Part shown: one piece after another, positions 1 to 40,785 of the stretch
How the letters are laid out: each line of letters starts with the position of its first letter
How positions within the stretch are numbered: the first letter of the stretch is position 1
From: Prosthecobacter sp.
Lineage (GTDB): Bacteria; Verrucomicrobiota; Verrucomicrobiia; Verrucomicrobiales; Verrucomicrobiaceae
Assembly: GCF_029946185.1 (NCBI RefSeq)
Contig: NZ_JAQSEA010000136.1
Location: forward strand, 1-40,785
Direction: 5' to 3'
Length of the DNA: 40,785 nt
Notes under the pieces: generated by a model
Seen by the model: only the letters and a program-made list of their open reading frames with translations
Databases searched by the model: none
What the model was told of the DNA's origin: nothing
Translations under genes and position numbers: made by a program

Positions 1-666
1 GTTGGGTTTGCTGCCCGGAATTGTCTGCCATACCCAGGGTCGCCTCGCTGAGGCTTCCTCCTTCGCTCAAGCTACGGAGGACGAGCTGGCATCCCTGGGC
101 TATAATCCGCAGCCCATTCAGGGCTGGTGTGTGGCGGGACGAAGCGAGGAAAGAGCTCAAAAGGCCCTTACTAAGCGCCATGGATTCAGACCCTTTTTCA
201 ACTGTGCGTGGTTCTATATAACGGTTCGCAAAAACTCATTTCCATTTAGCGGACTGTCTCTTGCTCGAAGGTCATGGGCTTCCTTCTTCGCTCTCCTGCG
301 TCGAGCTACGAAGGACAGGTCGACGGCGGCGGACTGAGGACAGCCAGCCCTACCAGCGACTGGCATGCGCGTGCACCGGCGCGAGGCAGGGAGCTTGGTC
401 CTCCAAGCGCCGTCGAGCGTCGCCATGCGCCGTTTTCCGGAAATCTGTTTTGCGAACCGCTAGAACTTCCTCGATTGAATCGACGGCCTACGCTTCAGGG
501 CAGATCCCTGGCGATGCTCTCAACGCGCCGCAAATGGCAACAAGGGAAGCTAATCTCCTTTCCACAATCCAGCCTACATTTCTGACACTCACAGGGAATC
601 TGTGAACAGCGTGTGAGGACACGACGAAGGACGAGAAAGCCGGGGCTGCAATACGTGCGCTGGGTT
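1..666. repeat. Gene-free region with REP-like palindromes
   Basis: No convincing coding region is seen here; open frames lack any recognisable protein and overlap on both strands. The DNA is rich in palindromes. CCCAGGG (33-39) pairs with CCCTGGG (93-99) and encloses a hairpin TCCTCC/GGAGGA (56-61 and 76-81). CAGCCC/GGGCTG (110-115 and 121-126) follows. A second hairpin of the same design, TCCTTC/GAAGGA, lies at 281-286 and 310-315; both share CTTCGCTC and GAGCTACG or AAGCTACG in the loop side. These look like dispersed REP-type elements. From about 330 to 666 nothing further is recognised, and a decayed gene there cannot be excluded. Confidence 0.5.
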
Positions 667-1038
667 TTACACGTCCGCGACTTTGACTGCTTTGGCTTGG
701 GCGGCCTGCCACTCTTGGTAGCGTTCCAGTTCGCGCTGGACGAGTTTCAAACAGAAGGCGACTACGGTGGCGTCGTCGAGGTAGCCGACGCCGACGAGGA
801 CGTCGGGGATGACATCGGCTGGATTGAGGACGTAGAGCAGAGCCATGGACACGGCGCTGATGGCCCAATAGGGGATCTCGCGGTAGGTGCCTGCCCAGTA
901 GTCCTTCACCATGCTGAGCATGATCTTGGTCTGCTCAAACACCTGCTTGAGCTTGGGCAGCTTGCGTTCGATCTCCTGGGCGCGCTGGTTGACCTTGGCT
1001 ATGTCCAGATCGTGGTCGCCATTCGGGGGAGTGCTCAT
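667..1038 (-). CDS. DUF1232 (YkvA-type) small membrane-associated protein
   Basis: Encodes 123 residues. The central part (about residues 55-100) has the pattern typical of DUF1232/YkvA proteins: a hydrophobic stretch rich in Ala, Leu and Tyr, followed by NPADVIPDVLVGVGYLDD, the conserved P-x-D-xx-PD core and Asp pair of the family. The N-terminal half is charged and probably helical. The molecular function of the family is not known. The open frame continues upstream to 1464, but the ATG at 1038 gives the usual family length, and the extension runs through repeat DNA, so the shorter start is chosen. No strong ribosome binding site is visible. The gene stands alone, convergent to nothing and divergent from the mtn operon. 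Confidence 0.8.
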   Translation of the reverse strand: MSTPPNGDHDLDIAKVNQRAQEIERKLPKLKQVFEQTKIMLSMVKDYWAGTYREIPYWAISAVSMALLYVLNPADVIPDVLVGVGYLDDATVVAFCLKLVQRELERYQEWQAAQAKAVKVADV

Positions 1039-1182
1039 TGGGGAAAATAACCATCCGATGCGGTGAAGTCCAGGCGGCAGTGATGGAGCTTGGCGGGATG
1101 CAGGGCTTAAGATGAAAAGGCTAACGACAGCGCAGTGTCGCTTCTGAAGGACAAAAAGGACACCGTATTCGAAGACAGTCAG

Positions 1183-1434
1183 GAATGGCACTCGGTTAAA
1201 GACGTGGATCGTTGTTGCCGGTGATGCTGAGCCCCACGTGTCGCAGGCGGGTAGAGGAGCTGAGCGCAGACGCTGCTGGTGGCTGGTGTGGTGCAGCGGA
1301 GTGCTGGATTTGCTTCCCGCGCATGCATGCAAGCCCCCCTGGGCGATGCCCAGGGCTGCGATAGGCCGCACCTTTGGTGCTGAAGAACCAGAGTGCTGGC
1401 GCTCACGATAACCATCCTTAACCGAGTGCCATTC
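1183..1434. repeat. MITE-like element with 17 bp terminal inverted repeats
   Basis: GAATGGCACTCGGTTAA at 1183-1199 is repeated exactly in inverted orientation at 1418-1434, giving a 252 bp unit. Inside lie two compact hairpins: CCCTGGGC-GAT-GCCCAGGG (1337-1355) and GCACC-TTT-GGTGC (1368-1380). No open frame inside resembles a protein. The structure fits a non-autonomous miniature inverted-repeat element or a REP/BIME-type composite. A clear target-site duplication was not found; a short GACAG occurs near both ends (1174-1178 and 1437-1441) but not at the exact edges. It sits between the DUF1232 gene and the mtn operon, so it may affect transcription of either. Confidence 0.55.
1337..1380. repeat. 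REP-like double hairpin inside the inverted-repeat element
   Basis: Perfect 8 bp stem CCCTGGGC/GCCCAGGG with a 3-base loop (1337-1355), a linker containing CGATAGGCCGCA, then a 5 bp stem GCACC/GGTGC with a TTT loop (1368-1380). The arrangement resembles the module at 33-126, which has the same CCC(A/T)GGG cores, a linker with ATA..CCGCA, and a following GC-rich hairpin. Confidence 0.5.
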
Positions 1435-1515
1435 ATGACAGCCAGACTTTTTGCAGCTGTTCATGCGTCAACCCTGGGTGGGATGTGAAGATTCTGCTAC
1501 GTGAGGGAGATTGAC

Positions 1516-2211
1516 ATGCCTGCGGCGGTCCGAATCATTCACGTTCTCATGCCCGCAGAAAACGCTCCGCTTATTATCACCGAGCCGATTCATTCTTTGA
1601 CCCGCGAACTCATTGAGTGCGGGCGGGATTTTCACCGGCGTGGCTGGTCACTGGGAACGAGCAGCAATTACAGCGCGGTGATTGAACGTGGGCCGCTGAC
1701 GCTGCTGATGACTGGCAGTGGTTTTGACAAAGGACGTCTGGAGGCGGACCAGTTTGTGATGGTGGATGGAGAGGCTCAGGCACTGGACGAAGCCTTTTCC
1801 AAGCCCTCTGCGGAGGCGCTGCTGCACACTGTACTGGCAAAGCATGGTGCGGGGGCGGTGCTGCATACGCACTCCGTGGCGGCGACGGTTTTGAGCGAGC
1901 ACTTTGTGAAGGACGGAGGCTTGAGAATCACGGGCTACGAAATGCTGAAGGGGCTCGCTGGTGTAACGACGCATGAGTCTGAGGCGTGGATCGAGATTTA
2001 CCCGAACACGCAGGACATTGCGGCGCTGGCGAGGGTGATTGATGCGCGACTGCGAGATCCTGCGAGGCCGCTGCGCCATGGTTTTCTGATGGCGGGCCAT
2101 GGCCTTTATACCTGGGGTGAAACTACTGCGGCAGCACGGCGGCAGGTTGAGGTGCTGGAGTTTCTCTTCGAAGTCGTCACACAGAAGCGATTGCTCTTTG
2201 GTGCCTTTTGA
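1516..2211 (+). CDS. mtnB: Methylthioribulose-1-phosphate dehydratase
   Basis: Cytosolic zinc enzyme of methionine salvage that dehydrates 5-methylthioribulose-1-phosphate to the diketo intermediate. The class II aldolase/AraD fold is evident over about residues 25-225. Visible active-site residues are the zinc histidines H117 and H119 in HTHS and H195 in AGHG, and E142 in YEMLKGLAG, a family hallmark. Length 231 residues is slightly above the usual ~205-210. The start ATG at 1516 is chosen because GAGGGAG (1503-1509) sits at the right distance; the frame could also begin with GTG at 1501 or ATG at 1549. First gene of a four-gene operon followed by mtnD after 14 bases. Confidence 0.93.
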   Translation: MPAAVRIIHVLMPAENAPLIITEPIHSLTRELIECGRDFHRRGWSLGTSSNYSAVIERGPLTLLMTGSGFDKGRLEADQFVMVDGEAQALDEAFSKPSAEALLHTVLAKHGAGAVLHTHSVAATVLSEHFVKDGGLRITGYEMLKGLAGVTTHESEAWIEIYPNTQDIAALARVIDARLRDPARPLRHGFLMAGHGLYTWGETTAAARRQVEVLEFLFEVVTQKRLLFGAF

Positions 2212-2225
2212 GGAGCACTATTCCC

Positions 2226-2819
2226 ATGGCCCACATCCGCATTCCCTCCGCAGACCGTGTCATTCACGATGCGGAAAGCATCCGTCATTTTCTCCTGCCG
2301 CATGGCATTCATTATGATCGCTGGCCGGTGGCGGGGCGAATCGGGCGTGATGCCTCGCAGGAGGAAATCCTGGCCGCTTATGCACCGGAGGTGGAAGCAC
2401 TGAAGCAGAGCGGCGGCTACACCACGGCGGATGTGGTGAACGTGACGCCTGATGTGCCCGGCCTGCAGGAGATGCTGAGCAAGTTCAACCAAGAACATCG
2501 CCATGCGGAGGATGAGGTGCGCTTCATCGTGAAGGGTCACGGCATCTTTTACATCAATCCTGAAAATGGTGATCCGGTGTTCTCCATCGAGATCGAAGCA
2601 GGCGATCTGGTCAACGTCCCCGCCGGTACCAAGCACTGGTTTGATCTGTGCGCCGACCGCACCATTCGTGCGATTCGCCTGTTTCGAGAGAAGGCTGGCT
2701 GGACGCCGGAGTACACGGGTGACGCGATTGCCAGCGGGTATCAGCCGCTGTGTTTCGGCCCAACTCCGATTGTGGCGAAAGGCTTCCGCATTGAGCAGGC
2801 TGCTTCCAGCGCCGCATGA
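2226..2819 (+). CDS. mtnD: Acireductone dioxygenase
   Basis: Cupin-fold metalloenzyme of 197 residues that oxidises the acireductone of methionine salvage. The iron form gives formate and 2-keto-4-methylthiobutyrate; the nickel form is off-pathway. The metal site is complete: H91-x-H93-x3-E97 in HRHAEDE and the fourth ligand H137 in GTKHWFD. The C-terminal GFRIEQAAS tail is typical of bacterial ARD. ATG at 2226 is preferred over the upstream TTG (2208) because AGGAG at 2211-2215 precedes it. The stop overlaps the start of mtnC (ATGA), indicating translational coupling. Confidence 0.95.
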   Translation: MAHIRIPSADRVIHDAESIRHFLLPHGIHYDRWPVAGRIGRDASQEEILAAYAPEVEALKQSGGYTTADVVNVTPDVPGLQEMLSKFNQEHRHAEDEVRFIVKGHGIFYINPENGDPVFSIEIEAGDLVNVPAGTKHWFDLCADRTIRAIRLFREKAGWTPEYTGDAIASGYQPLCFGPTPIVAKGFRIEQAASSAA

Positions 2820-3502
2820 TCACGTTTGGAGGCAAACTGATCCTGCTGGACATTGAGGGCACCCTCTCGCCCCTGGCATTTGTGCATGACGTGATGTTTC
2901 CGTATGCGCGGCGGCGCGCAGGGATTTATCTCGCCATGCATTGGGGGACGGCGGTGATTTCACAGCTCGCGCGTGATGTGGGTGTGGCTGGCTTTGCTTC
3001 ACCAGCCGAGGCGGAGGATGCCGTACATCGATTGATGGAGGCGGACGCGAAGGTGACTGGTTTAAAGCAGCTTCAGGGGATGATCTGGGAGGAGGGCTTT
3101 CGCAATGGCGAGCTGCGCAGCCGAATCTTTGACGATGTGCCGTTAGCGCTGGCGGGCTGGTGTCGGCAGGGGCGGGAAATCCGCATCTACTCCTCCGGCA
3201 GTGTTCATGCACAGAAGCTCTTTTTTGCGTACACGAAGCGCGGTGATCTTTCGGTGCATTTCTCCGGCTACTACGACACCACGACGGGTTCGAAACGCGA
3301 AACGGCCAGCTACGCTGCCATCGCGGCGGATTGCGGTCTAACGGCGGAGCAAATTCTCTTTGTGAGTGATGTTGTGGAGGAATTGAATGCGGCGCGAAAT
3401 GCAGGCATGGTCACGGTGCTCGCGCTACGGCCTGGCAACCCACCTGCCCTGCTGCATGATCATCCAGCCATCACTTCCTTTTCAGAAATCTCCCTCGCAT
3501 GA
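2816..3502 (+). CDS. mtnC: Enolase-phosphatase E1 (HAD family)
   Basis: Bifunctional HAD-superfamily enzyme of 228 residues that enolises 2,3-diketo-5-methylthiopentyl-1-phosphate and removes its phosphate, yielding the acireductone used by MtnD. HAD motif I is seen as LLDIEGT (nucleophile D12, acid/base E14). Motif II is the YSSGS segment, and motif IV is FVSDVVEE near the C-terminus. FVHDVMFPYARRR after motif I is characteristic of the MtnC cap region. Starts with ATGA overlapping the mtnD stop and ends with ATGA overlapping the mtnA start. Confidence 0.94.
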   Translation: MITFGGKLILLDIEGTLSPLAFVHDVMFPYARRRAGIYLAMHWGTAVISQLARDVGVAGFASPAEAEDAVHRLMEADAKVTGLKQLQGMIWEEGFRNGELRSRIFDDVPLALAGWCRQGREIRIYSSGSVHAQKLFFAYTKRGDLSVHFSGYYDTTTGSKRETASYAAIAADCGLTAEQILFVSDVVEELNAARNAGMVTVLALRPGNPPALLHDHPAITSFSEISLA

Positions 3503-4593
3503 ATATTCACGGACAGCCGCACCGCTCCATCGAAGCCGATCACGCCACGCAGAGTGCGCGGATCATTGATCAAACTTTTCTGCCGCATCAGGTGGAGTGG
3601 CGTGAGTTGCGGACGCTGGACGATGCTGCGGAGGCGATTCAGGTGATGCGGGTGCGGGGAGCGCCGCTGATCGGTGCGACGGCTGCGTTTGGTTTGTTCT
3701 TTGCGCTGCGGGAAGATGCCACGGATGCGGCGCTAGAAGTGGCTTATCACGTGCTGCATGCCACGCGACCCACGGCGATCAATCTGCGCTGGGCGCTGGA
3801 CCGGGTGAGACGAGTGGTATCGCCGCTGGGTGTTGAAGAACGTGCCGCTGCTGCCTGGGACGAGGCGCTGGCGATTTGCGAGCATGATGTGGAGACGAAT
3901 CATGCCATTGGGAGGCATGGGCTTGAATTGTTTCGGGCCATTCAAGCGAAGAAGGGTGATCCTGCGGCGACACTGAACGTGATGACGCATTGCAATGCGG
4001 GATGGCTGGCCACGGTGGACTGGGGAACGGCGATTTCGCCGATCTATCAGGCGCATGATGCGGGCATGAACGTACATGTGTGGGTGAGCGAAACGCGCCC
4101 GCGCGGTCAGGGGGCGTCGCTGACGGCTTTTGAACTCAAGGAGCATGGAGTGCCGCACACTTTGATCGTGGATAACAATGCGGGACATCTGCTGCAGCGC
4201 GGGCTGGTGGATGTGGTGATCGTGGGCACAGACCGCGTCACGGCGGAGGGTGATGTGGCGAACAAGATCGGCACGTACCTGAAGGCGCTGGCGGCCAAGG
4301 CGCATGACGTACCGTTTTATGTGGCGACCCCTGTGAGCACCATTGACTGGACGATCACGGATGGCATTCGCGACATTCCCATCGAGCAGCGAAGTGCGCG
4401 GGAGGTGACTCACATGCCCGGTCTGAATGCGGCGGGGCTGCGTGAAGAAGTGCTGATCGCGCCGGAGGGCACGCAGGCGCGTAATGATGGTTTTGATGTA
4501 ACTCCTGCGTCTCTCGTCACTGCGCTGGTGACAGAACACGGGGCTTTTCTGGCCAGTGCCGATGCATTGCAGCAGTTGCGCTCTATGATTTAA
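3499..4593 (+). CDS. mtnA: Methylthioribose-1-phosphate isomerase
   Basis: Isomerises 5-methylthioribose-1-phosphate to methylthioribulose-1-phosphate, the substrate of MtnB. The eIF2B-alpha-like family is recognised by RVRGAPLIGATAAFGL near the N-terminus, THCNAG containing the catalytic cysteine C165, TRPRGQGASLTAFEL, and VGTDRV with the catalytic D245. The 80-residue spacing of Cys and Asp matches the characterised enzyme of Bacillus subtilis. Length 364 is slightly longer than the usual 340-355. Last gene of the mtnBDCA operon, translationally coupled to mtnC by a 4-base overlap. The upstream enzymes mtnK/mtnN or mtnP are not in the window. Confidence 0.95.
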   Translation: MNIHGQPHRSIEADHATQSARIIDQTFLPHQVEWRELRTLDDAAEAIQVMRVRGAPLIGATAAFGLFFALREDATDAALEVAYHVLHATRPTAINLRWALDRVRRVVSPLGVEERAAAAWDEALAICEHDVETNHAIGRHGLELFRAIQAKKGDPAATLNVMTHCNAGWLATVDWGTAISPIYQAHDAGMNVHVWVSETRPRGQGASLTAFELKEHGVPHTLIVDNNAGHLLQRGLVDVVIVGTDRVTAEGDVANKIGTYLKALAAKAHDVPFYVATPVSTIDWTITDGIRDIPIEQRSAREVTHMPGLNAAGLREEVLIAPEGTQARNDGFDVTPASLVTALVTEHGAFLASADALQQLRSMI

Positions 4594-4601
4594 GCCCTAA
4601 C

Positions 4602-4651
4602 GCGTCATTATTTTTGTAATATTTTGACGCTATTTGACATCGGATTGTCAA
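4602..4651. promoter_or_regulatory. Inverted repeats between mtnA and the VWA gene
   Basis: Two nested features lie in this AT-rich gap. GCGTCA (4602-4607) pairs with TGACGC (4625-4630) across an ATTA/TAAT inner arm, and could end the mtn transcript, although no U-tract follows. TTGACA-TCGGAT-TGTCAA (4634-4651) is a perfect 6 bp dyad about 40 bases before the next start codon. It could be an operator or contain a -35 element, but no good -10 is seen at the standard distance. Confidence 0.3.
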
Positions 4652-4691
4652 TGCTTCGAGTCACTTTCAACACACCCGAAAAATCACCCTT

Positions 4692-7085
4692 ATGAATCGT
4701 TTACTTACCACTGTTTTGACAGGATGGGCGTTGCTCACAGGAGCCTCGAATGTTCAGGCGCAACAACCCGCCTCTCGGGCGATCATTGTCTTTGATGCCT
4801 CAGGCAGCATGTATGGCGAGGTGCCGGGTGGTGTGAAGATCGACATCGCGAAGAAGGTGGTGAGCGACATCGTCGGCTCGATTGATCCAGGCATGGAACT
4901 GGGTCTCATGGCTTACGGACATCGTAAAAAAGGTGACTGCGAGGACATTGAACTGCTGGTGCCGCCGCAGCCGGGCAGCTCGGCAGCCATCTTGAAAGCG
5001 GTGGCGGCTTTGGAGCCGAAAGGCAAGACACCGCTCACAGCGGCGGTGATTCAGGCGGCCAAGTACTTGAAATATGAGGAGGTGAAGGTGTCCGTGATCC
5101 TGGTCAGCGATGGCGTGGAGACCTGCCACAATGATCCCTGCACGGCAGCGGATGAACTGGAGCGGCTCGGTATCGACTTCACCTGTCATGTGATCGGTTT
5201 CGATCTAAAGCCGGGAGAGTCCTCGGGGCTTGAATGTCTGGCGAAAAAAACGGGGGGGATGTACCTCTCGGCCAAGGATGCCGCGTCGCTGAAGTCTTCG
5301 CTGGAAACCGCCATGAAGCAGGTGGCGAAGCCGGTGACGACGCTGGTGATCGAAGCCAAGAAATCTTCCGGTGGCGCATTGATCGAAGGCGCGACCTTTC
5401 AGGTGTTTGCGGAAGGTGGCGGTGAAAACGCCATCGCCACGGGCAACGGCGGCCGCTGGAGCACGGAGCTGCCGAAGGCGGGCAAATTCACCATCAGCGC
5501 CAAGTTGAACGGCAAAGTCGTCGAACTCGAGGCGACGGTGAAGGAGGGCGACACGGTGACGAAGGAAGTGGTGTTTGCAGAGAGCGGCATCAAGGCTGTC
5601 GCTTACGCCAAGGAAGGCGGCACGGCTTTTGAAAAAGATGTGTCCTGGGATCTCTTCGGCCCTGCGAATGCGGAGGGGCAACGCGAAACGATTGCCACGA
5701 GTTATGAGGCCAAACCTTTCCTCAAGGTGGTGGCTGGCAAGTACCTGCTGAAGGCCACACGCGGGGACGCCCGTGCCAGCGTGGAGGTCACGGTGAAGGA
5801 TGGAGCAGCGCAGGAAGTGAAGCTCGTCCTCGGCAGTGGAAACCTCAAACTGAGCGCCATCAGCGCGGAGGGGCAGACCGCCATTACCAAAGACCTCAGC
5901 TGGGACATTTATTCACCGGCCGACGCCGAGGGGCAGCGCAAGCAACTCGGCAACAGCTACGAAGCACAGCCCATGTTTACCCTGCCCTCCGGGCCGTGTT
6001 TGATCGTCGCCCAATATGGCAACGCGAAGGGGCAACAAGAAGTCGAAGTCAAAGCGGGAGAGACGCAGAACATCGTCGTCCTGCTTGGCAGTGGCAAATT
6101 GAAGCTTTCCGTCATCATGGAGGAAGGCGGCAAACCGGTGGCGGAGGGCGTGTCTTGGGACGTCTTGGGCGAAGCTGATGCTGAGGGCAATCGGCCCAAG
6201 ATCGCCTATAGCTACGATGCGCAACCCACACTCGCACTGCCCGCAGGCAAGTATGAGGTCGAAGTCGTTGTGGGCAATGCGAAGGGCAAAGTCATGGTGG
6301 AGATCAAGGCGGGAGCTACGCAGGAAAAGGTGGTGACACTCGGAGCTGGCCGGATCAAGCTCTCCGCTCTCGCCGTCGAAGGTGCGGAACCGCTTTCCAC
6401 GGGTGTCTCCTGGGAGATTTTTGGCGACGCCGATGCCGAAGGCAACCGGGTGAAGGCAAGTTACAGCTATGATGCCGTGCCTACACTCAGCCTGCCTGCT
6501 GGAAAATACCTCGCCCAGCTCGACTGGGGCAGTGCCAAAGGGAAACAGGAGGTCGAGGTCGCCGCTGGCAAGCTCACTGAAGTCTCGATCGTCATCAACG
6601 CCGGCACATTGGCCCTGAGCGCCCTCATGGCTGAAGGCGCAGATCCTGCGCCTGAAGGCCTCAATTGGGATGTGTTTGGCGAAGCCAATGCTGAAGGGGA
6701 ACGTCCGAAGGCCAGCTACAGCTACGATGCGCAGCCTAAACTCCACCTGACTGCGGGCAAGTATCTCGTGGTGGCGACACGTGGTGCAGCGGTGGCTCAG
6801 ATTGAAGTGGAAGTATTGGCAGGGAAGATGGTGACCAAGGCTCTGACCTTGAATGCTGGAACCTTGAAAATTAGTTCAAGCACGCCCGGCAGCTGGGAGA
6901 TTTTCGGCACAATGGATGCCGAAGGGAATCGGAAAAAAATCACCTATTCTTATGATGCGGAAGCCAAGCTTTTCATTCCCGCAGGCAAAGTGCTGGTGGT
7001 GCGCAGTGAGGGCGACAAAAAGGCTGAGCAGGAAATTGAAATCAAAGCCGGAGTACTTAGCGAGATGAAACTCGATGCTAAATAG
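4692..7085 (+). CDS. Secreted VWA-domain protein with C-terminal repeats
   Basis: A 797-residue exported protein. Residues 1-23 form a Sec signal peptide ending VQA. A von Willebrand factor A domain follows (about 30-210) with a complete MIDAS: D35-x-S37-x-S39 in FDASGSM, Thr in GKTPLTAAV, and Asp in LVSDGVE. It should bind a divalent metal and a partner protein. After one divergent domain come about six repeats of 75-85 residues, each with a SW(D/E)(I/V)(F/L/Y)G core, A(D/N)AEG(N/Q)R, a YSYDA(Q/V)P strand, PAGKYLV and an EVEV-K-AG end. The last repeat is shortened. Repeats are probably beta-sandwich units. The gene follows the mtn operon with a 98-base gap and precedes a lipoprotein; its role is unknown. 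Confidence 0.85.
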   Translation: MNRLLTTVLTGWALLTGASNVQAQQPASRAIIVFDASGSMYGEVPGGVKIDIAKKVVSDIVGSIDPGMELGLMAYGHRKKGDCEDIELLVPPQPGSSAAILKAVAALEPKGKTPLTAAVIQAAKYLKYEEVKVSVILVSDGVETCHNDPCTAADELERLGIDFTCHVIGFDLKPGESSGLECLAKKTGGMYLSAKDAASLKSSLETAMKQVAKPVTTLVIEAKKSSGGALIEGATFQVFAEGGGENAIATGNGGRWSTELPKAGKFTISAKLNGKVVELEATVKEGDTVTKEVVFAESGIKAVAYAKEGGTAFEKDVSWDLFGPANAEGQRETIATSYEAKPFLKVVAGKYLLKATRGDARASVEVTVKDGAAQEVKLVLGSGNLKLSAISAEGQTAITKDLSWDIYSPADAEGQRKQLGNSYEAQPMFTLPSGPCLIVAQYGNAKGQQEVEVKAGETQNIVVLLGSGKLKLSVIMEEGGKPVAEGVSWDVLGEADAEGNRPKIAYSYDAQPTLALPAGKYEVEVVVGNAKGKVMVEIKAGATQEKVVTLGAGRIKLSALAVEGAEPLSTGVSWEIFGDADAEGNRVKASYSYDAVPTLSLPAGKYLAQLDWGSAKGKQEVEVAAGKLTEVSIVINAGTLALSALMAEGADPAPEGLNWDVFGEANAEGERPKASYSYDAQPKLHLTAGKYLVVATRGAAVAQIEVEVLAGKMVTKALTLNAGTLKISSSTPGSWEIFGTMDAEGNRKKITYSYDAEAKLFIPAGKVLVVRSEGDKKAEQEIEIKAGVLSEMKLDAK

Positions 7086-7087
7086 TT

Positions 7088-7117
7088 GCCCTATCCCGTT
7101 CTGTTACTCAATAGGGC
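7088..7117 (+). other. Inverted repeat after the VWA gene
   Basis: GCCCTAT (7088-7094) and ATAGGGC (7111-7117) form a perfect 7 bp stem around a 16-base loop just downstream of the VWA stop codon. There is no clear run of T afterwards, so it is at best a weak or factor-dependent terminator, or an mRNA 3'-end stabiliser. Confidence 0.3.
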
Positions 7118-7158
7118 TTGTAAAAAGTCTTAAACCGCTGACCCTATAGTCCCAAACT

Positions 7159-7587
7159 ATGAAACTAACTCCATTCATTCTGATCGCGCTGCTCGCTGGC
7201 GGCATTGCCTCATGCAAAAAAACAACGCCGGAAGCTTCCAAAGCCTCTGAAGACACCCAGAAAGCGATGGAAGCCGTCAAGGAGGCCATCAAATCCAACG
7301 CTGAAGTTGCAGCCCAGGAAATGGACGCTGCCAAAATTGCGACTGAAAAGAAGGCTGCTGAATTGAAAGTGGCTGCTGAGAAGGAAGCCGCTGTCCTCAA
7401 GGAAGCGGCTTCACGAAAAGCTGCTGAAGCGAGCAAGGCCATCGAAGAAGCCGCCGCGAAGGCGAAGGCAGCGCTGACACCGGCTCCTGCTCCTGCAGTT
7501 CAGCCAGCTCCTGTGACTCCGGCTGAATCGGCCGCTCCGACACCTGCGCCTGCGGCTCCGCCGGAAGCGCCTGCGGTGCCGAAATGA
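7159..7587 (+). CDS. Ala/Lys/Glu-rich small lipoprotein
   Basis: A 142-residue protein with a lipoprotein signal: MKLTPF then a hydrophobic core ending GGIASC, with Cys19 as the lipidated residue. Residues 20-105 are almost all Ala, Lys, Glu and Ser in a heptad-like pattern (AAELKVAAEKEAAVLKEAA), predicting a long helix or coiled coil. The remaining ~35 residues are a Pro/Ala-rich linker-like tail. The composition recalls spacer lipoproteins that join membrane and cell wall, but no family is recognised. It follows the VWA gene by 73 bases and ends before a strong terminator, so both may share a transcript. Confidence 0.75.
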   Translation: MKLTPFILIALLAGGIASCKKTTPEASKASEDTQKAMEAVKEAIKSNAEVAAQEMDAAKIATEKKAAELKVAAEKEAAVLKEAASRKAAEASKAIEEAAAKAKAALTPAPAPAVQPAPVTPAESAAPTPAPAAPPEAPAVPK

Positions 7588-7617
7588 TGTTCCATTTCAC
7601 TGCGAAGTGAAGTGCCT

Positions 7618-7655
7618 AGAGCGTCAGGAGGAAACTCCTGGCGCTCTTTTTATTT
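7618..7655 (+). terminator. Intrinsic terminator after the lipoprotein gene
   Basis: AGAGCGTCAGGAG (7618-7630), a GAAA tetraloop and CTCCTGGCGCTCT (7635-7647) form a 13 bp stem with one G-U pair, followed by TTTTTATTTT. This is a textbook Rho-independent terminator. A smaller TTCACT/AGTGAA hairpin precedes it at about 7596-7611. Confidence 0.88.
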
Positions 7656-7824
7656 TGGAGAATCGGCGGTGCTGACGGTGGGCAGGGCAAAGGGGGAGCC
7701 TCTTCGCGTTGAAGAGGTGGGGGCGTTGTGGGGGAGGGGCTTGATTGCCGATCTGGTGCGATGGGAAGAAGGACGCGTGAGGGATCAGGATGATCCCTCT
7801 CCTGCCGGATGCTGCGGCGAGGCG

Positions 7825-9258
7825 TTACACGGCCTGTGGCACGGCGAAGCCGGGGCGGTATTCGCGGGTGAGGAGGGCGAGGGCTTCGGGAGTGGCGGTG
7901 TCACCGATGAAGGTTTCCTTGGCGGGGTCGATCTCGAGCATGGGGCCCATCTTGATGTCGAGCTTGGAGGCATCGAGTTCGTTTTTGATGAGGTGCTCGT
8001 GGTAGTCGGCGATGACGTCGTTCCAGGGCTGGAAGTCTTTCACGGCGGCTTCGGCTTGCTCGCGGTTGTATTTTTGACCGAGGCGGAAGGAGTTGTTGGC
8101 GAGATGGCACCAAGCACTGGAGAAATGAATTTTTTCGACTTCGCCTTTGAGGTCCTCGGATTTGCGGCTGCGGATGGCGTCGATGAAATTGGCGGCGTGA
8201 CTTTTGCCGCCGTCGCCTTTGAAGATGTGGAGTTTTTTGCCTGCGGCATCAAAGGCGGTGCCACCGCCACGGCTGCCGGTGTAGTAGCCGCCTTCGCATT
8301 CGATGATGAGGAAGGCCCCGGTGCGGCGGCGCAGATAGACGTCGGGCGCTTTGATGCCTTTTTGACGTGGGAGATTGTGGAAGTCGATGATGACCGGGAT
8401 GCTGCCGGTGTCCATGTAGGCGAAGTGGGTGTTGGGTGTCTCGCCAGCGTCATCCCAGGCGAAGCGCCCACCGCCGGCGATGACGCGCTTGGGCAGGGCC
8501 ACCTTGTCGCGGAAGACGACGTTGCGCAGATCGTCGAGTATGTGCGGGCCCCAGTTGCCCATTTCACCGTTGCCGGTGTTCCAGTCCCAATGCCAGTCGT
8601 AGTGGAGTTTTTCGCGGTAGAGGGGTTCGTCTTTCGCAGGGCCGAGCCAGAGGTCGTAGTCCAAGGTAGCGGGCGGTGTGAGGGGCTGCGCGAGTTTGCC
8701 GATGGAGTTGCGCATGCTGTAGTGATTGCAGCGCACGTATTTGATCTTGCCCATGGTTTCGGCATCGAGGAAGCTCTTTATCTCCTCCTGCAGGGGATCG
8801 CTGCGCTGCTGGGTGCCGCCCTGCACGATGCGGTTGTACTTGCGTGCGGCTTCGACGAGTTTGCGGCCTTCCCAGATGTTGTGGGAGACGGGCTTTTCCA
8901 CATAGACATCCTTGCCGGCCTGCATGGCCCAGATGGAGGCGAGAACGTGCCAGTGATTGCCGGTGGAGACGACGACAGCGTCGATGCTCTTGTCTTCCAT
9001 GACCTTGCGGAGGTCCTGGGTGGTCTTCGCGTTGGGGTAAACTTTTTTGGCCCGGTCTAGGGCGGCCGTATCGGGATCGCACAGATACGCGATTTCCACG
9101 CCGGGGACTTTGGCCATGCGGCTTGCATTGCCCATGCCCTGGCCGCCGAGGCCGATAGAGGCTATGCGGATGGTGTCATTGGCCCCGAACACACGGCTGG
9201 CGGAGAGGGCGGTGAAGGCGAGAGCGGACTGGGAGAGGAAGGAACGGCGGGAGGTCAT
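7825..9258 (-). CDS. Tat-exported Gfo/Idh/MocA family oxidoreductase
   Basis: A 477-residue NAD(P)-dependent oxidoreductase, probably acting on a sugar, sugar acid or inositol-like substrate. The N-terminus has a twin-arginine signal (TSRRSFL, hydrophobic ALAFTALSA, then VFGA), so export folded to the periplasm is expected. The Rossmann domain starts at about residue 29 with IASIGLGGQGMGN. EKPVSH near residue 120 carries the family's catalytic lysine. GEMGNWGPHILDD is typical of the exported subgroup common in Verrucomicrobiota and Planctomycetota. The ATG at 9258 is chosen because the Tat motif begins directly after it; the frame extends 18 codons further without support. The exact substrate cannot be told from sequence. 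Confidence 0.9.
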   Translation of the reverse strand: MTSRRSFLSQSALAFTALSASRVFGANDTIRIASIGLGGQGMGNASRMAKVPGVEIAYLCDPDTAALDRAKKVYPNAKTTQDLRKVMEDKSIDAVVVSTGNHWHVLASIWAMQAGKDVYVEKPVSHNIWEGRKLVEAARKYNRIVQGGTQQRSDPLQEEIKSFLDAETMGKIKYVRCNHYSMRNSIGKLAQPLTPPATLDYDLWLGPAKDEPLYREKLHYDWHWDWNTGNGEMGNWGPHILDDLRNVVFRDKVALPKRVIAGGGRFAWDDAGETPNTHFAYMDTGSIPVIIDFHNLPRQKGIKAPDVYLRRRTGAFLIIECEGGYYTGSRGGGTAFDAAGKKLHIFKGDGGKSHAANFIDAIRSRKSEDLKGEVEKIHFSSAWCHLANNSFRLGQKYNREQAEAAVKDFQPWNDVIADYHEHLIKNELDASKLDIKMGPMLEIDPAKETFIGDTATPEALALLTREYRPGFAVPQAV

Positions 9259-9395
9259 GGCGGGAGCAGGTTGGAAGCAGGATATTTTGCTGGAACGAAG
9301 CGCGGGTTGCAACTCCTTCGCTCAATCCTGTTTTTTCGACCTATCGCACGCTCTGACGCTGATGGGCGCGATGGAGATAAGCGGAGCTTTGTGTC

Positions 9396-9487
9396 ACCGC
9401 TACGCGGTTCCACTGGATATAAACGATGGATGGCTTGCAAACCGTGGGTTGGCACCCACGGCTACGATTATGCCAGCGCTACGCGCT
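9396..9487. repeat. Cluster of short hairpins with GC-TAC-GC tips
   Basis: Three perfect small hairpins lie in the 281-base gap between the oxidoreductase and the TM2-domain gene: ACCGC-TAC-GCGGT (9396-9408), CCGTGGGT-TGGC-ACCCACGG (9442-9461) and AGCGC-TAC-GCGCT (9475-9487). Two share a TAC loop closed by GC pairs with different outer stems. The same design recurs at 10802-10904. No gene is seen in the gap. Confidence 0.5.
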
Positions 9488-9539
9488 TAAGAGGAGGGAT
9501 GCGGGCGCTCCGGTTTCCATAGTCCTCCATTTCCCGGCG

Positions 9540-9962
9540 TCACGCAGTGGCGGAGTTGCGTTCGGCTGCGTTGATCTCGCTGATCTGGGTGTTGAGGGTG
9601 CAGAAGTCGTAAACGACGCCGACGAGAAAGAGACCGCCGGTGCAGAGGTAGATGAGGCCGGAGATCCATTTGCCCATGTAGAAACGGTGCACGCCGAAGA
9701 TGCCCAGGAAGGTGAGGAGTATCCAGGTGATGGAGTATTCGAGATGGCCTTGGGCGAAGCGGTGGTCGGCATCGCGATCCATGCCGGGGATGAGGAACAG
9801 GTCCACGATCCAGCCGATGAGGAAGAGGCCGCCGGTGAAGAACCAGAGGATGCCGGTTTTCGGCTTGCCGAAGTAAAAGCGATGCGCGCCGGTGAAGCCG
9901 AAGATCCAAAGGAGGTAGCCGACCAGCTTGTTATGGGTGGAAGGAAGAGGGATGTTGTTCAT
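9540..9962 (-). CDS. Membrane protein with two TM2 domains
   Basis: A 140-residue integral membrane protein made of two TM2 domains in tandem. Each has a short helix, a loop with the signature GxHRFYxGK (GAHRFYFGK and GVHRFYMGK), and a second helix LFLIGWIVD or LFLVGVVYD. The family is widespread and poorly understood. The tandem duplication within one chain is clear because both halves align over about 55 residues. Start ATG 9962 gives MNNIPLP; an ATG at 9980 would add six residues, and neither has a ribosome binding site. The C-terminal tail is polar and probably cytosolic. Confidence 0.82.
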   Translation of the reverse strand: MNNIPLPSTHNKLVGYLLWIFGFTGAHRFYFGKPKTGILWFFTGGLFLIGWIVDLFLIPGMDRDADHRFAQGHLEYSITWILLTFLGIFGVHRFYMGKWISGLIYLCTGGLFLVGVVYDFCTLNTQISEINAAERNSATA

Positions 9963-10079
9963 AGCTGTGTGTATCATCATGCGTTGTGAAAATCATGCGA
10001 TTCCAAGTTTTCGCCGTTTTCGCAACCGGTGGCTGAAGGCTGGACAAGCAGAGGCTGGGGCGGCTAAGCTCGATTTACT

Positions 10080-10421
10080 ATGAACACCGCTGATCTTGTC
10101 TTTGTGGGTTTCAATCGTCGTGTGGCTGCACTGAAGCGCCAGACAGGGGAGCTTGTGTGGGAATGGAAAGCGCCCAATGGCTTGTCTTATGTAAGTCTGC
10201 TGCTGGATGGTGAAATGCTGATCGCCTCGGTGAATGGGTATATGTATGGGCTGGATGCGGCGACGGGAAACGAGCGATGGTACAATGAGATGAAGGGGTT
10301 TGGCACGGGTGTGGCGGCGCTGGTTTCTGTGAATGGGATGAGCAGCAATCCGGTGATGGCGGCGGCTGAGGAAGCGACGCAGGCGAGTCAGTCTGCTGGG
10401 CCGGTCAGCACGAGTACCTGA
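10080..10421 (+). CDS. Short PQQ-like beta-propeller repeat protein
   Basis: A 113-residue protein with two PQQ/BamB-like blade motifs: RRVAALKRQTGELVWEWKAP (about 13-32) and GYMYGLDAATGNERWYNEM (about 53-71). The A-x-TG-x-x-W pattern is typical of PQQ-dependent dehydrogenase and BamB blades. Only about two of the seven or eight blades of a full propeller are present. There is no signal peptide, and the tail after residue 75 is low-complexity (Ala, Ser, Thr). It may be a genuine small relative, with similar short proteins in which the TG..W repeats stand alone, or a surviving piece of a larger gene. The start codon lies at the beginning of the first strand and fits either view. Confidence 0.6.
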   Translation: MNTADLVFVGFNRRVAALKRQTGELVWEWKAPNGLSYVSLLLDGEMLIASVNGYMYGLDAATGNERWYNEMKGFGTGVAALVSVNGMSSNPVMAAAEEATQASQSAGPVSTST

Positions 10422-10483
10422 TGCGGCTCGAGGACGCAGAAAGGAACATTGCGGACAATGGCGGATGCACTAAAGTGTACGGC

Positions 10484-10744
10484 ATGACTCTGACTGTCAC
10501 CATTCCTGACGTGCTTGCTGCTGCACTCCAGCGAGTGCAGCCTGCTTTGCCACAGGTGCTGCTCGACGGGTTTGCAGTGGAAGCCTAACGGGAGGGCATA
10601 CTCTCGGCGGCAGAGGTGCGTGTGCTGCTGGGGCATGAATCGCGCTGGGAAACAGAAGATTTTCTTGCCGCACATGAGGCATGGCCAAGCACCACTCCGG
10701 AAGAAATTGCAGCTGATGGAAGCAGGTTATGCTTGGTGTCGTGA
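10484..10744 (+). pseudogene. Small antitoxin-like gene broken by one stop codon
   Basis: Translation from ATG 10484 gives MTLTVTIPDVLAAALQRV and continues for 34 codons to an in-frame TAA at 10586-10588. The same frame then runs on without interruption for 51 more codons, with REGILSAAEVRVLLGHESRW and FLAAHEAW, to TGA at 10742-10744. Read through the stop, the roughly 86-residue product has the layout of UPF0175-type small DNA-binding antitoxin proteins: an N-terminal strand, a helix, EA-Y-REG-LS-AEVR-LLG, and a Trp-rich tail. A tyrosine codon (TAC/TAT) turned into TAA would explain the break. No toxin partner is recognisable next to it. It could also be a sequencing error. Confidence 0.55.
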
Positions 10745-10801
10745 CTGGCCTTCAATTCAAGTGGCATGGCGCTGAAAGTTGACGCATAGCACATCTGCGC
10801 T

Positions 10802-10904
10802 GGCATCGCTACGCGATGCCCATGCATGGATATGTTTATGCGCACGAAACGAGGGGTGTCGCTTCGCTCAACCCCTCGCTACTGGCTTTGATGGCTACGC
10901 CATC
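10802..10904. repeat. Second cluster of GC-TAC-GC hairpins
   Basis: Perfect hairpins GGCATCGC-TAC-GCGATGCC (10802-10820) and GATGGC-TAC-GCCATC (10890-10904) flank GAGGGGT...ACCCCTC (10851-10857 and 10871-10877), whose loop holds CGCTTCGCTC. The tips match the cluster at 9396-9487, and CTTCGCTC matches the hairpins at 56-81 and 281-315. These appear to be one family of dispersed palindromic elements. The rest of the gap between the broken small gene and the pnp terminator holds no gene. Confidence 0.5.
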
Positions 10905-10957
10905 TCGAAGTTCGGCGGCAGCTTGAATCATCAAGTGAGCGTGCCCTGCCAGATGCA

Positions 10958-10990
10958 CCAAAAAAAGAGGCCGCTTTGCAGCGGCCTCTT
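10958..10990 (-). terminator. Intrinsic terminator of pnp
   Basis: AAGAGGCCGCT (10965-10975), a TTGC loop and AGCGGCCTCTT (10980-10990) form an 11 bp perfect stem. Read on the minus strand, the stem is followed by a T-run (complement of the A-run 10960-10966), about 30 bases after the pnp stop codon. Confidence 0.88.
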
Positions 10991-11019
10991 CGTGGTTTTG
11001 AGTATTGAGCGGATGAGGC

Positions 11020-13179
11020 TTAGCCGAGGTCTTCGGCAGGAGCGGCGTCGCCGTTTTCGCCGGCGGCGGCAGCTGCGTCCTTGTCTTTCATGGCGGCCTT
11101 GCGGCTCATCTTGATGCGGCCCTTGTCGTCGATGCCAATGCACTTGGCGGAGACGATGTCTCCGGTCTTGACGACGTCTTCGGTGCGGTTGACGCGGAAG
11201 TCGGCGAGTTCGCTGATGTGGATGAGGCCGTCCTTCTTGCCACCGAGGTTCATGAAGGCACCGAAGTTTGTGGTGCTGACGACTTTACCTGTGTAGATCT
11301 TGCCGACTTCGATTTCCTGGGAGGTGCCGCTGATCATTTCGATCGCGCGCTCGATGCCTTCCTTGCGGCTGGCATAGACGTACACCGTGCCGTCGTCTTC
11401 GATGCTGATTTCAGCACCGGACTCGGCCTGGATGGCCTTGATGTTCTTGCCGCCAGGGCCGATGAGCTCACCGATCTTGTCAGGGTTGATCTTGATGATC
11501 TCGATGCGCGGGGCATACGGGCTGAGAGGCTGCACTTCAGCGATGGCCTGGGCCATGGCGAAGAGAACCTGGGTGCGGCCTTCCTTGGCCTTGACGATGG
11601 CTTCTTCGAGGATGCGCAAAGGCAGGCCTGGAAGCTTGAGGTCAAGCTGGTAGCCGGTGACGCCTTCGGAGGTGCCGCAAAGCTTGAAGTCCATGTCGCC
11701 GAAGTGATCTTCGCTGCCGATGATGTCGAGCATCGTGAGGTAGCGGGTCATGTTTTCGCCTTCGAATTCGGAGACGAGACCGACGCTGATACCGCCGACT
11801 GGGCGCTTGAGAGGAACACCTGCATCAAGGAGGGCCATGACGCCGGAGCAGACGGAGGCCATCGAGGTGGAGCCGTTGGACTCCATGACTTCGCTGCTCA
11901 CGCGGATGGCGTAAGGGAAGTCAGCCTTGGCTGGGATCACTGGCTCGATGGAGCGTTCAGCGAGGGCACCGTGGCCGATTTCACGACGATTCTGACCACC
12001 GAAGCGGCCGGTTTCACCGACGGAGAACGGAGGGAAGTTGTAATGAAGGATGAAGCGCTTGGATTCCGGGCCACCTGCGTAGGTGTCCATTTCCTGAGCT
12101 TCGTCAGCCGGAGCGAGGGTGGCGATGGAGAGAGCCATCGTTTCGCCGCGGGTGAAGCTGGCGGAACCGTGGGTGCGGGGAAGCACGGAGGCTTCGCCAG
12201 AAAGCTGGCGGAGCTGGTCGATGCCGCGACCGTCGCAACGGCTCTGCTTGTCTAGGATGGAGATGCGGAAGGCTTTCTTCTGGATGTAGTCGAAGGCCTG
12301 GCTGATTTCAAAGCCGGTGGCTTCTGGGAACTTGGCTTTGATGGCCTGCTCGACTTCGTCCTTGAGGGCGCCGACGGCTTTGCCGCGAGCCACTTTGGAA
12401 GGGGTGTAGAGAGCGCCTTCGATGCGATCGCCAGCGACGGCGTAGGCGATTTCGAGGAGTTCGTCTTTCACGAGCATGAGAGGAACTTCGCGCTTGGCCT
12501 TACCGGCGAGGCGGGTGAGTTCTTCCTGGGCGACGACGAGCTTGACGACTTCGCTTTGTGCAAAGTGAAGGGCTTTGACGAATTCCGCTTCTGGGATTTC
12601 GTTGGCGGCGCCTTCGATCATGACGACTTCGGTCTTGTTGCCGACGTACACGAGGTCCAGATCGCTTTCGAGGCGCTGCTTCTGGGTCGGGTTGACAACG
12701 AACTCACCGTTGATGCGGCCGACGCGGACGGCACCGACTGGGCCTGCGAACGGGATGTCCGAGACGCAAAGAGCGGCGGAGGCACCGTTCATGGCGCAGA
12801 TGTCCGGATCGTTTTCGCCGTCTGCGCTGAGCAGGATGGCAACGACCTGGGTGTCATAGAGGTAGCCTTTCGGGAACAACGGGCGCAATGGGCGGTCCGT
12901 CATGCGGCAGGTGAGGATTTCCTTTTCAGTCGGACGGCCTTCGCGCTTGAAGTAACCGCCGGGGAAACGGCCTGCAGCGGAGGCTTTTTCCTTGTACTCA
13001 ACGGAGAGGGGGAACCAGTCCTGGCCTTCCTTGAGCTTCGTCGCGGAGACCGCAGTGACGAGGATGATGGTGTCGCCGAGACGCACGGTAACGGCGCCGT
13101 CAGCAAGCTTGGCAAATTTGCCGGTTTCGATTTCGAGGGTGCCAGCACCGAGCTGGACTTTTTGTGTATGAATGGCCAT
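11020..13179 (-). CDS. pnp: Polyribonucleotide nucleotidyltransferase (PNPase)
   Basis: Phosphorolytic 3'-5' exoribonuclease of 719 residues, part of RNA degradation machinery. Domains in order: first RNase PH domain (about 10-145, with KEKASAAGRFPGGYFKREG), helical linker (about 150-245), second RNase PH domain (about 320-550, with FTRGETMAL and the catalytic-region GSEDHFGDMDFKLCGT), KH domain (about 555-615, with GPGGKNIKAI) and S1 domain (about 620-690, with GKVVSTTNFGAFMNL). A short Ala/Asp/Glu-rich tail follows. Length and order are normal for the family. It lies 177 bases downstream of rpsO on the same strand, the common rpsO-pnp pair. No Shine-Dalgarno site is seen. Confidence 0.97.
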   Translation of the reverse strand: MAIHTQKVQLGAGTLEIETGKFAKLADGAVTVRLGDTIILVTAVSATKLKEGQDWFPLSVEYKEKASAAGRFPGGYFKREGRPTEKEILTCRMTDRPLRPLFPKGYLYDTQVVAILLSADGENDPDICAMNGASAALCVSDIPFAGPVGAVRVGRINGEFVVNPTQKQRLESDLDLVYVGNKTEVVMIEGAANEIPEAEFVKALHFAQSEVVKLVVAQEELTRLAGKAKREVPLMLVKDELLEIAYAVAGDRIEGALYTPSKVARGKAVGALKDEVEQAIKAKFPEATGFEISQAFDYIQKKAFRISILDKQSRCDGRGIDQLRQLSGEASVLPRTHGSASFTRGETMALSIATLAPADEAQEMDTYAGGPESKRFILHYNFPPFSVGETGRFGGQNRREIGHGALAERSIEPVIPAKADFPYAIRVSSEVMESNGSTSMASVCSGVMALLDAGVPLKRPVGGISVGLVSEFEGENMTRYLTMLDIIGSEDHFGDMDFKLCGTSEGVTGYQLDLKLPGLPLRILEEAIVKAKEGRTQVLFAMAQAIAEVQPLSPYAPRIEIIKINPDKIGELIGPGGKNIKAIQAESGAEISIEDDGTVYVYASRKEGIERAIEMISGTSQEIEVGKIYTGKVVSTTNFGAFMNLGGKKDGLIHISELADFRVNRTEDVVKTGDIVSAKCIGIDDKGRIKMSRKAAMKDKDAAAAAGENGDAAPAEDLG

Positions 13180-13242
13180 AGGTTGGCGTGTGTGTGTTGT
13201 TTGGTTTGGGTGAAAATAGAATGCGGGCTTCAGCCCAGCAGC

Positions 13243-13295
13243 GATGCGCGAGAGTGCGCATCATGCAGCATGAAACATCGGCTGTGCCGACATGC
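13243..13295 (-). promoter_or_regulatory. Structured rpsO-pnp intercistronic leader
   Basis: Between rpsO and pnp the transcript can form several stems: GATGCGC/GCGCATC (13243-13249 and 13256-13262) and a longer bulged one combining GCATG/CATGC (13268-13272 and 13291-13295) with TCGGC-TGT-GCCGA (13278-13290). In Escherichia coli, PNPase represses itself through an RNase III-cut stem in this same position. Whether that occurs here is inference. Confidence 0.4.
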
Positions 13296-13310
13296 TTGTA
13301 GTAGCCTGAA

Positions 13311-13344
13311 ACAGAAAAGGGGCGATGCGCGTGGCATCACCCCT
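13311..13344 (-). terminator. Terminator-like hairpin after rpsO
   Basis: AGGGGCGATGC (13318-13328) pairs with GCATCACCCCT (13334-13344) with one wobble and a 5-base loop. On the minus strand it is followed by TTTTCTGTTT. It lies 13 bases after the rpsO stop and may partly terminate rpsO transcripts, leaving some readthrough into pnp. Confidence 0.7.
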
Positions 13345-13356
13345 CGTAAAATTCTG

Positions 13357-13617
13357 TTAGCGGCGGAGACTGAGGCCCTTGAGCAGCTTCTGGTAGCGCT
13401 CGTTGGCAGTCACTTTGAGATAGTCAAGAAGCTTGCGACGACGTGCGACCATCTGAAGGAGGCCGCGACGTGTGGAGTGATCTTTCTGATGCTTAGCCAG
13501 GTGCTGCGTGAGATCATTGATCCGCTTCGACAAGAGGGACACTTGGACGTCGGCGCTGCCGGTGTCTTTTTCGTGGATCTTGAAGGAAATGGAATCGGTG
13601 GTGGTTGCTTCGCTCAT
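13357..13617 (-). CDS. rpsO: 30S ribosomal protein S15
   Basis: An 86-residue ribosomal protein that binds 16S rRNA early in small-subunit assembly. Family landmarks are [22 protein letters not shown], the [21 protein letters not shown] core that contacts rRNA, and the basic C-terminus LKGLSLRR. Length is normal (usually about 89). It is followed by a partial terminator and pnp on the same strand. The 151-base gap upstream (13618-13768) separates it from the stop of the giant secreted protein gene; its own promoter is presumably there, but no strong -35/-10 pair stands out. Confidence 0.97.
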
Positions 13618-13768
13618 GGTTCGTTTGAATGGCCGGACAACTTGTCAGGCGGTGTGTATTCTGGGATGTGGGGCTGCGAAGGAACCATAAACGCCCTTTT
13701 TGGCAAGGAGAAGTTTGGGGAGTTTGCGGATATTGGCAGTGGTTTTCGGAGGTTGGAAGGTGGTGTTT

Positions 13769-16700
13769 CTATGGGAGAACCCAGCCGTGGGCGGCTGTGG
13801 CAGGCTGCACTTTCAAGAAAAACGCACGGTGGGCGGGGATTGGGAGCGTGGCGCTGACGTTCAGGAGGGAGACGCTGCTTTTTGCGGTCCAGTAGGCGGT
13901 GGGAGAACGCTTGACCAGCCAGAAGGCGTCATAGGTGGTGGCTCCGGCCACGCGGTCGGCCAGCCAGAGCTGAAGCTGGTCGGCGCTGGTCATGCTGGTG
14001 GAGGCGGCGAAGCCCGACTCAGCGCTCAGGCCCAGTCGCAGCGGGGTGGAGTCCACCGGCCAGGGCAGGGCGAGGAGGTTTTGCCCTACGTCCAATGATT
14101 TGCGCCAAGGGCCCAAACGCACGTGGCCTGTGAGTGTGGTGGACTTGGGCTGGGTGGCAGCTTTGACCATGAGGCCTGTGCCGGGAGGGATGATTTTCGC
14201 GTTCTGTGAGAGCTGCGCGGCATCCGCAGAGGAGACCCACTGGCGGACGCCGGAACGTGCCGAGAGCCAATGGGTGTGCCATGCACCGTTCTCATAGAAG
14301 AGCACCTGATCGGCGGCTGACGCCACCGCCGCAGCCTGAAATACTTCCACAGGAAACGCCTGCGCCAGCGTCACATGCGGACGCAGCACTGCACGAGCGC
14401 CCATCAAGTCTTCCGGCAGAGCTTGGAGGGTGCTGAGCGGAGAAGCGGAAAAGATGGTGGCGACTCCGCCAATGAGAGTGTCGATTTCAAAACGATGACC
14501 GGCGTGTGCGCCGTCCAGCACTTCGAGATAGCAGGAAGTGGCGGCATCGACGTGAATCGCCTGCGCATTGGCGAGGATGAGCGCCGACGGACCGGACAAC
14601 TGCGAGATGTGACCGGCATACAAGGGTGGATTGACAAGGGAGATGCCTGCGGTTTGCGATCCTGCCGTGAAAGTGAAGCTCTGCCAGGCCTGAGGTGGGG
14701 TGACTGAGCTGGCACCGTCACGATACGTTACACGCAGGCGGAGGATGCCACGCTCCTTGTCCTGGCCACTCAAACTGCTGATGCCGCTCCAGGTGAGCTG
14801 TTCCATATCACCGCTCAGGAGCGTCGGGGTGGGTGCCAGCAGCAATGATGTCCAGGTGCCGAGATCCGTCGAGCTTTCGAGGGAGAACGAAACTCCGGTG
14901 ATGCTGCGAGGATGGTTGAGATGCGCATCCACGCGTCCATCGCTCGTGGTGGTCAACCACCAGCCCCCATCGAAGCCAGCGTCATTACCAAGAGCGAATT
15001 CGATGAGGTCACTGACGCCATCACCATCGAGGTCTGCCTCCGCACCGGGCTGAGTTGAGGTGGAAAGAAGGGAGGTGGTTTGAAGAGAGGCAGGGGAAGT
15101 GCCGAGAACATTTGTGACGATGGTGGCCGCTGGCGGCGTGGGGGCGGCCTGGATGATCTGCACGTTGTCAAAGGTGGAAACGCCGAGGTCGTAAGGAGAC
15201 GAAGACGTGACGGCCAGACCTATGTGCACCCCGGTGGAGAGGCCGGTCAGCGTGGTGCTGCCGATCAACGTCCAGGCGCTGCCATTGGCGGATGCATAAG
15301 CGGTGAGCGTGTCACCGGTGCGGACGAGGCGAACCCAGTTGTTTGGCGCGGCGTTTACCGCAGGTCCGCCTGCGTAATCGGAGTCTGCATTGACGGTGGA
15401 GCGCGACACCATGCCGAAGCCGTTGTTTTCCGCGGCGGGGGTGGTGAAGGCGATGGCGTGACGTGCGCCTGCGGTCAGGGTCTCACGGATCATGACGCCG
15501 GTCTTGCACCAAGAGTTGGTGCTGGCCTGAGTGGTGATGCGCGCGCGGATCTCGCCATTGCCGGTGAGCTGAGTGCTGGCGTAGTGGAAGCCGTCTGCGG
15601 CGAAGAAGATGTCCTCCCCTGCCCCGCGCAGTGTGTAGGTGTCCGTGCTGCTGTTGTAAACGGAGCTGCCTGCGAGCTGCACGGTGCCGATGTCCTGTCC
15701 CTGCAATGTGGTGACCACCGGTGGCGTGTAGGTGACGCTCAGGGTATTTGAGGCGGTACTGCCCGCGGCACCGACATTTTGCGCCGCATTGGCGGGCAGT
15801 GTCGCGGTGACAGCGCCGGTCGCGACGGGAGTCAACGTGATGCTGTAGCTTGTGCCGGAGCCGGTGAGATTGGAGGCTGTGGCATTTGCCACCACGAAAT
15901 CGCTGAGGGTGAGACCGGTGACGGCCTGGCTGAACTGCGCCTGCACGGTGAAGGGTCCGACTTCGGTCGAAGAGGCGGCACTAAGCGTCACTGATGGAGG
16001 CACCAGTGCGAGCGCACCGACGACCTGCACATTGTCGAAGGTGGAGGTGGCGAGCGCCGAGGGAGAAGAAGAGGTGACAGCAAGGCCGACATAGACGGTC
16101 TGGGTGAGACCGGTCAGCGTGGCAGTGCTCATGAGTGTCCAGGCATTGCCATTGGCAGAAGCGTAGGCGCTGATGGTGGTGCCGCTGCGCACCAGTCGCA
16201 CCCAATTGTTTGGCACTGCATTTATAGCGGGGCCAGCGGCGTAGTTTGTGGCTGCGTTGGCGGTCGGACGCCAGACCATGCCGAAGCCGTTGTTCTCTCC
16301 GGCAGGGGTGGTGAAGGCCATGGCATGACGTGCGCCGGCGGTGAGCGCCTCACGCATCATGACACCGGTTTTGGACCAGGGATTGGTGTTGCTCTGGCTG
16401 GTGACACGCGCGCGGATTTCGCCATCGCCGGTGAGCTGAGTCAGCGCGTAGTGGAAGCCGTCTGCGGTGCCGTAGATGTCGCTGCCAGATCCTTTCACGG
16501 TGTAAACGCCGCTGCTGAAAGTGGTGCTGCCGGCCGCGAGTGGCGCGCCTAAATCCTGGCCAACGAGAGCCACGGCTGCTGGCACGGTGAAAGTCACAGA
16601 GACCGCGTTGGAAGCGGTGCTGGAAGTGGCTGCGGCATTTTGAGCCGCGCCTGCTGGGAGGCTCACGGTAACGACACCGGCCGCCACTGGAGTCAAGGTG

Positions 16701-19700
16701 ATGGCATAGGCCGCGTCGCTGCCGGTGAGATTGGAGGCGGTCGCATTGCTCACGACAAAATCGGACAAGGTCAGGCCGGTCACGGACTGGCTGAACTGCA
16801 CCTGCACGGTGAAGGGGCCGGTTTCGATGCCGGAGGCTGCGCTGAGGGTAACGGAAGGCGACACGACGGTCTGCGCGCCGATGACCTGCACGTTGTCAAA
16901 CTCAGCCGTGGCGGTCAAACTGCTGTCGGCAGCGGTCGCGGCCAGTCCGACATACACCTGCGCGGATAGATTGGTCAGGGTGGTGGAGCTCACGAGCACC
17001 CAGGTGCTACCGTTGGCGGAGGCGTAGCCGGTGAGGACATTGCCTTCACGCACGAGGCGCACCCAGTTGTTTGGCGCAGTGCTCATGGCGGGGCCGCCTG
17101 CATAACCGGTGGTGGCATTGGCGGTGAGACGAGAGACCATGCCGAAGCCATTGCCTGCGTCTGGAGGGGTGATGAACATCATGGCGTGGCGTGAGCCAGC
17201 GGCGTGTGTCTCGCGAACCATGACACCTGCCTTTGCCCAAGGATTGGTGTTGGTGAAGCTGCGGACCCGAGCGCGCACTTCGCCATCGCCACTGAGCGCC
17301 ACGTGCTCAAAGCGGAAGCCGTCTTCGGTGGAGTAGATGTCCGTCCCCGAGGCGACGAGTGTGTGGACGCCGGTGCTGATATTGATGCTGGTCGATCCGG
17401 CGAGGAAGCCGCTGCCGATGTCCTGGCTGACGAAGGCGGGGCCGCTGGTCGCTGCCGAGTAGGTGCGAGTGAGAATGTTGGAGGCAAGGTTTGTCACCGT
17501 GTCCGCATCCTGCGCCTGACCTGCGGCAATGCTGAGAGTGACATTGGCCGTCGGTGTGATGGTGAAGCTGTAAGTGGTGCCGGAGCCGGTGAGAGCGCTG
17601 GCGGTGCCGCCGGTGACGCTGATGTCTGCCAGCGTGAATCCTGTGACGGTATGACTGAAGGTGGCGGTGACACCGAAGGGGGCGCTCACGGAAGCTGGAG
17701 CTGCGGTGGCGAGTTCCACGGTGACTGGCAGAGGCGCGGAGACGGGTGCGTTGTCGATCTGCTGGAGGTAGGCGACGAGATTGGCGAGGTCCGTTGGATT
17801 TAATGTCACGCCCTGATGCGCGGTGACGGCGTCTGCCAATGTGGCCGAGGAGCCGTCGTGCAGGAAAGGGGCGGTGGCCCAGAGGCCGCGCAGGGTGGGG
17901 ACATCGAAGCCGGTGAGCGCGCCATTGAGGCGTTTGCCGCTGGTGGGCTGCTTGATGGTGCCGACATCGCGGAAGACATTCAGTGAGCTGTTGGTGAAGG
18001 GTGCGCCGCTGTGGCAGGAGGCGCAGTTTTGCTGACGGAAGACGCGCTCGCCGGACGCAGCGGCCGTTGTCAGGGTGCCGTCCGTATTGCGATTCGGGCT
18101 GCTGGATTCTGTGGTGAGAGAGGTAACGTAGGCGGCGAGGGCATCGAGGTCGGGGCTTACTCCGGCCTTGGAATCTCCCAGCGGCTGATTACGGGTGCCG
18201 GTGTTGAATTGAGCATCCGTCATGAGGCCGGTGCCGCCGGAGAAGACGCGGATCTGTCCTTCGAAATCATGCACCTCGTCGAAGTTGCCGGTCCAGTGCA
18301 GTGCACCATGCGCGCCGTGGCCGCGCAGTGTGATGGTGTTGCGCAGGCCTTCGCCGACGCCGGTGAAGTCCCAGGTGCGACCGTCGTGACCGCCGTCATT
18401 GTGACAGGAGGCGCAGGAGATGTATTCCTGCAGAGCGACGCGCACGTCCGCCGCATCGTAGAAGAGTTGTTTACCCTTCAGCACAGCGGCGCTGAGTTTT
18501 TCGGTGGTGACGGTGCTCACCACGCCCAGGGTGGGAGGGGTTGCACTGCCGCCTTGGATGAGGCTGCTGACGTCATGCACGCTGACGGAGCGGCTCATGA
18601 AATTATGCACGAACAGAGTGCGGCCATCGGGTGAGAGCGCGAGACCTTGAGGAGCGAGGCCTGCGTCGAAACGGGTGATCACGGTCTTATTCCATGCGTC
18701 CACCACGGCGATGGCGCGGCTGCTTTCCAAGGCTACGAAGATGTAGATGCCCCAGGGGTCAAAGGCGGCGGCGCTGGGCATGCCGGCGTTGTCGAAGTCC
18801 ACGCGGGCCGCGTAGTCCTCCGCCTGCGTGCTGAGATTGATACGGCTGGCGATGGCGCGCAGTGACTGATCGTGATTGAGGCTTTCGCCATTGCGAAGCG
18901 TGCCGCGCTTGATGTTGTCCTGCTTGGAGGGCACCCAGGCGGAAAGGCCGTCGGGAGAAATGGCGGTGGCGCCGAGGTAGTTCGGGAGGCCGCGTGCGGA
19001 GGTGGGGGTGTCGGCCTGCTCGCTGTGCTGGAGAAGGATGGTGCGCTCCAGTGCGAGCGTGGAAGCGGTAACGACGAGGACCTCGCCACCGCGCCCGGTG
19101 GTCGTGGGTGCGGCGGTGTTTTCACCGGGCAGAGGAGGCGTGATGAAACGGCTGACATAGACACGTGCGCCATCAGCACTCACGGAGACATGGCGAGCAT
19201 GCTGTCCGGTGGTGAGCGTGGCGATCTGTGCGCCGGTGCTCGGATTGAGCTTGAGCAGGCGGCCGCTGCCTTCGAGCGCCACATAGGCGGCAGTGCCATT
19301 GGGATCGAACGCGATGCCAAAAGGGCGTGCGCCGCGTGGCAGAGTGAGTGTGGCGGCCAAGGCGTAGGTGGTGCCGTTGAGGATGGAAATGGTGGAGCTC
19401 TCCGCATTGGTGACCCACACGCGGCCATCGGGCGCGAGTGCGAGGCTGCGGGGTGCGGTGCCGACGCTGGTCTCGGCCAGCTTGGCGCGAGTGACTGAGT
19501 CGAGCACGGTCACGCTGTCGGTGTCCGGATTGACGAGCCAGACGCGGTCATTGCCCGTGGCGCGATCTTCGAATATGAGGCTGGAGGAAACGGCGGGCTT
19601 TTTCGCGGTGAGCGGCGCATACACGGCCTGGAAGAAGGTGCTGGTGACGACTGCGCCGGTGTCATCGGTAGCAGTAACTACCACGGTGTAGCGGCCTGGA

Positions 19701-22699
19701 TTTGCAAAGGTGTGGCTGATGCTGGCGCTGCTGCTGTAAGCAGTGAGAGCTGTGCCGTCGCCAAAGTTCCAGCGGAAGCGAGGGTTGGCACCGCCGGTGC
19801 TGGCGGCGGTCAGAGTGACAGCACCGCCTGAGCCTGCGGGCGCGGATTGCGGCGGCTGCATGACGAGGCCGTTGCTGATCACCCAGGAGAAGGAAGCGGT
19901 CGCGGGAGTGGTATTGCCATCGGTCACGCTGACGGTCGCGGCGAAGGTGCCAGCGGCGGTGGGTGTGCCGCTGATGACGCCGGAGGCTGCATTGATGGAA
20001 AGGCCGGTGGGAAGACCGGTGGCGCTGAAAGCGAGTGTGTCCTGATTTGCGTCCGTGGCCTGGATGGCGAGAGAGGTTGCTTGATTGATGACGCCGGTAC
20101 GTGTGCCGGGGTTTGTCACCACGGGAGGGGTGGGAGAGGCGAAGGCATTCACGTTGACCTGCCAGGCGAGGACTTCGTGCGTGTTGGTGGAGCCGCCGGT
20201 GGCACCGGTGAAACCCATCCATGCGCTGGGGCCGACGAGATTGGCGAGCTTTAGCGCGGTCTGGGTGAGAATCGGAGTCGCGGGCTTGGTGGTGCTGATG
20301 CCCTGCACGATGTAAACGCGCAGCGTGTCGGAGGGGCCGTCGTAGTCCACCCAGAGCGTGTGGCTTTCACCGTTCTCCATATCGAAGGTGGGCGTGGTGG
20401 TGCCCAGGTGCGGTGAGACGACACCATTGGTGAGTACACCGATGTGGTTGGCATTGGGGTCGGTGCCACCGGCGTAGGTGTCCAACTCGATGGCGAGACT
20501 TTTCAAAATGCCTTCATAGCCTTCACCGCCGCCCGGAGCGCCGAGCGCGGTGGCGGCGTTTCCTTGCAGCACGAAGGTCATGCCGTCTGCGCCATCGCCG
20601 GTGCCTTTCATGCGGAAGACGAAGCGGCTGGTGAAGGAGGTGCCTTCGGAGACGGGAACGGGTGCGGTGAGGCAAGCTGAGCCTGCCTGATTGCCCGTGT
20701 TGGGAGTCAGGACGAGGACGCCATTGCTCACGCTGGTGCTGCCATTGAGCTGAAGGCCGGCGGCCGAGGGGAAGCTGGCAAAGTTTTGACTGACATTTGG
20801 CGGGGTGATGGTCCAGGTGAAGGTGGTGCTGGCAGTGGTGATGCCATCGGTCACGGTGACTCGTGCGCTGCTGAAAGTGCCGGTGGCGGTCGGCGTGCCG
20901 CTGATGACGCCGGTGCTGGAATTGATGGCAAGTCCGGTGGGCAGACCGGTGGAGGAGTAAGTGACTGCGCCATTGCCGGGAGCCACGCCGTAAACAGCGA
21001 GTGTGGCCGGTGCATTCACGGAGCTGAACTGGCTGCCGGGATTGGCCATCGAGACGCTTTGCACTGGATCTACCTGAATGATCTTCGCGATGGAGTAGGC
21101 GCCATTGGAGGCGACGCCAAAGAGCATCCAGTAGCCGGGGGTCATCACGCTGAGGTTGGTGTGGCCTTGCACGGCGTAAACGCCGGGAGCGGTTTCTGTG
21201 AAAGGCAGGCTGAGATAGCGGAGGTCAGTGTTCATCGAGTGGGTTTGCGATGACATTTTGATGAAGCTGAACTTGGTGATGCCGGGAGTGGCCTGCACGG
21301 CAAAGGTTGTGCCGATGCCGATGTAGGCGGGGGACTGGGTGATGACGGGACGAGCGGCCAGGCTACCGTCCGAATTGTAGAGCATCGGCGGAGTGAAGAG
21401 CTGCCCGTCCCGATGGTCGGCGCTGTTGCCGGAAAGGCCGCCACCACCGGACCACACACGACCGTCTGGGAGCAGCAGCGCGAGGGAGTGATAGTTGCGG
21501 GGCACGCTCATGGGCGCGAGCTGCCGCCACTGGCGCGTGGTGGGATTCCACAATTCGGGGACCAGCACGGAGCCTGTGTCATTGAACTTCAAGCCGGAGG
21601 TGTTGCCGCCGATGACAAGCACTTCGCCATTGGGAAGGATGACGGAATTGGAAAACTGGCGTGTGTAGGACATCGAGGGGGCGCTGGCCACCACGGGTGT
21701 GCCGGTGCGGATGTCGATGGTGAAGGCGAGATTTGTGCTGGTGCCGGTGGAGCTGTCCGATGCGTTGGGGGTGGTGCTTGCTGAGCCGCCTGCCACGAGA
21801 ATGCGGCCTTCGTCATACATGGCGAAGGAGCCTTCCTTGGGATAGTGCGCGCCGGGGACATTGACACCCGAATAGGTGAGGCTGCCGGTGGCGGAGGTGG
21901 TGAGCCAGTTCATCCGGTCGGTGGGGCCCCCGTGAAACAGACGGCCATCGGGTGCGACAACGATGAGCGGATGCCAGCGCGTGACATAACCTGGCAGGGC
22001 GACCTGCGGGGCCCAGTTGATGCCGGTAAGCCGCGCCCATCCGCCAGCGGAGGTCCAGCGCTCTGCGGTGTTGGTGCCACCGTCGCCGGTCACGGTGAAG
22101 ACGCTGCCGTCGGTCAAGGCCACACTGGTGTTGTACCAGCGGCCATCGTTCATGTTGGGCAGAGCGGTCCACTGATTGGTGCGCCAGTCGAAGACACTGC
22201 TGAGCTTGGTGGTATTGCGCCCGCCATTGATGACGACCCGGCCGTCCGGGAGCATGGAGGTGCCACCGCAGAACATGTCGTGGCGGGTGTTGTTGATCTC
22301 GGTGAAGACGCCGGTGGCGGGGTTCCACACGGCAGCGTAGGTGAACTCCGGCCCCCCAGGAAAGGTGGTGCGCTGGTTTGAGGCAAAGGTGAGGAGGCGT
22401 CCGTCTGGCAGGGTAGCGGCGGTCACGGGAATGTGCGGGCTCCAGGCGATGACGCTGCCCCATTCCCCCAGGGAGATGCGATTCACCGCCACGGTGGCGG
22501 CGGGTGCTAGCAGGGTAAAGGCTGGAGCGAGTGACTGGGCTTCGGCGGAAAGCTGGTCGCTCAAACCATGATCGTCCGTGCCAGCGGTGAGGGAGGTGGA
22601 AATGAAGCTACCGATGAGAACAAAAGCCGCAGAGCGGGTCAGAAAACCAAACCATGAAGACAACGCCGCCTTACTATTCGCTTTTTTTGTAATTTTCAT
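13769..22699 (-). CDS. Giant secreted copper radical oxidase/lectin/di-haem cytochrome fusion
   Basis: A 2976-residue extracellular protein in one unbroken frame. Residues 1-40 are a Sec signal ending SLTA. About 55-560: galactose-oxidase-like Kelch propeller plus DUF1929-type C-terminal domain, with C144 and Y189 (cross-linked cofactor pair), Y403-H404 in NYHS and H487 in THSMN. About 565-632: putative Ig. 635-850: legume-type lectin. 855-940: putative Ig. 948-1030: PKD (FGDGT). 1035-1390: YVTN-type propeller. 1390-1650: di-haem cytochrome c with CASCH at 1429-1433 and 1559-1563 and a peroxidase-like FLHDGSSATLADAV end. 1650-2520: three Ig-like domains alternating with three DUF1349-like domains. 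2550-2572: DLDGDGVSD calcium-type loop. 2572-2976: unrecognised C-terminal domain. Start ATG 22699 gives the signal peptide; the frame opens 22 codons earlier. Substrate is unknown. Confidence 0.88.
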   Translation of the reverse strand: MKITKKANSKAALSSWFGFLTRSAAFVLIGSFISTSLTAGTDDHGLSDQLSAEAQSLAPAFTLLAPAATVAVNRISLGEWGSVIAWSPHIPVTAATLPDGRLLTFASNQRTTFPGGPEFTYAAVWNPATGVFTEINNTRHDMFCGGTSMLPDGRVVINGGRNTTKLSSVFDWRTNQWTALPNMNDGRWYNTSVALTDGSVFTVTGDGGTNTAERWTSAGGWARLTGINWAPQVALPGYVTRWHPLIVVAPDGRLFHGGPTDRMNWLTTSATGSLTYSGVNVPGAHYPKEGSFAMYDEGRILVAGGSASTTPNASDSSTGTSTNLAFTIDIRTGTPVVASAPSMSYTRQFSNSVILPNGEVLVIGGNTSGLKFNDTGSVLVPELWNPTTRQWRQLAPMSVPRNYHSLALLLPDGRVWSGGGGLSGNSADHRDGQLFTPPMLYNSDGSLAARPVITQSPAYIGIGTTFAVQATPGITKFSFIKMSSQTHSMNTDLRYLSLPFTETAPGVYAVQGHTNLSVMTPGYWMLFGVASNGAYSIAKIIQVDPVQSVSMANPGSQFSSVNAPATLAVYGVAPGNGAVTYSSTGLPTGLAINSSTGVISGTPTATGTFSSARVTVTDGITTASTTFTWTITPPNVSQNFASFPSAAGLQLNGSTSVSNGVLVLTPNTGNQAGSACLTAPVPVSEGTSFTSRFVFRMKGTGDGADGMTFVLQGNAATALGAPGGGEGYEGILKSLAIELDTYAGGTDPNANHIGVLTNGVVSPHLGTTTPTFDMENGESHTLWVDYDGPSDTLRVYIVQGISTTKPATPILTQTALKLANLVGPSAWMGFTGATGGSTNTHEVLAWQVNVNAFASPTPPVVTNPGTRTGVINQATSLAIQATDANQDTLAFSATGLPTGLSINAASGVISGTPTAAGTFAATVSVTDGNTTPATASFSWVISNGLVMQPPQSAPAGSGGAVTLTAASTGGANPRFRWNFGDGTALTAYSSSASISHTFANPGRYTVVVTATDDTGAVVTSTFFQAVYAPLTAKKPAVSSSLIFEDRATGNDRVWLVNPDTDSVTVLDSVTRAKLAETSVGTAPRSLALAPDGRVWVTNAESSTISILNGTTYALAATLTLPRGARPFGIAFDPNGTAAYVALEGSGRLLKLNPSTGAQIATLTTGQHARHVSVSADGARVYVSRFITPPLPGENTAAPTTTGRGGEVLVVTASTLALERTILLQHSEQADTPTSARGLPNYLGATAISPDGLSAWVPSKQDNIKRGTLRNGESLNHDQSLRAIASRINLSTQAEDYAARVDFDNAGMPSAAAFDPWGIYIFVALESSRAIAVVDAWNKTVITRFDAGLAPQGLALSPDGRTLFVHNFMSRSVSVHDVSSLIQGGSATPPTLGVVSTVTTEKLSAAVLKGKQLFYDAADVRVALQEYISCASCHNDGGHDGRTWDFTGVGEGLRNTITLRGHGAHGALHWTGNFDEVHDFEGQIRVFSGGTGLMTDAQFNTGTRNQPLGDSKAGVSPDLDALAAYVTSLTTESSSPNRNTDGTLTTAAASGERVFRQQNCASCHSGAPFTNSSLNVFRDVGTIKQPTSGKRLNGALTGFDVPTLRGLWATAPFLHDGSSATLADAVTAHQGVTLNPTDLANLVAYLQQIDNAPVSAPLPVTVELATAAPASVSAPFGVTATFSHTVTGFTLADISVTGGTASALTGSGTTYSFTITPTANVTLSIAAGQAQDADTVTNLASNILTRTYSAATSGPAFVSQDIGSGFLAGSTSINISTGVHTLVASGTDIYSTEDGFRFEHVALSGDGEVRARVRSFTNTNPWAKAGVMVRETHAAGSRHAMMFITPPDAGNGFGMVSRLTANATTGYAGGPAMSTAPNNWVRLVREGNVLTGYASANGSTWVLVSSTTLTNLSAQVYVGLAATAADSSLTATAEFDNVQVIGAQTVVSPSVTLSAASGIETGPFTVQVQFSQSVTGLTLSDFVVSNATASNLTGSDAAYAITLTPVAAGVVTVSLPAGAAQNAAATSSTASNAVSVTFTVPAAVALVGQDLGAPLAAGSTTFSSGVYTVKGSGSDIYGTADGFHYALTQLTGDGEIRARVTSQSNTNPWSKTGVMMREALTAGARHAMAFTTPAGENNGFGMVWRPTANAATNYAAGPAINAVPNNWVRLVRSGTTISAYASANGNAWTLMSTATLTGLTQTVYVGLAVTSSSPSALATSTFDNVQVVGALALVPPSVTLSAASSTEVGPFTVQAQFSQAVTGLTLSDFVVANATASNLTGSGTSYSITLTPVATGAVTATLPANAAQNVGAAGSTASNTLSVTYTPPVVTTLQGQDIGTVQLAGSSVYNSSTDTYTLRGAGEDIFFAADGFHYASTQLTGNGEIRARITTQASTNSWCKTGVMIRETLTAGARHAIAFTTPAAENNGFGMVSRSTVNADSDYAGGPAVNAAPNNWVRLVRTGDTLTAYASANGSAWTLIGSTTLTGLSTGVHIGLAVTSSSPYDLGVSTFDNVQIIQAAPTPPAATIVTNVLGTSPASLQTTSLLSTSTQPGAEADLDGDGVSDLIEFALGNDAGFDGGWWLTTTSDGRVDAHLNHPRSITGVSFSLESSTDLGTWTSLLLAPTPTLLSGDMEQLTWSGISSLSGQDKERGILRLRVTYRDGASSVTPPQAWQSFTFTAGSQTAGISLVNPPLYAGHISQLSGPSALILANAQAIHVDAATSCYLEVLDGAHAGHRFEIDTLIGGVATIFSASPLSTLQALPEDLMGARAVLRPHVTLAQAFPVEVFQAAAVASAADQVLFYENGAWHTHWLSARSGVRQWVSSADAAQLSQNAKIIPPGTGLMVKAATQPKSTTLTGHVRLGPWRKSLDVGQNLLALPWPVDSTPLRLGLSAESGFAASTSMTSADQLQLWLADRVAGATTYDAFWLVKRSPTAYWTAKSSVSLLNVSATLPIPAHRAFFLKVQPATAAHGWVLP

Positions 22700-24043
<1,344 letters not shown>

Positions 24044-24064
24044 GTTCCACTTCACAATCGAGTT

Positions 24065-24300
24065 CCGCACCGGCTGGCAAACTGCCACCGGTGCGGCGAT
24101 TGGAAATGTAGAATGAGCCGATGGCTAGCACCGGCCTGTGGCTGAGACGAGCCACTCGTCCGCCGGATCAGGCGCACTCACGCTTCAAACTTTGACACAC
24201 GGCAATGCAGCGTGCCGGACTGGCTTCGCTGTTTTGTAGGATGTCGATTCTTCGTCAATCGGGGTCATGCGAGAGCACTGATCGACGGACAGGAGTGTCC
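24065..24300. repeat. Hairpin-rich gap after leuB
   Basis: The 270-base gap between leuB and the convergent hydroxyacid dehydrogenase holds no gene. CCGCACCGG/CCGGTGCGG (24065-24073 and 24088-24096) with inner TGGC/GCCA is a long perfect stem, but no U-tract follows on either strand. GACGAG-CCA-CTCGTC (24146-24160) overlaps the competing stem GTGGCT/AGCCAC (24138-24143 and 24150-24155), so only one can form. GGACA-GGAG-TGTCC is at 24287-24300. The stems may serve as 3'-end structures for the two converging transcripts. Confidence 0.4.
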
Positions 24301-24313
24301 ATCGTACTGAGCC

Positions 24314-25270
24314 TCACCCGTTCACCACATTTACGGGCTTGCCTGCGAGGAAGGCTTTCAGGTTGGCGGCGGTCATGTCGATGAGGCGGACGCGGGATTC
24401 GCGGCTGGCCCAGGCGACGTGGGGAGTGATGAGGCAGTTTTTGGCGGTGAGGAGGGGGTTGTCGGCTTGGGCGGGTTCGGCGGAGAGGACGTCGAGTCCG
24501 GCAGCGGCGATGCGGCTTTCGTTGAGGGCTTGGGCGAGGGCGGGTTCATCGACGAGGGGGCCGCGGCCGGTGTTGATGATCATGGCTTCGGGCTTCATCA
24601 GGGCGAGGGTGCGTTCGCCGACGAGGTGCTTGGTGGCGTCGGTCAGGGGGCAGTGCAGGCTGATGACGTCGCACTGGCGGAAGATGTCGTCGATTTCGGC
24701 GGCTTCGACGCCGACGGGCGGTGCTTCCTTCCAGGTGCGCTTGGAGGCGAGAACCTTCATGCCGAAGGCGACGGCGATGCGTGCGACGGCGCTGCCGATT
24801 TCGCCGTAGCCGATGATGCCGAGGGTGCGGCCGGAGAGCTCGATGATGGGGTGATCGTAGTAGCAGAAGTCGGGGCACTTGACCCAGCCGCCTTCTTCCA
24901 CGCTTTTTGCTGCGTGGCCGACATGGTTGGTCATTTCCAACAGCAGGGCGATGACGTGCTGAGCGACGGCGGGGGTGCTGTAGCCGGGGACATTGGTGAC
25001 GACGATGCCGCGTTCTTTGGCTGCGGCGACATCGACGATATTGAATCCAGTGGCGGTAACTCCGATGTATTTCAAATCGGGCAATGCTGCGATGATTTCG
25101 CGGGTCAGCGGGGCTTTGTTGGTGATGACGATCTCTGCACCGGTGCAGCGGGCGACGGTTTGATCCAGCGGCGTGCGTGGATGCACCTCACAGGTGGCGA
25201 TGGCTTCGAGGGGCTGCCAGGAGAGGTCGCCAGGATTTGCGGTGTGGGCGTCGAGAAGAACGATTTTCAT
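24314..25270 (-). CDS. D-2-hydroxyacid dehydrogenase (hydroxypyruvate reductase-like)
   Basis: A 318-residue NAD(P)-dependent dehydrogenase for a D-2-hydroxyacid; glycerate dehydrogenase/hydroxypyruvate reductase is the closest impression. The N-terminal substrate domain contains TNKAPLTREII and KYIGVTATGFNIVD. The nucleotide-binding domain begins near residue 145 with LGIIGYGEIGSAVARIA. Catalytic residues are visible in order: Arg in NTGRGPLVDE, Glu in LSAEPAQADNPLL and His in ITPHVAW. Length is typical (310-330). ATG 25270 starts directly at the first beta strand (KIVLLDA). It is divergent from the ThuA-like gene, with which it shares about 217 bases of upstream DNA. Confidence 0.9.
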   Translation of the reverse strand: MKIVLLDAHTANPGDLSWQPLEAIATCEVHPRTPLDQTVARCTGAEIVITNKAPLTREIIAALPDLKYIGVTATGFNIVDVAAAKERGIVVTNVPGYSTPAVAQHVIALLLEMTNHVGHAAKSVEEGGWVKCPDFCYYDHPIIELSGRTLGIIGYGEIGSAVARIAVAFGMKVLASKRTWKEAPPVGVEAAEIDDIFRQCDVISLHCPLTDATKHLVGERTLALMKPEAMIINTGRGPLVDEPALAQALNESRIAAAGLDVLSAEPAQADNPLLTAKNCLITPHVAWASRESRVRLIDMTAANLKAFLAGKPVNVVNG

Positions 25271-25487
25271 GTGAGCCTGATTCTATGCCGACGATTCGGC
25301 GGTGCTCCACTCAAATTCGCCGAGGGGATTGGGCGTTCCACCGAAGGTTTGCATCCCAGATATTTACCATGCCTTTTACAAAATCGCCCAAGCAAGAGAC
25401 GAGTTAAAGAACCGCGCCCGGTTGAGAATCATGAAAGACAAACCCTACATTTCGCGCATACTCGGGCTCTCAACTTCATCCGCCGTC

Positions 25488-26288
25488 ATGCGTCCCCTTC
25501 TCATCTCCCTGCTTTCCATCGTCTGTCTGCTTGCCGTCGCCGCCCCAAAAGAGGAGGTGAAACCGCTCAAGGTTCTGATGGTCACGGGCGGCTGCTGTCA
25601 TGACTACGAAAACCAGAAGCTCATCCTGAGCGAAGGCCTCAGCGCCCGGGCGAATGTGGAGTTCACCATCGTGCACGAAGAAGGGCCGGAAGGTAAAAAG
25701 GACAAGAGCCACAAGATCTCGATCTATGAAAAGGACAACTGGGCCGAAGGCTATGACGTGATCCTGCACAACGAGTGCTTTGGCGGAGTCGAGGACGTGG
25801 CGTTTGTGGAACGCATCGCCAAGGCGCACCACGACGGTGTGCCGGCAGTGATGCTGCACTGCTCCACCCACAGCTACCGCACGGCCAAGACGGATGAATG
25901 GCGCAAGTGCGTGGGCCAGACCTCGATGAGCCACGAGAAGAACCGCGATTTGAAGGTGAAGAACATCGCCGAAGGGCACCCGGTCATGAAAGGCTTCCCA
26001 GCGGAATGGCTCAACGCCAAAGATGAACTCTACAAAAACGAAAAACTCTGGGAGCACTTCGTTCCGCTGGCCAAGGCCTATGGTGAAGACACGAAGATGG
26101 ACCACAATGTGGTCTGGGTGAATGAATACGGCAAAGCCAAGGTCTTCGGCACCACGCTGGGCCATGGCAATGAAACGATGCAGTCGCCCGTGTATCTCGA
26201 CCTCGTCGCACGCGGCCTGCTATGGGCCTGCGGCAAGCTGGACGAAAATGGGAAGCCGCTGCCGGGCTACGAACCGAAACAGAAGTAA
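25488..26288 (+). CDS. Secreted ThuA-domain protein
   Basis: A 266-residue protein with a Sec signal peptide (MRPLLISLLSIVCLLAVAA) and a ThuA-like, class I glutamine amidotransferase-type fold. Recognisable segments are LKVLMVTGGCCHDY, GYDVILHNECFGG, GVPAVMLHCSTHSYR and VWVNEYGKAKVFGTTLGHGNET, the last typical of ThuA proteins in Planctomycetota and Verrucomicrobiota. The family is linked to trehalose/disaccharide utilisation in rhizobia, but in these phyla it is widespread with unknown substrates. Start ATG 25488 is chosen because the signal peptide begins there; an ATG at 25431 would add 19 residues before it. It ends 6 bases before the convergent hybrid kinase stop. Confidence 0.88.
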   Translation: MRPLLISLLSIVCLLAVAAPKEEVKPLKVLMVTGGCCHDYENQKLILSEGLSARANVEFTIVHEEGPEGKKDKSHKISIYEKDNWAEGYDVILHNECFGGVEDVAFVERIAKAHHDGVPAVMLHCSTHSYRTAKTDEWRKCVGQTSMSHEKNRDLKVKNIAEGHPVMKGFPAEWLNAKDELYKNEKLWEHFVPLAKAYGEDTKMDHNVVWVNEYGKAKVFGTTLGHGNETMQSPVYLDLVARGLLWACGKLDENGKPLPGYEPKQK

Positions 26289-26294
26289 ACTGGC

Positions 26295-29200
26295 TCAGGC
26301 CCGCAATAGCTCGGCAAGAGTCTGCAGCAGAGTTTCGGCAGAGTAGGGTTTCGGGATGAAGTGTTTTACGCCGGCCCCCATGGCCTTGGCCACCATTTCT
26401 TTTACGCCCAGACCGCTGGCGGCGATGATGCGCACCTGCGGATTGATGCGCATGAGCACCTGAATCGTCGCCAGACCGTCCATGACGGGCATCATCATGT
26501 CAGTGATTACGGCAGCTATTTCTTTGTGGTGGGCGGTAAACAAGGTTGAGGCCTCAATGCCATCTGCTGCGAGCATGACACGGTAGTCGAAGGCTTCGAG
26601 GGTCTGCTTGATGATCTGCCTGACCGTGATTTCATCATCCACCACCAGCACCAGTTCACCCTTTCCACGCGGCAGCACGACTTCGGGAGCCGGTACGGCC
26701 TGGGCGCTCGGAGGGCCGACCGCGGGCAGGTAAAGCTGAAACTGGGTGCCGTTGCCCAGCTCACTGTTTACACGCATGAAACCGTGATGGCCTTTGATGA
26801 TGGCGAGCGTGGTGGAAAGTCCCAGTCCGGTGCCTTTGCCAAGCTCCTTCGTGGTAAAAAACGGCTCAAAGATGCGTTCCTGCACTTCAGGTGGCATCCC
26901 GGCGCCATTGTCTTCGACCTCGATGAGGACATGAGATCCGGGCCTGGCCTCGGCACTGATTGTTGTGCAGCCCTCATCAAGCATCACGTTCCGGGCGGCG
27001 AGCTTTAGAATGCCACCATGGGGCATGGCGTCACGGGCATTGACGCAGAGATTGAGCAAGACCTGATGCAACTGCGTCGGGTCTCCCTGCACGCCCCATA
27101 GACCTGCCTGGAGATTGCACCGCACCTGAATGCTCTTCAGGAAAGTTTCATTGGCGATCTTTTCGATCTCTTTGAGCAGCTGGCCCACCTGCACTGCCAC
27201 CTGCCGCCCTTCAACACCTCGGGCAAACGAGAGCACCTGCTGCACCATGTCCGCCCCGCGTTTTGCGCTTCCTTCGATGGTGGACAGAATGTCCAAGCGC
27301 AGTGCATCCTTTTCCCGCAGTTTGAGCAGTTCGATGGACATCATGATAGGAGCCAGCACGTTATTAAGATCGTGCGCGATGCCACCCGCCAGCGTGCCGA
27401 TGCTCTCCATGCGCTGAGAACGCAGAAGCTGGGCCTCGACCTGTTTGCTCTCGGTGATGTCCTCCGCCGTGCCGACGATGCGCAGCACGGTGCCGTGTGA
27501 GTCGCGCACGGGAAAGGCGCGGTCATGAATCCACCGCACAGTGCCGTCAGGACGCAGAATGCGGTAACGCTCGTCATATTCACCCCGCTTGCGCTTGGCT
27601 GCAGTGATCAGAGTCAAGCGCTCCCGGTCATCAGGATGCACCGCCTCCAGCCAGGTGAGCGGGTCTGCATATAGACTGGCGCAGCTGCGGTGCCAGATTT
27701 TTTCGTATGCGGGACTGACGTAGATGATTTCGCGGCCCTCTGGGTCCGTCATCCAGAAGACTTCCTCGATGGTTTCTGCAAACTGACGGAAGCGCTTCTC
27801 GCTCTCGCGCAGAGAAGTCTCCGCCTGCCTACGCTCCGTTCCTTCCAGTGCCAGTGAAACGAGATTGGACATCGCCAAGGCGAAGGTCTTCTCATCCGCA
27901 GTCCATGCCCGGAGCGTGCGACTATGCTCAAGACAGAGAACGCCGGTGCGAACGCCGCCAACAATGATGGGCACATCCAGTATGGACCGGGTGGCATGGG
28001 CAAGCAGGTAGCTTGCGGCAAACTCGCAGGTGCTCGGATCGGTGGCGGCGTCATCGGCAATGATCATCTCCAGCTCTAGCAGTGCACGAAAGTAGGCCGG
28101 ATAGGTGGAGGCGGAAAGCTCCATGCCGGATGAATGCCGCCCCTCCTCCCACTCGAAGAGATCCACACAGTTGAGGACGGAGCGGTCACTGTTGTAACGC
28201 CAGATGCTGACGCGGGAAACGTTCAGGGTCTGGGCGGCGCCCTCGGCGATTTTTTGCAGCAGCAGCGAGGCATCCTCACCCTCCCCGCCCCAGTGACGTG
28301 TCAGGTCGATCAAGGTGGTGCGCTGCATGATGAACCGCTTGTCGGCTTCGAGCAGCTCCGCTTCACGCCGGCGGATGTCGAGTGCGAACCCAATATCCGC
28401 AGCGAGATCATCCAGCAAAGCCAGCTCATCTGCGTCAAAAAAATCGGCAGTGTTGGCGTACAAGTTGAACACGCCGATGGTTTTGCCCGCTGCTTTCAAC
28501 GGCAGCGAAGCCATTGAACGATACCCCCGGCACAAAGCTTCCGCACGCCAGCATGCGGCCTCGGGATCATGCTCGATGTCATTGCACACCGAGTGTTCAG
28601 CGGAGTGCAGCGCACGCGTAGTCATGGTACATTCCAAGCCGGGGAGCGATCCGCTGAAGATGGCCTCAAGCCTGCCCAAGGTATCCTCTGTGGCGCCATA
28701 GTGCGCGGCGATTTCCAGCAGGCCGGAGTCATCACTTAGCAGGCCAATCCAAGCCATGCCAAAGAGGCCTTTTTCAACCGCTGTCCGGCAGGCGGTTGTC
28801 AGCATCGCCTGCGGATTCTTCTCACGCACAATGGTCTCATTGATGCCGCTGAGCACTGCATAGAGACGATTGAGCTGCTGGATGCGCTGCTCCGCTTTTT
28901 TACGGCCGGTGATGTCCTGCATCTGGGAGACAAAAAAGGCGGGGGTCCCCAGTTTGTCATTCACCATCGAAACGCTGAGAAGCACCCACACGACACCGCC
29001 CTGCCGATGAAGATAGCGCTTCTCCATCTGAAATGTTTTGATTTCGTGGCGGAGCATTTTCTGCACATTGGCGAGATCAAGATCGAGATCGTCCGGGTGA
29101 GTGATGTCCTGAAAGGTGGCAGCAAGCAGTTCGGACTCGGTGTAGCCGACGATTTCACACATCAAGCGGTTAACACGCAGGAAGCGGCCGTCCGGGGCGA

Positions 29201-31412
29201 CGAGAGCCTTGCCGATGGGGGCATTCTCAAAGGCCGCAGCAAAGGTGGCTTCGCTCTCGCGCAGCGCGTCCTCAGCGCGTTTGCGTTCGGTGATGTCTTG
29301 AGCCGTGCCAAAGTAGCCGGTGGATTTGCCCTGATCATCAAAGCGTGTCTCTACATTCACCAGGACCTGCGCAATGCGCCCGTCCGCACGCACGGCACGG
29401 TATTCGAATGGCGGAATGACGGCACCGGGACGTGCGGCAGTCAGTTGCGCATGGTAAGAGTCGTGTCGGACGCGGTCGTCGGGATGGACCATCTCCCGCA
29501 GCTTGTCGTACGTGATCCTGACCGATTGCGGCTGCAGACCAAAAATGAGGTAGAGTTCGTCGGACCAGTGGATGAAGCCGCCGGTTTCCGAATATTCCCA
29601 GCTGCCAATGTGGCTGATTGCTTGAGCGAGCCCGAGATCGGCGCTCAACTGAGACAGAGCCGCCGCTGTGCGTTTACGAGCGGTGATGTCCACCAAAGTC
29701 GCCACTACATGCGGCTCGCTGTGGAACTCGATGGTCTCCATGCTGGCGATGACATGAAGGACTTCGCCATCCCGCGCGTGCAGCATGAGTTCCATATCGT
29801 GAATCGAACGGTCTTTATTCAGAGCTTTGCGAAGCAATGCGGTCACGGTTTTATCAAAGACAGCGAGATCAATCATGGAGCGATCCACCGCCTCCTCGCG
29901 GGTCCACCCTAGGAGGCTGGAGAAGGCGTCATTGACCTCGATGATTTGTTGATCACGCATGCGAACAATGGTCAAAGCGACCGGGCTGCGGCGAAACGCT
30001 TTGATCAGACGCGTTTCGCCTTCACGAAGCATCTCCGAGGCCTTCTTGCGTGCGGTAATGTCTTCGGTGAACATGATGATGCCGCCGATCGAATCATCCG
30101 CCTGACGCCATGGCTGGATCTCCCAGCGAATCCAGTCTGTCCTGCCATCCTCTCGGAGAAAGGCTTCCTCCTCGCACTTTTCGGCTTCGCCCTTCAAACA
30201 GCGCTGATGGATTGCCAACCAGTGTGACGGAGATTCAGGAAAGACCTCGTAATGGCTGCGTCCGATAATGGACTGATCCCCCAGACGGTAGTCTACCATC
30301 CAGCGGCGGCTGACGACCAGATACTTCATGTCACGATCCAGCATGGCAATAGCCGCAGGATTGTGCAGTGTGTACAGCCGCAACTGCTCCTCACGCTCCC
30401 GCAAGGTCTGGGTGCGCTTTTTTACCTGCTTGGTCAGAAACCAGTTCCAGCCGACGAGCAGTGCCAGCAGCGTCGCGCTGCCGAGTGCACCGTAACCGAG
30501 ATAGCTCAGATAGCGGGTGCTGCTCAATTTCTGCCCAAACCATTTCTTATCGATCCGGGTAAACTCCTCCTTTCCCACATCGGCGAACCCTTTCTCAATC
30601 AACAGCAACAGGCTGGCATTCCCTTTGCGAACCGCACGGTGAAACTTCCCGACGTTGATAGGCTTCGTCATCCTAAACTCTGCCTCCAAGCCCTGCTTAT
30701 GGAGGAAGTAAAGCGCCGGGGGCTTGTCCACGACAAAGACATTCACTTTGCGCTCATTGGCAGCAGTGATGATGGCTTCATAGTTTTTGTATAGCAGCAA
30801 GGGACCAATGCCATTGTCCCGAAGCTGCTGTTCGACCGCATCCCCCGCTTTGACGGCCACAGGGAAACCCTTCAGGGAAGCTACATCATTGATGCCTGAA
30901 ATCGATTCGCGAAAAAAGATGGGGACTTGGAGGGTGGCGTAAGGCCGCGAAAAGTCCAGATAGACAGAGCGTTCTACGGTTTCGAAAACCGTGTCAATCA
31001 CATCAAACTCACCTGCCTTCATCCGCTTCACGGCCTCGCCCCAGTCCATGGCATGAATTTCGGCGGTTACCCCCGTCATTTTTTCCCAAGCGCGCCATTG
31101 ATCGATAGTGATTCCCTGCACAGTCCCGGCGCGGTCTCTAAAGACATAGGGGGGGTAATTGTCGTCAGTCACCACACTTATTGTGCGCGGTGGCTTGGCC
31201 TGCTGCCCCGAGGCCGCGGGACACAAGCAGGCGATGAGTCCGCAAAAAAGGAACAAGCGGGATTTGCCTTTGGTGGCATTTTTGCTGACCCGACTGCACG
31301 ACCACCCGCAAAACCATGTTTTCCAAATTTTGCTTCCAGGGGTCAGCCAGTTTGCTTGTCCTAACGCACAAGCCCCTCCTTGATTGACTGCAATGGAGGA
31401 AGTTCTCAACAT
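26295..31412 (-). CDS. Hybrid histidine kinase with solute-binding sensor, PAS and GAF domains
   Basis: A 1705-residue (from ATG 31412) inner-membrane hybrid sensor kinase. Order: signal-like segment (about 52-70), periplasmic SBP_bac_3 domain (about 80-305, starting ISVVTDDNYPPYVF), transmembrane helix (about 310-332), four PAS domains (about 345-860), two GAF domains (about 870-1200), a fifth PAS with PAC (about 1205-1325), HisKA with phospho-acceptor H1347 in GGIAHDLNN, HATPase (NARDAM, DNGAGMP, GKGTGLGL), and a C-terminal receiver with D1638 in ITDMMMP. It lacks a DNA-binding output, so it probably passes phosphate to an unlinked protein. The EvgS/BvgS-type periplasmic domain suggests a small amino-acid-like ligand. 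The start is uncertain because no ATG lies close to the signal segment. Confidence 0.92.
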   Translation of the reverse strand: MLRTSSIAVNQGGACALGQANWLTPGSKIWKTWFCGWSCSRVSKNATKGKSRLFLFCGLIACLCPAASGQQAKPPRTISVVTDDNYPPYVFRDRAGTVQGITIDQWRAWEKMTGVTAEIHAMDWGEAVKRMKAGEFDVIDTVFETVERSVYLDFSRPYATLQVPIFFRESISGINDVASLKGFPVAVKAGDAVEQQLRDNGIGPLLLYKNYEAIITAANERKVNVFVVDKPPALYFLHKQGLEAEFRMTKPINVGKFHRAVRKGNASLLLLIEKGFADVGKEEFTRIDKKWFGQKLSSTRYLSYLGYGALGSATLLALLVGWNWFLTKQVKKRTQTLREREEQLRLYTLHNPAAIAMLDRDMKYLVVSRRWMVDYRLGDQSIIGRSHYEVFPESPSHWLAIHQRCLKGEAEKCEEEAFLREDGRTDWIRWEIQPWRQADDSIGGIIMFTEDITARKKASEMLREGETRLIKAFRRSPVALTIVRMRDQQIIEVNDAFSSLLGWTREEAVDRSMIDLAVFDKTVTALLRKALNKDRSIHDMELMLHARDGEVLHVIASMETIEFHSEPHVVATLVDITARKRTAAALSQLSADLGLAQAISHIGSWEYSETGGFIHWSDELYLIFGLQPQSVRITYDKLREMVHPDDRVRHDSYHAQLTAARPGAVIPPFEYRAVRADGRIAQVLVNVETRFDDQGKSTGYFGTAQDITERKRAEDALRESEATFAAAFENAPIGKALVAPDGRFLRVNRLMCEIVGYTESELLAATFQDITHPDDLDLDLANVQKMLRHEIKTFQMEKRYLHRQGGVVWVLLSVSMVNDKLGTPAFFVSQMQDITGRKKAEQRIQQLNRLYAVLSGINETIVREKNPQAMLTTACRTAVEKGLFGMAWIGLLSDDSGLLEIAAHYGATEDTLGRLEAIFSGSLPGLECTMTTRALHSAEHSVCNDIEHDPEAACWRAEALCRGYRSMASLPLKAAGKTIGVFNLYANTADFFDADELALLDDLAADIGFALDIRRREAELLEADKRFIMQRTTLIDLTRHWGGEGEDASLLLQKIAEGAAQTLNVSRVSIWRYNSDRSVLNCVDLFEWEEGRHSSGMELSASTYPAYFRALLELEMIIADDAATDPSTCEFAASYLLAHATRSILDVPIIVGGVRTGVLCLEHSRTLRAWTADEKTFALAMSNLVSLALEGTERRQAETSLRESEKRFRQFAETIEEVFWMTDPEGREIIYVSPAYEKIWHRSCASLYADPLTWLEAVHPDDRERLTLITAAKRKRGEYDERYRILRPDGTVRWIHDRAFPVRDSHGTVLRIVGTAEDITESKQVEAQLLRSQRMESIGTLAGGIAHDLNNVLAPIMMSIELLKLREKDALRLDILSTIEGSAKRGADMVQQVLSFARGVEGRQVAVQVGQLLKEIEKIANETFLKSIQVRCNLQAGLWGVQGDPTQLHQVLLNLCVNARDAMPHGGILKLAARNVMLDEGCTTISAEARPGSHVLIEVEDNGAGMPPEVQERIFEPFFTTKELGKGTGLGLSTTLAIIKGHHGFMRVNSELGNGTQFQLYLPAVGPPSAQAVPAPEVVLPRGKGELVLVVDDEITVRQIIKQTLEAFDYRVMLAADGIEASTLFTAHHKEIAAVITDMMMPVMDGLATIQVLMRINPQVRIIAASGLGVKEMVAKAMGAGVKHFIPKPYSAETLLQTLAELLRA

Positions 31413-31522
31413 GCACCTATGTCAGAGCGTGTAAAAGTTCATGGTCATAAATTACCTCATCCAGCCCACGGCGTCTAATTCTTTGAGCATCAAAGCGATA
31501 AAGATTTTAGGCGCTTTTATTA

Positions 31523-34500
31523 TTACTGCTGAACATCGGCTCCGGCATGCAGCACGGCATCGAGCGTCTTAAGCAAGGTTTCCGCCGTGTAAGGCTTCGG
31601 AAGGAAATTTTTAACGCCTGTATTGGCGGCTTTTTCTTCCATGCCTGCAGCATTCATTCCACTGGCAGCGATGATGCAAATTTCCGGATTCATCCGCATG
31701 AGCACCTGAATCGTCGCCGGACCGTCCATAACCGGCATCATCATGTCAGTGAGCACTAGAGCCACTTCGGAACGATACTGAGAATAAAGGGAGACGGCCT
31801 CGGCACCATCTGCAGCCAGCAGAACGCGATACCCAAAGGTTTCCAGGGTTTGCTTGGTGATCTGCTGCACGGCGGCCTCATCATCAACCACCAGAATCAG
31901 TTCGCCGGCACCACGGGGGAGGTCGCCAGGGATCGCAGCGTCAACCTCCTCATGCTCGGACATGTGAGCCGGCAGGTAGATGTGAAACGTGGTGCCAGCC
32001 CCAAGTTCGCTCTCCACACGAAGGAAGCCATGATGGCTTTTGACGATGGCCATGACTGACGACAGTCCAAGCCCCGTGCCTTTTCCCAATTCCTTCGTGG
32101 TGAAAAAAGGTTCGAACATGCGTTCGATCACCTCGGATGACATGCCCGTGCCATTGTCCGCCACCTGAAGATGGAGGTACTGCCCAGGCTTCGCGCCCGG
32201 AATCATTGATGCGCATTGTCCATCCATGAGCAGGTTCGTGGCGGACAGTTTCAACTGGCCGCCGTTGGGCATAGCATCACGTGCATTCACACTCAGATTG
32301 AGCAGCACTTGATGAATCTGAGTGGGATCCCCCTGCACGACCCACAAGGGCGATGAAATTTCACAGCAAACCTGGATGCCTTTCAAAAAGGTCTCGTTGA
32401 CGATTTTTTCGATCTCCTTGAGCAGGTGCCCGACCTGCACCGCCAGCTGCCGTCCTTCCACGCCCCGGGCAAACGAGAGAACTTGCTTCACGAGATCCGC
32501 CCCACGTGTGGCGCTGCCTTCGATGGTGGAGAGAATATCCAGCTTTTGCGCACTGCTTTCCTGCAGCTTTAGGAGCTCGATGGCCATCATGATCGGTGCC
32601 AGCACGTTATTGAGATCATGTGCAATGCCGCCCGCAAGCGTCCCGATGCTTTCCATGCGCTGCGCCCGTAAAAACTGCTGCTCCAGCTTCTTGCGTTCGG
32701 TGATGTCGGTATTGATGGAAAGGATCGACTGTGGACGACCTTGGGCATCTTTGATCAGAGTCCAGCGCGATTCCACGATGACGAGCCGTCCTTCCTTGTC
32801 GAACTGCTGCATTTCACCCGCCCACTCGCCCTGTTCTTTGACGGTTTTCATCACGGAAAAAAACTGCACCGAATCACGATTGAGGAGCTCCACCTGAGAA
32901 AGATTCAGCACCTCGCCAGCCTGCCAGCCATAAAGCCGCTCCGCACTGCGATTCCAATAAAGGATGTGGTGGTCTTCTGGACCGCAAACGATGATGGCGT
33001 CACGCGCCTTGTCCAAGAGGGAGGCCTGCTCGCGGATTTTATCTTCGTCCATCTTGCGCCTGGTGATGTCACGCATGATGCACTGCAGACGTCCGTCAGG
33101 AAGAAGGGTGGACCCTACTTCCGCGGGAAACAGGGTGCCGTCTTCGCGGCGGCACACCCATTCGCTACGCAACACTTCGCCTTGGTTCAACCGAGTCAGT
33201 TCTGGCAAAATCCGCACCATTTCACCGGAGGCAACGATATCGACGAAACCCATCCGCCCAAGTTCTTCACGGGTGTGGCCCAGCATCTTGCAGGCTGCCA
33301 CGTTGGCTTCAAGCAGACGCCCGGCAGTATCGGCAACAAGAATGCCGTCAGAGGCTGATTCAATGAGGGTGCGGAACTCGGACTCGCTCGTTTGCAGGGC
33401 CAGTTCGGCCAGCTTCCGCGCGGTGATGTCTTCGGAAAAGATGATGATGCCGCCGATCGCACCGTCTGCATGGTGCCATGGCCGGATTTCCCAGCGGATC
33501 CAGTCGATGGAGCCATCCGAACGGACGAACTTTTCGTCCTCATTCTTTTCGACCGAACCCGCCAGGCAGCGCCGATGGATTTCGATCCAGTCAGGCGGCA
33601 TTTCAGGAAATACTGCGTAATGACTGCGCCCGACGATATTCTGTTCACCCAGGCGATAGTCTTTCAGCCAGCGCGGACTGACCACCAGATATCTCATGTC
33701 ATGATCCAGCATGGCGATGGCCGCGGGACTGTGATTGAAACAAAGGCTCAGTTGCTCCTCACGCTCCCGCAACGCGCGAGTGCGCATCCGGATCTGGCCC
33801 GCCAAGATCCAGTTCAAGCTAAGCAACAGCATCACCAGTGAGACTCCCGCGAGGGCTGCGTAACCCAGGCTGCGGAGATAAGGGTGTTCATCCAAGGTCT
33901 GCCCAAACCATTTTTGTTTGATTCTGGATTCCTCATGCCCCCCCACGTGCTCGAACCCTTGTTCAACGAGTTGCAGCAGTTGCACTCTGCCTTTGTGAAC
34001 CGCACGATGAAACTCCCCAATGTTAATGGGGTCGGACATCCTGAACTCCGCCTTAATGCCCATTTTTTGCAGGAAATATTGAGCCGGCGGTTTTGCCATG
34101 ACGAAGACGTTCACCTTGCTCTCACCAGCCGCAGTGATGATGGCCTCATAATTGTTGTACAACATCATGGGGGTAATGGCATTTTCCTGCAAAAGCTTGA
34201 CTGAGGAGTCTCCCAACCTGGCGGCGACTGGAAATCCGTGCAGAGAAGACAGGTTGTTAATGCCAGTGATTGAGGAGCGGAAGAAGATGGGGACCTCGAT
34301 GGTCGCGTAAGGTTTACCGAAATCCAGATACGCCGTGCGCTCCGGAGTTTTAAACACCGCGTCGATGACATCAAACTCACCGGCTTTCATCCGGCGCACG
34401 GCATCATTCCAGTCCATGCCATGAATTTCAGCGGTGACTCCGGTTCGTTTTTCCCAGGCACGCCATTGATCAATGATAATGCCCTGCAATTCCCCCTCAT

Positions 34501-34738
34501 TGTTTCTGAAAACATAGGGAGGAAGATTGTCATCCGTCACCACGCTGATGGTATGCGGGATCGCTGACTCCTGCCCCGACACATCCAGGGAGACGAATAG
34601 AAATGACAAAAGCAGGAGGATGAAACACCTTTTCCAGAGAGGACCTGCTGGCGCTGCCTCCCGTGATGTCAGATCAGCCCCCTGTGCCATGGTGCACTCG
34701 GAAAACAAGGCGGGAATGTTGATAGGAGCTTCCGTCAT
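31523..34738 (-). CDS. Hybrid histidine kinase with solute-binding sensor domain
   Basis: A 1071-residue paralogue of the kinase just downstream. Order: N-terminal membrane anchor/signal (about 35-55, CFILLLLSFLFVSLDVSG), SBP_bac_3 periplasmic domain (about 60-285, ISVVTDDNLPPYVF), transmembrane helix (about 290-312), three PAS/PAC domains (about 325-690), HisKA with H707 in GGIAHDLNN, HATPase (GKGTGLGL), and receiver with D998 in LTDMMMP. Compared with the neighbour it lacks two PAS and both GAF domains, but the sensor and kinase cores align almost without gaps. Start ATG 34738 is the only one with a full signal; a later in-frame ATG (residue 17) is possible. The gap to the next gene (31413-31522) is AT-rich with only weak hairpins. 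Confidence 0.93.
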   Translation of the reverse strand: MTEAPINIPALFSECTMAQGADLTSREAAPAGPLWKRCFILLLLSFLFVSLDVSGQESAIPHTISVVTDDNLPPYVFRNNEGELQGIIIDQWRAWEKRTGVTAEIHGMDWNDAVRRMKAGEFDVIDAVFKTPERTAYLDFGKPYATIEVPIFFRSSITGINNLSSLHGFPVAARLGDSSVKLLQENAITPMMLYNNYEAIITAAGESKVNVFVMAKPPAQYFLQKMGIKAEFRMSDPINIGEFHRAVHKGRVQLLQLVEQGFEHVGGHEESRIKQKWFGQTLDEHPYLRSLGYAALAGVSLVMLLLSLNWILAGQIRMRTRALREREEQLSLCFNHSPAAIAMLDHDMRYLVVSPRWLKDYRLGEQNIVGRSHYAVFPEMPPDWIEIHRRCLAGSVEKNEDEKFVRSDGSIDWIRWEIRPWHHADGAIGGIIIFSEDITARKLAELALQTSESEFRTLIESASDGILVADTAGRLLEANVAACKMLGHTREELGRMGFVDIVASGEMVRILPELTRLNQGEVLRSEWVCRREDGTLFPAEVGSTLLPDGRLQCIMRDITRRKMDEDKIREQASLLDKARDAIIVCGPEDHHILYWNRSAERLYGWQAGEVLNLSQVELLNRDSVQFFSVMKTVKEQGEWAGEMQQFDKEGRLVIVESRWTLIKDAQGRPQSILSINTDITERKKLEQQFLRAQRMESIGTLAGGIAHDLNNVLAPIMMAIELLKLQESSAQKLDILSTIEGSATRGADLVKQVLSFARGVEGRQLAVQVGHLLKEIEKIVNETFLKGIQVCCEISSPLWVVQGDPTQIHQVLLNLSVNARDAMPNGGQLKLSATNLLMDGQCASMIPGAKPGQYLHLQVADNGTGMSSEVIERMFEPFFTTKELGKGTGLGLSSVMAIVKSHHGFLRVESELGAGTTFHIYLPAHMSEHEEVDAAIPGDLPRGAGELILVVDDEAAVQQITKQTLETFGYRVLLAADGAEAVSLYSQYRSEVALVLTDMMMPVMDGPATIQVLMRMNPEICIIAASGMNAAGMEEKAANTGVKNFLPKPYTAETLLKTLDAVLHAGADVQQ

Positions 34739-34815
34739 GCTTCAAACTAGGGTCGTATAAATGGGGGGGAGGGAACCGCGATCTTTCGCTGGGTGAATTT
34801 TTACGCTTAATACGC

Positions 34816-36900
34816 CTACGGGGAGGCAACAGGCTGAATGTTAAGAACGGCGTGAATCATTCTCAGCAAAGTTTCCGCCGTGTAGGGTTTAGGGATGAAG
34901 TTTTTGACACCAGCGCTTGTGGCCTTGAGCACCATGTCTTTCACGCTCAGGCCGCTGGCGGCGATGATGCGGACTTTGGGATCCATGCGCATCAGCACTT
35001 GGATCGTCGCCGGGCCGTCCATGACTGGCATCATCATGTCAGTGAGCACCACCGAAATTTTCTCCTTGTGAGCGGCATACAAGGAGGATGCCTCGACACC
35101 GTCAGCAGCAGGCAGCACGCGGTAGCCAAATGATTCCAAGGTCTGCCCGGTGATATGCCGAACGGGTTCCTCGTCATCAATCAGGAGAACGAGTTCGCCA
35201 TTGCCACGGGGCAACTCAGTCTCAACAGGAGCCGGTATGCTCACACCTTCTGCCATCTGCGCAGGCAGATATACCTGGAATTTGGAACCCTTGTCCATTT
35301 CACTGGTAGCACGGATGAAGCCTTTATGACTTTTGATGATGGCCAGCGAGGAGGACAACCCCAGCCCGGTGCCTTTGCCAAGATCCTTGGTCGTAAAAAA
35401 CGGTTCGAAAATGCGGTCTATCACCTCCGGCGGCATGCCTGTCCCGGTGTCTTCCAGTTCGACGAGGAGATACGGCCCGGACTTTGCTCCGGGCATCATG
35501 GTTGCGCATTGCTCATCCACCAGTTGATTGCTGGCACTGAGGTTCAAAGTGCCGCCGTTGGGCATGGCATCGCGTGCGTTGACACACATATTGAGCAGCA
35601 TCTGATGTATCTGCGTAGGATCTCCCTGAACGATCCATAGATTTGCCGGGATGTCGCTGCTGACGCGAATGTTCTTGAGGAAAGTTTCATTGGCGATCTT
35701 TTCAATTCCTTTGAGCAGATGACCGGCCTGCACCTCCACGCGCTGCCCCTCAACCCCGCGCGAGAAGGAAAGCACCTGGCGCACCATTTCCGCCCCGCGC
35801 CTGGCACTGTTTTCGATGGTGGCCAGCACCCCCATCCGCATCGCATCCTGCTCGTGGAGTTTCAGCAGTTCGATAGACATCATGATGGGAGTCAGCGCAT
35901 TGTTAAGATCATGCGCGATGCCGCCGGCGAGAGTGCCAAGGCTCTCCATGCGCTGAGCGCGTAGCATCTGATCTTCGAATTTTTTGCGCTCGGTGATGTC
36001 GGTGTTGACCACCAAAATGCTGCGGGGCTGGCCTGCGGCATCACGTAGCAGGGTCCACCGTCCCTCCACGACGAGATTGCGGCCGTCTTTGCCCACCTGC
36101 TGCAATTCCCCGTCCCATTCCCCGGTTTGCAGGACTTTGTCATAGGCCTGCTGGAAAAATTCGGGGCTTTTGTCTTTGATGTTATCTGATACCAGACGGC
36201 CTACGGCCTCCGCTGACGTCCAGCCATAGAGCCGTTCAGCGCTCTTGTTCCAGTAGGTGACGTGGTGATCGAGCCCGCAGACCAGGATGACGTCGCGGGA
36301 CAGATCCAGCAGTGATGCTTTTTCGTGTGCGACCATCTGGGATGCCTCCAGCTCCTGGGTGCGCTGCTTCACCCGCTGTTCGAGGTCTCGTAGATGTGAT
36401 TTGGACTCTTGCAGCAGGCGCGACTTTTCCGTGAGTGAAATGGCCAGTTGCAGGACTTCGATGATGTCGAAGGGCTTCTTCAGAATGAGCATGCGGTCAC
36501 GCGGCTTGATCTGCTCCTGCACATCGCTCCAGTTGCAGTCCGCATAGGCGGTGCAGATGACGATCTGCATGTCCGGGCAGACCTGCCAGATCTGCCGCGT
36601 GGTCTCGATGCCGTCCCAACCCGGAGGCATGCGGACATCGACAAAGGCCATGGCATAAGGTCGCCCTTCTTCTAGGGCGAGTTTGACCATTTGCAGGCCT
36701 TCCTCCCCCTGAGATGCAGTGTCAACGGTGAAGGTCTGCACCTGCTTTACTGTACCAAATAGCGCCGCTTCGGCAGCCTCGAGATCGTTGCCTGCGGCAT
36801 TGGAAGGAGCGAGGATTTTACGAAAGTCAGCATGGATCGAGCGATTGTCGTCGATGACGAGAATGCGCCGGTTGGAGGCAGTCATGGAGGTGTGTGGCAT
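34816..36900 (-). CDS. Cytosolic hybrid histidine kinase (REC-PAS-HisKA-HATPase-REC)
   Basis: A 694-residue cytosolic kinase. The N-terminal receiver (about 7-150) begins RRILVIDDNRSIHADFRKIL and has its phospho-acceptor D88 in FVDVRMPPG; this insert-bearing receiver is a recognisable subclass. A coiled coil leads to one PAS domain (about 195-315), HisKA with H330 in GGIAHDLNN, HATPase (GKGTGLGL) and a C-terminal receiver with D621 in LTDMMMP. Core and second receiver closely match the two downstream kinases. It follows the membrane histidine kinase by 22 bases, so the two probably form a phosphorelay: partner phosphorylates D88, which tunes this kinase. Three nearby ATGs (36912, 36900, 36885) are possible; none has a ribosome binding site. 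Confidence 0.92.
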   Translation of the reverse strand: MPHTSMTASNRRILVIDDNRSIHADFRKILAPSNAAGNDLEAAEAALFGTVKQVQTFTVDTASQGEEGLQMVKLALEEGRPYAMAFVDVRMPPGWDGIETTRQIWQVCPDMQIVICTAYADCNWSDVQEQIKPRDRMLILKKPFDIIEVLQLAISLTEKSRLLQESKSHLRDLEQRVKQRTQELEASQMVAHEKASLLDLSRDVILVCGLDHHVTYWNKSAERLYGWTSAEAVGRLVSDNIKDKSPEFFQQAYDKVLQTGEWDGELQQVGKDGRNLVVEGRWTLLRDAAGQPRSILVVNTDITERKKFEDQMLRAQRMESLGTLAGGIAHDLNNALTPIMMSIELLKLHEQDAMRMGVLATIENSARRGAEMVRQVLSFSRGVEGQRVEVQAGHLLKGIEKIANETFLKNIRVSSDIPANLWIVQGDPTQIHQMLLNMCVNARDAMPNGGTLNLSASNQLVDEQCATMMPGAKSGPYLLVELEDTGTGMPPEVIDRIFEPFFTTKDLGKGTGLGLSSSLAIIKSHKGFIRATSEMDKGSKFQVYLPAQMAEGVSIPAPVETELPRGNGELVLLIDDEEPVRHITGQTLESFGYRVLPAADGVEASSLYAAHKEKISVVLTDMMMPVMDGPATIQVLMRMDPKVRIIAASGLSVKDMVLKATSAGVKNFIPKPYTAETLLRMIHAVLNIQPVASP

Positions 36901-36922
36901 GGTTGGATGCATCAAAGCTGGA

Positions 36923-38563
36923 TTAATTCTCCAAAGGCAGCGTGAGCGTGAAGGTCGCGCCCAGGCCAGGGCCATCACTGTGCGCCTTCAAAGTTCCGCC
37001 GAGTTCCTTGGCGGCCAGCGCTCCGCTGTGCAGGCCGAAGCCGTGGCCCTGTTTTTTGGTGGTGAACCCGTGGGAGAAAATCCGGGTGATGTTTTGCGCA
37101 GGAATGCCGACGCCATTGTCCATCACGATGATCTCCAAGAACCCCTCTTGGTTTTGTGCTACACGAACGGACATGAGCCGGTCGCCCTCACAGTTGTCCA
37201 GCGCATGCTTGGCATTGCTGAGGAGATTCACCAGAATCTGCATCACCTTATGCCGGTCCGTTTTCAATGGCGGCACGGGGGCGATTTCACGCGTCACATT
37301 GACATCGTGGCGGCTAAAGCTGGCGGCGTTGATGCGGATGCTGTCCTCGACCAGATCCTCCACTGAGAGAGACTCCACCACTCCGGTGCCACGTGCGTAG
37401 CTCTGCTGCATCGCCACGATCTCCTTGATGTGGTCGATGTTTTTTTGCAGCATTTGCATCTCCTCCAAAATGGCCTGCTGCGGCTCCGCCAGATGCACCG
37501 CCAGCTTGAGCAGGTAGTCTGGCAGCATCTTCCCGCGCGGGTCTGTGGTGAGGAAAGCAGGTAGATCCTCTGAGTGCTGCTGGAGCATATCCGCCACGTT
37601 TTTAAGGCTGCCGATCCTGAATTCGCGCACTTTGCTGGTCGCAAGCTCAGCCGAGACGCCGACGCTATTGAGCACGTTGCCGACATTGTGCAGCACGCTG
37701 GTGGCTACCTCGGCCATGCCTGCAAGGCGGGAGGTTTCGAGCAGCTCCGCCTGAGTCTTGCTCAGTTCCGCTGTGCGCTCCACCACCTGCCGTTCGATTT
37801 CCAAATTGCTGCCTTCGAGAGTGGCACGGCGCAGCGAGATCTCAGACATTTCCTGCAGCATCCGGCGAATGGCGACGAAGAGAATGGCATCTTCAAAAAG
37901 CACCCAGCCGGCGTGCTCCACCCAGCGCCAGGAGCTGGTAGTCAGCACCCCGAATACGGACTGCGGCCAGAACAGGCCGCGGAGCAGGTGATCTGCCGCC
38001 ACCACCACCGTGGCTGTCACCAGCACACGCCAGTCGCGGTAGAAGGCGAGAAAGGCCAGGGAACCGAAAATATGGAAGTGCGTCTCGATGCGGCCGCCAG
38101 TCAGGTGGATCAGCAGCGCGGAGGTCAGCACTTGGGCAACAGCAATGACATGGCGGGTCATGACCTGTCCGGGATGCTGCAATGCCAGCCACACCGGGAA
38201 GCCGGTGATCGCGCCACCGAGCAAAACCGCAGCCCAGACGTGCAAGTGCACCTGGCTGGAGTCGCCGATCCAGGTCAGGGGAGAAATCCACAAGGCGGCC
38301 GCGATGCCCGCCAGCCATTGGACGAGCATCAGACGGGCGAACAAATGGTCTGTGTGCCTATGCAAATCATTCTCTGCGTCGCGAAACAACTCCGCCGCAC
38401 GTTGTTGCAGAGCCGAGTCAGGTGGTACTGCGGGGAGAGTGCCCGAGTCACCCACCAGCGTCCCGGTTTGCTGGCGCAGTCCCATGTCTGTGCCGCTGAG
38501 CAAGGCGGGGGCTTGTGTCAATGGATTGTCCTGTGGCAGGATGTTCGTGACTACTGCTGACAT
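36923..38563 (-). CDS. Multi-pass membrane sensor histidine kinase
   Basis: A 546-residue sensor kinase. About six transmembrane helices fill residues 75-245, including LMLVQWLAGIAAALWI, VWAAVLLGGAITGF and HFHIFGSLAFLAFYRDWRVL, with almost no periplasmic loops, so the signal is probably sensed in the membrane. A coiled coil follows. The dimerisation domain carries the acceptor H292 in ATSVLHNVGNVLNSVG. The ATPase domain has NLLSNAKHAL, DNGVGIP and GHGFGLH. No receiver is attached. ATG 38563 is chosen because AAGGA lies nine bases before it; the coding region overlaps the upstream thioredoxin-like gene by 13 bases, indicating translational coupling. It likely signals to the adjacent REC-first hybrid kinase. 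Confidence 0.92.
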   Translation of the reverse strand: MSAVVTNILPQDNPLTQAPALLSGTDMGLRQQTGTLVGDSGTLPAVPPDSALQQRAAELFRDAENDLHRHTDHLFARLMLVQWLAGIAAALWISPLTWIGDSSQVHLHVWAAVLLGGAITGFPVWLALQHPGQVMTRHVIAVAQVLTSALLIHLTGGRIETHFHIFGSLAFLAFYRDWRVLVTATVVVAADHLLRGLFWPQSVFGVLTTSSWRWVEHAGWVLFEDAILFVAIRRMLQEMSEISLRRATLEGSNLEIERQVVERTAELSKTQAELLETSRLAGMAEVATSVLHNVGNVLNSVGVSAELATSKVREFRIGSLKNVADMLQQHSEDLPAFLTTDPRGKMLPDYLLKLAVHLAEPQQAILEEMQMLQKNIDHIKEIVAMQQSYARGTGVVESLSVEDLVEDSIRINAASFSRHDVNVTREIAPVPPLKTDRHKVMQILVNLLSNAKHALDNCEGDRLMSVRVAQNQEGFLEIIVMDNGVGIPAQNITRIFSHGFTTKKQGHGFGLHSGALAAKELGGTLKAHSDGPGLGATFTLTLPLEN

Positions 38564-39243
38564 GCGGTGCATTCCTTTTGGGTTTTTTTCCATCCGAGAG
38601 CACAGCCGAAAACGGGTGCGCTGGCGGCATGGGCGATCTTTTTGTTCAATAAGCTTTCAATGAAATCACGTCCGGGATTGTCCCCTGAATGGCCGCGAGC
38701 CAGGGTGATCCCCCCTTGGAACATCAGACCGCCGCTGACATCATAGAGCAGCGTCTGACCCGAGGTGACCGCCTGAAAGAGGCTGGCTTCTTCGCCCTTA
38801 TAATCCACATTCACCTGCACCCCCGGTATGGCTGCGGCAGTGCGCCATAGGTCGGATTTCACCCAGTCTTCGGTCATGCCCTCAGGCTGTATGAACCACA
38901 CCTGCGCGCTGAACAAACCCTGGCAGTGGGCCATGAGCAGCTCGAGTTCGCCGAGGGTCGCGCGCGAGCAAGGGCAGCGCGGGTGCAGGAACATCACGAG
39001 ACTGGACTGACCAGGAGCACGGTGCGCAAGGCTGGTTTCCGGCCATTGCGGCAGCGGGGAGCCGGCGGGGCCTGCGGTCTGGGAATACTGCGCCATCAGC
39101 ACGCTTCCGGAAAGTACCACCAAGAGCCAGACCCCGGCAATGGTGCTGATTTTCAATGTGGAAGCGCCAAAGCCATTTGCTCCCGTCCCCTTGTCAGGGG
39201 GGAGGGAAGATTGAGGCGAATCTGGCGCTATGGGATTGATCAC
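38551..39243 (-). CDS. RedB-like membrane-anchored thioredoxin-fold protein
   Basis: A 230-residue protein with one N-terminal transmembrane helix (about 32-52, ISTIAGVWLLVVLSGSVLM) and a domain outside the membrane. The segment MFLHPRCPCSRATLGELELL has the HP-x-CPCS motif of RedB-like proteins, a thioredoxin-like family; the two cysteines are in CxC, not CxxC, spacing. More cysteines lie in the tail (FGCALGW, ECTACQQ). It starts with GTG. The stop codon lies inside the start region of the histidine kinase gene, so the two are co-translated and may act together, for example as a redox or metal accessory to the sensor. That partnership is inferred from overlap only. Confidence 0.75.
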   Translation of the reverse strand: MINPIAPDSPQSSLPPDKGTGANGFGASTLKISTIAGVWLLVVLSGSVLMAQYSQTAGPAGSPLPQWPETSLAHRAPGQSSLVMFLHPRCPCSRATLGELELLMAHCQGLFSAQVWFIQPEGMTEDWVKSDLWRTAAAIPGVQVNVDYKGEEASLFQAVTSGQTLLYDVSGGLMFQGGITLARGHSGDNPGRDFIESLLNKKIAHAASAPVFGCALGWKKTQKECTACQQ

Positions 39244-39255
39244 CCATAAACATAA

Positions 39256-39275
39256 GGGGGCAGATCAAAGCCCCC
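39256..39275 (-). terminator. G/C-rich hairpin between lipoprotein and RedB-like genes
   Basis: GGGGGC (39256-39261) pairs with GCCCCC (39270-39275) around an 8-base loop. On the minus strand a T-rich TTATGTTTATG follows. It lies 65 bases after the lipoprotein stop and just before the RedB-like start, so it may attenuate transcription into the signalling operon or form part of its leader. Confidence 0.4.
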
Positions 39276-39340
39276 CAACTAAGCCATGCTTTATTTCATA
39301 GTGGTGAACCGCTTAGTGGTGCACCTTTCCGGCTCTGTTC

Positions 39341-39586
39341 TTATTGATCGAGGTCCAAAGGTATATCACCGGTCTCCGTATTCTTTCTGGACTCTGGAGC
39401 GCGCAGGGCTCTGGAGCCGTTGAAGCTTTCGCTATGGGCATGCTTGTAACCAGCTGGATCTAAAGTCTGCCAGAGCCGGTCTCTTTTTTCGCTGGAACAC
39501 CCAGTCAATAGGAGGGCAGCCAGCATGCCCGGCAGCAGAAACAGGCGCTGAAAACAAAGTTCGTGAAGTGGTAAGGAGGTTTTCAT
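39341..39586 (-). CDS. Small lipoprotein of unknown function
   Basis: An 81-residue product with a lipoprotein signal: a basic/polar start, hydrophobic FLLPGMLAALLLTGC and lipidated Cys30. The mature part is about 50 residues, polar and without a recognised domain; it includes WQTLDPAGYKHAHSESFNG and ends acidic. It sits 17 bases downstream of the AraD-like gene on the same strand and upstream of the RedB-like and kinase genes, so it could be a surface accessory of the sensor system. Length and lipobox make it a believable gene, but no homologue is recalled. Confidence 0.6.
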   Translation of the reverse strand: MKTSLPLHELCFQRLFLLPGMLAALLLTGCSSEKRDRLWQTLDPAGYKHAHSESFNGSRALRAPESRKNTETGDIPLDLDQ

Positions 39587-39603
39587 CGGTCAAGGGGGGG
39601 TGA

Positions 39604-40311
39604 TTATTTTTGTCCGTAATACGCGTCCGGCCCGTGTTTGCGCAAATGATGCTTTTCCAAGATGTGATGGGGGATCGCCCCGATGGCGGGATTCAGGGTG
39701 GCAGAACCGAGAGCCATGTGAGCGCACATTTCGAGGGCGATGCTGTTTTTCAGTGAATCCATGGCGTTTATGCCAAACGTGAAAGGCGCATGATGGAGCT
39801 GCAGGACGGCTGGCATTTCGAGTGGGTTCAGCTTCAGTTCGCGCAGGCGCTCGACGATGGCGACCCCGGTGAAATGTTCATAGTCTTGGGTCACTTCTTC
39901 AGGTGTAAGCGCGCGGACCAGTGGAACAGTGCCGTGAAAATGGTCCGCGTGCGTGGTGCCGAAGCAGGGAATTTCACGTCCGGCCTGCGCAAACATGGTG
40001 GCATGCAGGCTATGAGTGTGCGTGATGCCGCCGATCTCGGGAAATTCACGGTAGAGCACGAGGTGCGTCTTCGTATCGGACGAGGGCCTAAATTGGCCCT
40101 CCACCACCCGGCCCTCAAGGTCGAGGACAACGATGTCGGCAGGCTTGAGTGCCAAATAATCCACACCGCTCGGCTTTATGGCCCACAGACCGGAGGCACG
40201 GTCAATGCCGCTGACGTTGCCCCAGGTCAGGCGTACGAGGCCGCTGGGTTCCAGGGCACGATTGGCGTCACAGACTTGTTCGCGGAGATCTTGGAGGGTC
40301 ATCGCAGGCAT
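39604..40311 (-). CDS. araD: L-ribulose-5-phosphate 4-epimerase
   Basis: A 235-residue class II aldolase-fold enzyme expected to interconvert L-ribulose-5-phosphate and D-xylulose-5-phosphate. Family markers are GLVRLTWGNVSGID, AIKPSGVDY, SSDTKTHLVLYREFPEIGGITHTHS with the zinc HTH pair, TTHADHFHG, the third zinc histidine in the LQLHHAPFTFG segment, and the C-terminal AYYGQK that closes the active site. Length matches bacterial AraD (about 231). No araA or araB is in the window, so L-arabinose use cannot be claimed; ascorbate or xylulose routes are alternatives. An internal ATG three codons later is an equal start candidate. Confidence 0.9.
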   Translation of the reverse strand: MPAMTLQDLREQVCDANRALEPSGLVRLTWGNVSGIDRASGLWAIKPSGVDYLALKPADIVVLDLEGRVVEGQFRPSSDTKTHLVLYREFPEIGGITHTHSLHATMFAQAGREIPCFGTTHADHFHGTVPLVRALTPEEVTQDYEHFTGVAIVERLRELKLNPLEMPAVLQLHHAPFTFGINAMDSLKNSIALEMCAHMALGSATLNPAIGAIPHHILEKHHLRKHGPDAYYGQK

Positions 40312-40427
40312 GAAAGCCCAAACGTCTTACAATTCCAGCAACATAAACCGTACTGCGAAGCGTTAATACATTGATCCTTGAAGGTTGACGTGGTGAACGC
40401 CCCCGTTGACCAGTACCGCTTACACAC
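40312..40427. promoter_or_regulatory. Divergent intergenic region araD/moxR
   Basis: A 116-base gap separates the divergent starts of the AraD-like gene and the MoxR-like gene and should hold both promoters. Two TTGAC sequences (40384-40388 and 40405-40409) could be -35 elements toward the MoxR gene, but no matching -10 box is clear. Confidence 0.3.
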
Positions 40428-40785
40428 ATGCCCGCCACCGACGCCCCCCCTGCAGTTCCTGATCAGGAAGCCATCGCCAAAGCCTCTCTCTGGGTGGCTC
40501 CGCTCCGAACCGAAATCGCCCGCGTGCTGATCGGCCAAACCGCGTTGGTGGACCGCCTGCTGGTGGCGCTGCTGACCAACGGCCATGTGCTGCTTGAAGG
40601 TGTGCCGGGCATTGCCAAGACACTGGCTGTGCGCACGCTGTCGGGAACATTGAAGGCCAAGTTTCAGCGCATTCAATTCACACCGGACCTGCTGCCAGCG
40701 GATGTCATCGGGACCATGGTGTACCATCCTAAAGACGGCACGTTCACGCCACGGCTGGGGCCCATTTTTGCCAATTTGGTGCTGG
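40428..40785 (+). CDS. MoxR-family AAA+ ATPase (N-terminal part, cut by window end)
   Basis: Only the first 119 codons are inside the window. The N-terminal helix region EIARVLIGQTALVDRLLVALL is followed by LLEGVPGIAKT, a Walker A variant typical of MoxR proteins, and RIQFTPDLLPADVIGTMVY, a MoxR signature. Walker B lies beyond the edge. MoxR ATPases act as chaperones, usually next to DUF58 and VWA-domain membrane proteins, which would be expected just downstream. The start ATG 40428 is supported by protein similarity; no Shine-Dalgarno site is seen. The gene continues past the window and looks intact. Confidence 0.9.
   Translation, partial: MPATDAPPAVPDQEAIAKASLWVAPLRTEIARVLIGQTALVDRLLVALLTNGHVLLEGVPGIAKTLAVRTLSGTLKAKFQRIQFTPDLLPADVIGTMVYHPKDGTFTPRLGPIFANLVL

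Follow-up and report, generated by a model that had tools for sequence, protein, structure and literature searches.

A single chain with copper radical oxidase, YVTN propeller and di-haem cytochrome domains in Prosthecobacter and other bacteria

Can one bacterial protein hold both a copper radical oxidase and a di-haem cytochrome, and what might such a chain do? The question arises from a single gene in the window, the whole stretch of Prosthecobacter sp. DNA that was analyzed (40,785 nucleotides), for which a first-pass annotation had described an uninterrupted 2976-codon frame joining these two units to a lectin. The frame is real: on the minus strand it runs from 22765 to 13769, with 2998 codons from its first start and then a stop (P0001, Table 1). 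The shorter count starts from the second plausible start, Met23, and residue numbers in P0001 equal those of the annotation plus 22. Met23 is the likely true start, where a predicted signal peptide would also begin. The domain assignments held up in profile searches, with GO-like_E_set, CCP_MauG, Lectin_legB, PKD and YVTN all scoring above their curated cut-offs.

Table 1. Features of P0001 and of its divergent neighbor in the window (positions in nucleotides; aa, residues of P0001).
Feature	Position	Strand	Basis or remark
P0001, whole frame	13769..22765	-	2998 aa + stop
Likely true start Met23 (nt 22699) and predicted signal peptide, ~aa 23-62	22580..22699	-	Read from sequence, inferred
Copper radical oxidase unit (Kelch propeller + GO-like early-set domain), aa 100-566	21068..22468	-	Profiles and PDB matches
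Cys166, Tyr-Cys cofactor partner	22268..22270	-	53/55 fused rows
Tyr211, cofactor tyrosine, within RWY motif	22133..22135	-	55/55 fused rows
Tyr425-His426, copper ligands	21488..21493	-	Each 55/55 fused rows
His509, copper ligand	21239..21241	-	55/55 fused rows
Legume-type lectin domain, aa 660-876	20138..20788	-	Lectin_legB 114.2 bits (curated cut-off 26.3 bits), Lectin_L-type_dom 96.4 bits
Putative Ig domain He_PIG, aa 880-963	19877..20128	-	Better of two stretches
PKD domain, aa 974-1045	19631..19846	-	45.5 bits, cut-off 23.5
YVTN propeller, ~aa 1061-1404	18554..19585	-	Model pLDDT 89.9, pTM 0.91
Di-haem cytochrome domain, ~aa 1405-1668	17762..18553	-	CCP_MauG profile; hydrazine synthase gamma
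Haem site 1, CASCH 1451-1455	18401..18415	-	CxxCH 57/57 rows
His1490, candidate sixth ligand of haem 1	18296..18298	-	57/57 rows; role inferred
Haem site 2, CASCH 1581-1585	18011..18025	-	CxxCH 57/57 rows
His1650, candidate sixth ligand of haem 2	17816..17818	-	56/57 rows
Region with Ig-like Big_12 and DUF1349 units, three of each; approximate limits	15131..17725	-	Profile matches
C-terminal region, aa 2565-2998	13772..15073	-	Like paralogue and part of giant frame, contig C127
leuB-like gene, divergent neighbor, outside the system	22937..24043	+	Iso_dh 448.7 bits

Misassembly of separate genes, which would have produced such a frame artificially, is ruled out because the same genome encodes a paralogue of the same kind, the gene order leuB, oxidase gene, rpsO, pnp is common to loci L060, L061 and L063 (L062 being truncated), and independent assemblies show the architecture too. 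The neighbors of the window copy are leuB-, rpsO- and pnp-like, and no candidate gene partner was seen beside it; the leuB-like gene occupies the place held in many relatives by an MbnP-MbnH gene, described below.

The architecture was found well beyond Prosthecobacter. In one scan of named genomes, using profiles built from seven relatives and the window, oxidase, propeller and di-haem units shared one frame at 57 of 80 loci, spread over seven phyla as named in the records, with 10 further loci truncated where a contig or locus ends. These 80 loci overlap with the seven relatives, which were searched separately, and the two sets of counts are not additive; L077, L079, L097 and L112 are apparently records of L043, L044, L046 and L045, and all conservation and adjacency counts are inflated by relatedness. 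Cultured Verrucomicrobia are represented among the loci by Brevifollis gellanilyticus (L068) and Roseibacillus persicicus (L112). All uncut, unbroken frames with an oxidase score above 500 bits are fused; L125, at 499.8, is not, and it sits as an unfused row inside the oxidase tree. The PKD-YVTN-di-haem chassis is also found in frames that have no oxidase and carry LVIVD, Big_5 or laminin-G parts in that place. The oxidase tree carries a warning of long branches meeting, where Chloroflexi L127-L129 join Myxococcota and Acidobacteria rows.

The oxidase unit of P0001 has the sequence features of an AA5 enzyme: a Kelch and an early-set domain, the cofactor Cys and Tyr, a second Tyr and two His. 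GO-like_E_set (PF09118) scores 60.5 bits (curated cut-off 25) and Kelch_6 49 bits, and the match to galactose oxidase 9g8h covers aa 100-565 (1.3e-99); the model for the radical copper oxidase GlxA (NF052501) scores 146.9 bits, below its equivalog cut-off of 800. Residue conservation was read from 77 oxidase rows, window included, leaving out oxidase stretches of at most 350 residues (apparently L117, L130, L131 and L135); rows count as fused when the di-haem score exceeds 200 bits, which drops L108. The ligands first listed as C144, Y189, Y403, H404 and H487 are C166, Y211, Y425, H426 and H509 of P0001, a full and almost invariant set whose only exceptions among the 55 fused rows concern Cys166 (a gap in the cut locus L088 and Ala in L115); Trp210 of the RWY motif is likewise kept in all 55. 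Given this conservation, an inactive oxidase serving as an adhesin appears unlikely. The stacking Trp of galactose oxidase (Trp290) is absent in P0001, the SW of 9g8h lying opposite a deletion, and a Trp within the shortened stretch, before E-x-W, was found in one of the 77 rows (L069). Since the stretch containing the SW of 9g8h (GGSWSGG) is shortened, galactose specificity is not implied.

More than 800 residues separate the oxidase from the haem unit in the window chain, and the stretch between them is long and variable among loci. It includes the YVTN propeller, whose repeat profile scores 64.8 bits (cut-off 27.85) and whose model aligns with hydrazine synthase beta (5c2v_B) at Z 37.9 and rmsd 2.0 over 305 residues. 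The di-haem domain that follows matches CCP_MauG at 34.6 bits (cut-off 25.6); its best match among solved sequences is hydrazine synthase gamma (1.8e-15), and its matches to the di-haem peroxidases 1iqc and 3o5c reach about 1e-13. When the propeller/di-haem model was searched by fold, nearly all hits were propellers, and the rows barely covered the haem half. Both CASCH haem sites proposed at 1429-1433 and 1559-1563 are present, as residues 1451-1455 and 1581-1585.

The Met ligand of di-haem peroxidases is absent from the window chain, whose di-haem domain has no Met at all after haem 2, and a Tyr ligand of the MauG/MbnH type was not found in it: the single Tyr after haem 2, Tyr1666, lies in the last helix and is Phe in 14 of 57 rows. 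His1650 aligns with the Met of cytochrome c peroxidase (CcP) in 1iqc and 3o5c, two of the five alignments listed, and is gapped or shifted in the other three; in the 1eb7 and 4aao alignments the Met lies opposite a gap. In a profile-profile alignment of the in-chain domain with MbnP-MbnH, His1650 falls opposite another invariant MbnP-MbnH His, and the ligand Tyr of MbnH opposite a gap. A position for His1650 in place of Met or Tyr is supported by one of the two alignments; the alignments disagree, and we regard His1650 as a likely ligand and the haems as perhaps bis-His ligated. Because Met and Tyr are absent and a nearly invariant His is a likely ligand, we read the in-chain di-haem part as an electron relay, on alignments that disagree; an in-chain MauG enzyme is unlikely given the missing Tyr. 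Near haem 1, the catalytic Glu of CcP is the E of LxEQ. Asp1500 holds this place in the 1iqc, 3o5c and 1eb7 alignments, the profile-profile alignment being gapped there, and both Asp1500 and Glu1502, two residues on, are present in 57 of 57 rows.

The sugar-binding modules of the chain differ from relative to relative. The C-terminal region, with 34% identity to the paralogue and 33% to part of the giant frame on contig C127, is possibly a sorting or anchoring module.

Verrucomicrobial oxidase loci often have a neighbor that the window copy does not: a single-chain MbnP-MbnH gene lies directly upstream at 30 of the 80 loci, all of them verrucomicrobial, an arrangement new in this analysis. The two genes overlap by 4 nt in 19 of the 30 and are separated by 2-356 nt in the other 11; one of the 30 upstream genes is frame-broken (L074). 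In all five upstream proteins scanned, MbnP (PF20243) scored 83-117 bits (cut-off 27) and CCP_MauG 176-191 bits (cut-off 25.6), and in the one modeled, one half matches MbnH 6e1c (Z 26.8, 39% identity) and the other MbnP 7l6g (Z 17.8, rmsd 2.8, 199 aligned). The NCBI equivalogs stayed below cut-off in the three proteins compared (TIGR04052 at best 45.3 against 140 bits, TIGR04039 at best 254.9 against 362.85). The ligand Tyr of the MbnH half, aligned with that of 6e1c, is found in 26 of 26 rows, as are Trp75, Trp140, His139, His168 and His215 of the MbnP half (L064 numbering), candidate residues for a kynurenine copper site.

Within the phylum sample, all eight genomes with the fusion carry MbnP-MbnH beside a copy, and fused MbnP-MbnH was found anywhere in 13 of the 379 other genomes. 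Among verrucomicrobial loci with at least 2.2 kb upstream, 16 of 45 lack the neighbor; where the examined copy lacks it, the genome encodes MbnP-MbnH elsewhere in 8 of 8 verrucomicrobial cases tested. The window genome follows this pattern, its sole MbnP-MbnH found adjoining the paralogue; G285, where a contig end truncates the oxidase piece, yielded no match to MbnP-MbnH. Among 12 other fusion genomes, three have any MbnP and nine have none; MbnP-MbnH is therefore not needed in general, and we rejected it as a universal partner outside Verrucomicrobia. At two Pseudomonadota loci (L106 and L111) the gene immediately upstream is a separate one encoding CCP_MauG. Nor is MbnP-MbnH dedicated to this oxidase, since other MbnP-MbnH fusions adjoin YHYH genes (7 of 14 loci).

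With these parts on one chain and a copper-handling haem neighbor, the system could work as an oxidation machine that brings its own redox wiring. We tentatively favor, at somewhat below an even chance, a secreted, glycan-bound copper radical oxidase whose chain includes a one-electron wire and for which MbnP-MbnH acts as loader, activator or both. In this reading the lectin parts would tether the enzyme to a polysaccharide, the Cu-Tyr radical site would oxidize alcohol or aldehyde groups of that polymer, and the in-chain haems, perhaps bis-His, would pass single electrons between the copper site and an outside partner. They might take electrons off, making the enzyme partly a dehydrogenase, or alternatively withdraw a single electron, which would generate the active Cu(II)-radical state. 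MbnP-MbnH, with its MauG-like half and Tyr ligand, may load copper and/or supply the oxidizing equivalent, by analogy with the haem peroxidase that activates a fungal copper radical alcohol oxidase; in the window genome, the MbnP-MbnH beside the paralogue could serve both copies. A stricter version, in which electrons from the Cu-Tyr site would run through bis-His haems to the surface and not to O2, with MbnP-MbnH as both copper loader and radical starter, we consider unlikely. Of the glycan-tethered oxidase/peroxidase or electron-export machine that the first-pass annotation had suggested, the copper oxidase unit, the di-haem domain and the lectin-like parts stand, and an in-chain peroxidase of CcP or MauG type is less supported.

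Such a peroxidase would use the H2O2 made at the copper site, for detoxification or to oxidize a second substrate, and we judge it unlikely. Copper radical oxidases of this family do make H2O2 (PMC11267884), and the CCP_MauG score, the 1iqc and 3o5c matches and the invariant Asp1500 and Glu1502 fit this reading; against it weigh the lack of Met and of a conserved Tyr after haem 2, a Glu place that is Asp in three alignments and gapped in the profile-profile one, the closeness to hydrazine synthase gamma, and the separate encoding of a MauG-type enzyme with a Tyr ligand in many relatives. Rather doubtful, too, is that the PKD-YVTN-di-haem part is a surface platform to which an oxidase became attached by chance, with no electron exchange: the chassis found with other modules and the long, variable spacing speak for this, but the consistent fusion of intact frames above 500 bits (L125 falling just below) and the almost invariant redox residues of both units speak against it. 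Least probable, and quite improbable in our view, is that MbnP-MbnH modifies the oxidase, for example by forming or repairing a residue-derived cofactor, instead of carrying copper or activating it, since copper and oxygen suffice for the Tyr-Cys link of galactose oxidase to form, MbnP is itself the substrate of MbnH, and nine of the 12 other fusion genomes lack MbnP. Modification would nevertheless be in keeping with the invariant ligand Tyr of MbnP-MbnH, with MauG making a Trp-derived cofactor in its partner and with the kynurenine formation proposed for CorB/SACCP (PMC3912023).

The separate parts are known, and their combination did not appear among the literature matches listed. In the titles and abstract openings of those matches, with subscription papers mostly and bioRxiv wholly outside the search, neither the fusion nor the MbnP-MbnH link is described; a search on galactose oxidase, di-heme cytochrome and beta-propeller found none, and matches on galactose oxidase and MauG were unrelated by title. 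The earlier impression that the combination was not known agrees with this to the extent that no description was found, but as an architecture it is not rare. Copper radical oxidases make H2O2 and are described as needing outside activation for full activity in vitro (PMC9770985, PMC11267884); in the architecture described here, which occurs in several phyla, the oxidase chain itself includes a haem unit. MbnP and MbnH appeared under the heading 'mysterious partners' in 2013 (PMC3621798), and the fusion offers a concrete candidate client for them outside methanobactin producers.

Compared with known systems, the oxidase unit shares its Kelch and early-set domains, Cys, two Tyr and two His with the AA5 oxidases galactose oxidase, glyoxal oxidase and GlxA, but is fused to a propeller and a di-haem domain and carries the RWY motif. 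Hydrazine synthase beta-gamma likewise has a di-haem c domain after its YVTN propeller, its beta subunit ranking top by Z for the propeller and second by Foldseek E-value; P0001, however, scores 84.6 bits against the fused-subunit model NF052342 (cut-off 1250) and also has the oxidase. The relatives' upstream gene, matching MbnP 7l6g and MbnH 6e1c, resembles the MbnP-MbnH, MopE-SACCP and CorA-CorB pairs, but whereas the methanotroph copper protein/MauG-like pairs are two separate proteins (PMC3621798, PMC3912023), its two parts form one chain and adjoin a copper radical oxidase. The fungal tandem Perox-AlcOx, in which the peroxidase activates the oxidase through one-electron oxidation (PMC9770985), likewise couples the gene of a copper radical oxidase to that of a secreted haem enzyme; the system described here differs in being bacterial, in using di-haem c-type proteins and not a class II peroxidase, and in that the oxidase chain itself contains a second haem unit.

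The long frame that the first-pass annotation had read as a single oxidase–lectin–cytochrome chain was borne out: it is stop-free over 2998 codons, and residue 1 of that annotation corresponds to Met23, where, judged by eye, a signal peptide seems to start. Pfam and NCBIfam searches supported the oxidase, lectin, PKD, YVTN and di-haem units it had named, the lectin being of legume type, and additionally matched two Ig-like stretches, three Big_12 and three DUF1349 units. The top solved relatives of the protein are galactose oxidases (9g8h, 1.3e-99, residues 100-565). G+C content (2-kb windows) is 0.63-0.65 across 14001-22000 and 0.57-0.60 across 1-14000 and 22001-26000, and the gene is flanked by housekeeping genes (leuB-like upstream and divergent, rpsO-like and pnp-like downstream). 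We are very nearly certain of this anatomy. The C-terminal region, which has a counterpart elsewhere in the genome (table), possibly serves giant secreted proteins as a signal for sorting or anchoring.

Coordinates of features in the window, in its own genome (G000) and at related loci (L-numbers)
Sequence	Position	Strand	Feature
Window	22765 to 13769	minus	Oxidase-cytochrome fusion gene
Window	22699		Met23
Window	26295-31412	minus	1705-codon sensor kinase: SBP_bac_3 periplasmic binding-protein domain, PAS, GAF, HisKA/HATPase, receiver
G000 contig C127 (L006)	24365-25612		33% identity to C-terminal region of window protein, inside 8537-codon frame
L104	17367-18899	minus	Di-haem gene (CCP_MauG) near fusion, outside Verrucomicrobia
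L111	2891-4618		Di-haem gene (CCP_MauG with YtkA domain) near fusion, outside Verrucomicrobia
L116	7644-8999	minus	Di-haem gene (DHOR) near fusion, outside Verrucomicrobia

Misassembly as the origin of the fusion is ruled out by a paralogue in the same genome and by recurrence in other genomes. The paralogue is split across two contigs (C73 and C263) whose ends have 28 identical nucleotides in common; its C263 part matches early-set, PKD, cytochrome, Big_12 and PA14 models but, at 1e-5, none for a lectin. When named genomes were scanned once with the oxidase alignment, 80 loci emerged, and in 57 of them oxidase, propeller and di-haem part share one frame. Ten loci are truncated by a contig or locus end, two are broken between the parts, L073 through an in-frame stop and L076 through a frame break, and a further 11 have the oxidase only; of the latter, L098 is frame-broken and the remaining ten fall short of 500 bits with the oxidase profile (L125 reaching 499.8). 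Stops or frame breaks occur within otherwise well conserved chassis (PKD-YVTN-di-haem) or fusion genes at L051 (genome G260), L073, L076 and L098, reflecting either decay or sequencing error. Going by record titles, with many entries metagenome-assembled and some names looking doubtful (e.g. Akkermansia muciniphila), 52 loci count as verrucomicrobial; of the other 28, 15 carry the fusion, in Pseudomonadota, Chloroflexota, Acidobacteriota, Rhodothermota, Deinococcota and Myxococcota. Across a phylum sample of 387 genomes, the window's own included, 20 gave at least one match at 1e-20, and eight had oxidase and di-haem part in one frame. A quick, midpoint-rooted oxidase tree with long-branch warnings set the Myxococcus/Archangium-type and MGR_bin331 oxidase-only rows apart with full support, nested the oxidase-only Nitrospirales L125 among fused rows, and placed three Chloroflexi oxidase-only rows on the fused side.

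Both tyrosines and both histidines of the copper site are kept in all 55 fused oxidase rows, as is the tryptophan adjoining tyrosine in an RWY motif; the cofactor cysteine is present in 53, the exceptions being one cut row and one alanine. We do not call the enzyme a galactose oxidase, since the stretch bearing the SW residues of 9g8h is shortened in the window protein and contains a tryptophan in only 1/77 oxidase rows. The RWY motif resembles that of glyoxal oxidases; Glyoxal_oxid_N matches the window protein below its cut-off. The relatives' sugar-binding modules vary (legume lectin, CBM6/35, PA14, H-lectin, jacalin), which suggests polymer-bound substrates.

The chassis is also found without an oxidase (L047-L050, L052-L056), and the eight of these that were scanned (all but L047) are headed by LVIVD, Big_5 or laminin-G parts; the oxidase is thus just one among several heads. 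The predicted propeller/di-haem model, of good quality (mean pLDDT 89.9, pTM 0.91), places the propeller closest by Z to hydrazine synthase beta (37.9, rmsd 2.0, 305 aligned), ahead of an archaeal surface protein (36.4) that ranks first by Foldseek E-value. Both CxxCH sites, His1490, His1636, Asp1500 and Glu1502 are invariant in 57/57 di-haem rows, and His1650 is present in 56. HMMER alignments set His1650 opposite the methionine of the di-haem peroxidases 1iqc and 3o5c; against 1eb7 and 4aao the peroxidase methionine falls in a gap, and hydrazine synthase gamma has a gap at the His1650 place. Profile-profile alignment with MbnP-MbnH proteins (probability 99.4) instead sets it opposite an invariant histidine beyond the tyrosine. 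Whichever alignment is used, neither a methionine nor a conserved tyrosine follows haem 2. We infer that the haem unit acts as a relay, probably with His/His ligation.

Directly upstream of the fusion in all of the first seven relatives examined, and of the paralogue, lies a roughly 600-residue frame that contains a further pair of CxxCH sites; the window copy has none upstream. Pfam identified it as MbnP plus CCP_MauG, each above cut-off, in 5/5 scanned, NCBI's narrower MbnP/MbnH models matching below cut-offs (3/3). In its predicted model (mean pLDDT 78.9, pTM 0.73), residues 263-578 match MbnH 6e1c (Z 26.8) and 30-242 match MbnP 7l6g (Z 17.8). The ligand tyrosine and both haem sites are kept in 26/26 rows, the catalytic glutamate place holds Glu in 19, Asp in 4 and Gln in 3, and the MbnP half has invariant tryptophans and histidines. 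This MbnP-MbnH chain lies upstream in 30/80 loci, all verrucomicrobial. Of the 45 verrucomicrobial loci whose upstream sequence reaches 2.2 kb, 29 have it, and so does one whose upstream sequence is a little shorter; it is absent from all 28 non-verrucomicrobial loci (22 with 2.2 kb). The two genes can overlap by 4 nt in 19 of the 30 and are separated by 2-356 nt in 11.

This neighbour is missing from sixteen verrucomicrobial loci whose upstream sequence is long enough to show it: the window's small clade (L060-L063), 11 rows of a 13-row clade (its other two, L094 and L096, being too short upstream to judge) and L102. Nine of these were checked, and all eight of their genomes encode fused MbnP-MbnH elsewhere. 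In the phylum sample it adjoins a copy in 8/8 fusion-bearing genomes and, tallied as rows spanning both halves, occurs in 13/379 others; at 1e-50 no match was found in G285, whose oxidase piece is truncated by a contig end. Among 12 other fusion-bearing genomes, three have any MbnP, encoded, where visible, on its own and next to a MauG-type gene. At two Pseudomonadota loci (L106, L111) the fusion is immediately preceded by a CCP_MauG gene of its own. Against MbnP-MbnH being exclusive to the oxidase counts a YHYH gene (PF14240 above cut-off, 7/7) within 400 nt in 7 of the 14 verrucomicrobial places fetched (L170-L183) out of 17 away from the oxidase; three of the seven YHYH genes also carry a sulfatase domain. 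The YHYH protein is a possible second client.

Such proteins are likely annotated in databases as 'galactose oxidase-like'. Among the papers listed from the mainly open-access literature covered, none describes the fusion, and an earlier account may exist elsewhere; 'cytochrome' is absent from the main text, at least, of a 2024 AA5 paper (PMC11267884). We propose, tentatively and at somewhat below even chances, that MbnP-MbnH loads copper into the oxidase and/or starts its radical, and that the in-chain haems would pass on single electrons. The proposal draws on three earlier findings. Manesis and colleagues (2021) reportedly found that the kynurenine of MbnP is made by MbnH. MopE and CorA are copper proteins with kynurenine near copper, their genes beside those of MauG-like di-haem proteins (PMC3912023). 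The precedent comes from fungi, where a copper radical alcohol oxidase is activated, through one-electron oxidation, by a secreted haem peroxidase whose gene stands head to head with its own (PMC9770985). The parts of the bacterial system all belong to known families; their combination appears to be new.
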